Origin: Capitulum mitella
Lineage: Eukaryota; Arthropoda; Thecostraca; Pollicipedomorpha; Pollicipedidae
Reading direction: 5' to 3'
Assembly: GCA_030062745.1 (NCBI GenBank)
Contig: CP099854.1
Coordinates: 13,712,153-13,776,152 of the forward strand
Length of the DNA stretch: 64,000 nt
The position numbers and the translations under genes are program-made. The notes beneath the pieces were generated by a model. That model did not search any database. It was not told where the DNA came from and saw nothing but the letters and a program-made list of their open reading frames with translations. Below, piece after piece: positions 1-64,000 of the stretch. Each line of letters begins with the position of its first letter. The stretch's first letter is position 1.

Positions 1-2894
1 CTGAGTGTGTGTCGCACGCAGGAGGCAGCTAACGTTCAACACTCGGCTGTACACGGTAGGCATAGCCATACCAATCTACATCGCACGTCGCGTGGTCACC
101 ATTTCCCCCTCCATGCCCGCGGCACAGTCAACGCACCTCTGCAAGGTCGGCCCTGTCGACGTCCTGGAGCGTGGAGCCGGCGGCCGCCGCTCCCGGCCTC
201 TGCCCGCTCCCCGCTCTGTCTCCCCAAACAGAGCCGAACCGGGCGGGTCGGCGCCGGCGGCCACCGACAAGGAAATAACGCCTGAGACCCCGTTAGGCGC
301 GCGGGCCCCGGGGCGCGCATAGCGGCCGCAGTTCGCGCGGCGGCCGCCAGGCGGCGCTGCCGGCCGCCCCCTGCCCCGTTAGCCGGCCGCGGTGCGTGAC
401 CCCCTGACCCGCGCGCTGACCCCCGCTTTCACCGGCCGTGGGGGCGGGGCCGCCAGCGCGACCGCGCAGACACCGGCGGCGGCGCCCCTGGCGGCACGGG
501 CGGCCGTCCCGTCTGAGGAGTCAGCCAGCCACGACAGGGTGGTACCGCACGGAAGCAAAACAGCTCAATCACTCACCCGTGAGTCTTTTACCGCAGCAAA
601 TTGACCAGTGATCGAACGGCTTCCAAATATCATATCATCGCTTACACGATGCACGAACCTGAATGATGAGAAACACGCGACACAATAAGACACTATCCTG
701 CTGCTGCTGGACAGGGTTAATATCCCTGTGTAACAAAGCCCTTCCAGTGAATTCCAATGCAGGTAACAAAAATAGTTCTACTAAACGGCGGAAGTGACAA
801 CGGAGGCCATCACAGAACTAATAGTATTTCAGCAAAAGGCGTACAGCAAAAGCACAAACCAACAGTGACTTGTATCTGGCAAAAATCGTAATCACCTTGT
901 GGTTAATACTGAAAACGGGCGAGACAGTTACCTGATCCATAAGGTTGGGACTACTCATGGCTGGCGATCCGGGAGGGGAGGTGGGGGTCCGGACCCCCCC
1001 CCCAGTATTCCGAGATTTTCACATTAAGCCTATAGCAATGACTGAAATGGTAAGAAATGGTAAGAAACGGTAAATGGTAAATGACTGAAATGGTAAGAAA
1101 CATTCTGAATTCCATGCTGTCCCCCGATAATTCTCGGAAATCTCCAGCCATAGATTCACTATAAATGTTGAACAAATAATTGCACTAAAAGCACAGTGGA
1201 ACACTGGATAAACTGCAGCTTCCAAACTAAATGCGACAAAGCTCATGAACCAACACAGACCACGGACATCACCGACCTGCCCAGCTTGGCCGCAGGTGAA
1301 TCACCTGCATATCAACATGAAACGTCCTCTCGCAAACATCACTCAAACTACTGCAATCAATAAACGCTACTGATCAATCAACACGGTCGTAAAGAACCCT
1401 AGTCACTCTGCGGAAGGAACGCTGAAAGCCCCAGGGCGAGGAGCATTCAATGAAAAACCCTCAAAATCAACAAACACCGCCTACAGAAGGATTGTAAATC
1501 ACTCTGACGCCGGCAGGCACAGAGGCACTTCTCAACACAACGTCCACCGGCACCATTTGAACGACCGCGAAATGCAAACTGCGCAGTCATCAGTACCGGG
1601 AACGGCCTCAGGGCCTGGGCCCTCCCAGTACAGGACCCCAGCCATAGCGGCCGACAACAAAGTGGGTCACGTACCCCACAGCGGGGGGAAAGGAGGGGGA
1701 GAGGGAAACATGTCCGCTCGGCCGCCGACTCCGTCAGCCCCCGTCCCTCCCCCCCTCTCTCTCCCCCAGTCCGCAGCACCTGACACGGGGAGGGGAGGGG
1801 ACAGGACATGACGTCTAACCTGTTTCGCAGCGAGCGGGAGGTGGGGAACGACGCCGTTCAAAGGACAGCGCAATGGCACACTTACGTGGAAATCAGGGCT
1901 ACAGGGGCCTCCTAAACTTAACGGGAAGACAACATTACAACAACGTTATAGCGTTGTACTGATATAACGGAGCGAAAAAACCTGTCGGCAAGTCCAATAA
2001 TTTTCGAAAGCTTGTACCCCTGGGTTCACGCCCGGCCAGCGAATGGCCACAGGCTGATCACTGGAGTCCGAAAGATACAGAACATACAGTATACATGTAG
2101 ACGCCCATCTTGCCCTAAAGGGCAGGGAAGGAGGTAATCGGTTTGCTAGATGAATGCGTGTACTCCAGCGGATATTACCTTGGGCAGTGAAAAATATTGG
2201 GAATACTCTATCCATAGCATAGCACAAGACACGAAAATACTAGGCTCTTGAAATCAACCTTGAATGCTCCCGAAGTACGCAATACATGTCCTGCGTGAAA
2301 TGCATCAAACGTTCTTAAAAAGACGGAAAGAAGACGTATAAAATGCTCTCCGTTGACGAAAAGGAGCGAGAAGTTTGAGTGGGAGGGCCAAATGAGGATA
2401 CCGTTCTAGGGAAGGGATCTACAGAACAAGGTCTTCCAATGAAACTAATCCATCTACAACGCCGCCGGCCGAAGACCTCCATCCAGATACCATCTTGACT
2501 TGTTAATCACAGGATAGGACCGGTGCTGAATGATTACCAGTCTTCACGTGGCACGATCCTGTGTGGCCTGACCTGAACCAGACCCGTAGCTGCAATTATG
2601 ACGGGGGGTCAAGAGGCTGGAATATGGTATAAAAAAGGAATATCTGGGCCATAAAAACGCAACTGATGTCAAAATACGATGAAAATGCCAATGAAGCAAA
2701 GCGACCTCTTCGACCAAGACCCGGCTGTGCTGCCAACCTGAACATCCCCAAAACGCGGAGCAATGAAGCTTTTGTGGTCTGTCCAACAGAGACGACCATG
2801 TCGTCCACTCGGGCGCAGAAAAACTCCGGCAGAGACGAGCCTGGTGCAGCGACCTTCGCCGTGCACCGCCGGCGGACGCCATCTCCGCTCACCT

Positions 2895-3005
2895 CGGGCC
2901 TCCTGAGTCGGCCTCTGCCGCGGCGGCTGGGTCTGCCTCTGCCGCGGCGGCTGGGCCCGCCTCTGCCGCGGCGGCTGGACCCGCCTCTGCCGCGGCCGCC
3001 GCCTC
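2895..3005 (+). repeat. GC-rich CCTCTGCCGCGGCGGCTGG tandem repeat
   Basis: Four to five copies of an about 24-base unit rich in SacII-type CCGCGG. CpG-dense and GC-rich. Confidence 0.75.
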
Positions 3006-4489
3006 TGTCGCTGGCAAGGCCGACGAACCGGTCGGACCGCGCCGCCGGCCACGGAGGCGGACCAGAACGGACCAGGTTAGACCAAGAGCTGGACCAGGAA
3101 CCAGGCACGGTCCGGCCAAACTGACACCACATCAGGCCGCGCCGGATCGGTGCCTAACATTGCTACAGAATAACTACAACTGCCCTGATTAGAAACGGTG
3201 GATGCCCAGGACAACTGTCTGCATCTTTTGTCTCGGCGTCTTATACGCATCCACGGCCGTCGTTTCTCAACATAATGAAAGGGGCCCGGAAGAGATCGGC
3301 CATTTCTTGCTAGTACGCGCCGCCGGCCCCACATAAGATACAGCCGCTACTACATCCGTAAATACAATGACACGAGCTGCCGCGGCGTCAGTGGGTCTGT
3401 CTAAACCGGTTGCTGAGCTTCTTCCACATATTCCATGGTTGGCTCTTCAGCGGCGGATAGCAATCGCAACACGAATTTGCCGGAAAGTCTGCATGGCAGC
3501 GGCAAAAACACGCCTGTTGTTGAAAACGTCGTTAACACTGAAGGTAAAAAAGTATTAAGAGGGCCAAAGCGGTGACCAAATGAACATAATCCCTCTCCAG
3601 CGGAGTTTTGGCCGTCCTCCGTCTCCGTCCCGGATCGGTTGCCCCTGCCGACAGCGGAAGCCGGGGTTCAGTGACCCGCCAGCCGCCGCATGGAAACCCG
3701 ACGCCCAATCAGCTGATCGCTCCCCTCCCCCTCCCCCCGGGCCGGCGACAGGTGGACGACCGTAGACAGGTGGGGGAGGGGAGGGGAGGGGACGCTCTGA
3801 GCACGGAGCGGGTTCCAAAGCTTGGCGGCAGATGCGGTGGGGTCGATTCCGTTTTTAGGGGGGGGATGGCACAGAAACTACTCGACATCAGGCTGTGAAC
3901 ATGCCGGTTGCCCGGGCGGGAAGGAGCGCTAAAGGGTTCCATTTGCTAACATAAACGCAAGTTGCCATTTGGATGGCCACCGGTCATTTTTGGGCGCCTA
4001 AGATCCCCACTAGATAATTACCACCTGATCCGGCTGTCGCCACTGAATTCCTCCCTGCGGCTGCGAATATTCTCCCACAAGGGCTCGCCTACGCGACACT
4101 GGAGGCGGTGCGAACCAGTCGAAGTTCGTTCCCCTACCTTCCGGCCTACACCAAATCCGCTAACAGGTTTTCAGACAGAGCCGTCCATGGATCCGCTAAA
4201 CCCGACTCCCACTCGTCTTCTTATAACCACCTCTGACTTACTCGGATCATCACCTATATGGTACGGGCTCATGGACGTCATCTGGAATCCCCACTATCGT
4301 TTTGATATTTTAACGAGGCACCTTTGGGACCAGTCATCAATGGTCAACAACCATAATGAGCCCTACCAATAATTCTATGAAAACCCGTTCCATGTTTTGT
4401 ATGCCTTTGTAGGGGAAGCCTCGTCTAATTAACAACCCTCACCGGTCTTGTGCTTCAGGCGATCCCTGACACTTCACACGTGTCTGCTA

Positions 4490-4755
4490 CCGTGCAGTCG
4501 CAGTCCCTGCCCGGGCAGAGGTCGGACCTCTGCCAAGTCCGCCGTTGTGTCGCGGCGGGTCTCTGCCGCGGCAGAGGTCGGACCTATGCCGAGTCTGCCG
4601 CCATGCAGCCAATGTCTCTGCCCCTGCAGAAGTCGGACCTCAGCCGAGTCTGCCGTTGTGTCGCCGCGGGTCTCTGCCGCGGCACAGGCCGCACCTCTGC
4701 CGAGTCTGCCGCCGTGCCGCCACGGTCTCTGCCGCGGCACAGGCCGCCGGCGGCT
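4490..4755 (+). repeat. GC-rich CTCTGCCGxGxCxG tandem repeat
   Basis: Degenerate units of about 36-40 bases containing GTCGGACCTCTGCCGAGTC or CTCTGCCGCGGCACAGG. Several frames stay open across the block, which explains long non-coding open frames here. Confidence 0.7.
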
Positions 4756-6084
4756 CCACGTGCAGCTCCATTAGCGCCGTGCCCCCGGCCAGGAAAGGCC
4801 TCTCGGGCCGTCGCCGGCCCTCCCCTCCGTCAGGGGCAGATCCAGCCACCCGGGGGAAGGTGTTTCAGTTCAGAGCAGAAGCAGTTAGGCCGTCCCCCAC
4901 CATCGAAGTCTGGACACGCAACTGCCAACGGCGGTTGCCTGATATGTCTAACTATGACTAATATATATCCGTGGAGCTCTGGACGCCTGAAGCAAAGGGA
5001 GAGAAACAGAGGAGTGGAAGCAAGGCAATATCACTGACAATGAGTTTCCAATCTCCTTCCTTCAGCTAGTTCTAAACACACATGGATGGCGCCATCGTGG
5101 GATACGTAGGGTACCAGTACCAGTGGGGTACGTGGGGTACCAGTGCCCCAAAGTCATTTGACCGTGGGTACTGTCTACATCCGGAGTCCCATAATAGCCG
5201 TAAGTCGTAAGGTGGAATATTGCGGAGAAGCATACGACTGGATATTAGATTTTCGGGATAAAAAGAAAACTGTGAAGCTTTTTGCATAAAAGCATATTGG
5301 AAGCTAAATTTTTTAAAAAAAATGACTTGTTTGAAAAAATTATCAATCCCATTTAAAAAAAAAAAAAAAAACACAAGTGACTTCGTGGACGAGATTTCAC
5401 TTTGGATATATTCTGATTAAGTTTGCGCTCATTAAAAAATCATGGAAATCTGACTTATGCTCGCAGGAGGAAGCCAATTCCAAAACTTGCGAGGACATGT
5501 AGTGGAGCGCGGAGAACGCGATTTGTTTTGTGATGTAAAACACAATTTTCTGTAGGGTGATTACCGATTTCATCGTAATTTCGGCCAAATAAGTCATAAG
5601 TTTGTTATCGTTAAGATCGTAAATCGCAAAATGAAGTGGCCGAAATCCTCCTCCTAGTTTTGGAATGACGGGGTCTCCTTTCAAGGGCTGATCGTCTGAG
5701 CTGCGCTCCTGGCAGTACCCAGCAGTCAAAAAAGTCCGTGGCGTCGCCCCTGATTAAACAAATAAGTCAGCGCTCGCCACGTGGCAAAAGCAAGGAGCGA
5801 CGCACAGCACGGCAGCACGCCCAAGAGCGCCCTTCCCCTTCCCGACCGCGTGGGCCCCGGCGGTGCTGTACCCTGGTCGAAATGGTAGAGTAAACAAATG
5901 CATTAGGCGCTCGCCCGGGTCGCCGAGAGGGTGCTGGAATTGCAGCGCTCACCCGCCAAACGACGAGCGACGGTCAGAGCGCAGCCCTGCGGCGCTCTCG
6001 CCGCGGGCAGGGACGGAGCCACGGATTCTGAGCTGGGGGAGGGCAGAAATTTCCAGGTGGCCTCCTCAGTACAACATGGCAGGG

Positions 6085-6420
6085 GGACTCCTGATCCATA
6101 CAGGGAACTTCCCGATCCGGCAAAGGGCCTCCTTATCCCAAAACAGGGCTTCCTGGTCCGGAACAGGGACCTTCCTGATACAAACAAGGGGCCTCCTGTT
6201 CCGGAACAGAGACCTCCTGGTAAATCGAGAGTGCCTCCTAATCCAGAACGGGGGCCTTCTGACTAGTAAAGGGGGGGTCCCGAGTCAGCAAAGGGGACCT
6301 GCTGAACACAAAAACAGGTCCTCCTGATCCAGAGCAGAGGCTACCCGAATTCATAACGGGGGGCCTCTTGATGCGGAGAAGGACCTTCTGAACCCGATTC
6401 AGGACCTCAGGACAGTGGCG
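6085..6420 (+). repeat. degenerate GGCCTCCTGATCC-type tandem repeat
   Basis: About 12 diverged units of 22-26 bases built on GGCCTCCTGATCCAGAACAG. Similar in style to the 35.3-37.3 kb array. Confidence 0.65.
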
Positions 6421-6461
6421 ACAGGCTGGCGGTAAGCAACCACTCGTGGAATATGCGTGCG

Positions 6462-6502
6462 CTGTTATGTTATGTTATGTTATGTTTTGTTATGTTATGC
6501 GC
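6462..6502 (+). repeat. (GTTAT)n microsatellite
   Basis: Seven or so GTTAT pentamers with one GTTTT variant. Confidence 0.95.
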
Positions 6503-8639
6503 CGCTGACTGTGGCCCGAGCAGAGTCGGAACGCCAGGACATCATCGGGACAGGACACACGTGCAGGAAACACAGGAAGGCATTCGTGAAACGCCAGGGG
6601 GACCCCGGACAGCCGCGCACTGAGGCACCGGGTCATAAAATCGAAGGTCATTCCACAGATACAGCCATGTCGCCATATACCGGACGTCCTGTTGAGCTAA
6701 GCCGTTGCTTTTCATGAGGAAGTTCCCGAGACAAAACTGACGGGGGTGGGTGGGAAGTTCACAGCATGGAAAAACAATCAAATCCGGTACCCTGTGGGAT
6801 ACAAAAGAACAAAATCCGACAATACCGCAAGAAAATAAGTACGCTTGCCGGTTACCACGGGGGTACTTCAGCGCCCCCTCCCCCCAAATATTAGGAATCT
6901 CGGCATTACTACCTGCGCTCACGGAGGATCGTCACGTGTACCTCTGTCCCGTTCGTCAGCAGGCATGCCCGCAGCTGTCTCCTCGGCCCCTCTTGGCTCA
7001 CCGCCAGCGTTATGACGCATTGATTTCCCCGAGAGGGGGCCCTGGCGCACCCTCTAGCCGGGCAGGTCGATAGGGGACCTGAAGGAACCGGCTGACGGCG
7101 CGGGGGGGACGCGTGTGCGTGCAATCGACTGGCGGGGAGGGGAAGGAGGGTGACGACTTTCCCAGCCGCGGCGCCCCAGCGAAACTCAGGCTGCGTCGCC
7201 GCTCAGGCTAATGTGAGCGCCCCATTACGAAAAGGGTTTAAGGTTGGCGTAGAATTTAGAGAAGTTCGGGAGGTTGTGGAATATGCATAGCCGATACTAC
7301 TGCGCTACGTCAGCTGCACAACTTCAAGACGGGAAGGTAAGACTGATTTCACATGCCGTCTTTGTAGTTGCTGGCTTGAAAACAGAAACTGGCATGCCAA
7401 TGTCCGCTGGTACAAAAACCCTAAAAAAAGAAGTCTTCCCTTTTTAAGAATGTACCTTTGGATGAATCAAGTACCATACTGTTCATCATCAACTCAGGAT
7501 CGGCCCATTTTTCCACTTCTTCACATACTGAAGTCGACAGGTTATCCAGTCCCGCATAGCAAGGGAATTTGGGGAGGGGGAGGAGTGGTGATCTCGATAA
7601 ATGTTGGACCATATCCTTCCTGCCAACGACAAACTTGCCCAGAACCCTGTCTAGACAGCTGGCGTGATCCCCTATCCTGGAGAGGCCATCGTCTTCTCCA
7701 GTCAGCCCGCAGCTATTTACAGGGCGGCTATTTCAGCGGGCATCGATCACCCCCTTCCGGCTCGTCCCCCCCCCCGCCTCCCCTCGCAGACGCGGCTCCG
7801 GGGAGGCTGCCGCCAAACAATGACGCTCGTTGCAAGGGGAAGAGTTGGGGGGGGGGGGGGCGGGCGGCAGAGGGGAGAGATCGTCTTTGTCGGCGCCTTG
7901 AGGACCAGAGTCCGGGGAAAGGAAGGAAGGGGGGGGGGTCACTTGGCTGCCGTTGTTTTCCGCCTGGCGTGGTTGCCGAAGACTGAGGTCGGGCGGCACT
8001 TGGTAAAGGAGCCGTCCATAACACATTAGCGAGGCACCTAAGTGAGGGGAAATGACAGTTTGGTGTGCAAAGACAGGAAGATGGTGCGAAAGGCGATAAG
8101 AGGCTGACGACACGGGCAAGGAACAGAATGAGCATGGAGCGCCAAGTTACCTAAACGGGTTGAAATACGTGTCCTTTTACGGAACACCAATGTCCAAACA
8201 TAGATGCCTTCGGCTCAAAGTCTACGTTTTGCAAATTTAAGGTAAATAGGTTGTAAACTCGTGCAACATATCAGCAGCGTATTGCTCTCGTTTCAGGGCA
8301 CAATGCTGCTGCCTGCGGATATGGCAACGCTTGCGCCACCTGTCGCTTTGCAACGAGCGATCTCCAACCATGGCCGTGCTGAAGAGACGTTGGCTGATCG
8401 CGGTTAAGTTGCGCGGAACTCGCTGGGAAAACACCGCACGTCACCTGAGGGAACCCAAACGGATAGTTTCCTTTTAAATGGGGGCGGGGATGGCACACCG
8501 GGAAGACCCTTAGTCCTCTGAGTCGCTGGATGGACTTAAAAACAGCGCTCAGTCGCATCGCCTGGCTGGAACGTGATACCGAAGAAATAACATGCTGGTA
8601 AAGGACAAAACCTCGAGGCAAGCGCACATGAGCAGCAGT

Positions 8640-9130
8640 TTCCCCCTCGCTTCTTGTTCAGAACGGCCCACCAGCTGCGTCCACAGTGCACAGCGCACGG
8701 TCCACAAACAGACTCAGCCAGTCCGGCACCGCGGCCAGCGAACTGCAGGCCCACGCTTCCTCGGCCAATTAAGCACCGTAACGAGGCGTTCGCCAGCATC
8801 AGACCGTGTTCAGGCCCCGGCCGACATCAGAGCGTCTCGCCTCGACAGGGTCCCGCCAGCGCCAGACCCCACGCGCCGGCCCTGCTGAGCCGCCGCGCCC
8901 TCCCTGCGTCGAGTCGCCGCCGACGGCAGCGGCCGGCGTCGGCGGCGGCCCGGCGGGCCGTGCCCCCGGCTCCGGCGGGTCATGGGACTGGGGTGAAGGC
9001 CCCGGCCTAACGGTCCGCCAGCCGGACTCCCCGTTATAGCGCACTGCGCACCGGCCGCCGCCACCGCTGCGCCGCCGCCGCCGCCGCCGCCGCCGGGCGC
9101 CCAGCGGTGACGGAGCCTGCCGTTCGAGTC
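8640..9130. other. CpG island with (CCG)n run
   Basis: CpG-dense segment ending in a CCG trinucleotide run (9069-9095). Several frames are open because of composition. No recognised gene. Confidence 0.45.
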
Positions 9131-10124
9131 CCGACAGAGGGAGGGGTGGTCGTTTGTAGAACAGGGTATCGGCTGTCATGAAAGTCAGCTGCGTGCGCTT
9201 CTCTCGTTTAGGGTACACCGCATCGGAACAAGATGTATTTTCAGGCAGTTTGATGAGACAACTGGTTTTCGGGTGTACCTAATCGACCACCATGTCCAGC
9301 TGGCCACCAAATTTCCTTGACTGTAGCCGACAGGATGAAGATGAGGTCTGCGAGGTTGGCCAGACTAAAGCTCTGGTTCACCGTCTCGGAGTCCTAACCG
9401 CCTGATCAGATTCTCAAGCATCGCCGCGAGATAAGATAACTCAGTACGTATATATCTTCCAGTGCTCATAGTAGTTTTCCGACAAACCTGCTACACTGTG
9501 ACTGTTGTTTCAGATATGAGACTTTATGCCAAAAATAGCAGATGCCATGGTCTTACAACAAATGTGTTTTGGTGCAACGTATTTTTCGTTTTACGAAGCG
9601 ATAAGGATGCGGTAACTTTGGAACATGTTCCTGAACATGACACACTTCAGTAGCATTTATCTACGTCCAACAGATACGTGCCCAGTTGGCCCTCTGAAAT
9701 GCCAGCCTGATCGCATCGTGCGAGAACACAAGGGGGTTCGGAAATTCTTCGCAATCACATTTCATGCCTTAAACCTATTGATCGGCCCGTCTTTATCGTC
9801 CCATTTATCCAGCGGCGAGACATGGCACAGATAACAGCGTCCGAGCCATACGACGAGCGGCAAACCAGACGCGGCCGCACAGGTGCGTCAGAATTAGCGG
9901 CGACGCCTCGCAGAATCAGCGGCGACGTCTCCGCCCGGGTTTAAGGCAACACGTTCGTGCCGTGGCCATGCCCAGGCAAGACGACCGGTCTCCTTGTTTA
10001 CGCCCAGTCACCGGAAGGCAATTCCCGGTCTTCATCCGACTCAGCCGACGCAGCGGTCCAGCCTGCCCCTCGATGCAATATCCGCTCAGCTGGAGCCCCA
10101 GGGCCCGGGGCCGCTGACGGAGGG

Positions 10125-10560
10125 GGGGGGGTCCGAGCAGCCAGATCCTGTCTCCCTCCCCCGGTCAGAGGGCAGCCAGATCCTGCCTCCCTCCCCCGGT
10201 CAGAGGGCAGCCAGATCCTGCTTCCCTCTCCGGTCAGAGGGCAGCCAGATCCTGCCTGCCTCCCCCGGTCAGAGGACAGCCAGATCCAGCCTGCCTCCCC
10301 CGGTCAGAGGGCAGCCAGATCCTGCCTGCCTCCCCCGGTCAGAGGACGGCCAGATCCTGCCTCCCTCCCCGGTCAGAGGGCAGCCAGATCCTGCCTGCCT
10401 CCCCCGGTCAGAGGACGGCCAGATCCTTCCTCCCTCCCCGGTCAGAGGGCAGCCAGATCCTGCCTCCCTCCCCGGTCAGCGGGCAGCCAGATCCTGCTTG
10501 CCTCCCCCCGTCAGAGGGCAGCCAGATCCTGTCTGTCCCGGTCAGAGGGCAGCTAAGTTC
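10125..10560 (+). repeat. about 35-bp minisatellite
   Basis: About 12 copies of GGTCAGAGGGCAGCCAGATC followed by CTGCCTCCCTCCCCC, with length variants of 33-36 bases. Confidence 0.9.
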
Positions 10561-12169
10561 CGTTGAGTGTGCCCTGAGGAAATAGTTCATGGTTCATGGA
10601 AGACAGCTGTTCACGGTATTAAGTACCAGCGCAAGAAGCACACTTCACAGCGCCAGAAGCGATGACGTGGAAGCACATGTTGTATGGGATTTCCAATACA
10701 CGCTGCAGCGGGAGGCCTGTAATGATCTTCCTTGGCACCCAAGATGATGCAAGTCACCTTGATGAAAGTCACCAGGACCTCTTGCGCCTACGGCCAGTGC
10801 CACACTGCGCTGTCCACGCCACCAGAACCCCGGGTTTCCGTTAACCACAGGTTTGTGAACGCTACAGATCCAATACATCAATGTCACTACCAGTTTTTGT
10901 TCTAAGTCCAGGGCCCATTTTAAGACAAATCAACGAAAGCATGGACCCTGATGTTTACGATCTAACGTGTGTCAGCGGGTACTGACCAAAAGGAATCAAC
11001 CAAAACCGGGATTATCCACCTGAGTAAGCATTCTAAAAAAAATGCATTCTTGTAATTCACTGCTGTGACCTGGCCAACATATGACTCCGGAGATAGCGGT
11101 CTTTTCACTCAACGGCTAACGCATTTGCCGTTATCAGCAATCGCGTAATAGCTTTCCGATACCTGGTCGAACACTTAATGCTGACCATCAAATGGCATCT
11201 GGCATCCATTGGAAGCGTATACAGAGTTCTGGCGTGCTGGCGGCTTCGCTAAGACATCGTTCTTTTCGTCGTCTGAAGGCAAAAACTGGACTCACAACCT
11301 GTATTTCAAACTGTTTGCGCCGTTTATCGACCGTATCAATGACTGAAGTCATAGGTGGACGCGGAAGGGGGAAGGGGGGGTGCAAGGGGGAACCGTGCCA
11401 CCTTCACTGGCGAAACGTAGCATTAGCCCTATGGTGTCGAATGGAAAGACACGGCTCGAAAAGTAGTCGGTGCCCCTCCTTGAAGCACGTTCTGCTGCTA
11501 CTGTGTGAAGGCAGGGACTGCATTTAGCCAGAACTACAGCTCTGTGAATTCACCAAGTCTGTCCTATTCACGGACTTTCCATCAGAAGGCCTCCACCTAC
11601 CATATGGCTTTTATCCCGCGTGACAGGTCAGCAATCAGCCAGGTACGCATACGACACTGTGACTGCATTATACCTGAACTTTTGCAAAACAGAGACAAAA
11701 GAAGACCAATGCCATACCAGTATCTTAACGGTCCGCGCCGTCCTCCGCACGATCTCCAGCGGTCCACGGTGACCCACGGCGACCAACGGCCCACCGGTGT
11801 GGATCAATACCGCCAGGGGAGCAACGGTGTTCCCACGGGGTGGTGAGCCAGCCTTACCTCCCCCCCCCCGACGGCGAACTGCTGCAAAAACAGTTGTCCA
11901 GCATACCCAACCTCAGTGTGAGGGTCAGTGATGTTCTACGCTGCTGACACGGCCCCCGCAGACCCGTGGGACATGGCGTGGGGCGTGTGGGTCAGAGACT
12001 CGATGTCAGTGTTTCCGTTGCCGGGGTGGACCTGGTGGTTAGACAATGACAGTGGGGGGGGGGAGAAGGGGGAATGCAGGAAATTTCAAGCTGTGTATCA
12101 TACAATAAATACGGGCTTTAGCCCTCACTCTGCAAGTTAACGCCCATACAAAATCGAATCTGCAGCCCT

Positions 12170-13123
12170 GTTGTTGTTCATTGGTGTTTTCGGACGCGCC
12201 GACTACTGAGGTCATTTTGCGCCCATAACGAGGTTGCTTTTCCTAACTAGTGAAGTGTAGAAACAGCCTGGAAGTCAGCATCTTTAAGAAACAAAAAGAG
12301 CTGTTTGGATTCAAGAAAGCGCCAGTTATCTCCAAATACATCGCTGAGCATCAGAGACGAAGCGTGCTGTCCAAAGTGAAATGAACGCTCTCCAGCCAAG
12401 TGTGGACACGATCGGATCACGTGGTTGACAACAAGGAAGGCACCACATCGATGGCAGAGAGGCCTATCAGCCCCACGCAACAGATAGCCATGGGTCTCAT
12501 AAGTGTGACCAATACGCTTTGAACAGTCTGCACAATATTATTTCCTCTCGCCTGGCCTTGCGAGAGCAGGATAACCATAAACCAAGCTGGGATTTTGCCG
12601 TTCTGAGTTTATTGCCATCTGTCTCATCCCAAGAGCGCTGCCACTTGTTGTATAGTAAGTTCCTAATTGCTGGATAAAAGTCTCTGGCAGGGATTGGCAG
12701 AGAACGCGTACATGGTGCCAGCGCTGCTCGCCTGGCAGCAACATCGACCAACTCGTTGCCCGTAATTCCGACGTGACTGGGTATCCAGCACAGGATGATT
12801 TTCTTTCCAGTGCAATCCAGTTGTGTCAGACGTAGTAAAATGTCCTGTGCAAGAGGACATGATGAATAAAAAGATCTAAGAGTAATGAGACTGCTAAGGG
12901 AATCCATTAAAATGAGGCGTAATGATTCGTCACCAACTTCGATGAAACATAACGCCTTGGTGATTGCTATCAATTCCGATGTAAAAACAGATGCGTGCGC
13001 AGGCAACGACAACGACCGGGTGACGGAACTGCTCAAACACGAACAACCAACACCACAATCTGCAGCCCTGCAAATGCGATTTTTGGAACCCACATTACAA
13101 TGTCCGTCATATTTAGCAGACAT
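12170..13123 (-). mobile_element. Jockey/I-type non-LTR retrotransposon, 5'-truncated and frameshifted 3' end (RNase H)
   Basis: Two frames of one broken ORF. 13123-12497 encodes an RNase H domain with the catalytic set D6 (YDG), E50 (FTSELIAI), D74 (MDSLSSL) and D127 (GNELVDVAARRA). A one-base frameshift near 12520 moves to the second frame, IGHTYETHGYLLRGADRP, which carries CxxC-x7-H-x4-C (CHRCGAF...HVIRSC) and ends in TAG at 12247. After the stop comes a short UTR (TGACCTCAGTAGTCG) with an AACAACAAC end, typical of arthropod Jockey/I-type elements. No reverse transcriptase was recognised upstream, so the copy is truncated. Inserts within the TDGSK motif also show decay. Dead copy. Confidence 0.88.
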
Positions 13124-13619
13124 TTACATATAAGATACCTTAACCGCTTGTTCACGACAGATTGCCACACAATCGCAACGCACGGGTCAGCCACGGCTAG
13201 GCTTGACGTTTACCAAAGAGCTCTGAGTTGAAATAGCTTGTGAACCCATGCACAGGTGTTTTTCATGTGGACGCTTTTATGACGACGCGAGAAGACGCAG
13301 CAGAAAAACCCAGCAGCCGGGATACGTTAATACTGAGATACCGCGTCCATCGTAAATCGCAGCCTGACCTCTTTCTTTTTGCGTCAGCGGTAGCTATTTG
13401 GCGAATCGACACTTGTTCATGTCATCGTGTTGTTCTAATGCTCAGGATATAACCTTCCAGAAATCAAACGTCGCGGGCTGCTGGTAACAGCCATTGTCGA
13501 AATTCGACGATGTTTTCTGACTTTTCTTTGATGATTTCATGTTTGATTATCTCATGTTTCGCCAAAACGTTCTGTAACACGTTTTGGCGGTGATTTAGTT
13601 CCCACCGGCAGCGCCGTCA

Positions 13620-14010
13620 CCAGCCCGATGCTGCAGGCTGCAGCGCGAGAGTGGCCATCACGTGATTCTCTGCGGACCCATACCTGTCCTCCACGCGCAC
13701 CTCTGTCCTTTATTCACCCTTGCCGGCGGCAACGGCCGGGGAGCGTCCGGCGGGGGGAACGCCAGCTCCGGGGGGGGGGGGGGAAACCGGCGCGGACGCC
13801 AAGACGCACAGCGGCAGAGGGGAGACATCGCGGAGGGGAGACTGAGGAGGGGGAGGGGGCCGGGATTGCAACAATGGACTGCAGACAAAGACGCCGGCGA
13901 GGGGGCGGGGCGGAGCGGGGAGGGCGCAGAGGATGGGGGGCAGTGCAGGCCGCCGGCGACAGGGCAGGCGAGGGGCGGACGATGGGTTCGGGGAGGCGAC
14001 GTCTGACCTT
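13620..14010. other. GC-rich, G-run-rich segment
   Basis: Very high GC with G runs up to 12 (about 13770-13782). Possible G-quadruplex former on the plus strand. Open frames are compositional; no gene recognised. Confidence 0.4.
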
Positions 14011-15670
14011 GGACAGACCACGTGGCGACATCTCCGGCATCACTGCCCGCGCCCGGGATAGCATGTTGTTAGAGGTAAACAAACCAAGTGAAGCGACCAC
14101 GCAATGTTGCGTCTGGTCACCGACAGAGCGAAATAATGAACCAACGTAAAAATCTGAACACAAATATTTGACAATGGTTTGTCTTCTCCAGCAGCCACTG
14201 ACCAGATGACAAAAAGACCCCAGTACGTTTCCGCTTCAATTAACACCTCTGTTGATCATCAGAATGGCCAGGAAACAAAACGGCGGAAGCTGTGACGTCA
14301 CATCTCAACCAGGTACACTTACACTAACCAGCTTAACATTGCGCCTATAATACAGTCATTCCATTTTGTGACGTACGTGATAATGGGTTTCTGGACAATA
14401 TTGTCCCGCGAAGTTTATTTTTAAGTTTAAGTATCACAACACGTTTCAACATTCACCTACGGGTACTGGGAAGCAAGAAACTGGACATGTTCATCACAAA
14501 CTCCTGGCCCATGGGAACGTCCCTGCCCGCGGCCCAAGCCGTGAGACGGAGGCCTCTGCTGGAACCGCCGCTGGCCGCGCCGCGCCGCGCCGCGTCCTGG
14601 ATCCTGGATCCGCCCCTGCGCGGGGGTCGGCGTCTGCCGAGGTTTCCGCGGCGCCGGGGCCGCAGGCGTAGCCCGGGGTCGACAAACCCTGGGAAAAGCG
14701 TCCGACCCCGCCGGCAGCCCACTTTCTAAATCGGGCCCGGAATGCGAGGGGGTCGACCCCACCGCAGGGGCGGCGCCAGCATTCACCACCTGGGGGGCCC
14801 GGCGTTTCGCTTCGGGCGACCGGATTGCTTTAGGCCGCACTTCGGCATCAGGCCAGGGTCAAACCAAAGAACATTATGCATTATGCATAACAAGCATTAT
14901 GTGGCCTGCATGAAGAATGTCCCAAACAACTATCGCACATCCTCTGGTTTAGGAAACTCCGTCAAAGAACATCCGCAAGTCAGGTGGAAGAAGCTTCACC
15001 ACTCCGTCAAAGTTCCAAGTTGTGACGAAATCTGCAGCACGTTCTAAGCCTGGACGACCCGTCTCCCCGCATTCACTCGTGAGAACGGGCCTGCTCGGGG
15101 GGGGAGGGGGAGGGTCGGCGACCGACGCACGCGGGGCGGGAGGCGTGGGGGGGGGGCGCCCCCGGCCGGGACGGCCCCGCGTTGTGGAGTAGGGCGCTGG
15201 GGGGAGGGAGGAGAGGACCCTTCAGAAATCAGGCGACCCGGACTCCAGCGGCCGGCCCGGGCGGCGAGGGGAGGGGAAGCCGAGACCCTTCCTTCCCCCA
15301 CCCCGGTAGTGGAGCAGGGTTCCAGGGGGAGGGGAGGGGGCCCACCCTCGGCAACGGTCACACCGGAGCAGTAAAGCAGACCAGGACAGGGAGGGGACGC
15401 CACTAGGGGGCGGGCGGCGAGCGAAGCAGAAACGCCGGAGGGCACAATAAAGCCGCCAGAAGCTACGACCACGGACGGGGCCATGGTGAAGACTAAACCG
15501 CCTCAGGCTAGCCAAAACCGGCCAATACAGCCACAGCCCAGGACGAAGAGGGGTCGCAAAACGTCCACGGACAGGCTGGGCCATGGGAGAAGGACGTGGT
15601 GCAATATGATTTCAACCCGGGCCTGTCACCCGGTCTCAGACCGGAGAAAGGAAAACAAAGGCGATTCCAC

Positions 15671-15704
15671 CGGTAAAATGTTCGCATATCGAACATTTTA
15701 GCCG
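15671..15704. repeat. short hairpin TAAAATGTTCG / CGAACATTTTA
   Basis: An 11-base perfect stem with a CATAT loop, extended by CCGG at both ends with one extra base. Confidence 0.75.
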
Positions 15705-16879
15705 GAACAACACCACATCGGAGGTCGGGAAGGGGGAGGAAGACAGAGGGAACGAAACAGAGAACACGTTACTGCGCGTGCCAATTTCAAATGCCATTTT
15801 AAACTTTCCTCATTTTGCCTGCATTCACGGCGCTGATATTTTCCCTTGGGACACTCCTTTAACCGACCTTTTTTTTAAGAAGCTGTGTATTTTGGCATCC
15901 TTTCTTCCGCAACCGTCGACGTTACACGACCGAAAAGGGAACGGAGAGTACGACGCACTGGACTACGGTGAAGCCATATACACAGATTGCGTATACACAG
16001 ACGCACGCTACTGACAAAGCGGCACGGCGTCCAGTGCCGGTAAATTGGCCAAGGGGGGGATGAAACCGCAGCAATGAGGTATAAAAACGCTAGCATTTTC
16101 CGAGGGTGCAAAGTTGCACGTCACCGGACGCAACATGCATGCAACAGGGAGGGGGTGGACAGGGGAGAGCAGGAAGCAATCACCATTACCCGGTCACAGC
16201 CGCTCGCCTCCGGCCGACCCCTGCACCTGACTGGGGCCCCTTGCCACCCTCCCCCCTGCGACGGTGTTGGTATGCATGAACCAAATACCCCTACAGAGCC
16301 CACCATGAGAACGTTTCGTCGACTTCTGCTCTTAGCCCCAATGGAAATTACACAATCCACGAACGAATCCCCAGTACAGAACTAATGCTCTATGCTGTCG
16401 GTATAAATGACCGTGTGTTTAAAAGCTGACAAACAACAGCATCTGTTCGAAAATAACCATGAACTCAGCGGTGTGGGACAGTCTTCAGATACGACAGGGC
16501 AAGAGTTGTTTTTTCGACATTATCTACCCGTTCAACATCATAAAGCTAATGTTATAATTCAAGGCTGGTGGGGTCGCCGCCAAGTCAGTAGGGCTGCAGC
16601 CTTGCCTGCCCTAAGCGCAGCTGTACGCATGCAGATGACCAGTTTGATGCTTCAGTGTTGTACCTCCAAAGGACTACAAGACGACCTTCGGCTGCGCGCT
16701 GGGCAGACAGCTTTGCATAAAGTCAACATCCAGCTATGCTTCAGCTGATCGACTGGTGCGCGTTCTCAGGCGGTTCTCGACCGAAGGAACGACTGTATCG
16801 GCAGTTCCTCCACAGTTACAAAAATCGCAATCTTGTTTCCCGAACAAGGTGCGATAATCTTCCTGGTGCGCCTGCCGTG

Positions 16880-17640
16880 CGCGATAAACCAAGAAAAGAG
16901 CCCGGACCGGCTGAGCTGACCACTCGCGGCCCGGTGGACGGCGTCACCAGCCGGAGGCAGTGACCACGGCCGCCGTTCCCGGCCGGTTCCGATGTGCTCC
17001 AGTTAACGCGTCGACAAGGTCACCAACCTAGGTCAGCTGACTGGAGGTCACAGCCGCACCCGCGCAACCGGAATCCCTCGGCGAGCGAACTTCGACGGAG
17101 GACAACGTGTCATGTCCAGACGCAATGTCCCAACACGAAACTGGAGCGGATCCCCACACCTGCTCCGCACCTGTCACCTGCAGGCCACGCTTTTAACCCG
17201 CACAGCCCCACGTCGCAACCCGCAGAGCAGCCGCCCACTCACCTCCACAGCGGCCAGCACGTGCTGTCTCCAACCGGTCCTGGCGCCACCACGCGGCTCT
17301 TCACCGCGGCGCTACACACGTGCCACCCCGCCAAGACGCCGCTCCATAATAGCGTCCCGGGCCGGCTAGGTCGGTCAGTACCCCCCTGGCCGCCAGGGAG
17401 CCTCTCCCCTCGGGCGACGGCCGGTTCACGTACGCGTGCCCCCGACCCGGAATGAGGAAGCGGCGGCGCGCTCAGGTGCTCGCCCGCCGCGGGGGGCGGG
17501 GCCCGCGTGTGACGTCACCGGCCCAGGTCGGGGGCGGGGATTCACCTGCTGCGGCGACGGCGGGCTCGGGACTGGGCGGGCCCGAGGAGAGCTCAGACTG
17601 GGGGGGGGGGAAGCTGCGTCACGGGCCATTGTTGTGAGGA
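16880..17640. promoter_or_regulatory. CpG-rich region with GC boxes and a CRE
   Basis: High CpG density, GGGGCGGGG-type GC boxes (about 17490 and 17530) and GTGACGTCACC at about 17508. It looks promoter-like, but the open frames inside show no protein family and no exon could be recognised nearby. Confidence 0.25.
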
Positions 17641-18197
17641 CGCAGCGCGCTTTTTTTAATGGTGCCTTTCATCTTACCCACATCCACCACTGTCCCATTC
17701 CCAAAACGCTGGTGGGCAAACAATCTCGTCTCCCTTTGACGGCGTCCATGCTGAAACGCTATGCCAGCCAGATACTGAGTTGCGTTCCTAGACCGAGGTT
17801 CATGAGCTGGCAAAGCAAAATGGTCTTGTCAGCACGTCCTCAAACACGAGGTGACTGCCAGCTTTGTACAGTAATGCCTGCTATTAGCAAATGCCTTGAT
17901 AGGCACTGGCCTGCGTTCAGCAGTTTTGGGCATTGCAACTGCTGTAACCGTCAGATTTCCTCAGCCCGCTCTGATAACTTGGCCTTCTTAAGAGCATTAA
18001 GATAGAAGGTCTTCAACAAGAATATACGGTCTACACAAAGCCTGGTAATGCAAATACCGTTTCAGGCATGACCTGAATGCTACACATTAAAGACGCATCT
18101 TGAACCTACACAGCCAAGTTGTCGCTTAAAATCTCAGAAATGTAAAACTGATTATAAGTAACGAAATTAAGAAAAGGAAACAAAACGAATACTGTAC

Positions 18198-18200
<3 letters not shown>

Positions 18201-18246
<46 letters not shown>
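18201..18246 (+). repeat. (TA)n microsatellite
   Basis: Uninterrupted alternating TA over 46 bases. Confidence 0.98.
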
Positions 18247-18248
<2 letters not shown>

Positions 18249-19444
18249 AGGTCAGCTGCCTCCAAAACCGCACTTTAATGGAGTTTCAAGACAATTTTCC
18301 TCGAATTTTCCTATTACCTCTTCATCTTTTTCCTATTCCAAACCGTTGTATGACGACACGCGCGGACGCAAGCCATCGAATCTGCCTCTGAAAACCTGAC
18401 CAATGTGGAACATTCCCTTGAAGCTTTGCTTCTGGATCCATCTCAGTCATATCCTGGACGTCTCCACAAAAGACCATTACGCCTGCCTCAGTGCATGCGA
18501 TGATGGGCTTTAACGCGGCATATACATCCCTGATAGCTTTCCAACATCTTTGCCCATACCGAACACAAAATTTTCAGTTAAAGAGAGTCTTTAGGCTGAC
18601 TTTCGTGATTTTCTGCAATGACTGTCCCCGCATACAAAAAGAAAAAAGTTGCCGGTCGTGACTTTTGGACCCTGGCAGAATACAAAAATAAATCACCAAT
18701 AACGAAATGGTCAAGCAGTTTCTTTTTTTAAAGCAAACTCAGAATATACGCAGAGATGGACAATCTCCATCGACTGCGACGGACGGCGGACCAGAGCTGG
18801 CGTATGTACGCTTCATTCAGAATACCAGCCGTCCTCGATCACGTCCCTCACTACTGCACTCTCCGAGCCGTGTCCTCGTCAAGAAGACATCGACAACAAA
18901 GTGGACAGAACCTCGTTTTCCACCCTTTCCGACTTCCGGCTGCAAGCTGCTACGATGCCGAATGACTGAATGAAAATCATAGCTTTCTTGCATGACTCAA
19001 GCGCTTTAATTGGTGTTTGTTCAAGAATAGGTGAAGGTGTACTCGAACATACTTTTATGTGAATTTAACAATGGTTGCTCCACATTAATCGGCCCTTGGC
19101 TGGTCTCTTGGTGCGCCGGTTTTGTACTGATTGACGTTAATATGGCGCACACGCCATTGCCTATTTGCGTTTGATTTTTGAACCCACGGTTCGTCTGAAA
19201 AAAATCGCAACTTGACTAAATTTTGATGATTTTCGGTTGATCTTTGTAGCTCCAAAAACCAGTAGCCGAAATCCGAACACTTCAGAGACAGCTGGGAGGA
19301 GGGAGAACTCTGCTTGCTTGCAGGGGGTACAGACAGCACGGCCCTTCCCTTAGCCAATTCCTGGATCCACCTTTGGTGGTTGGCGAGTGCACGGAGAGGG
19401 GGCCGGACGCTCTGAACGAGGCCCTGCCTTCAGGGTAGGGTTGG

Positions 19445-19735
19445 AAATTTGGTTTTTGTTTTTGGTGTCGAAGTATAATTTCTGTTTTGGAGTACGAAAT
19501 TTTGCAAAAAGTAGTACTGATTTAAGTTAATGTTCTTGGTGTTAGTCAGTTCTGACGACATATTTCTAACTGAAAGGCGACAGTCATTTACTTGCAAAGT
19601 TAAAACTTTGTCAGCATGGTCATAATATGGCTTTTTGAAGGAGGCACACGATGGAACTTTTGGAGAGTAAAATGTTTTTGCAGCACATATTTTCTGGTGT
19701 TCTTCAACACCAGAAAACAACACTTTTTCCAACCT
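19445..19735 (+). repeat. dispersed repeat family A, copy 1
   Basis: Shares an ordered set of segments with 47395-47680 on the same strand: GTGTCGAAGTATAATTTCTG, ACGAAATTTTGCAAA, TACTGATTTAAGTTAATGTT and CTTGGTGTTAGTCAG at the start, and GCACATATTTTCTGGTGTTC near the end. No protein frame is conserved between the copies. Confidence 0.7.
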
Positions 19736-21839
19736 TGCATCAGACCCTCCTGGATCTTGACGTTCGGCAGGTGTACAGCCTCCACGCCATTCATCTTTTC
19801 CTGTGGTCGCAAAAAGGAAAAAAGTCGCAAATGAAACTTTAAAAGGGTCTGTTTGGGGTCCAATTTCGAAGACGAAGGCATCTGGAAGTGTTTAGCTGCT
19901 CGGTTTTTGGACAGGAAAGTTGAAAATCACTAGAAATGTTTCTGGCGAACTTTATGGACTCAGTTTGATTGTGAAAGGCATTTTTTTCCCTGCACGGTAC
20001 GCTAATCAGGCCCTTTACCCTACTACCAATTGGTAGTGGAGTAGGTTGCATGTAAAAAATGTCATGGTGGGCATGAAAATAATAGAAAGATTAGCAGCAA
20101 AACACGTAAAATGGATTTGATTGCAACCACATACAACTGCACACGTAAAAGTGAGGAGCACGTGGCGGCTTTTCCCGGCAGAGCCGCTGTTATCTGGAAC
20201 CGACGAACCCGTCGAGATGCGGTGCCGTCCACCTGAGTACCTGAACTTTGCTCCCAGACCACCGTATTATTTCTCATACCCCGACTGTGGTGTTAATAAC
20301 GATATAACAGAGCTTTGGTTTGAGCTGTTCAGCCGTCACATGGCCACGTGACCAATGCCGCGTCGGTGACGTAATCTTCATTCCAACATATCAAACAGTT
20401 GAACGATTCTGTAACCTCAGTCTCGTTTCAACGACCACAATGACTATGATCTCCCCACAATGAAATAAATGTCATCTCATTGTAGGGAATTTGAAACCTT
20501 AGAAGTTTCAAACATCCGCACAAAAAGCCAACTTAAAACAGCTTCAAACGAAGCAAACGTTCCAGGGAGGAGTTATACGTTTAATTATTGACGTGCATCT
20601 AATGCACTGGCCGGGAAGCGCCAAATCATGGCACGTCTCACCAGCCTCCGATGCTGAAACCTCAGCTAAAAAATTGCCGGCTTCATCATCACAAGTTGGG
20701 CGAAGGGTGGGAGGAACTGCCGTAAAATTGGTGATCGTAAGCCTTCATGAAACATGCATAACGACAGCCCTGGACTGAGTGGAGTAAATCCTCTACAAAA
20801 GCAAAACTGGTGACGTTTTGCTTTTATCGGACGCTGTCTACCATATACAACTTTAGGGAGCATCAGTGAATTACACAACGGCTGTCGACTGGAGAGGCTG
20901 GCGTTTCACCAATAACTCATGTCGAGAACCATTTCCAAACAGTTGCTACGGGGGGGATCTGACGAAAAATGTGGATGTTATTTATTGATGGCCAGAAGTA
21001 GTGCTGAAATGCTCCTCAGACTTAAAATATCAAAAACGATGGCTTTGCTAGAGAGGTTCGCAAGACGCATCCCTAATATTGGCTGTCCCCGTCCAGGGAC
21101 GCATGTTTATAGGGGAAAAATAGCAGAAACAACGAGCAATGGGTTGAAATAAACGCATGGAAATGCAAATTTCCTTCACTGTATTCAAAACAGTCCCTAA
21201 CGATTGCGGATACGTACGATCACTGTCACAGCGGACGGAGCCAACCCACCCGCTATCGAATATAAAGTCGAATATGCACCCAATTCTATTCATTTTTACC
21301 TCATGACATTGCAGTTTGATGCCATCTTGTTTCCTGGATTTGCAGAAGCTTCCCGATTCAAACACATGCTACAGACATGCGTTTCTCATTACTCGTGCAT
21401 TTCGTATGGCACGCTGCAGCAGCGAAAGCCTGAAAAACAGAGTTTGCAAAGTGCCTGTCGGGTTCCATCCAAAAAGCATGGCAGTATACCATAAACGAAG
21501 ACGCTCATTCTCCATGCTTTCGACATCGCTTTTTTGTTGATTAGTATTCAGTACAAACTTTAAAACGGCAAGGCTGCGAACATGAGCGAGCTAACGCAGC
21601 ACCGATTTCATTATTTATACTTTTTTTTGGCTTTTGTGGGACGTTTTTAACCCACTTTCAGCTTCTCTGCTTTTCTCCCTTAACTAGGGCTGGTTTCGGC
21701 GCCGATATATTCGTCGTCTTGCGCTTCCTCCGCCCGAAGACTTCTTTAAACCGAAAAATGCAAGCAATAAGCAGAGGCAAGTGAACGAGCGAGAGCTTAG
21801 CCGCATACAAAAATCAGGAGCAGCATGGCGTTGCCAGAT

Positions 21840-22015
21840 TCCGAATCGTCCATACCGCCAAACTGACATAGAAAATGCCGCCCATATCGCCAAACTGACG
21901 TAGAAAATACCGCCCATACCGCCAAACTGACATAGAAAATACCGCCCATACCGCCAAACTGACACAGAAAATCGCCAGGCCCATACCGCCAAACTGACAT
22001 AGAAAATCGCCAGTT
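21840..22015 (+). repeat. about 32-bp tandem repeat
   Basis: Five units built on CCATACCGCCAAACTGACAT followed by AGAAAAT(A/G)CCGC. The last unit runs into GCCAGTTGCATCG. Confidence 0.85.
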
Positions 22016-22276
22016 GCATCGCAACGTTGAACAGAAATCGCAAATTTCCCATTTGGCGCTATTTTTCCAGAGAAATATGTGCAATGTAAGGAGCATTGAA
22101 TACGTTGAAAAAACCTCAAAGCGTTTGGCTATAGGACCGGATTTCGAGCTCCCCATTTTTTTAATGGTAAGCTCACAATGGATGGGTTGGTCAGTACTTC
22201 CCTGTGCGACAGAGGCTTCGCCGTCTTTTCTTTCCTCAAGTCGACCCAACCCCGTCTGTCCGTGATGCAGTAGTAC

Positions 22277-22278
<2 letters not shown>

Positions 22279-22327
<49 letters not shown>
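22279..22327 (+). repeat. (TC)n microsatellite
   Basis: Uninterrupted alternating TC over 49 bases. Confidence 0.98.
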
Positions 22328-22328
<1 letters not shown>

Positions 22329-23399
22329 GCACTCCCACCCAGTCGTGGAGCTATTGAACTGGTATCGGCCTGTATAAAGAGATGTCTCCATCGATGACAT
22401 ATATTCATACCAAATCCACAAATATTCCGATATTACTACCGAGCACTCCCAGTTCAAGTCTCTCCGCAGTGCTCCACGGTTCTCTTCTCACTGCACTGAG
22501 GCAGGCCATGCAGACAAACAGATTTACTTCTGCTTCCTTCAGCAACCGATTTTTTCCCGTTTGGCCTTGAATGCCAGTTTGGGCTGACCAGACACGCTGA
22601 TGGACTTATTCTGTGCTTCTTCGCGGCCTGATGCTTCACAAGACTATCATGTTTTGGTTTAAGCTTTATTACACAGTCAACATTAAGGATCACCATGACT
22701 GTCTTGCTTTAGCCATTTGAACTTCTTCTCCATTTCTTGATAACATTTCCGCCGATTCCCAATATCCCTTCCTCTTCGACATGAAAGAGACCTACGAATC
22801 CTCCGATCCCCAAGCGCAAACCGATCGCAAAGCGCTAGTTTCTATGACTGCAGGCCTTTTCGTCATATGTAGCAGAAACTGTACCTCAGAGAGTAAGGAA
22901 TACACTGCGTGATCACAAGCTCGTATCAGAAGCGCAGTCAACGGGGGACGAGGGACCCGGCCCCACTTAGGCCTGCAGTTTTTGCGAAAACCATTGCACA
23001 TCGTCTTCCCGGCAGGCGGTTTTCGTATGATTTCAGTTCACCCTGAGCTCCGCCCCCCCCTCCCCTTAAGAAAATCCTGACTACGCCCCTGGCTCATATT
23101 GTAAAATTTGTTGACTGAGATTTTTTGCCTGGGTTTCCTAGCATGTTTGTATTTGAGCGTACTTCAGTGACTTTCTAAGCATTTGGCAAAATCGCCAATT
23201 CTACGTAATGTTATTGCCAATCGCCAGTCACGATATTCTCTCCACGAATTTCCCTAGTTTCCGTAAGTACTCCGAGAAAATCGCCAGTTTGGCGATTTTT
23301 CGCCAATGTTGGCAATGCGGGAACCGCATGAAAACCAATCTTACGAATCATAGGCAGCGGACTTTTACGGTCCATCCCCCAGCCCATGACGGGAATTAG

Positions 23400-23730
23400 T
23401 GTGTCGACAGCCGCGTCCTACGTCATCCCGACAGGTGCCTCATTTAAAGCCCCGACGCTGACCGACCATTCGCGACCGCTGCCCGGCAGCCGGCCGCACT
23501 GCGCATGCGCAGCCAGCCGGCGTCGCCCGGGGCGCCTCCCGAAGCGGAGCTGGCCGCATTTAGCGTCGGCCGGGCGGGGCTCGGGACGAGGCGCAGCCTC
23601 GGGCGACGGCGCGCGGACGTTGACCCCCCGTCGGCCGACTTCGAACGGTGCGGCGGCCACCCTGTGCCCCAGTGGCCACCCTGTGCGCGACCGGGCCGGA
23701 GCGATGTCCGGGATGAGAGATGTGTGTGGG
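23400..23730. promoter_or_regulatory. CpG island with NRF-1/EWG palindrome
   Basis: CpG-dense stretch containing the perfect palindrome TGCGCATGCGCA at 23500-23511, the binding consensus of NRF-1 and its insect homologue Erect wing, commonly found in promoters. No gene could be attached to it on either strand. Confidence 0.35.
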
Positions 23731-26700
23731 GGGGGGGGGGAGCAGAATGACGACCTCGAGGGGAAGCGAGCGAACTCCGACGCTCGGGTGTGGCAGCGCG
23801 TCCCGAACTTAAATGCTACGGTTGGCGGCGGCCACTGGCAGCAGATAACGCCGGGGCTTCGAACGAACGACGCGACATCGAGCGACTCTGGAAAAAAATC
23901 ACATTCCAAAAGGATGTATTTATTATCTGTACGTTTAATACACGTACAGTCTACTTATGGATATGACCATTCGCATGTGGCTAAGGCACCTAATTGAACA
24001 ACGCTAGTCAGCAACCAATCAGACTGTCAGTTACGTCAACTGGACCACATCAAATACTCGTTGGAAGATTTGTCGGAAACGGCAAGCCAAGTGTCACAAT
24101 GCTGTGGACTGTTTAAAAACACTTTTAATATTGGTTTTACGCAAAACCCGTGATAACGTATGTTTGGCCTCAGTAATAAAGCCATAAATTCTGTTCTAGA
24201 TAAATGCAAGTAACACAAATGACATTTTTATCCACAATACTTCGCCTGAACGCGAGTACATGATTAATACTGAATTATCTGAAAAGCCGCACTCATCGAT
24301 TTCCAGGGACTGTCTTGCGTTAAGGCTATCGAGGCCCGTGAAATATACACATGTGACTTAAGGGGCCTTTTTACCTTAGGCAATACGGCATCCCTTTTTT
24401 AAATAATTTGCGGCCGAACGAGGACATACATAATAAGGCATTTATCATGGTTGCTTTAGCGGAAAAGGTTCCTGATCCAAACTCCTGTCTATTCTAACAC
24501 GTCCTTCATCAAGTAACCTTTTGTTCAATGTTCTACCACTACGGCGGACCCTGTTCAGTTTCTCATTACTTTCATATGCTCGTATAAGCGGCTAACAATC
24601 AGCCCATTCGCCACAATTACGAGAACTGGGTGAAAAAGCAGGCCTTGAATATTACGATATTACCATGCCTACTGTATTTCTGCTACATTTCACAGCTAAC
24701 AGCAATTTTCATTCCACCCTGGTAAGGCTTCGCTTGCCACTGGGGCCGCATACATCAAACAAACTCGCCAATATGGCGGCGTATCCGTCGTAAACGTCGC
24801 ACAAAAGCAGCATCAGCCATAATCAGCCAACAGCTCTAATGACGACAAAGTCTGGCCAGTCACGAGGGAGTGGCGGCCCAGCCTGTAAACCGTGCAGGGA
24901 TGGCGCGCATAAAATGTCCGGAGACGAGTTTCCCCCGTGGCTATGGAGCGTTTCTGTCCCCCCCCCCGCGGTGGGGAGGCCTCCGCCCCTGCTCAGGCCG
25001 GGGATTCGATCTGCGCGAGGGGAGCGTGTCGTCCTCACAAATGAATTCCTCCACACTGGCGATGCGCGGTTATTAATGACGGGGAGTGATAGGGAAATAG
25101 GGACAGTAAAGGAATAGAGAAACGGCGAGGAAGACAGAGAGAGGGGAGAGGGAGAGACAGGGAACAGGGAGGGAGAGAGAAAGAAAGAAAAAGAAGACGT
25201 GGGAGGGATGAAAATGGATTGATTGCTTCACCGAGTTTGTCGAAGGTAATTCGCGACCCAGTGCTTCGGTGAAGGGACAGTCGGAGAAGGCATATGCCAT
25301 AACTTAAACACAATCCAGTAACCTTTGGGCGAGTTAGGCATTATCGAAAGCACTAAGGTAGCCCTGCTATGTTAAATCTCTCCAGTGGGTCGTTGGTAGT
25401 GTCTTTACAAGCAACCTAAAAAGACAAGAAGCTGATGAGTCTGCAATCCACGAGCGCCGGTGCCCCGGCCTGGAGGTCGGCTGTGCCCAGCTGGTGACCG
25501 ACAGCCGGAGACTTCAGTGCGGGGTCAGCCAGTAGCCCATAACGCTGACGGGCCGGCCGAGCGTCGGAGTTTTTTCTGCGATGCGACGGTGCGTCGGGAT
25601 GCTGGAGGGGCTGCGGACCGGGCAGCTCTGCGCACAGGAGCGCAGTGGCATCAGCCACCGCCATCCAATGCCTGGCAGGCTTTGAATTCCACCTTGGACA
25701 TGTAGTGTGTCTCAAGGGGGGGGGGAGGCACGGCTCGAAGTGATTGTCGCAACGGAAAATTTCTGGGAACCGTGTTTGTTAGAATAAAGTCATAATCATA
25801 ATACGTTTCTGTGTAGTAGTATTCACGGAACTCTTGTGGGAATACAATTATGGAACTGCATAAAGTCCATGCTCCGTAGATAGCATTAGTTTTTAATTTA
25901 AAATTATCATTTCCAAGCGCTTTCATATGCTTTGAAGAAAAGCATATCAGTCAGGCTGCACCTTTACAAGACATAACGAGGAAGACTAAAGGTGCCCTTT
26001 TTCAACCAAACATGAATTGCAGTCCTGCGAATTACGTGGCCTCCACAAGGGACGGCAGCCAGCCCAGCAGCAGCGCCATCAGTCGCGGCTGGACTCCACT
26101 GGAGGTCGGCACTGGGCCTTCGGCGCCCGCTCTGGCCGCTGAGTCCGCCACAGCTCAGTTAAGGTCAGCGCTGAGGCCGCCTGATCAGCAGAGCGGAGAC
26201 AGTCGACCAGGGACGGGACGCGCCTCGTTGACCGCCGGCGATTACTGCACAAATTAATCAGTTATCAAATAATGCAATGCATAAAAAACGACTATAAAAA
26301 TAACTAGCGGTGACGATTACTGTACGTCGTCGTCTCTGATTCCACACCGAAACACTACTATAAACGCATCAATTCAAAACATCAGCACTGTAGGTATCAT
26401 TCATAACATACTGTGACTCAGTAGCTAAAAATGGTCAGTCAGCACAAGATTCGGTATGGTTAATTCACCACGAGCGACATTCAACGACGCCTACCAAATG
26501 ATTCATTTCTATGAAATGAGATTATCTGGATACATGTCAGCCACTACAGTGGTTTAAAATGCCAAATAACGCAAAATAAGCCACAATCCGGTCTGTTGGT
26601 AGGGATGAGTGCTGCACTGCGCTGGAGATGAGAATGCGCAGTCCAAACTGTGAAGCGGAACCTTTGGTTCCGCAAAACATCGCAGCCTTATTCAGCACTG

Positions 26701-27204
26701 TTTCCACGGGTTGTAAACCTAGCTGATTTTGAAATGAACACGCATCTTGATACCAGATTTCGAATAGCTAGCCGTAAGGAATAACATGCCGTCGGCAATA
26801 TGGTCAATGCTGCGGAAGTTTGATCGGTACAGTATGGACTCCTGTTTGACAATATGGGATTCCAGGAAAAGGCAGCATGCAGGTCATTTTGTGTGACACG
26901 CTAAGCTCCAGCGGTTAGCGTATTAGTCGGTTAACGCAGACACGTTTTCAGACATCACTGGCATGGAGCATCTGTACGGACCCTGCTGCCGGCAGGCCTG
27001 GAACACACTGAAATTTCAGGCGATCAGCCTCTATTTCTTCGAAAGGCCGACTTTGGAAATATTTTAATATTCTTAGATCGGCGTTTTCAGAACTATTTCA
27101 CGAACTCCAGTATCGCATGACTCACGCTCTGGATTCGGCTTATGACACTGGGCTGGGGTGAGCTCCCATAAGGCGAATCTCAGAATCGTTATGGCTGGCT
27201 ACTG

Positions 27205-27520
27205 AATACTGAGCAGCCTGAATCTCTGTCTGATACTGAAAAGCCGTCTCTGTCTGATAGTGAGTAGCCGTCTCTGTCTGATACTGAGCTCTGCCTGATA
27301 TTGAGCAGCCGTCTCTGTCTGATACTGAGTGGCTGTCTCCGTGTGGTACTGAGTAGCCACCTCTGTCTGATACTGAGTAGCTGCCTGTCTGATACTAAGA
27401 AGCCGCCTCTGTCCGATACTGTGTAGCCGTCTCAGTCTGGTACTGAGAAGCTGTCTCTGTCTGGTACTAAGTAGCCGTCTCTGTCTGATACTGAGTCTCA
27501 TCTGACCATCTGATACTGAT
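27205..27520 (+). repeat. about 24-bp minisatellite
   Basis: About 12 diverged copies of CTCTGTCTGATACTGAGTAG plus CCGT. Confidence 0.88.
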
Positions 27521-27837
27521 CTGATACAAACTGATTATCAATAAGTCCTTCTATCAGCGGTGGCATCATGCTCGCTTTTATATTTGTATTTTCCGTATAC
27601 TGCGTATGTCTGTTTTTATCATGCATGTTCATATCCGCATTTTATTGACGTGAGGCCCATATTAGCCACATGTACAGTGGATGGCTTTTTAATAAAGTAT
27701 CCGTCTGACACTGATACTCTACGGGGGTCTGAGACTTATGACCCGTCGGCTGCTGCAGCGATATCTGATTGGTTTTCTGACGTGGCTTTACCCAGAATCG
27801 TCCGACGAAGTGCCTCAACGGACAGAGGACGGGGGAC

Positions 27838-27841
<4 letters not shown>

Positions 27842-27909
<68 letters not shown>
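27842..27909 (+). repeat. (GA)n microsatellite
   Basis: Uninterrupted alternating AG over about 67 bases. The RERERER and SLSLSLS open frames across it are artefacts. Confidence 0.98.
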
Positions 27910-27911
<2 letters not shown>

Positions 27912-29546
27912 CATGTGGAATGCACACGTTGAAGCGAGGGTCCAAGCCTTTGCTGCGTGGGGAAATGTGTCCTCAGTTGGTGCACGATGGAGGGGCTACA
28001 AAGTTGTCTGACTAAACACATTTCGCATCTGCGATAACCAATGAAAATCCATCGCCACCGTGGTCGGCCGGTTCCGTCATCGCTGCACACGTCATCCACA
28101 ACAACCCTGACCTCGCGAATAACATGACGTGTACAGGAGGAAGGGAGAGTAGCTGGCACGCGAGTCCTTGCCTCCTGCACCGCTGTCCTCTTGTTCTCTG
28201 CATCGAGCGAAACGGAGAAGAGTCATGCTTGCCCGTTCCACTCCAGTCATTCCCAGACTCCTCTCCTCCAATAAGCGTCACAACAGAGTACCTGGGAATG
28301 ACACGGACTCCCCTCCACCCCCCAGGACCCGGATACCCGTCTCCCGGACTGTCCCGCGCTCCCCCGCCAGTCGGGGGGTGGAGCAGGGGGGAGAACAGGG
28401 GCGTCTACCTGCCAGCCGGCTGAATAAAAAGGCAAATAAATGGCGGTCACGGATCAAATACGTGCGTCCCCAGCCGCGCTGCCAGATTGCTGCGACAGCG
28501 GATGAGGGGGGGGGAGGAAGCTGACGAGGTGTCGACAGGGGGGGGGGGAGGCTGCAGTGCGCCGGAAATGTCTTTCGCGTGTCAGTCCAACATCCGATAA
28601 CAGATTCGTTACAAGGTCGCAACGACATGCAACATACGTATGCTGAATGGGACTTTCCCGTTTCTAATGAACAACCAGCATCAGACTGTACCGTGCGACA
28701 TCAAGAAATTCAACAAGGGTGTGCCATCCTGTTTCATGGGTTCAAATTAACACATGCATCAGCTACGGCGCACCAAATCAATGGGCCTCCTGTTTCTGCG
28801 TCCCATGTTTTAACCAGCTTACTGTAATGTGGAAACACCTGAGGCATAGAGAAGCCCGAAGACAGCACACAACAACACACCGCTGCGAGCAGCCACATCC
28901 AATTTACTGGCATCGCGCATGATCCAGCCCCCGTTTCCCGCCAGCGCCGCTGGTCCGGGGATAAAATGCGCTGCGGCGGGCAAACAGACGTGTTGCGTCA
29001 GCGAGCGCTGCAGGTCCCTGCACGTGCAGCAGGATGCACGGTGACCCCTTCCAGGAGGGAGGCCGGCGAGCAGACCAGATGTCTCCATCGCCGCGTGACC
29101 TCATGACGCCACGCTGTGACTCACATCCGGGAGGTGGGGGTGCAGCTTTTCAAACGGCAGGTAATCTAACGTGTTCAGAATAGCACTGACGAGAGAAGAG
29201 GCCAAGTTCTGCGCCTGCGGTTTGAATTCCAGTTCATCATGCAGTGTGACATCCGACGGCGACCGGTGGCTGGCGGTTCCCGCCACGGGCAACGCAAACG
29301 AAACGACAGTTTGTCAGAGTACCACCCTGGTGAGTCGAAATCCGCGGCCTAGGGAGCGCCGCCGCCCAGAAACTGATGACTCACCCCCGGCGACATCCAG
29401 CACAGCACGCCAAACCACAGCGCGCCTGACGAACAGCAAACGGCAGGAACGACCGACAGCGTATGAACTGGAGAGAAACTGGTAAGGGAGGGCGCGGGGA
29501 CATGTTTTGGGGCAGTTTTTTCATGCAACGCCGTAAACCCGATGTC

Positions 29547-29606
29547 AAAAATGTGCCTCCCAACACCTACGGCATTCTTGCCGTAGGTGTTGGGAGGCAC
29601 ATTTTT
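29547..29606. repeat. perfect 28-bp hairpin with 4-base loop
   Basis: Left arm 29547-29574 (AAAAATGTGCCTCCCAACAC then CTACGGCA), loop TTCT, and right arm 29579-29606, the exact reverse complement. Confidence 0.95.
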
Positions 29607-31239
29607 AACGCTTTCGTTTTCAGTAGACATGTTGCTCTTGTCATGCTATCTAACGTGAAGCAAAACCGTGACCTTCAAAATTGGAGGAACTTTTGGACAG
29701 ACGTTCAGAGTAGAAAGACGTCCTTCGTTTGTGGCAGTTGGCGAACAAAAGCGCTGATCCGTTAAGCTGAAAAACCCTTGTTACACTTTTCTCTGTATGT
29801 CTTTATGTAAAAAAGCGCAAAAATGCAGACTGTTTTGCTGTTCGCAACGGTACCTTAATGTTACTTGTAGCATATATGCATTGCTACTAATCATTTCTTT
29901 CCAAGCAGAGTACATTTTTTTAGGAGGGGGGGGGGGATCCTGCGACATCCACAGATATTTGGTGGTGTCTGATAGCTCCGACATATCTCCGACAGTGTGA
30001 CGTCCGGGTCGGCTCAGACATCTCCGCCAGATGCCCGCAGGCGGGTGCGCCCGTCCGCCGCTCGGGCGACTGTGCGAGGGCCGCTGGCCAGGTCAGGAAA
30101 CGGCAGCCACAGCGCCGGAAACAGCCACATCCTCCGCCGTGACCCCTTTCCCAGGCGTTCAGCGGCGCAGCGAGGTCGGGCTCCGAACTCGGCTCGGAGC
30201 CTGTAGAGGCCGCGTCCACCGGGGCTGCAGCAGTCGGCGTCACACTGTGGCGCTCGGCCGGCCACAGTTTAACGCTCCGGGGTCACGGCGTGACGCCTGG
30301 CAGGCCAGTGTGACGCTTGGTGGGCCGCAGGGTGACGCGCGGGGAGTCACAGTGTTACGCAATAGTTTTGCTTTACACATAGCGCGTGGTGGTGGTGTTA
30401 CACATATCGATCGTTTTGACGAATTAACATTCTGCTGTAAAGAGCGTCTTCGAAGAACTTCGAAGGCCGAAAAAGATGCCAGGCTTTCCGCTCGCCAGGC
30501 GACGCGTCATTTGTGATGCAAAAGAATGCAAAAGAATTTCGCACATGCAAAAGAATCTCGCACCGAAGTGACTCCGCACCATAAACTACGATGTGCAAGT
30601 CTACTGGACAGTCGTGTGTGTCAGCTCCATTGCTTGCGGCGTCACATACAGTTGTTGCTGCGTCAGAATTCCAGCGATATGCAATGTACATTATCGTTTG
30701 ACAGGAAAAGCAAATTCACATCTAAGTTCAGCTCCAGCAAACCAACGAACTCAGCGACTGCTCAGGAATGAGGATAGCCAGTAGGGCATATCATCAGAAA
30801 AACGACTTGGCAAGAATGAAAAAATGGCGCAAGTGGCCAACAATTCAGGTAATGTCGAAAAATCCCCGAGAAAACAGCGTTTACTGATGCCGCCAGGACA
30901 CGGACGGGGTTCCCCGTTCATACCTTCCGGCGCGGCAGTCTCAAAGCACCATGCAACGGCGTCCAGGTGAGCTAACACCAGGCTGTGGGCGAAGGCCGGG
31001 CGGAGGCGGCCGTGCATCGGGAATAATGCTTGTGAGCCTTTTACTTCGTCATTCACACGTGACTAGGAAAGTCTGGCGTAAAGACTGCACGTGCTCAGTT
31101 TTCAGGGGGTTAGTCGGATTTCATCAACAGCTACGGCGCCACCAAAGTTGAAGACTACGGCGTTCAGTAAACGAGGAGACAACCTGGAAATCGAGAATGG
31201 TCAAGGTGCTGAAACTTGAAATTGTTGGGACGATCACAG

Positions 31240-31545
31240 TAACATCTTGGCAACCGACAAAGCAGGTGCATTTTTAACACGTGGACTGATCTTCAGACGA
31301 AAATCCTTCTAGCTACAGAATGACGGCAAAGGTTTGCGATGCTGAGGGCAGGCACAGATGAAGCCATGGCAATTTTCTGTCCGACGACGGCTGCTGAGGC
31401 TTCAATGGCCACATTTACGGCTCGCTCCACTGCCTGCATGTGGACCGGATAATTCTGGAACTCCACCAGAAAGTGAGAGATGCCCCCGATGTCCTTGTCG
31501 GAGACGCTTGCCAGCAGAGGCGGCTGCGTCCCGAGTTCAAACTCT
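31240..31545 (-). pseudogene. decayed fragment of a multicopy arthropod ORF (QAVER...EASAAV motif), copy 1
   Basis: Minus-strand reading gives TQPPLLASVSDKDIGG, NYPVHMQAVERAV and EASAAVVG. After a frameshift it continues GFICACPQHRKPLPSF. I recall this as the C-terminal block of an uncharacterised protein present in many copies in arthropod genomes, with consensus close to YPCHTQAVERxVxxVTEAS...RDGFIRxRLxSRxxMPxF. That recollection is from memory and the biochemical role is unknown to me; the copy number suggests a mobile element. Frameshifts and stops show it is not functional. About 90 bases of 3' flank are shared with the inverted copy next to it. Confidence 0.6.
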
Positions 31546-31565
31546 CAGTTAATCAGACTCCCAGC

Positions 31566-31765
31566 GAACCGTGCGTGTGGTCAGTGAAGCCTCGGCAGCT
31601 CGTCGTCGGACACAAAATTATCAGGTTTTATATGCGCCAGCCATCCGCATCGCAAAACTATGCCGTCGTTCTGTAGTAAGAAGAATAGTCGTCTTTAAAG
31701 ATGAGTCCAGCTGCTGAAAATGCACCTACTCTGTCTAAAGCCCGATGCCCGGCATACCATCTGCA
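31566..31765 (+). pseudogene. same multicopy ORF, copy 2, inverted relative to copy 1
   Basis: Plus-strand reading gives RTVRVVSEASAA and, one frame over, SGFICASHPHRKTMPSF, then a stop. The 3' flank (TTCTGTAG...GTCGTCTTTAAAGATGAGTCC...AAAATGCACCT) aligns with that of copy 1. The two copies lie head to head with about 20 bases between them. Broken by at least one frameshift. Confidence 0.55.
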
Positions 31766-33608
31766 ACACCTAGGAACAATGCCGAAAGTCACTGATCGTC
31801 TTAAAAACTGAGCTACAGCACCATGACCGTTCTCGATTTCCAACTCTTTTACTCATTTACCTTACGCCGTAGTCTGGAACGTTCGTGGCGCCGCAGTTTT
31901 TGATGTTTTCAGATGGTCTCCCTGAAAACTGCAAACGTGAAATCCACACCCAAGAACACCCTATTCACGTAGACAATAGTTACATAAAATGCTCACAAGT
32001 GTTACTTGCCAATATCACTAGCCGCGCCCGGCCGACGCTTGGGGCCTAGTGTTAGCTCAGCGGGCCGCCGCTGTGTGGCGCATGGAGACTGCAACGCCGG
32101 GAGTTACGATCGGGAACCCTTTCTTGGCCTGGCGGCACAAAAAAACGTAATTTTTGTCTTTCTTTCGCCACTTTATTAAGATTTAGGCACGTGTGCCACT
32201 TTTTTCGTCCTCCACTTCACATTCGCAAAGAAATTATCATCACGATACGCCCTTCAACGCCAGGCTCCATGCCATAAGCATAAATTCAAGCTTATGGAGA
32301 GATCCGTACAGAATGTTAAAGCAAAACAAAGACCGTCTTGTTACTCGCATATATACGCCAAACATGCTCAGTTCAGATGTCCGTTCCTGGGAAGACGTTT
32401 GCGTACACCATTTCAGCCAGTGACGATCGCTCAGCTAACGCGACCACAGCCCACCTTTCTCTGTTCAAAACTGATCTGAACCCCCGTGCTCAGCACACAC
32501 AGTAATATGACACCACAAAGCCCCTGTGTATTTGTACTTGTGGAAGTGGTCAAGCCCACGCAGGGTGAAGAATGATTTTACACTTACGCGCGACTAGCTT
32601 CGCTGTGGAACGTCCGCATGAAGAAACATATCCATGAACACAATGAGACCACATAGCAGCAGTGGCAACAAGGAAGACGGACCGTACCGCAATGGAATTA
32701 CAGCTGGCACGCCTACATCGATATGCTTCAGCCAATGCGTTTCTTCATGGTAAAAGCTACGGCTTAATTAATTTAATTTAATCTTATCATTACAACGGCA
32801 GATCCATAAACACGTGAGTACGCACTGCGCTGAGTCCATTTAATTTGTACTTGCTTACATTCCGCTTTAGAAACTCGCCACTGCTTTCTCTCGACGTTCG
32901 AGTTCGTTTCCGCTGGCGGCGGCGGCGGCGGACTAGTTCCCCATCCTGCCGCTGGGCATGGAGGGCGCCACTGTCTGGGGCATCCCAGCGTAATCACCCA
33001 GTCAACGTCGGACCGGCGAGGGCCTGCGTTATTGGGCAAACAGTGGCGGCACCACCGAGTCACTCCTTTCAAACCAGCAGCAGGAGAATGGCACGCCTGG
33101 CGGCGCACACGCTCCGAATGATCCCCGCACGTCATTTCCACTCGGTCGGATGATCTGACTGCTGTATCCGGCGGACGCGTAGTGGCCGATAGGGAAGCAG
33201 AGTGGTCGGTGCACAACTCCCGGTGTGAAGCAGAGTCAGGAGTGTTCCGTTCTCAGGGAGAACACCGCTCAGGCCTGGCTCAGTACGGCTAACTTCCGAT
33301 CAGTCTCGCCGATTCCGCTCGTTTGTCATCTGTTCTCGGCTCGGTTCTCGTCCTCACTGCTGGGTTCTTGTCCTCATTCGTCACCTTGGACGGGCCCAGA
33401 ATTCACTTTTCGATCGAATGCACTGAGACCACCCCCCATCACGTCCTCGTTCTGGAGCAGCCAGGACCACACCAAATATAAAAGCTTGTCAAAACCAACT
33501 TCACTCGCAACTACGAGAACGCACCCTGCCGCCAGCTGCGTCAACCATTATTTCGACGACGTCCCGACAGATGTCGTCAAAAACCGTCGCCCCATAGCTT
33601 GACTGCGC
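31766..33608. other. downstream flank of gcl; 3' UTR not delimited
   Basis: Should contain the gcl 3' UTR (minus strand). No AATAAA within 1.4 kb of the stop; an ATTAAA lies near 32838 and an AATAAA at 32172-32177 (both minus strand). Nothing else recognised except the possible SINE head. Confidence 0.4.
32046..32115 (+). repeat. possible tRNA-derived SINE head
   Basis: TTAGCTCAGCGGG at 32052 is a perfect RNA polymerase III A box (TRGCNNARYGG). A poor B-box candidate, GAGTTACGATC, follows at 32101. A cloverleaf cannot be formed convincingly, so this is not called as a tRNA gene. Confidence 0.25.
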
Positions 33609-33801
33609 CTACCCGTCGTCGGCCTGCTCGCCGGCGGGTGGCACCACCATCAGGCTGACCGAGAGCAGAAGAGGGTAGGTGGCCGCTTCCTGCAGAGTCA
33701 TGACCCGCACCTCCTGACCGCGCGCCAACTGAACAGCCGTCAGGGGCGTGGTCTGCACGTGTCGCACCGTCCTCTGCTCGTCCAGACTAACGGCCCGCAC
33801 C
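33609..33801 (-). CDS. gcl: gcl exon 10 (C-terminus and stop)
   Basis: Encodes [32 protein letters not shown] and [15 protein letters not shown], ending in TAG at 33609-33611. The fly protein has TVTSINAQRQ...LSLEKNEEVPLMVL...PLLISINMLVVMPP, so this is the terminal beta-strand region. The protein stops about 10 residues after VVPP, whereas the fly protein carries a further disordered tail of roughly 80 residues. Acceptor ACCGGCAG|G. I found no AATAAA within several hundred bases downstream; the nearest candidate is an ATTAAA (minus strand) at about 32838-32843. Confidence 0.9.
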
Positions 33802-36800
33802 CTGCCGGTGACGCAGCACAACAAATCAGTCCGGTCCGTGCCCTGTCAACAGATCAGCCCGGTCTGTAACCTGTCAACACATCAGCCCGGTCTGTACCCT
33901 GTCAACAGATCAGCCCGGTCTGTACCCTGTCAACAGATCAGCCCGGTCTATACCCTGTCAACAGATCAGCCCGGTCTGTACCCTGTCAACAGATCAGCCC
34001 GGTCTATACCCTGTCAACAGATCAGCCTGATCTGTACCCTGCCGGCCACACAGCACAACACCGCCAACAGTGCCACAATGACGTCACAGAATGTGCCAGA
34101 AACCCGTGGCAGATATACGGCAGGTTCGCGACGAAATTGTCACACAATCAGGCTCACACAATGACTAGAACGGTGCCAAACCGGCTGGAAGACGGCCGGA
34201 CACGTCAAATACTTCACTCAGCACGCTTCAAAGGCACAATGCGGCACGGCTGACTGACTGATCGGTGTGTGAACGTAAACCAGGACCTCACACAGACCGC
34301 GAACAAAATAACCACTGCAAACCATAGGAATAGGACAATACGTCGGACCAGCTGTCCACAGACAGTGACTGTTTATCACTGCTGCTGCCAGTTCCACACA
34401 GTGCTGCTGTTGCCGCTGCCGCCGCAGCAGCAGAGCCGTCCAGTTACTGACCGGTACACGACGTCTCGGCTGGCGGCGTGACTGATTAACATGGGCAGCT
34501 CCTGCCGGACGTTCCTCCGCAGGGAGATGTAACGCCGACTGTGAACCATCACCTGGAGACAGGAGTGAGACGGTGAACCATCACCTGGGGATAGGGGCGC
34601 GACTGTGAACCAACACCTGGGGAGGGAGAGCGAGACTTGAACTATCGCCTGGGGATGGAGGGTGAGATAGTGAACCACCATTTAGGAGGGACTGTGAGCC
34701 ACTGCCTGGGGAGGATGGGAACAATGAACGATGTGAACAAATGAACAACACTGTGAACAATCACGGAGGGGGGGGGGAGGCAGGCTAGACTGTGACCATC
34801 ACCTTGCGTTGGAGCGAGACTGTAAACCATCACTAAGGGATGACTACTAGCCATCACCTGGGGGAGAAACGATGCGCCTCGAGAGCAGAGGACAACGACA
34901 GTGAAACATCGTGAAACAGTGAAACGTCGCCAACACAAACTGACTGATCGCAGGGCTCTATCTGTGTCCACAAGACAGAAGAGTTTTTGGACAGGACAGA
35001 CAAGCCTGCGCCAAAACCCACGTTTGAAGCCAGGCATGCCGGCTCTACCCCGAACCGTGGCAAAATCCGGTACCGTGTTCAGTGAGTTTCGACGCGTATC
35101 TCACTGTTACTGATTCACGCGGGCAGCGACGGCGGAAAAGGGGGGGGGGGGCAGGAGGGGCGGCCGCCCCCCCAGCCGTCAGACTGGGGGGCAAAACTAT
35201 GTTTTTGCCCCTCCAGAAATTTTGGTCGCTGCACCAAGCAAAATCGTAAAAAATCACCCTCACGCTATTAAGCAAAAGAAAAAATCGATGTACGAACCGG
35301 AAGAAAACGTACTCCGAATATACAAGAAGGCTTTGTGCTATGAAGAGGCCCGTGGCTTGAATAAGCGTTTAGGGGTCCCTGCTAGCTTGTAGGGCAATTC
35401 ACGGCTTGTTTGAGGAGGGCCCCCCCCCCCTGTAGATCCATAAAGGACCCCTGCCAGCCTCTGAAGGAACCTCCTTTCGGTCTGGCAAAAGCACCCTGCC
35501 CCTGCCTCCAAAGGTCGACAGGGGCCCATTACAGACAGATAGGGTGCCCTCTACAGACAGGCAATGACCCCCCTGGCCAACAGGTGCGCCTAAACGATCA
35601 TTCAGGAGCCCCTGCTTTCCTGTAAAGATGCTCCTGCCGACCTGTAACAGGCACCCGCCAGGTCGGCAGGGACGTCTTTACAGGTGAGCATGGGCCCGTT
35701 TATATTTCAGCGAGGCACCTTTAAAAACCGACAGTAATTTTCACCACATGAGGCCCCACTGATTACGAGGGCCAGGAGCGGATCCAAAGGGGGAGCAATT
35801 GGGGTGGCCATCCCCTCCCCCTGAGGGCTGAGAAGGACCCTGTCAGACTTAGGAGTGCCGAAGGGGCCCCGTATGAGCTTCACGGGATCTCTATAAAAAC
35901 CTGACGGGCTCTTGATGCAATCAGAGAAGCCTCCTGGAGGGCTAGATGACATCTGAGACGCATAGTGGGCCCCTGAAGCTCCCAAAGGGCCTCTGAGACC
36001 ACAACAGGGTCCCAACACGGCAGACTGTTTTCGAGACCGCCAGATGGCTCATAGGGCGTCTGAGACGGTCAAGATGAGAAATGAGTCCCTAGAGGGCCCC
36101 TGTGAGTGAAAAGCTGAAGGTTCTTGATGTAGTCCGAGGGCCTCCGGGAGGGTTGATGAGACAATGACACGGTAAGATGGCCCCTAAGATAGAAAGAAGG
36201 GTCCTTAAAACTTTTCGAGGGCCCCTGGCACTGCAACGGACCCCAACACCGCAAAGAGCCCATGAGACCGCTAACATTGCCACAGAGGCACCTGAGACGG
36301 AAAGAACTTTAGATGGTCCCTGGCACGGCATAAGGAGACCCTGGCCAGCCAGAAGGGCCCTGAACGGGGATTCGTCGGTAACCTATTCAGTCTCGAGAGC
36401 GGCCACTAATGGTCTACATTGGCGTTTTTGAAACCTTGAGGGTTCTTGATGCTGTCAGGGGCCCCCGGGAAGGTCAGGTGGTTTCTGGGACGGCAAGATG
36501 GGCCTGTACACCACAGATGACCCCTGAGACCTCCAAAAAGGTCGCCGAACCCCTGTGAGACAATGACGATAAGAGTGCCCCTGAGACGGTATTTGGGCTT
36601 TATGGGGGCGCTGGACGGCCAGAGGGTCCCCGAGTGTAATAAGCGGGCTCCTGGCACGGGCAAGACCCCCTGAGACTGCCAGCGAGGCCCATGAAGCGCC
36701 AACAAAACGGCTAGAGTTGTTTCGGGTAGAGGGGCCCTAAACGACTACGAGATATACCTCGTGTAACAAAGGAAGACCCCTGATACATCCATAGGGACCG

Positions 36801-39800
36801 CCGGGGACGTTCAGAGGGTCTATGACACTGCACAGGGGCCCTGAAATTGCCAAAAGGTCTTTTGTAACTGCCAGAGGGCCCATGAGATGGCAAAAATGCT
36901 TCCTCGAAACGATGAGAGGGGTATCAAAGACCGCAGGGGGTCCACTGAGACTGCTAGAGAGGGACCTTTGATACTGCTAACTAGAAGCCTCTAGTGATAG
37001 GGCCACTGAGACGACCAGAGGGGCCCCTGAAACTAATAAATCTTGAGACGCCCAGACTGCTCGTGAAACGGCCAAAGGACTTCGACGATCGCAGGAGGCG
37101 CCCCTGTCAGCAGAGAGAGACTTACACAGGGCCCTTTTTAGTGCTTGAGGGGCTCCTTGAAGGGATCCGAGATGGTTTAAGCGTTCCTGAAACTGCCAGA
37201 TGGGTCCCTGTGACTGTCCGAGGTGCTGCTGAAACTGCCAAAGGAGCGTCTGAGACGTCCGGCGGGACACGTGACACTATCAAAGGAACCTGAGACCACT
37301 AGAGGGTCGTGGCACGGCATGAGGCCCGAGACCACCAAAAGTGCCCCTGTAACTGAAAGAGGGAACCTAAACTAAGGTGACCTAAACTAAACTAAACTAA
37401 ACTAAACTAACCTAAACTGAAAAAAAATCTCAGAAGCTACGGGATTTGGGGGAGGGGGATAGACGGGCTCCTGGACCAGATACAGACACGACATTTCAAA
37501 TGAAGGGAGTGACGGAGCCGCCTAAAATCTCGCTCTTTTTGTCATATTCCGGTCACTTTGTTCGGAAACAAAACGCAGAATTTTCTGAAATAAGATGACG
37601 CGTTTGAATTTATTCGGTTATTTCATATCGTAAAAAGCAGAATTACATCATTTTCCACATCTGAAGGGCAAAAAATGGGGGCCCCGCGCTGACCATTTGC
37701 CTCCACCCCCTCCCCCGCCTTAGCAAAATCCTGGATCCGCCCTTGGCGAGGGCTCCCACTGATTTCGAGGGTCCCCTTGATCCGATTTGCCCTCCCCCTG
37801 GGAGGAATCCTGGCTGCGTCCCTGGTCCATTATGTCAGAGATTTGGTGCTGGCATTGTTACACTATGTGTGTGTGGGGGACAGGCAAAGCTGCTTTGGCA
37901 AGTGCTTGAGATAATGATTTCGTTCTCGTGTGATAGTCTGTGAGAGCTTTGTTACTAAGCGTCGAGTTACAATTTAATGTTGTGGGAAGAAACTGCCTTT
38001 CATCCGTTTCCAAATCTATTTTATAATGATGTTAAATTCGTAATGTAAACGCAAACATAATAGCAAACAGAAGTTTGCATCATTCGCCATTATGTAGATG
38101 GATGCCCAAAAACAAAAACCGGAAAAATGGCAATGGGTAGAGACCTGAACAGAAAAATCCACGCATTTTTAGAACACAAGTGTGCACTAGCGCCAAACCT
38201 GGGAAAAAGGTTTGCTTATTTAAAGAAAAACTGGGCGATAGCAAAAAGAACGAAATTCAGCTATTTTTTGGGGGGGGGGGGAAAAGAAAAAAAAAAAGGG
38301 GGGGGGGGGAAAAAAAAAGGGGCCCCCCCCCCAAAAAAAAAAAAAAGCCCCCCCCCCCGCACGCGGGTACGGTGGCTGACAAACGAGACCAACGCGGTAG
38401 CGATTCATGACAAGGCCCACCTGTCACTGACCTGAAGGGACACATACGATCAGACATGTGCCCGGATCCCGACGGAACGCAGGTTATTTTCATGTCGTAT
38501 GCGACTCCTCGTTGACCTGAACGGGTCACTGCGTCATCTCGGAAACGTCGTGCCCCTCTGGAGCCAAGCGGTGCCCAGGTGACGCAACACTTGCCCTGGT
38601 CGGCGTAGAATCCGACGCAAAACGAGGACAGTCTGCATTCCATCGGGATCCCAGCACATGTCTGCATACGAAGAACTTCCAAACGAGACAAACGAGGCGC
38701 AATCACGCCCAACAGAGCCACCCCACTCTCCGCACCCCGCTCCTGTTCATACACAGACGCGCCCACACCTGTCGACGAACAGTGTACAACATATCTCCCA
38801 TCCCCTCCAACAAACGTCACGAGCGAGTGCGACCAGAGCCTCGGCCGACAGCACCCGTTCTAAACGAGGGAATAAACAGCCACAATGGATAACAGCTTGG
38901 AGCTGGGCCGGCTGTGTCGGACCAGGTCACGCCCTTAGTCCCGAGGGCCCCACCAGGTCACGGCCGCGTGACTGGCATGTTCATGACGTGAACAACAGAG
39001 TACTATTTATACAGGTGCACAGGATCGGTACCAGGTCGACGCCGAAGTTGAAGCCGGTCCAGCGCCAGGTGCACTTGTGCCGGTCGGACAGTGTCCGGCC
39101 ACAGCGCAGGGCGCGCGCGTCGAACTGGGCCTCGGTGACGTCACGGCTCCAGCCGGGCTCAATCAGCGCCTGGTCGAGCCGCAGCAGAGTCTGCCACTGC
39201 CGGCGGTACAGGCTGGCGACGAACACGGCCAACACGTCATCAACCGGACTCGTCAGACATCACAACGCGTCACACATCACACTTCTTCACATACCAGATT
39301 ACATCAGACACTACACCACGTTGGACGTCAGACCACGCCAGACACCAAACCACGTCGGACACTAGATCACGTTAGACGTCAGACCACGTCAGACACAATG
39401 TCAGACCACGTCAAGCAACAGGACACGTCAGACGTCAGACCACGTCAGACACCGGACCGCGTCAGACACCAGATCACATCAGATGCCAGACCACGTCAGA
39501 CACCACACAACGTCAGACCACGTCAGACAACAGGCCACGTCAGACATCAGACCACGTCAGACAACGGACCGCGTCAGACACCAGATCACGTCAGATGCCA
39601 GACCACGTCAGACACCACACAACGTCAGACCACGTCAGGCAACAGACCACGTCAGATATTAGACCACGTCAGACAACGGTCCATGTCAGACACCAGATCA
39701 CGTCAGATGCCAGACCACGTCAGACACCACACAACGTCAGACCACGTCAGACAACAGGCCACGTCAGACATCAGACCACGTCAGACACCGACAGATCGGG

Positions 39801-42800
39801 TAAACACGGCCGACTGTCGGCAAACAGAGATCCGCATGTTTCATTTATACGGTAAGTGGCCTGTATTCTCACAATGACCACATAACATTGCTGACAACGG
39901 AATGCAAACAAATGCCGACGAACTCGTAGCGTCGTCGCCAAACGTTCGTCCCGTCCAAAGCAACACATCGGATTCTGCACGACGCACGCTGTGTGACACT
40001 TAGAGACACGTACGTGATGCGGCCTTCTTGACGCTGTCCTGCGTGTGAGACATGTGTTTCCGTTTCCATTAGCAGCACATCGCACTTACCGTAATCAGCG
40101 TGCCATTCATTCTCTGTTCGATCCACCACTGCCACTCCGACTTTGTGGCGTTCCTTTGTCTTTCCGCCCCTACACCAAGTCTCTCTCGTAATACGCTAAA
40201 CTCTGGACCCAGCTTACTGTCCATCTTTGAACTTTTCTCATCATGCCTCCGAGCCTAGTCTGTCTTGCTATCCAACTCTAGGCAATATCTTCCTCTACTA
40301 CACAACTCCGGGGCCGTCTGACCCGGCTATCCAGCTATCTGACTCGGCTGTCAAGCTGTCAATGTATCTCACACCGATGCCCAGCTGTGGGTCACTCTCA
40401 CCCTGCCGTCCAGCTCTGCGGGACTATGTTGTCGGCGTTCAGCACGTCAAAGTCGAGCGGGTGCATCACCAGGTGAGGGAAGCGTAGCGCGCGGAACGGA
40501 GCGGCCAGCGCCGCCGCCTCCTCCGACTCCAGCAGAGGCTCCTCAGCTGAGCGTGGTGGACAGGGGTACGGCACGGTCACCATCAGGCGTTGAAACATAC
40601 GAAGGCACAAGCAAGACATGTCGGTTCAATCGGTGTAATATAAACGGCATAATCGATAAAAAACACCAAAGACATGACCCACAAACGCCGTTCAACGTCC
40701 AATCAACCTCCATTCAACATGTTCTTCAGTATCTCCCAAAGCTCTTGTTTACAAATCAGTTCTCTAAGGTAACTGTATGCTATTCATGACAGGCATGGAA
40801 CAGTGACATAATTTGAATTCTCAAGCAATGGAATAACAAATATTAACATAACATATTCAACACGAATTTCTCGAACATCCACGGCGTAACAATTGCCTCC
40901 TAACCAAAAACCCATTCCAGTTCTACGAGACACGGCCGGTACACTATCCCTGCAGACACACTATTCAGCCGAACCTGACCTCCCCGCTCCCGGGCGCGCG
41001 GCCGTGGGAGGACGCCGAACACACCTGCGCGCTGTTGGAAGAACTTGTGCGCGGCTATACCGGCGGCGGCGCCGCTGCCCTGCCAGTCGGGACACAGCCG
41101 CAGGAACAGCCACACCTTCAGTGTCACGTACAGCGAAAACTCCGTCTGGTGGACCAGCAGCGACGGGGAGCCGACCAGAGACGCCAGCACCGACGGACTG
41201 GCGGCAGACGAACAGTCCGGAGCTCAGCTCAGCACCAGCAGACGCCAGAGACATCAGATGCATCAGCACCGACGGACTGACGGCAGACGAACAGTCCGGA
41301 GCTCAGCTCAGCACCAGCAGACACCAGAGACATCAGAGACATCAGCACCGACGGACTGACGGCAGACGAACAGTCAGGAGCTCAGCTCAGCACCAGCAGA
41401 CACCAGAGACACCAGAGGCATCAGCACCGACGGACTGACGGCAGACGAACAGTCCAGAGCTCAGCTCAGCACCAGCAGACACCAGAGACATCAGAGACAC
41501 CAGCACCAACGGACTGACGGCAGACGAACAGTCCGGAGCTCAGCTCAGCACCAGCAGACACCAGAGACATCAGAGACGCCAGCACCAACGGACTGACGGC
41601 AGACGAACAGTCCGGAGCTCAGCTCAGCACCAGCAGACACCAGAGACATCAGAGGAGCCAGCACAGACGGACTGACGGCAGACGAACAGTCCAGAGCTCA
41701 GCTCAGCACCAGCAGACACCAGAGACATCAGAGACATCAGCACCGACGGACTGACGGCAGACGAACAGTCCAGAGCTCAGCTCAGCATCAGCAGAGACTC
41801 CTGCAAGGCCGGATTGACGGCAGATGGAACAGTCAGGCCTCAGCTCAGCACCTCAACAGCACCAGCAGACACCCGAGGCGCCACCATAATGGGCGCAGGG
41901 CGATAACCACTGAACACTACAGACAAAAACAGTGATAATGACACTGAGTCTCAGAGCGCTCTGGTTCGACGAAAAGGTGGAAAAGAGGCGCAACATCGAA
42001 AAACGGACGGCAATGTCAGGTATGGGAGCGATCATCACACAACGCTGAGAAATAATCTCGCGGGTGTCCCCTACAATTTCACACAAACTCCGACATTCAT
42101 CATTTCTTACTGAACTCAATCCAGTCATACCTTTATATCTCAGCTTCGATCCCACCGCGGCCGACTTCACGGAAAATATTCTGCACGTGCTGAAGCATTT
42201 CGCGCAAAATGCAGATGTCCATCTCCTCGAGCCTGTCGCCAATCCTGTTTCCCACCGGCTTCTTGGATGGTTCTATGCGGGTTTCCTCATACATTTTTTT
42301 TTGTTTGTTCCAGAATGCTCCTATCCGACTAAATCCCCGGTTTCAAACGAAAGGTCAAACGCTACCTGCGCCAAGTCTAGTCATACCTATTGTACTTTTA
42401 CCTATTGTATCTTTACTTCATTGCTTGATTTGCCTTGTGTACATGCATTCGTGTATGCTGTTTTTTTTACGCAAGTTATCCATTCAGTTTTGCCGTGTTC
42501 CATCTAATCAAGACTCTGCCTCGTGAACAGCCGTGTTGTAATGGATGAGCCGCAAGTTGCAATACAATACAATACATGTTTGGAGAGCTGTCATCCTCCT
42601 GAACACAGGGACCCCTACAGTATCCAGATATGACGTCATGTGACGATGGTAGTGGCAGGTGGCTGCGTCGGGCGTAAAGAATATGTCTTTCTCAGGGCCC
42701 AGCTGGTCCAGCAAAGGCTTACGGTGTCGTCTGATGACCCTCGTCAGGAATTTTTGGCGATCCATGCATAGGTTTTCCATTATCAGGGGTGAGGCGATGC

Positions 42801-45170
42801 CGGGGAGGGTTGTGATGACTATGATCTTATGAGCGATAACAGTTTTTTCCTTCCCGTGTACGTGACTTCAGACGCACTGTTGAACTTGCCAGTGGTGCAA
42901 AATCCTCGGTTCCTGGAGAACTCAGCCAGAAACTCCGAAGCATTCCTGGTCGTCCACAACGACACCATACTCATACCCTGAGATGAACGGCTCGCGATAA
43001 AACCTCTGGCTCCTCTGCTTTCTGTTGTTGTCAGCTGGTGTTTCAGGCCGTGCCGACTACACAGGTTATTTCGTGCCCATCCAGTTCCTTTGCTGAACCC
43101 TCTACTCGTGCTCCAGTACTTGCAAGCGTTCCTTCTCCCACTTTTGGTGACACAGATGACATTTGTTTTCGATGCTCCGTGGAATGCGACTCTTAGACAC
43201 ACAGCCAGCTCGCCCCGAGAGGGCCACCGCACTGTTCAGTTTCGGCGTGATCTGAAGCCAGCTGGACATCGCTTTTGTCGGCTATCTTCTATTTTCCGTC
43301 CTTCATTCCAGAGATTTGTCACTGTCCACGCTTCCCGTGACCCTGATTGTGGTGGATTTCGATGTTCGCTCCAGCAGAAAGTGACAGCGTGGCGGTTTCG
43401 TCTACTTCCTTGCATGCTTTGTAAAATCGTGCGATGGTTTTCAAACCCTTTACCCTGTGACGTCCTCGTATGGCAAATGAAATCCAAGCCTTGTGCTCAA
43501 CTTAGAGCTTTTCTGACAGAAAATTGTTCTAGCTTTCTGCTGGTGCTACCTTCCGAATTTGTTTATAAATAAATGTCTTACAAGGCACCCTTTAGAAGCA
43601 ATAAAGATTGTGTCAGATTTTCGGGGACACCCGTTAGGAACAAGGTATGATAATAATTATCACATCAAGCTCAGGAACAAAATGTGATTAGCCAAGGGAG
43701 CACTTATCACACAACGATCAAGAACAATGTGCGAACACACAATCGGCATTACAATAGTACGCAGTGTCGGTCCCTGACAAAAGATATCAATAACACACAG
43801 AAAGGCACGATTGCAACAGCTGCTGTCCGGTGATGCAGTGCTTACATAAAACACGCTTTGCCAAATCGCCCTCCACATCAACGGAGCACAAAGCAGCGTC
43901 GCTGGCCGGTGCTCCAATCCAAGCTTCCTGCCGGAGTTTCAGACGCTCCTTCTGTTTCCTTCTGTCTTTCCTACATCGCAATCACTGCTGAAACAACTTA
44001 GCGCTCGGCTTCGGATGACGGGTCCCATCTGAGCTGACACAGTACGGCTGACGGGTCCCACCTGAGCTGACACAGTACAGCTGACGGGTCCCACCTGAGC
44101 TGACACAGCACAGCTGACGGGTCTCACCTGAGCTGACACAGTACAGCTGACGGGTCTCACCTGAGCTGACACAGTACAGCTGACGGGTCCCACCTGAGCT
44201 GACACAGTACAGCTGACGGGTCTCACCTGAGCTGACACAGTACAGCTGGCGGGTCCCACCTGAGCTGACACAGCACAGCTGACGGGTCTCACCTGAGTTG
44301 ACACAGTACAGCTGACGGGTCCCACCTGAGCTGACTCAGTACAGCTGACGGGTCCCACCTGAGCTGACACAGTACAGCTGACGGGTCTCACCTGAGCTGA
44401 CACAGTACAGCTGACGGGTCCCACCTGAGCTGACACAGTACAGCTGACGGGTCTCACCTGAGCTGACACAGTACAGCTGGCGGGTCCCACCTGAGCTGAC
44501 ACAGCACAGCTGACGGGTCCCACCTGAGCTGACTCAGTACGACTGAGGGGGCCCGTCTGAGCTGACACAGCACAGCTGACAGGTCCCACCTGAGCTGACA
44601 CAGCACAGCTCACAGCTCACGGGTGCTGTGCTGACTGCTGTGCTGCCACCTGAGCTGACGCAGTACAGCTGACGGGTCCCACCTGAGCTGACACAGTACA
44701 GCTGTCGGGTCCCACCTGAGCTGCCGCAGTACGGCCGGGTGCTCATTGACGTGGGTCATCAGGTTGTTCTCGAGCCACTGCTGACAGCAGAGCTGCACTG
44801 GACGCAGGCTGTAGGCGGTGGAGGCCTCCAGAAACGCGATGGCTGTCTGCAGGCGACAGGGGCAAAACCAATTGTCCGGCCATCAACGCCCACCACTGTA
44901 CAGGGTCACAACGTGTTGGGCGTATTCAACACGTACTGCGAGTACTGCAGCACACGTGTCCACTGAGATCTCTGATTCCGTTCAACCTGTATAATGAAAA
45001 ATCGGCGTAGGCAGCAGGCTGGGTCACCGCCACACAGCACCAACGTTCGCAACGCACCAGAATGAAAACAATAGCAGACACAATATCGAATATGGCTTCA
45101 AAACGCACATTTGCAAATTTCCGAACGGTTTAAAACATTATAAGATACGACACGTGAAAGATGAAACAGC

Positions 45171-45230
<60 letters not shown>

Positions 45231-48093
45231 CGTATACATATATGTTTACCACTGTCACATGGAAGTTGAAAGTCGCTTGCTTGGCGCTGCAGTCTCCGTT
45301 GCTGTCTGTGCGGGCGGCCGGCAGCTAGCACCAGGCACGGGTCGGCTCGGGTTCCCGTATGAAGCCGCCGGGATCCAGTTATTGGGTTTTGGAGTATTAT
45401 TTGACATGGACTGGGCTAGCACTCGGGGAGCGCGACCTTGACTGTTTGATGGACTGGCTGGCAGGCCAGGAACACAGTTTCTGAAACAATGAAACCGTGC
45501 TTGTAGACTGCCAGCCATGTCGTGAAATAATCAAGACCGCGCTCCTTCCGTGTGAAATATGCAAGACCGCGCTCCCAGTCCGTGCCAACTAATACTCCAG
45601 AACCCCAAAACATAGATCCTGACAGCTTTATATGGGAACCCGGGCTGACCTGTGTCTGCGTGCCTGGTGCTAGCTGCTGGCCGCCCGTACAGACAGTACT
45701 GGAGACTGCAACGCCAAGTAAGCAACATGCAACCACCGTGTGACAGTGCTAAACGCCGATCACAATGGACGAAACTTTGCGCAAGCCATTTTCTCCAACA
45801 GTGCAACAAACGCATGAAAAAGCGCTTTTGAAAAATTTCAAAATAGTCTGAGGTGATAAATATATATCTTTATATATACATGCACACATACACAAAAGTT
45901 TAATGCTATCAGTAATGAGCATGGGCCAATGCTGTCTCCAGGTTTCAGGCATCTTCCAATTTCACAGCAGCAAATCGTTCGGATCAAATAAAGCAACAAA
46001 TCTGGCCATCCGGCGACCAGCCACCAGCGATGGATATTCGTAACGGAGCTCTTCACCTGGACGTTGATGCAGGAGCGCATCACCTCTCCACATTGGGCCA
46101 GCAGGCCGTCCAGCTGGAACAGGGCCGCCGCAGCTACCACGCTGACCATGTCTGATGGCTGCAGCTGAACCTCGTCATGGTACAGCGAGCCCAGCGCCGT
46201 CTCCAGCCCTGGCGGCGACCGGAGGAACTTCAGGTACGGCGAGCCCAGCGCCGTCTCCAGTACTGGGCCGCGTTCAGAAACAACTTGGTCACTTGCCAAG
46301 TTACTTTAGTGCGTCAAAACATTGGGAAGCCAAGTCAATTTTTTTCAGTAGATATAAGCGGAAATACAAGCCTTCCTACAAACTGCAGTAAGGAGGCACC
46401 TGGCAAGCTTGTAATGATGTTAGTTGTAGGTCATGAACGCAGCTTTGGTAATGAAAGGAGAGCTAACTGAAACTGAACCTAGTTATGGTACAGCAAGCCC
46501 AGCGCCGTCTCTAGTCCTGGCGGCGACCGAAGGAACTAATGGTGCAGAGCAGTCCTAGCGCCGATTCCACACCTTACGGTGGTCGGGCGACCTAGCCACT
46601 TACGGGATCTATCAGACGGCAGCAATGCGTGGCCAATGAAGGCATAGAAAATTTTGTTTACAGGAACATTTCGATAAAAGTACTTGGTCAAACACGATTA
46701 ACTAATACTTATCATTCCAATCCGGCCACACGCCATCAAACGATTCGGCAATGATAGGTAAAACCACTGTTTTTCACGCACTCGCCACTGCAAGCGAACA
46801 GGCTGCGTACATCGGTCGACACCTCCCGACCAGTGACAGGGGCGCCACCTGGCGGGCCCACCTGCCATGGTGATGTTGGGGTCGACGATCTCTATGGTGA
46901 TCTCGTTCTCCCGTGCCTCTCGCCAGTTGTCCGAGAACATGCTCTTGAAATAGGGGCTCTGGCGGCGAGCACGAACAATGGAGTCGGACGGGGTTCGGCA
47001 CGCGGCGCCAACAGCGCCAACAGGCAAAACCCACCGGCTCCCAGGGAGGATCGGACCCTCACAGGACGACCCAGAGCAGTATCGGGGACTGACGGAGACC
47101 GACGGTGTAGCGCGTCACTCTCCAGGTCTGTCCTGAAATCCCTGGCTTTGCTGTTCAATGCTCGGCAGCTGTGCATAATGCTGAGGCTACACACAACACA
47201 CGGCAGCCGGAGCGGAAAAACTTCAGCCGCGACTGGCCATAACAGCTGCACGTCATTTATAACGTCATTCCCTCCTTAAACTTTGGACGCATGTCACAGG
47301 CATGCGACCACCACGGTTCAAAAGTTGGCCATCCGTGTTTCGCCGCCGTTTACAAGACACACTCGACGGCACGTTTGGTGTCTTGCTTTTCGTTCTTCTG
47401 TTGTGGTGTCGGAGTATAATTTTTGCTTCGTAGTACAAAATTTTGCAAAGAGGAATACTGGTTTAAGTTGTCGTTCTTGGTGAAAGTCAGTTATGACATC
47501 AAACCTGCCTCTTACTGAAGGGAGTCAATTGCCAGCAGAAATATAAACCTATTAACATGGTTATAATGTAACTTTTCGACAGAGACACAAGAAGAGACTT
47601 TTGAAAACAAAATATTTATGAAGCACATATTTTCTGGTGTTCTTCATCACCAGCCACAACACGTTTTCCAGCCTTGGTCAAAGGCATCGTGCGTCAGCCG
47701 GCTGGGTGATTTGGCTCGGCTGCCGCGCGGCCGCCGCGGCTGCCGGCTTGTTTGGCCGCGGGGCCGTCACGTCCGTGACGACACGTGCGCCGCCAAAACG
47801 TCACGGCCCCAGCGACGGGCGTCACGCCGCGCCGGGTGACGGCTGGCGTTCGGGCGGCGGCCAGGTCCGCAGGCCACACCGCCCGTGACGCAGCAGGAGC
47901 AGGCGGCGGGCCGAGCCGTCTGGTCACGCGGCCAACGGCCGGCCAGTGCAGCAGATAAACCACCAATGTAGGGGAAAACCCGCGTGTCAATAGTCAACCA
48001 GTTGGGCCGGAAAAACTACCGGTGCAAGGAACAAAAATGTTTGTTTTGGGCGACCAAAGACCGGTGCAGGGGAAAAAGCCACAGCAGGCGTGC

Positions 48094-48148
<55 letters not shown>

Positions 48149-51100
48149 TATACTTAATTGCGGCAGGTCCGAGACCAGAATGAACCGTCGTAAAGTGTAA
48201 TGGTCATATGAACCGAACATATTAAAAACGGACGGCAAATGTTTCAAATGTAATACTGTGACTGACTGTGCCACTGAACACCAACGGTCTAGTGTTTTAG
48301 CATAGCATCAAGTAACACAGAAGAAGGTGGGGTGGAATGACCATAGTTTATAATAATCGCAACATGACTTTGTGCGATTCTGAATGCATATGCAGTCTCC
48401 TGAGATTCTACACCCGGTCTTCCGGAACTCTGCACCCGGTCTCTCGACACCCTACGCCCGGCCTCCCGAAACTCCACATCCGGTCTTCCGAGACCCTACA
48501 CGGTCTCTGACGTGCGAGACGCTGCGTCAGGGCGCGTCTGACAGTAGGCGGAGCGAGCTCGCCGGGCGGCCGGCGCACGGCGCGGGCCGCCGAGTCAACG
48601 GCGCGGCCAAGGCCGGGGCCGGGTCATCGATAAAAATCAGCGCGCGCTGCGTGCTGAGCGGCCGGTGCATCTTGTTGTTCGTCGGCAGGCTGACGCCGGG
48701 CCGGAGCGGCCGTGCTGTACGGGGCACGCCGGGCAGGCGGGCCCAGCCGGAAGTCTCAGCTGGCCGGCGATCTGCCGCGCGCTGACGTCGCCCGGGCGGC
48801 GTGCCAGCGGCGGCCGCCCCCGCCGGCGTCAGTCAGTCCGCGCCCGCCGCGCCGTCCGGAGCCGTCCGCCACCGAGCCGCCGTCCCGCCCCGCCCCGGCC
48901 GCCGCCACAATGCGCCTGCTGCTGCTGCTGACGGCCGTGCTGGCCTGGTGCGGCTCAGCCGCCGCGCTCCAGTGCTACGCCTGCCACAGCTCCAAGCCGA
49001 TCCCCGGCGTCAAGCTGGACACCGACATCACCCGCCGGCTGGCCTCCTTCCCGCCCTGCACCGTGCTCCAGAAGGAGGGCGTGGCCGACAAATTCAAGCA
49101 GCGCTGCGGCCCGCGCGACAAGAGCTGCGTCAAGATTGTCGACCCGGCAGACTCGACCAACGAGCTGCGCTCGTGCCTGCCGCTAAGCCGCGACGAATGC
49201 AAGGGCTCGGCCTGCTACTGCACCGGCGAGCTGTGCAACGCCGCGCCGGCCGGCTGGCCGTCCGCCGCCGCGCTGGCCGCCGCGCTGGTCGCCCTCCTGC
49301 TGGGCCGCTGAGCTGGGCCGGGCTGAGCTGAGCCGGGCCGCGGCAGACCGAGGGGTCGCCGTGGCCGACCCGACAGGAGGGACGCGCCGGCGTCCCCACA
49401 CGGCGGCTCTCAGGCGGCCTCACAGCACCGACCACCGACCGGCCCCAGCCCGGACCACCTCGCCGCTTCACTGTGGCCTGTAACGTCACAGCCAGCCGTG
49501 ACGTCAGTCACCAGCAGTAGCGTCAGTGACCCGTGGCGTCAGTGGCCAGCACTGGCGTCAGGGAGCCGGTAGGTCATAGTGACCAGCGATGTCACGGCGA
49601 CCAGTGACGTCACAGGGGATGTGACGTCACGGCCCGACGCAGGTGACCGGTCAGAGGTCAGCTGGCCAGGGCTGAGGTTCGCCGCCGGTCGAGACCACCT
49701 GCCCGGAGACAGAGTCTGTGTTGTGAACGACCTTGTCCGTGTTCCGTACGGTAAACGCCGAATCGTTTCCGCCGCCGCTGCTGTTTGCGGCTGACGCCGG
49801 GTGTGACGTGTTCTGTAGCTAACGCCGGGTGGACGAGCTTCGTTAATAAAACGCGCGCGAAAACAGATCACGACCGAGCCTGTACATCAGAGGCAGAGAC
49901 AGAGACGAGGAAAGAACCAGGAGGCGCGGACTGGCCGACACAGCTGCGGTGTGGCAGCGATCTGTTCACTGTTCTTCTACCCGATCAGGGCCCGTGGAGC
50001 AGGAGCCTCTATCGAATCTGACAACAAACCGGGCCAGGTCGCTGTACGACTGCGGAGGCACTCTGCGGCTGCGGATAGCGCGGACTCTGTCGTCACGGGT
50101 TCGGATCGATGCCCCGCCTAAGCGCGCCGTACACCGCTCCCGACACAATGCACCACTACAGCGGTGTCCAGCAGACCACGTGCGGGGAAACGGCTGCTGT
50201 CCTGGTGACTGGCTCACGCAGCCATTCAGAGGTTGAATCAGCCGGCGCCGGCGACGTCACGGCCGGACCAGAGGTCACCCGCGGCACCCTGCAGGCGCCC
50301 GGGCCCGCTGTCCTGGTCTGAACTGCGGGATCCTCTGGACTGAGCCGTGAAAGCAACGGAAACTGGCCGCCGTGACGCCCGACCTCACCGTACAGTCGGC
50401 CAGCTGGGTCACGGTCTGACCTCACCATATCGAAACCAGGCCAACTAACGTCTCACAATGAAGCAGAGAGGTCACTGCTAAGACCCCGGACACCAGCGGG
50501 GGCGGCGGCGGGGGGGGGGGGGGGGGAGGGAGCAGGACGTGCCTCAAACGTCTACGGAGTTTAACACTACGACTGTGGGATATGCATGTAAAAAACAAGT
50601 GACAAATGTGATGCCTTCCCTAGCTTTTGAGCCATGCTGCAGGCGTTGAAAAAAACCGACTACGATCACACCATCCCACGATTCAAATGAGCATCATGTA
50701 TCATATCTGTACAAATTATGTGCTTGTCCATTTAACGTAACAACCGTTATGGTTATGAGGCGTTTCAACATCTTCAGGCGGGTACAATGCTGGGTGCATT
50801 GTATATTGCACGATTGCCGATGACTCAGCCTCATGTAATCACAGAATGTGAACACACGGAAAACACTGATTTATTATCGCAATGCAACGACTGTGGTTGG
50901 CTGAGCACATCCACTAAGATCCGCATCACCAGTAGAGCTGATAATTCGGACTCGGATGCTACTACTATTCGGCGAATGTTCGGATCTTGATTTCAAGATT
51001 CCAATGTTCCGTGAATATTCGGTTGGCCATTTTTACATCCCAATATTTCCCGATTTTGCATGCTGTCGTGGAATCTGAACATCTGTCTCGATCGCATCAT

Positions 51101-54100
51101 GCAAAAAACAAAATGGGGCACTGACTTGCGTTTTGTGGCGTTTCCACATCAGTCTTACTGGGAACATCACGCAACAGTGCCACCAGGATTATTCCATCCC
51201 TTCCACTGCGGCACTGACCTGCACCTCAAGCTCTGTAAGGAAATACTTCAATCCCTACGTAATCCGACGCTTCTTCTGAGTCTGGCCACGACTGGTGCCG
51301 AAACTAGTCGGTGGGTGAACGTAAACGTTGCCGGAATTATTGTTTCCATTGTTCTGCCCGTGTTCACTTAAGCGGTGCACTCTTATTCATGTTTACTGAG
51401 ACGAAGATAAACACACAGCCGGCTTCTCAATGCAATGCCACAGTTTCCTTGGAATGCAGTACATATAGCGGGAATGTCACGTGACAGGGAAATACTGCAC
51501 TGGAGGCTGGAAGGGAAGATACCACTCCAACCTCGTTAGTTTTTGCTTCTCGGCACCAGCTATAACCCGGAGCTTGATTTCAGCGTGGCAACGCCATTTT
51601 GAACAGCGTTCTGGTAATACTAGCGTAATCAATTAAATAGCGAATGTCATGGCATTCACTTCGAATGGATATTTCTTTACAAACTTGATTCCAGTGTTCG
51701 CTACGATGCTATCGAATCAATGCCGGACCTAAACTGACCTAAAACTGCGCAGACGCTGATCGCAGCAAGCGCAACGCAATTCTGCATAAACTGCATGATT
51801 CTGCGGCGAGAATTTAACGCATCGACATGAACGAAACGGTTACGCCAAAGCTTTGTGTCCCTCTAAAGGCGAGCAAACAACTTACGAAGGACTGGCTACC
51901 TTGGTGACAAACAATGCCCAGGGCTGAACGTAATCGTTCGCCTAGTATTGGCCATGGATGCAGTGGCGTACAGCAGAATGAGGAAAATGGTATCATTTTC
52001 AAGACTGGTGTTTTCCTAAATTCGACTGATCTGATTTGATCTCTTATTCTCATTCTAATCATTCCGAATTCCAAAGCTCTGCCGTTACAAGGGATTGACG
52101 GTTCGGACTGCCCAAAAGCTTCGCTGGCAATCAGCGCGCCTTCTGCCGCTGACAAAGCGCGCCCCTTCTCAGTGACGCTCGGCCGCCCGCCGCACGGTGC
52201 TCGGTCCTGGCCAAAACTTAGAGGTTCTGTCACTTGTTCATGCAACTGCGAATCAGCCTGCTTTTCACACATTTTTTTCGATCGTACCTTTTGGGACGAA
52301 ATGACATCAGCTTCATCATAAGAGCCGAATACTGGGATCTGCCCATCCGAATGTTCGAATCCAAAAATCTGTCCAAATTCTTGACTCAAATCACCAGCTC
52401 TCGGCGTTCAACGTTCACCAGCTGTGCACCAAGTACCAGCCTTGGTGTAAAACGGCAGGAACACAGGAGGCGGCGCTAGGTGATCAGGGCCGGCGGCGGG
52501 TAACAACAAACTCCCCCTCCCCTATCAGACCTCCTGACCAAACGAGACCTCAGACTGCGCACGGCTCCCCTCTCCGGCTACCCCTTCTGTCCACATCCCA
52601 AGGCTCCCTCTCCTCTCCACATACCGGGGATCCCTCTCCTGTCCGCATACCGGGGATCCCTCTCCTGTCCACATATCGGGGATCCCTCTCCTGTCCGCAT
52701 ACCGGGGATCCCTCTCCTGCCCGCATACCGGGGATCCCTCTTCTGTCCGCATACCGGGGATCCCTCTCCTGTCCGCATACCGGGGATCCCTCTCCTGTCC
52801 GCATACCGGGGATCCCTCTCCTGTCCGCATACCGGGGATTCCTCTCCTGTCCACATACCGGGGATTCCTCTCCTGTCCGCATACCGGGGGATCCCTCTGC
52901 TGTCCGCATACCGGGGGATCCCTCTCCTGTCCGCATACCGGGGATCCCTCTCCTGTCCGCATACCGGGGATCCCTCTCCTGTCCGCATACCGGGATCCCT
53001 CTCCTGTCTGCATGCCGGGGATCCCTCTCCTGTCCGCATACCGGGGATCCCTCTCCTGTCCACATCCCAGTCCACAGCAGACCAAGTCAGGTCCACGGCA
53101 GACCCCCCGCCGCCGCCACCGCCGCCGCCGCCCAGTCGGCCCAGGCGGGGGGTTGGAGCAGCTGCCAGAGACAGAAATAGAGCGGCGGCGGCGGCGCGGC
53201 GGCGGCGGCCGGCTGCTATCCGGGCCCGGCTCGGCTGTACCGGTCAGCACCTGACCGGACGGAGCCGCACTGGAACACTCCAGACCGCACTGTGCCAGCC
53301 TGGGCTGCACTAGACCAGACGGCTTTCGGCAAAATTTGCTTACCGTAAACGAGCCTGTGACTGTGCCCGACCCCGTAACATGAAGACTGGCCTCCGTCAG
53401 ACAAAATTAGAACAGATTAGACCAGACTCTACTCTACTGGAGCACACTGGACGAAACAAGACTGGGCTGGTCCAAAATGGACTGAACTACACCGCACTGA
53501 GCTGGACCGGACCGGACCGGACCACACTGGTGTGATCTGGACTAAACCAGACTAGACCACACTGCACTCTACTGTACTGGGCTGGACCGGACCGGACCGG
53601 ACTACACTGGTGTGATCTGGACTAGACCAGACTAGACCATACTGCACTCTACTGTACTGGGCTGGACAGACTGCTCTGGACCCAGGATAAAGCCAAACTG
53701 GGTGCCTCGGGCCGCGTCGACCGTCACACGGCGCGCCATCACACTGCGCTGCAGTTCCACTCAGGCACACAGACACCGCCCGTGCCGGAAAACCCCATCC
53801 CTCACAATGCCAGGCGATGGCGACAAGTAGCGCAGAACTTTCACATACAACGGAGGCGGACCGCAGGGCATCTTGATATTTTGTCGCTTCTCAGATGCAC
53901 GGATCCATGTGCAAATATACAATAACATGAAACATGAAGAAGCATTCATTGCTTTGCTGGGTTGCGTACAAACATACAACTTGGGAAAACAAGATGGTCA
54001 GAGGTGCCGGAAACGCAATGCAAGTATTGCAGCAACACTGGCCAATGCTCTCAGCGGGGAACCACAAACTGCACCACCAAACAACAGTTCTGCAGATTCA

Positions 54101-57100
54101 AGCACTGAAACGCTGGTTTCCTCCAGCTCCCAGCGCTAATCGAGAAGCAAAAATGTAACCGGCCACTCCAGAAGCCAACAACGTTCTACAGCGCAACAAG
54201 GTAAGAGTGCAGACCCTGGAATATATTCCTCCTCAGAAGAACTCTTCGCCAAGGTTTCATATCCGAAGACACTCGTACGAGAATCTGCGCTGTGTTTGGC
54301 ACCTGAAGGGTCCGTCTCCGCTGACTGAAAACGTGATTACATCACCTTTCAGCCGTTTGTTTACAGGCAGGTGCGAGGTGTGATAAACACTGCAGTACAG
54401 GACAGGGCAGGCTGCTTCGAGGCTTTTCCATTGCGATGCAGTAGGCAAAGTGCTGTGTAAATAGTGGCCTGAGTTGGCAGCACATTAGGCCCCGCCAGAA
54501 CTCCTCCGCTGAGTTCTAAACACGACAATCCGTAGATCGCCAGATGGCCGGCAGAAGGGATCATCAGCTTCGCAGATGCAAGGGTTCTGACATAGACGGC
54601 CGGCTTATTTCAGAATGTGCTGTTTTTTATCCGTTTGGTAGAAAATCAGAGAACATGCAACTCCATCTTTTCGTAACATCATTTATTAAATGCGGCATTT
54701 CCTGCAGCATTATTTTATTACATGCCTACTTGCGTTAGCCTATACGAAAAACCATTGACAAAGTTTGGTCCCTACTTGTTTGGACTATCCTGTCTAAAGA
54801 TCTCATTATCCTCTCTAGGGGCCGCTTAACTGTGAGCTAGGTGCTACTGAGCTAAGTTCTTACTAAATCTTGTTACATGTACCAATCGAACACAACTAAA
54901 ACAGCCTCAGCTATTTGCCTCAGGAAAGAGGTGCATCGCTAAATAATGCGATATGGCGCACAGTTAAATTCATGCTCGTCCTAGCACACAAAAAATGGAG
55001 CTGCAAACTTCCGAAATGCGAAAAACATCAGTTTGCGTTCACCTCCCGTATTCCTAAAATCCGTCTAACACGCGAAACAAACGAACGAACAATTTTCTGA
55101 TTCAACGGAACTTGTCTGCCCGTGTTTATTCATCTCGCCCTCCCTTACCGCGTGTGCGGAGTGTTTGATTCGCGGGCTGCCACGTTGTATGGCCCGCTGT
55201 TCGAAATGTTTCCACTGAAGCACGGAGGCAGCACACAATGTAAACGCCAGTCACGCAAACTAACCGGCAAAACGTGCCAAAGATTGTGAACTGATTTGCA
55301 TTAACCACTGACGGCGCGTGCAATTTCAGTTTGCGTGTGCAGGAATGTGTTGATCGCATATGGATGTTGTGCTAGTGCGTTATGAATACGAGTAGGTATG
55401 TGACGGCCAAAACTTTGCAGTGATGCCAGGACAAGGCGACGGCGGCGCGGAATCGTCTTTCACTACATTTCTCTCCACTCTTACATAGACAGTCTCTTCA
55501 TCCTCACCCATGACTCGACTGGAAAGGTAGGTTTGACTGAGCAAAATTAACTGAGTGCGGTTTAAAACGCCGACTGGTCCCGATTTCATGCGGTCAGCCC
55601 GTACCTGGTTAATACCTCGTCTGACCAAACTAACGTCAGCAGGAGGGCGATACGAGGTACAGCCCGGTCAAGTTGACCGCGCCGGCAGCGCCCACCAGCA
55701 GCCCGCGCTCCCGGCAGGCCGGAAACTCCTCTCTTATAAATAATTTACCGACCCGCTCTCACCGCCAGACCTCAGCACAGGCAAACTTGGCGCCGCACAG
55801 CAAGCGCACCGAGCCAAAATTCTCGCCGGCAAAAAACGCTTTTCAAAAAGCGTTTCAACTGTCACGTAAAAAAGGACCCACGAAAGCTAAGATTAGTCTT
55901 TTCAGAAACACCGCCAGTGTCTGTCACAGTACAGCAGAAAAACAAGCATCCCAGCCCAAGCTGATCTTGACATCGGAAGAGTCTGGCAAAACACGGTGAT
56001 CTTGAACGCAATGACACGTGATTCACTTCCCTGTCTTTAGAAACCTGCGACTTCAAGGATTTTGCATCCTTCAAGGATGCCAAGGGAAGCACAATTTCAG
56101 TGACTTGCGTTTATGTTCCAGGAATGACCTGGGTTTCAGGATGAGACCACGGCATAGACCACATGGTACCCATGTACTGGTCTGCGCAAAATCTCCTGTT
56201 GAGTGGACGCTCGTGGATGCCATCGTAAAATACGATGGCATCTACGAGATGCCATCGTAAGATACGATGGCATCTCAGTGGCTCTCTTTGCAGACCAGCG
56301 ACCGGGCCCCAGTGTAACAGTGTAACGCCCCAGTCACCTGCCCTCATCTCACTTCCACCTCACACCCGCCGGCGAGGCCTGCAGTGCAGCCGGCGGTCTC
56401 TGGAGAGAGTGTTTCCCCAGCCCCGGGATGTTTTCATTAGGCAAAAGCGGCAATCGATAGCCTGTCAGAGCGGAAAAGCAGACTGCCAGCGGGCGGGCCG
56501 AGGCGGCGGCGGCGGCAGCAGGGCAGAGCGGGGACCCAGGCCAGAGTTCAGCTGCAGGTCCTCCAGTTCGTCCGGGCCATTTCGAGCTTGGCTGGCTTTT
56601 TAAATAACTCACGACGCTTTCCACAAAAAGGGTCGTTTCGTGCCAAGACCTCTGACGTCTGGCATCGAGGGGAGGACTGATTTCTAACCTACTGCATTCT
56701 GTCGACGGCGTTTTGATCAAAACAACACCTTTAGGATCTCCTGCTAATAGTTAAAAGCAGCAGATCACACCCAAAACGATGAACGTGTCATTGCTATATA
56801 ACAGAGGCGTGTCTGAAACCATCATGAGATCAACTTTTCGAAAAGTGTTTTCATTCCCCCATATCCCGCACCTGAGCGCGCCTCTGTGAGTCCACCTCGT
56901 GACCGCCCAGCACCGGCACCAATCCACCATCTGCACCTGGTTACACCCTGGAGCGCGCGTCCATCTTCCCCCGGCGGCGAGCAGCCCACTGGACGCTCAC
57001 GCACTGTTTGTGTTGGCATTCCGGCCGAACGTGCGGCCGGCCGGACAGCCAACGACCAGGGGACCAGAACGACCGTCCAGCTGTCACTACCGGGCGTCCC

Positions 57101-60017
57101 GCTATCACAGCCGGGAGTCCAGCTACCACAGCCGGGGGTCCAGCTACCACAGCCGGGCGTCCAGCTACCACAGCCGGGCGTCCAGCTACCACAGCCGGGC
57201 GTCCAGCTACCACAGCCGGGGGTCCAGCTACCACAGCCGGGGGTCCCGCTGTCACAGCCGGGAGTCCAGCTACCACAGCCGGGCGTCCAGCTACCACAGC
57301 CGGGCGTCCAGCTACCACAGCCGGGAGTCCAGCTACCACAGCCGGGGGTCCAGCTACCACAGCCGGGGGTCCCGCTGTCACAGCCGGGAGTCTAGCTACC
57401 ACAGCCGGGGGTCCAGCTACCGTCGTCCAGCGTCCCGCTACCACAGCTGGAGGGTCCCGTTATCGAAGCCGGAAGTTCAGCTACCACAGCCAGGGGTTCA
57501 GCTACCACAGGCGGGGGTCCTGCCACCACCATCCAGCGTCCAGCTGCCACAGCCGGAGGTCCGGCTGCCACAGTCAGGCGTTCAGCTGTCACAGCTGGTG
57601 ACCAGCTGTCACAGTCAGGGGACCAGCTACCACAGCCGGTCCAGCTGCCACAGCCACGCGTTTAGCTGCCACAGCCGCCAGGCGCCGGCCTAAGCGGCCA
57701 CTCTGGCAGGCAGCGCGTGGAGCCGTTTCCTGGATCCTAACCCGGCCGGGCCCCCGCTGGCAGCTGCTGGAGCACCAGCCAGGCGCGATGATCGATAACG
57801 TGCTGTGAGCGAGGAGTAACTCGAAGAAACAGTTGCAAACCAGACGACAACAGGTTGGTGGTTTCTGCACAGGATGAAGGCGACCCAGGATCAAGATGTG
57901 CAACATTCGCGGCATGGCGGACGGCCGTATGTGTCTCTACGTCAGGCCACGTCAGAGTTGTTCCCCCACCCTAGGGTGCAACAATACAGAGAGCAGCGCG
58001 CCGCAGTTAATCCGGCCCTGCTGCGACTTCCAGCCGATTCTGGCTCGGCGGACACATTTCCCTGCTCCAAACCTGCCGTCAGACTCGCAAACCCTCACGA
58101 CTTTTTATACCATACGCTGCCGTTCTGAATCGCTGTCCCAGTGCCCACTCTGGCTCACAGTCACAGTCACAACTGAGCAGCACACGCGGCCCACACCCGT
58201 CCACCGCCAGCCGCCTCCCCAGGGACCGCAGTCGACAAATAAAAAACACGCCGAGAACAGCGACATGTCCACGGCGCGTGCCCGGGCCGGTGGCACCAAC
58301 ACCGGCAAGCAGTGAGAACAGCCTGTACGCCTGTGCCGGCGGCTCGGGTGGGCAGCCCTCCTGATTCCGTTCAACACAACAGACGTCTCTCGCAAGGGCT
58401 CGACAAGGCGGCTTCTCGACGGAGCAGAAAAGTGTTCCGAAATGTCACGCTAGTGCCGGGAAACCTGGAAAACTTGCTAAGGCTTTCCACCAAACCTCTG
58501 AAATATTATGTTTCATAAAAGCCAAAACCAACAATTTTGACACTGAATTGCTTACCCACAACGCCATAAGTACAAACACCATGGCCGACACTGATTCCTG
58601 GAAGCAGTTCTAGAGATGAGTCCTAAATACATTCAAATGGCTCGGTTTCAAAAGCGATCCGCCAGGCATAACCTAAAAATATATGCTTTCAGGACAGCAT
58701 CAACACTTCAATTAAGACACATATCCGGGAAACAAGCCTGATGCCATACCCTCTCATACCACATGCAAAAGCGCCCCTCTAAACGTTGCGAGACTGACGC
58801 TGAGTCTCGTCTAGCTCCCCCCCGGGCTACCTCGCTGTGTTGAACTTGGCAGTCGGCCTGGCTGTGCCACGGACCGCCGCCACACGGGGGGGGGGGCTCA
58901 ACTCGAGCGCAGACGGAAAGGTCAGTCGCTCGTGACCTTTTCAGAGCCCCCAGGAGACCAGTGTGCAGGGCAGAGGGCGCGCCGCCGCACACGTGTAGAG
59001 GGCGTGTCCGAACGGAATACATGGACAGATGGAGCCACGCGCACGGTTTCGACAAACCAGTACAACACTGCAGATGACGGATGGGGGGACATGCAAGGAG
59101 GGGCCGTATCGTAGCCAAGCGGGTCAGATCTCTCTCACACTACTCTGCTACCTGTTGAGACAAACCTTGTGTTTGAATATCCAATTATTTTCCGTCCCCT
59201 CGGGATTTGCAGCCATTTGATCCCCGTTGTAAAAACCCAAGCCAGACTACAAAGTGGTGCTGCGAGACAATCCACGCGCTCGCTCTCTCCCGACCGAAAG
59301 AGGCGGGATCTGAGCTACGCTGCCTTCACAATGTGTTCTAACCTCACAACAGCAATACTTCTGATGTCACATCGCATAACCTGCCAATTCAAATTCGCAG
59401 CATAGTTAAATCTGGGCAGTGCAGACACAGCTGGCGCTGATTTTGTTTACAGTTAAGCAAACTCTTGACAGTCATGTGTACATTTTTATACTGCTTTTCG
59501 ACATCAATTTAATCCAGTGATTTCACATATCTGAGTTTTGTTTGTTTGGATGTCTGGGTTTCATGGTTTCATCCCATCACTGGATGGGATGGGATGAGTC
59601 CGTGTCATGGGATGGGACCCAAGTCATCCCAAATAATCCATGAATGATGTCTGGGATCAGAGTCCGTGTTAGGCAGAGCCTATTCCACGGATCCTGAACC
59701 GTACACCGGATCAACGAATTCGTGGCAACTGCTGATTTTAGTGAAGAACATTTAACACGTCGACACAGATACCGCACGACCGTGTCAGGTAAGCAGTATC
59801 TCTGTTGGTTAGTTGTCTGCGGACCCGATCGACCGTCGAGGCAACACGAGCTCGTCTTGTCACGCGGGGGAGGTCTCCATTAAGTCTCTCCGTCTCGTCT
59901 CCCAGCTGAAGAGCCGATCACGGCCCACTGGCCACAAGTACATCTACTTATGAACGTCGTACATGCATATTCTAAACAAAGTTTTGGAGAGATTTTGCAA
60001 ATATATATGGCGATAAT

Positions 60018-60050
<33 letters not shown>

Positions 60051-60106
60051 AATTTTGAGAGATTTTGCCCATATATATGGACATATATATATCGCACATA
60101 TATATA

Positions 60107-60175
<69 letters not shown>

Positions 60176-60203
60176 CCATACATATTGGCAAAATCTCTCC
60201 AAA

Positions 60204-60253
<50 letters not shown>

Positions 60254-60566
60254 TATGTATATATGCAAATCGCCATGCCAACCGCTACTTTCATTTTCGA
60301 TAAAAACCATCAAAAGTCAAGTCAATGCATGAGGCACCCTGGAACTTTCTGACGGTGCTCCGCTGTGACGACGAATTAAGATTTTATCTAATCGCTTGTT
60401 TGAACTGTCTCACTGTATTCTAGAAAATGTTGTAATGTAGGACGGAACATTGAAAAAATGCATTAAATATGTGCTCGGCTCCATCCTTTATACGACGAGA
60501 CTAAGTGGAGACCTCCCATCATGGCAAGACGAGTTAGCGTTGCCTTGACGGTCGATATTTGGTTGA

Positions 60567-60617
<51 letters not shown>

Positions 60618-62312
60618 CTATATATATATATCACGGCATTTCCGGCACACCTGTTATATGCCATGAAGACATTGATGCTAGTACGCTTCCCGAGTAACTT
60701 TTGTTTTACATTTCGCCCCAGGGCAGGTTGTTAACAGCACACTGCCCTGCCGTCGCTGACCTGGGAAAGGTAGAGTTTGTGCAGCCGCCAGCGTCGCCCA
60801 AGGGCATGAAGCGTGACGTCACTGCCCTCTCCGCCCTTGAACATTGTCTCGTAGACGTAGGCCATGGTGGAGACCAGCTTCCGTCTGCGGGAGGGCGGGA
60901 CACGGCGGGTTAAAGGGTGGCCCGCCGCGGCACTGGCACGCTTCCGATGCTGCCGACGCGTCGGGTCAAAGGTCAGATGTCAGGATCGAGGTCCGGGCGG
61001 GCGGAGCTGTGGAGAGATGGGTAGGCGGCCGGTAAATACCAAAACACTGGTGGCAGCATCGGCACTGTGCCAGGACGCGCACCAAGCTCGTAAGGTGTGC
61101 TGCCGTCAGCAAAATGCGGTTTGTTGGGGGGGGGGGGCAGCTGGTATGGCATAGGACGACATCCAACGCAGCCGTCCCCTTCACACCAGAATTTGTAAGC
61201 TTCTCATTGCACAAACACATACATGTCAACACCTATAGAGTCCAAGCTGACGCCTGATGCTACGGCACGTGGCGTAGTTTTGTCTCAAAAACACCGAGAC
61301 AGATGGCGGCGACGGACCTTGACCATGCCGTACAATGATATGAAATGGCCGTCCAGTGACCGGCTCAACCCTTTCGGTCTAGGGAACAAGTTAAAAAAAA
61401 ACATTCTTGAAACTGGAAAGAATAACAAACGTTCCTGGACAGCATAATTCAGTGGGAGGAATTCGACAGATTGGAGGAAAAGTGGGGTTGGAACCTGCAA
61501 GTTCATCTCAAGCCAGTACAATTCACTGCATCAAACAGGACAAGACAGTAGTGCAGTCATACAGTACGGAGGCTGCAGACCAATATGGCGCCTTCTGGAG
61601 CGCATAAGGAGTAAGGCCTGCTGCAATTATCTCCAACTTTGGAGGCGCATTTTCAAACATTCTAACAAGTACTGCTTTGTCCGGGTTCTTTAATCTCTAT
61701 TGCAAAGGATTCTTCCAAATGCAATCCGACTACAAGTCAAGACAGCTCTTCTATGTAACGCCCATGTCCATTCGCTGCGACGTAACTCCCGCCAACAATA
61801 AGCGCCGCCGTCCGCTCGCTGCGCAGTTAGCACTCTTCACTCCTGCCCTGTCTCATGCGACGTGTATCAATAAGCGCTGCCGTCCGCTCGCTCCGCAGTT
61901 AGCACTATTCACTCCTGCCCTGTCTCGTGCGATGTGTATCGATAAGCGCCGCCGTCTGCTCGCTTCAGGCGGTCGGGAAACCAGATTGTGACAGAGAGTC
62001 CCCCTTGTACCGCGCGTAACTCAGCTGAACCGGCTGAACTATGCTGAACTGGGCTGAGCCGGGCTGGCCGCCCCTCCGGCGCGCCTCTCACAGGAACACG
62101 GTCTCTACAGGCGGCGAGCATTGACGGGACGGCTCCCGGCCTCGCGTGACTACGCCGGCCGCCTGACGTTTTGCCTGTCACTGACTGGCCGCCGCATCCG
62201 ACGTCGGTTACCGCTGATTGGCAAGCGGCTTATGACGTCAAGTGCAATATATATATATATATATATATGTGCGTGTGTAAGTATATACATATAATATATA
62301 TAAGTGGTATTG

Positions 62313-62373
<61 letters not shown>

Positions 62374-62992
62374 ACGATACGACTTAGCATATATAACATT
62401 CCTTGTTGTATTCTGCATTCACGAAAGGCATTTATCAATCTATTCCGGTATTTTGCGGTTCACACACTGCAAGTTTAAAAGTCAAGTACCATGGTACTGT
62501 TCTGCAATTTCTTAAAAGAAAAGAACACGGAAGAAAAAAGGCTGAAGGACAAAAGCAATTTCCAGAATGGTTAACAAGACATACACGTACTGCCAGTCCG
62601 GGACCGTCGCACAGCGTTACTTTTTCTGGTTGTTGGGGCATGACACATCGGCATATAGTTTCGTTGGTAATGGGACTTCAAACAAAACACAGAAGAGCAC
62701 TCTCCAAGCCTTTATTTCTGCACTAAGGTCACGTCTACGATCAATGGACGTCACATGGAAAGTACCGACGTAAAACCATCCCAGTGCTGTCCTTGCTATC
62801 GTCGCCCGACACACCCTCCGCCTCGCCGGCAGTTTGGTGTCCTCACCGTTTGGGCGTCCTCATCAGTCGGTCAACGTCGCCGTCAGCGCCGTCCTCTTCA
62901 TCGTCGTCCTCCAGCTCCTCCAGAGTCCTCTTCAGTCCTCGGCTGGCCAGCGAGCCGGCCGTCTCGACCAATCGGCCGACGGCGGCGCCCAT
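33609..62992 (-). CDS. gcl: germ cell-less (GCL) BTB/BACK protein, ten coding exons
   Basis: Join of ten exons (minus strand, 5' to 3'): 62992-62847, 60884-60761, 46958-46862, 46208-46057, 44846-44716, 41197-41025, 40546-40402, 39212-39032, 34552-34452, 33801-33609. They sum to 1443 nt, encode 480 residues plus stop, and all intron phases match (2,0,1,0,2,1,2,0,2). Every intron is GT-AG. Seen in order: N-terminal MGAAVG, a fit to the N-myristoylation pattern; an acidic stretch (residues 25-37); a basic cluster PKRRKL (about 47-52); a BTB domain (about 66-170, with SDVTLHALG and SPYFKSMF); a BACK-like region (about 174-275); and a C-terminal GCL domain with RCGR and WRWTGFNFG. Known of the family: GCL sits at the nuclear envelope or membrane, recruits CUL3, and in Drosophila promotes germ-cell fate by degrading Torso. 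The protein is somewhat shorter than fly GCL (569 residues), mainly at the C-terminus. Orthology is secure; germline function here is inferred. Confidence 0.95.
33802..34065 (-). repeat. 28-bp minisatellite in gcl intron 9, flanked by acceptor copies
   Basis: About 6-7 copies of a 28-base unit (core CAGATCAGCCCGGTCTGTAC). The end next to exon 10 carries the acceptor in the form CCCTGCCGGTGACGCAGCAC, and the far end of the array carries a second copy, CCCTGCCGGCCACACAGCAC. Confidence 0.85.
34452..34552 (-). CDS. gcl: gcl exon 9
   Basis: Encodes [18 protein letters not shown] and [10 protein letters not shown]. The fly protein has IMDSRRLNIRRHHRHE at this point and human has TNRYIIFKRNTL. Acceptor GTCTCCAG|G in phase 0; donor CCG|GTCAGT in phase 2, which combines with the first base of exon 10 to give Arg. 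The acceptor and the first codons recur upstream as units of a degenerate tandem repeat. Confidence 0.88.
34541..34870 (-). repeat. degenerate tandem repeat of the gcl exon 9 acceptor region
   Basis: Roughly 7-8 diverged units built on GTGAACCATCACCTGG (plus strand), spaced about 30-45 bases. The minus-strand reading of the unit, CCAG|GTGATGGTTCAC, equals the authentic exon 9 acceptor and its first four codons. Confidence 0.8.
35330..37330 (+). repeat. 2-kb degenerate CCCCTGAGAC..CCAGAGGG array in gcl intron 8
   Basis: A long field of heavily diverged units of about 25-40 bases built on CCCTGAGACxGCCAxAGGGxC. Individual copies differ strongly in sequence and spacing, as in an old minisatellite. 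The few open frames follow the repeat and show no domain. Confidence 0.6.
35619..35684. repeat. imperfect 26-bp hairpin
   Basis: Left arm 35619-35644 (CCTGTAAAGATGCTCCTGCC then GACCTG), 14-base loop, and right arm 35659-35684. The arms match except for three or four bases in the centre. Confidence 0.85.
37380..37425 (+). repeat. (CTAAA)n microsatellite
   Basis: Seven or so near-perfect ACTAA/CTAAA pentamers. It borders the degenerate array on one side and a stretch ending in the dispersed-repeat motif AAAATCCTGGATCCGCCCTT on the other. Confidence 0.8.
37440..37800 (+). repeat. dispersed-repeat-like segment ending AAAATCCTGGATCCGCCC
   Basis: A poly-pyrimidine stretch (CCTCCACCCCCTCCCCCGCC) followed by AAAATCCTGGATCCGCCCTT at about 37725. 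Related tails occur at 23041-23095 (AAAATCCTGACTACGCCCCT) and 14595-14615, which suggests remnants of one non-autonomous element. The family is not identified. Confidence 0.4.
38266..38360. other. stacked homopolymer block in gcl intron 8
   Basis: Successive runs of T, G, A, G, A, G, C, A and C, each about 6-14 bases, without intervening sequence. Unlike anything else in the window; either a natural hotspot or a consensus error. Confidence 0.8.
39032..39212 (-). CDS. gcl: gcl exon 8 (RCGR / WRWTGFNFG signature)
   Basis: Encodes [14 protein letters not shown], then [10 protein letters not shown] and [12 protein letters not shown], the most conserved block of the GCL C-terminal domain (fly: MRCGRML...[13 protein letters not shown]). 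Acceptor TCGCCAG|C in phase 2. The donor CTG|GTACCG (phase 0) is the weakest of the gene, but joining here to exon 9 reproduces the family sequence exactly in length. Confidence 0.93.
39235..39790 (+). repeat. higher-order CACGTCAGAC repeat in gcl intron 7
   Basis: Subunits of about 10-20 bases built on CCACGTCAGACACCAGATC are arranged in a higher-order period of about 113 bases (blocks starting near 39446, 39555 and 39670). The array begins about 25 bases upstream of the exon 8 acceptor. Open frames across it arise from the repeat and are not coding. Confidence 0.85.
40402..40546 (-). CDS. gcl: gcl exon 7
   Basis: Encodes [40 protein letters not shown] and VPQSWTA. Family pattern: FLxTxxGxxFxxVFRxLRxxxL...DNIIPxxW. 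Acceptor CGCTCAG|C in phase 1; donor AGG|GTGAGA in phase 2. Introns on both sides preserve the frame to exons 6 and 8. Confidence 0.93.
41025..41197 (-). CDS. gcl: gcl exon 6 (BACK region)
   Basis: Encodes [38 protein letters not shown] and KFFQQRA. The fly protein has LTASPDLYVMQTEFSLYTLL and RTWMFLRLHPDY, so this exon is the clearest sign of arthropod ancestry. Acceptor GCCGCCAG|T in phase 2; donor CAG|GTGTGT in phase 1. The acceptor sits at the edge of a minisatellite of about 79 bp per unit whose units each repeat it. Confidence 0.93.
41180..41835 (-). repeat. about 79-bp minisatellite carrying the gcl exon 6 acceptor site
   Basis: About 8 copies at a spacing of 78-80 bases; plus-strand landmark GACGGCAGACGAACAGTC at about 41201, 41281, 41360, 41439, 41518, 41597, 41676 and 41755. 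On the gcl strand each unit contains GTCTGCCGTCAG|TCCGT, nearly identical to the real acceptor GTCTGCCGCCAG|TCCGT of exon 6. Confidence 0.9.
42133..42294 (-). CDS. short unrecognised ORF, 53 codons, in gcl intron 5
   Basis: ATG at 42294, stop TAA at 42133. The product reads [20 protein letters not shown], then [20 protein letters not shown] and FREVGRGG. The frame stays open upstream for about 15 more codons ([12 protein letters not shown]). Charge pattern and an amphipathic helix ([18 protein letters not shown]) look protein-like, but I do not recognise a family. It may be a transposon-derived fragment, a cryptic exon on the gcl strand, or chance. Confidence 0.25.
   Translation of the reverse strand: MYEETRIEPSKKPVGNRIGDRLEEMDICILREMLQHVQNIFREVGRGGIEAEI
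42590..42830 (-). pseudogene. Tc1/mariner-like transposase fragment in gcl intron 5
   Basis: Minus-strand reading contains [20 protein letters not shown], then [20 protein letters not shown] and [11 protein letters not shown]. It resembles the segment around the second catalytic Asp of DDE transposases (xxFxQDxAPxHxxxxxxxFLxxxGVPVLxWP). The expected downstream WPxxSPDLNPIE block is missing, and a pentanucleotide run (AATAC) follows instead. Upstream DNA to about 43.5 kb may hold more of the element in broken frames but I could not align it. Assignment is from pattern recognition only. Confidence 0.42.
43990..44735 (-). repeat. 33-bp minisatellite carrying the gcl exon 5 donor site
   Basis: About 21-22 copies of a 33-base unit, plus-strand core CTGAGCTGACACAGTACAGC followed by TGACGGGTCCCAC. 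On the gcl strand each unit contains CAGCTCAG|GTGGGA. The first unit is the end of exon 5 itself. Units are highly similar, with a few substitutions and one irregular stretch near 44610-44650. Confidence 0.9.
44716..44846 (-). CDS. gcl: gcl exon 5 (start of BACK region)
   Basis: Encodes [20 protein letters not shown], then [20 protein letters not shown] and RQL. Human GCL has TVCGYYTSAGTYGLDSVKKK, then CLEWLLNNLMTHQN, at this point. Acceptor CTGCAG|A in phase 0; donor CTCAG|GTGGGA in phase 2. The donor is the first unit of a 33-bp minisatellite, so about 21 further copies of the same donor follow downstream in the intron. Confidence 0.93.
45174..45219 (+). repeat. (TA)n microsatellite in gcl intron 4
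   Basis: Uninterrupted alternating AT, followed by TATG repeats to about 45235. Confidence 0.98.
45264..45737. repeat. large inverted repeat in gcl intron 4
   Basis: Arms of about 170-180 bases: left 45264-45440 and right about 45555-45737. Matching landmarks are GGCGCTGCAGTCTCC against GGAGACTGCAACGCC, CAGCTAGCACCAGGCACG against CGTGCCTGGTGCTAGCTGCT, and GGAGTATTATTTG against CAACTAATACTCC. The spacer contains an additional short inverted match of the GCGCGGTCTTG/CAAGACCGCGC type. Arms are clearly diverged, so not a recent artefact. Probably a foldback or MITE-like element. Confidence 0.75.
46057..46208 (-). CDS. gcl: gcl exon 4 (end of BTB domain)
   Basis: Encodes [14 protein letters not shown] then [20 protein letters not shown] and VMRSCINVQ, the classical BTB closing helices (family: GSLYxDxV...LAAAxxLQLDGLIxQCxExM). 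Acceptor CGCCAG|GG in phase 1; donor CAG|GTGAAG in phase 0. The acceptor and first exon codons are present again 54 nt upstream, and a third, more decayed copy lies near 46.5 kb, so the exact acceptor choice deserves an RNA check. The proximal site gives the best family fit. Confidence 0.93.
46209..46560 (-). repeat. partial duplications of gcl exon 4 start in intron 3
   Basis: The segment GGAGACGGCGCTGGGCTCG with an acceptor-like CAG appears at the authentic exon start (46208), again at about 46262, and in a more decayed form near 46480-46545 (GAGACGGCGCTGGGCTTGCT, followed by TAC and an in-frame stop). The first duplicate keeps the exon reading frame. Confidence 0.8.
46862..46958 (-). CDS. 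gcl: gcl exon 3 (BTB core)
   Basis: Encodes 32 residues beginning [15 protein letters not shown] and ending IVDPNITMA plus one base. Fly and human GCL have SPYF/SGYF..MFxGxWxE followed by DxNI at this point. Acceptor GCCGCCAG|A in phase 0; donor CAG|GTGGGC in phase 1. The small size and position suit the BTB dimer-interface segment. Confidence 0.93.
47395..47680 (+). repeat. dispersed repeat family A, copy 2 (gcl intron 2)
   Basis: Counterpart of 19445-19735: GTGTCGGAGTATAATTTTTG, ACAAAATTTTGCAAA, CTTGGTGAAAGTCAG and GCACATATTTTCTGGTGTTC. Roughly 70-75 percent alike by eye. Confidence 0.7.
48097..48145 (+). repeat. (TA)n microsatellite
   Basis: Uninterrupted alternating TA over about 49 bases, about 760 bases upstream of the Ly6 start codon. 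Confidence 0.98.
48395..48515 (+). repeat. short tandem repeat upstream of the Ly6 gene
   Basis: Five diverged units of about 23-27 bases built on CACCCGGTCTTCCGAAACTC, ending about 395 bases before the Ly6 start codon. Confidence 0.65.
48629..48637 (+). promoter_or_regulatory. TATA-like element of the Ly6 gene
   Basis: GATAAAAAT lies about 280 bases upstream of the Ly6 start codon inside a CpG-rich stretch. If used, transcription would begin near 48660 with a 5' leader of about 250 bases. Position and composition only; weak evidence. Confidence 0.3.
48910..49311 (+). CDS. Ly6/uPAR-type three-finger GPI-anchored protein, nested in gcl intron 2
   Basis: Single exon, 133 residues. ATG at 48910 is the first in-frame ATG and has the context GCCGCCACAATG. 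Residues 1-19 form a signal peptide ([19 protein letters not shown]). The mature part starts LQCYAC and has ten cysteines at 22, 25, 50, 66, 73, 89, 97, 102, 104 and 109. The last is followed by Asn110, the C-terminal CN of the LU domain, in the form CYCTGELCN seen in insect Ly6 proteins of the Boudin/Quiver/Crooked type. Residues 118-131 are a hydrophobic tail after small residues, so a GPI anchor around 110-115 is likely. Such proteins act at the cell surface or in the secretory pathway, in channel trafficking, septate junctions or barrier assembly; which role applies here cannot be told. Transcribed opposite to gcl. A lack of introns is unusual for Ly6 genes and could mean an old retrocopy. 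Confidence 0.9.
   Translation: MRLLLLLTAVLAWCGSAAALQCYACHSSKPIPGVKLDTDITRRLASFPPCTVLQKEGVADKFKQRCGPRDKSCVKIVDPADSTNELRSCLPLSRDECKGSACYCTGELCNAAPAGWPSAAALAAALVALLLGR
49485..49640 (+). repeat. degenerate TGACGTCA-rich repeat in the Ly6 3' UTR
   Basis: A run of loosely repeated units of about 20-25 bases of the type GTGACGTCA..CCAGC. Several units contain the palindrome TGACGTCA or near matches (about 49499, 49603 and 49621). TGACGTCA is the CREB/ATF full site, but the repeated structure may simply come from slippage. It lies within the predicted Ly6 transcript. Confidence 0.5.
49845..49850 (+). terminator. AATAAA polyadenylation signal of the Ly6 gene
   Basis: Canonical AATAAA 534 bases after the Ly6 stop codon, the first one on this strand downstream of the gene. 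It implies a 3' UTR of about 550 bases and a cleavage site near 49865-49880. Confidence 0.6.
49880..52520. other. gcl intron 2, no recognised element
   Basis: Includes a G-run of about 18 near 50507-50526. A 191-codon frame on the minus strand (52389-51814) has no recognised domain, no repeats and a composition close to the surrounding DNA, so I do not call it a gene. Confidence 0.45.
52600..53060 (+). repeat. 26-bp minisatellite in gcl intron 2
   Basis: About 17 copies of CATACCGGGGATCCCTCTCC followed by TGTCCG, with very low divergence and one- or two-base indels. Long open frames on the minus strand through this block are repeat artefacts. Confidence 0.92.
53440..53660 (+). repeat. CTGGACCGGACCGGAC-type tandem repeat
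   Basis: Two large units of about 115 bases (near 53500 and 53586) containing internal CCGGA pentamers and ACTGTACTGGGCTGGA. It continues as looser AGACTGGAC repeats on both sides. Confidence 0.7.
53820..56170. other. gcl intron 2, no recognised element
   Basis: Unique-looking sequence of moderate GC with no exon-like frame and no strong repeat. Confidence 0.45.
56177..56298. repeat. compound hairpin: two GATGCCATCGTA palindromes inside a longer inverted repeat
   Basis: GATGCCATCGTA and its complement alternate four times (56216-56227, 56231-56242, 56248-56259, 56263-56274). Outer arms CTGGTCTGCGCAAA (56177-56190) and TTTGCAGACCAG (56287-56298) also pair. It lies in gcl intron 2. Confidence 0.88.
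57085..57690 (+). repeat. 21-bp minisatellite in gcl intron 2
   Basis: About 20 good copies and several decayed ones of GTCCAGCTACCACAGCCGGG plus one base. Because 21 is a multiple of three and no stop arises, several frames on both strands stay open (for example SSYHSRG repeats). These are not evidence of a protein. Confidence 0.92.
57700..59970. other. gcl intron 2, no recognised element
   Basis: Unique-looking sequence. The only features are a G-run near 58887 and a small GGATGGGATG repeat at about 59580-59615. Confidence 0.45.
59978..60250 (+). repeat. TA-rich foldback cluster in gcl intron 2
   Basis: Three long (TA)n blocks (about 60029-60050, 60109-60172, 60207-60250) are separated by related segments. 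The outer arms 59978-60015 and 60171-60208 are inverted copies (AAAGTTTTGGAGAGATTTTG against CAAAATCTCTCCAAAACTTT, about 36 of 38 bases). A middle copy of the same segment lies at 60051-60085. This looks like a nested TA-flanked miniature element. Confidence 0.8.
60568..60612 (+). repeat. (TA)n microsatellite
   Basis: Alternating TA, ending ACATATCTATATATATAT. It lies about 150 bases downstream of gcl exon 2 on the gcl strand. Confidence 0.95.
60761..60884 (-). CDS. gcl: gcl exon 2 (basic motif and start of BTB domain)
   Basis: The acceptor CCCGCAG|A completes an Arg codon with exon 1. The exon encodes RRKL, then [11 protein letters not shown] (family: TxxYIYxxLF), then [20 protein letters not shown], the first strand and helix of the BTB fold (family: SDVxxxALGxxWxLHKxYL). 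It ends CAG|GTCAGC in phase 0. With exon 1 the junction reads TPKRRKL, a plausible nuclear localisation signal. The next coding exon lies 13.8 kb away. Confidence 0.93.
61797..61965 (+). repeat. 72-bp tandem repeat in gcl intron 1
   Basis: Two full copies and a third partial copy, starting at 61797, 61869 and 61941, each beginning ATAAGCGCCGCCGTCCGCTC. The frame stays open through the repeat because 72 is divisible by three; no family is recognised. Confidence 0.75.
62246..62372 (+). repeat. double (TA)n microsatellite in gcl intron 1
   Basis: Two TA blocks (about 62247-62268 and 62313-62370) separated by GTGCGTGTGTAAG and TAAGTGGTATTG. Confidence 0.95.
62847..62992 (-). CDS. gcl: gcl exon 1 (start codon, myristoylation signal, acidic region)
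   Basis: ATG at 62992-62990 opens residues 1-48 plus two bases of codon 49. The N-terminus [10 protein letters not shown] has Gly2 and Gly6, as in the fly protein's MGxxVG start, which suits N-myristoylation. It is followed by an acidic tract ([16 protein letters not shown]) and RLMRTPK, the equivalent of the LLNTPRRKK segment of vertebrate GCL. The exon ends in a strong donor, CG|GTGAGG, in phase 2. Reading on past the donor gives an immediate in-frame TGA, which supports splicing here. Nothing upstream extends the frame convincingly. Confidence 0.88.
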
Positions 62993-63210
62993 TGTCTGCT
63001 GCTGTTGGCAGGGTCAGCAGGGTCAGCTCACGGCGGACGAGGTCAACTGCAGCTCGCCGTGGTCACCGGTTCAAGGTTTTAACTAGCGTCACTAACGCCA
63101 AATGAGTCGCATTAACCCAGATGATGTTGACTGGGATCAACTAACGTCAAATGGGGTCTGCAAAATCAACCAATATTAACACAATCTGGGGTCTGCGTAT
63201 TGTCGTCCAG
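62993..63210 (-). promoter_or_regulatory. gcl: upstream region of gcl (5' UTR and promoter presumed)
   Basis: Immediately upstream of the gcl start codon. GC-rich with CpGs for about 120 bases, then changing to AT-rich sequence with two ACTAACG(C/T)CAAATG repeats (about 63090 and 63139). No TATA box could be fixed. Assigned by position only. Confidence 0.4.
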
Positions 63211-64000
63211 TGCATAAAATAACAACTGTGTGACATCTGAGAAGCAGAATAAGCAGGTTCCAGGCCAATCCTTTCCATACATTACCATAAATGTGATGTC
63301 ATTAACATGATCACTGATGTTGCACTGGGATACTGAAAGTCCCTTCAGATATTATAGATGCCACTAGCCAGTAGTATGCCAGTTGCCTGTGAATGTCAAC
63401 ATATGAACAAGGCCACCCAGACCATTGTATCACACCATGATCATTCCATGCTATTATTTCATTCTGACCATATTTTCACCATGGAACTCAGTCTTCTAAA
63501 TCATGATGCTTTTCACAGTGGCAACATTAATTGATGTTGTGGGTGGTATGAATTGTTAGAAGGCAATGACCAATGTGTAATGTAGAAAAGATTTTGTGTA
63601 CCTGCAACCTGACTACAAACCGAAGTGCATTTTGTTGAGGTTTAGTTGACAGTGCTGATTGCCGGAGCATACTTTAGTGTACAATTATTCCATTTGTCAT
63701 AGTTTGGTGTACAATTACTCTATTTGTCATACACACACTTTGAATGTGCAACAGCACATGTCACAGGGATATACAGCAAAAAAAAAAAAAAAGCACTGAT
63801 GCTTGACAAAAGTGCTCATGACCACCAGGCATTAGTGATGACCAGATAGTTCCAAAATTTTTGTAGGAATCTGAATAAAATTTTGAAACAGCTACATCCA
63901 GTCCTTGCCATAGGCCTTATCTTGAGACCTGTGAAGTGGGGTCCTTCGGTCCCTCCCCCCACTGCTTAGGACCTCCAGCTGTCGCAATGGCGCATAATCC
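63206..64000. other. CpG-depleted AT-rich block at the right edge
   Basis: No CpG dinucleotide from about 63206 to 63619 and very few afterwards, in contrast to the CpG-rich rest. Contains a tandem pair of GTGTACAATTA.TC.ATTTGT near 63678 and 63709, and an A run at 63777-63791. No gene recognised. Confidence 0.6.

Follow-up and report, generated by a model that had tools for sequence, protein, structure and literature searches.

Repeats spanning splice sites mark the germ cell-less gene (gcl/GMCL1) of the barnacle Capitulum mitella. Nearby copies of sequence running across the splice site were found at exactly 5 of the 18 internal gcl junctions: the donor of exon 5 (D5) and the acceptors of exons 4, 6, 9 and 10 (A4, A6, A9, A10), i.e. 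one donor and four acceptors. Judged by their sequence, these repeats belong to a known class, the "mirage" minisatellites of amphioxus (lancelets). The reading that we favour, with a probability of roughly 0.68, is ordinary tandem duplication, tolerated at junctions since extra copies turn intronic, in a gene rich in arrays.

The gene occurs once in the assembly, on the minus strand of the window (the whole stretch of 64,000 nucleotides analysed, to which all positions refer; all features below are on the same strand). The model features 10 exons in one open frame of 480 codons: exon 1 with the start codon (62847..62992), exon 2 (60761..60884), exon 3 (46862..46958), exon 4 (46057..46208), whose acceptor lies inside a duplicated segment, exon 5 (44716..44846), whose donor is the 5'-most copy of a 33-bp array, exon 6 (41025..41197), whose acceptor is the 3'-most copy of a 79-bp array, exons 7 (40402..40546) and 8 (39032..39212), whose junctions have no array, exon 9 (34452..34552), and exon 10 with the stop codon (33609..33801). 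The model is supported by 9ijj, a GMCL1 protein of solved structure, which a 425-residue query lacking exon 1 matches at E 2.4e-91, and germ cell-less of Pollicipes (P0001) aligns to the model gap-free from exon 3 to exon 10. Among the top-scoring segments of the window, no further gene with introns was recognised.

Junctions were scored for copies by 50-nt probes, one on each of the 18 internal junctions. Scores were 72 at A4, 71 at D5, 84 at A6, 42 at A9 and 35 at A10, versus 16–24 at the remaining 13, and the scan returned the same five junctions named in an earlier note on this DNA. The note had set all five at the edge of an array or duplication including the splice site itself. Copies are present at each, but A4 has no tandem array, and the array identified by TRF at A10 stops short. 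At A4, two copies reside in intron 3, 54 and 308 bp upstream: a 34-nt copy of the exon 4 start (46233..46266; 91% identity to 46179–46212), and a 71-nt copy of the intron 3/exon 4 junction (46467..46537; 89%), which contains CCGCCAG as well as the start of exon 4. The array across D5 (44016..44732; 33 bp, 21.9 copies) begins 17 nt inside exon 5, and 19 units carry CAG/GTG, all in the same reading phase. The array across A6 (41176..41795; 79 bp, 7.8 copies) ends 22 nt inside exon 6 and includes 8 acceptor copies (CAG/TCC). The array across A9 (34537..34660; 32 bp, 3.9 copies) reaches 16 nt into exon 9, and degenerate copies extend to about 34857. The array ahead of A10 (33819..34041; 28 bp, 8 copies) ends 17 bp before the acceptor. 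Read by eye, the acceptor segment (..CCGGCAGGGT..) recurs at the far edge of the array, at 34036–34060, and the array units fit a form of it shorter by 15 nt. Repeats at A9 and A10 contain several CAG each. Intron 7 holds a further array (39293..39790; 17 bp/112 bp), which leaves out acceptor 8, some 80 bp away. In a search of the assembly, the A6 and A10 arrays each matched their own locus only.

At D5 (..VLRQL), A6 (SPSVLASL) and A9 (VMVHS), the exon-derived portions of the units can be aligned with GCL from Pollicipes and from a bird, as can that of the A4 copies (14 residues). Since conserved coding sequence is found within the copies at these four junctions, the copies derive from the junctions, and the notion that duplication began across them is borne out at 4 of 5.

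We infer from the sequence how the duplications arose, that they survived via the exon-proximal copy, and that splicing is correct in the animal. In the proposed sequence of events, mirage-type minisatellites in gcl would be tandem duplications first arising across an exon-intron border; arrays would then have enlarged through usual slippage or unequal exchange. The exon-adjacent copy would keep its role as splice site, and extra copies, made of exon fragments and spare splice signals, would become intron; growth may be tolerated for this reason. Duplications within exons would alter the protein and get lost, so that visible arrays are intronic or straddle a border. Use of a decoy site would give a premature stop in 35 of the 39 choices tested (16/18 at D5, 7/7 at A6, 3/4 at A9, 8/8 at A10, 1/2 at A4), and the exon-proximal copy must therefore dominate, if the gene works. 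It is very improbable that the arrays are kept for a function, tandem alternative splice sites yielding GCL length variants, as in steps of 11 residues at exon 5. The common phase of all 19 D5 units, the first two D5 decoys, which stay in frame (+11 and +22 residues), and the 6 of 18 D5 decoys which outscore the authentic donor when rated with a rough matrix would fit such variants; the premature stops at all five junctions, and the gap-free alignment of the repeat-free model to Pollicipes over exons 3–10, argue against them.

Evidence that the five junctions exceed chance, as the earlier note had supposed, is equivocal. All tests within gcl concern a gene chosen beforehand for its repeat pattern. 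Such repeats account for 18.5% of gcl intron positions (430/2329), and by coverage 3.3 of 18 junctions are expected, versus 5 found (P = 0.23); should each array have grown from one seed, this coverage figure would be too high an estimate of chance. With each TRF array placed once randomly in its own intron, a scheme for which A4 and A10 do not qualify, 3 arrays touch a junction versus 0.58–0.76 expected (P = 0.011–0.029). TRF edges are within 25 bp of 4/18 junctions versus 3.7–5.5% of intron positions (P = 0.004–0.015), and within 15 bp of 0/18. The excess thus holds for placement and for edges within 25 bp, but not for coverage or for edges within 15 bp.

For comparison, myosin and kinesin genes were sampled from this assembly, using those matches for which DNA sequence was available (65/86 and 76/129 in two sets). 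Removal of junctions under a splice-score cut left 114 and 123. All 19 junctions of muscle-myosin alternative-exon clusters were excluded from the final count of 218, and 8/76 paired introns were removed as such clusters, 68 being kept; two junctions within an unbroken 1851-bp match (L017), probably false, were retained. Of 11 raw myosin hits, 8 lie in these clusters of duplicated exons, and were dropped with them. Local repeats cover 8/218 sampled junctions versus 128/2696 control positions, located 60–500 bp into introns (odds ratio 0.76, P = 0.62). Two of the 8 covered junctions (C3:33325152 and C3:33326373) are at threshold and mutually similar. In the 68 paired introns, 4/22 arrays touch a junction versus 2.84 expected (P = 0.31), and 3/11 versus 1.51 at threshold 80 (P = 0.18). 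The proposed check, enrichment of array edges at splice sites, was positive for weaker arrays: at a low TRF threshold edges are within 15 bp of 10/218 junctions versus 83/4329 intron positions (about twofold, P = 0.013), and within 25 bp of 12/218 (P = 0.043), P values that are optimistic, given the dependence between adjacent positions. It was not for stronger arrays (within 15 bp at a higher threshold, 4/218 versus 41/4329, P = 0.17). Moreover, the junction is inside the array at only 2 of the 10 edge-near junctions; the other 8 arrays stop short. Tandem repeats may prefer splice junctions, locally or in general: the edges of weaker arrays speak for a general preference, but coverage and placement in the sampled genes do not. 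TRF arrays extend over 13–14% of gcl intron positions, versus 2.5–3.4% in sampled genes; this severalfold greater array density in its introns is the main reason why gcl stands out.

According to the earlier note, exon-intron borders are hot spots seeding tandem duplication, through R-loops or slippage at G-rich GTGGG/CAGG sequences. We regard this as unlikely. It draws on the placement excess and the 5/18 copy-score count in gcl, on the difference between gcl and the sampled genes (8/222 or 3/222 junctions in an earlier count; Fisher P = 0.0012 or 0.00007), on the weaker-array edges, and on three junction-spanning arrays read in sampled genes, all at donors (C14 myosin, 79 bp, 3.2 copies; C2 myosin, 23 bp, 17.3 copies; C3 kinesin, 38 bp, 3.7 copies), one with CAG/GTGGG. 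Against it are sampled coverage and placement near expectation, the edge excess, not significant in stronger arrays and mostly leaving the junction outside, and the type of border, as 4/5 gcl cases are acceptors, whereas the three clear sampled cases are donors. The suggested causes fail to separate repeat-bearing from other gcl junctions: CAGG occurs at 4/5 versus 5/13 (P = 0.29), GTGGG at 1/5 versus 1/13 (P = 0.49), and GC skew on the coding strand is negative in some of the four junction arrays and positive in others (-0.26 to +0.29). No microhomology was seen at D5, the one junction examined. A combined reading, in which mirage minisatellites are recurrent in barnacle genomes and junctions, above all in genes like gcl, seed duplication beyond array density, is likewise doubtful. 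That misassembly made or expanded the repeats is extremely improbable. Tandem arrays are error-prone, and the evidence comes from one assembly and one haplotype; yet units differ, unlike those of a plain assembler duplication, and unrelated loci bear similar arrays. Mean unit identity is 0.68–0.95 at D5 (0.877 in the exon-side unit, lowest, 0.678, in the third) and 0.85–0.94 at A6 (0.854 in the far-edge unit versus 0.911–0.937 in others).

A literature search for the named mirage class returned amphioxus only, and a further search one human locus, CBS; the sections at hand of a barnacle genome paper (PMC8416341) hold nothing on junction-spanning repeats. Junction-spanning arrays can mislead gene prediction, and gcl is a naturally occurring case in which to test how the spliceosome chooses among near-identical tandem sites (19 donors at exon 5). 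The human CBS VNTR, with 31-bp units, offers alternative donors. It is tabulated, in the portion of PMC1395315 at hand, at exon 13-intron 13, and is likewise a minisatellite at an exon-intron border, but one locus in that table. Intron gain via tandem duplication (the Rogers model; potato RdRp, ATP2A1, fission yeast AGGT repeats, in the sections of PMC4974935 at hand) likewise duplicates sequence bearing splice signals in tandem. Its product is a new intron, whereas in gcl copies are added to introns already present and the coding sequence remains aligned to that of its relatives. The pattern, which the earlier note had thought undescribed as a general one, is already published for amphioxus: in the available parts of PMC3087553 and PMC3902484, mirage minisatellites are reported in Adh and the globins BflGb6 and BflGb9, and similar ones in PGBD5 and troponin C, spanning exon-intron borders on the 5' and the 3' side, many of their units carrying AG/GT signals. 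Further marks of the class are edge units less homogenised than inner ones, undisturbed regular splicing and allelic length instability. The gcl copies, known here from the sequence of one haplotype, resemble them in spanning borders at donor and acceptors, in units with AG/GT signals, and in head-to-tail multi-unit arrays at D5 (21.9 copies), A6 (7.8), A9 (3.9) and A10 (8.0). They differ in the barnacle host, in marking five junctions of one gene, and in A4, where two dispersed copies replace an array. The barnacle case would widen the mirage class from chordates to arthropods.

Five of the 18 internal splice junctions of gcl (germ cell-less, GMCL1; minus strand, 10 exons) are marked by real repeats. 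Comparison of 50-nt probes from all 18 junctions with 1500 bp on either side gave copy scores of 72 for the acceptor of exon 4 (A4), 71 for the donor of exon 5 (D5), and 84, 42 and 35 for the acceptors of exons 6, 9 and 10 (A6, A9, A10), the remaining 13 junctions scoring 16–24; the same five had been picked out in the earlier note. The D5 array (44016–44732; 33-bp unit, 21.9 copies) starts 17 nt within exon 5, the A6 array (79 bp, 7.8 copies) ends 22 nt within exon 6, and the A9 array (32 bp, 3.9 copies) takes in 16 nt of exon 9. The A10 array consists of 8 copies of a 28-bp unit, and its acceptor segment recurs in the far flank; at A4 two isolated copies lie 54 and 308 bp upstream. The sole match of the A6 and A10 arrays in an assembly search, in which very common words were skipped, was their own locus. 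Unit variants of the D5 array follow a similar order in two series about 231 bp apart, one starting at 44490 and the other at 44259, which suggests a recent multi-unit duplication.

The gene is identified by its spliced product, which matches the solved GMCL1 protein 9ijj (E 2.4e-91), contains a BTB domain (Pfam), and has barnacle proteins as closest named relatives. Identity to Pollicipes pollicipes germ cell-less is 83%, with 90% of the query covered and a gap-free alignment from exon 3 to exon 10. The full 480-residue protein, searched against the assembly (477 Mb, 16 contigs, the window included), gave 10 matches, one per exon, all within the window. Introns of gcl host long AT/TA dinucleotide runs (45174–45243, 48097–48145, 60028–60264, 60570–60631, 62247–62370) and, in intron 8, a piece of an interspersed repeat (35123–36000), of which 39 further copies, 87–95% identical, were found among the 40 scored of 2639 candidate places. 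A plus-strand reading frame in intron 2 (48910–49308), with a signal-peptide-like start and a hydrophobic end by eye, weakly matches the Quiver/Ly-6-like family PF17064 (E 0.0066, under the family cut-off), and is perhaps a nested gene. Minus-strand frames at 12250–13123 resemble, by eye, a retroelement RNase H region.

Exon portions of the copies at D5, A4, A6 and A9 encode residues aligning with GCL of other animals, and the direction was therefore from junction to array. Choice of a decoy, as splice-site copies in the repeats are called here, would introduce a premature stop in 35 of the 39 cases tested, and the exon-adjoining copy must thus stay functional if the gene is to work. The frame is kept by 4 decoys (D5 2/18, A6 0/7, A9 1/4, A10 0/8, A4 1/2). 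By a rough matrix, the authentic D5 donor scores 4.1; of its 18 decoys 6 score higher (6.6), 11 the same and 1 lower.

Whether gcl junctions are hit more than by chance has an answer that varies with the null, and all tests are post hoc, the gene having been chosen after its pattern was seen. Such repeats cover 430 of 2329 sampled intron positions (18.5%; 245/1015 in introns 3–9), so that 3.3 of 18 junctions are expected by coverage (P = 0.23), an expectation set too high if arrays arise from single seeds. Placing each tandem-repeat finder (TRF) array once at random within its own intron, a null which disregards possible seed preference for GC-rich DNA (GC is 65% in exons, 47–55% in introns), 3 arrays touch a junction vs 0.58 expected at threshold 80 (12 arrays, P = 0.011) and 0.76 at threshold 50 (18 arrays, P = 0.029). 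TRF edges lie within 25 bp of 4/18 junctions vs 3.7–5.5% of intron positions (P = 0.004–0.015), and within 15 bp of 0/18. The claim that five hits exceed chance is equivocal, favoured by placement and 25-bp edges and not by coverage or 15-bp edges. What sets gcl apart from the sampled genes is array density: TRF arrays fill 13–14% of its intron positions vs 2.5–3.4% in a myosin and kinesin sample.

This sample, about 178 kb of the same assembly around myosin and kinesin exons (myosin loci, 115,130 unique bases; kinesin, 15 stretches, 63 kb in total), shows that the class of junction-spanning arrays recurs beyond gcl. Three such arrays, all checked in sequence, have units taking in the exon end: two at myosin donors (C2, 23 bp × 17.3, exon end ..GYPSR; C14, 79 bp × 3.2, at 8370–8621 of stretch L052) and one at a kinesin donor (C3, 38 bp × 3.7, exon end ..SFIPYR, next exon NSKLTML). 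Both downstream C14 copies read CAGGGC, the real donor CAGGGT; decoy donors there lack GT, whereas gcl D5 decoys have it.

Control junctions, assigned with a splice matrix at the ends of matches, gave raw hits at 11/114 (myosin) and 5/123 (kinesin); leaving out 19 in muscle-myosin alternative-exon clusters, 218 were retained. No excess of junctions inside arrays was seen, at limited power. Copies cover 8/218 junctions (3.7%) vs 128/2696 positions 60–500 bp into introns (4.7%, P = 0.62), and TRF arrays 3/218 vs 127/4765 intron positions at threshold 80, 4/218 vs 164/4765 at threshold 50. In 68 paired introns 4/22 arrays touch a junction vs 2.84 expected (P = 0.31; at threshold 80, 3/11 vs 1.51, P = 0.18). 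No array reaches into an exon, vs 2.03 expected (1.08 at threshold 80); the three clear spanning arrays are missing from this count evidently because their introns are unpaired. A twofold edge excess is possible. At threshold 50, edges lie within 15 bp of 10/218 junctions vs 83/4329 intron positions (P = 0.013) and within 25 bp of 12/218 vs 128 (P = 0.043), P values that are too small because adjacent positions are not independent. The enrichment of array edges, which the earlier note proposed to test, is possible at threshold 50 and not significant at threshold 80 (within 15 bp 4/218 vs 41/4329, P = 0.17; P = 0.18 for 25 bp).

Background tandem duplication would give rise to the gcl repeats, and duplicates hidden by splicing would survive. 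The edge excess counts against this best reading; 8 of the 10 edge-near control junctions fall outside the array itself, and arrays halted by exons fit this equally with seeding nearby. A junction-seeking mechanism for the gcl arrays is neither shown nor excluded. Slippage at CAGG or GTGGG, proposed as a cause, found no support: CAGG occurs at 4/5 hit vs 5/13 unhit gcl junctions (P = 0.29), GTGGG at 1/5 vs 1/13 (P = 0.49). R-loops had been proposed as well; coding-strand GC skew is +0.29 at A10, −0.26 at A9, +0.10 at A6 and +0.07 at D5, and +0.04 to +0.31 in five further gcl arrays.

The earlier note knew of no description of the general pattern, yet mirage minisatellites, amphioxus tandem repeats spanning the exon-intron border, are already in print and leave regular splicing apparently undisturbed according to their authors (PMC3087553, PMC3902484). 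A table in PMC1395315 places a 31-bp VNTR of human CBS at exon 13-intron 13, and PMC4974935 discusses the origin of new introns by tandem duplication. A search limited to open-licence papers found no arthropod case of junction-spanning repeats. The gcl junction repeats belong to a known class, in a lineage new within the open-licence literature searched.
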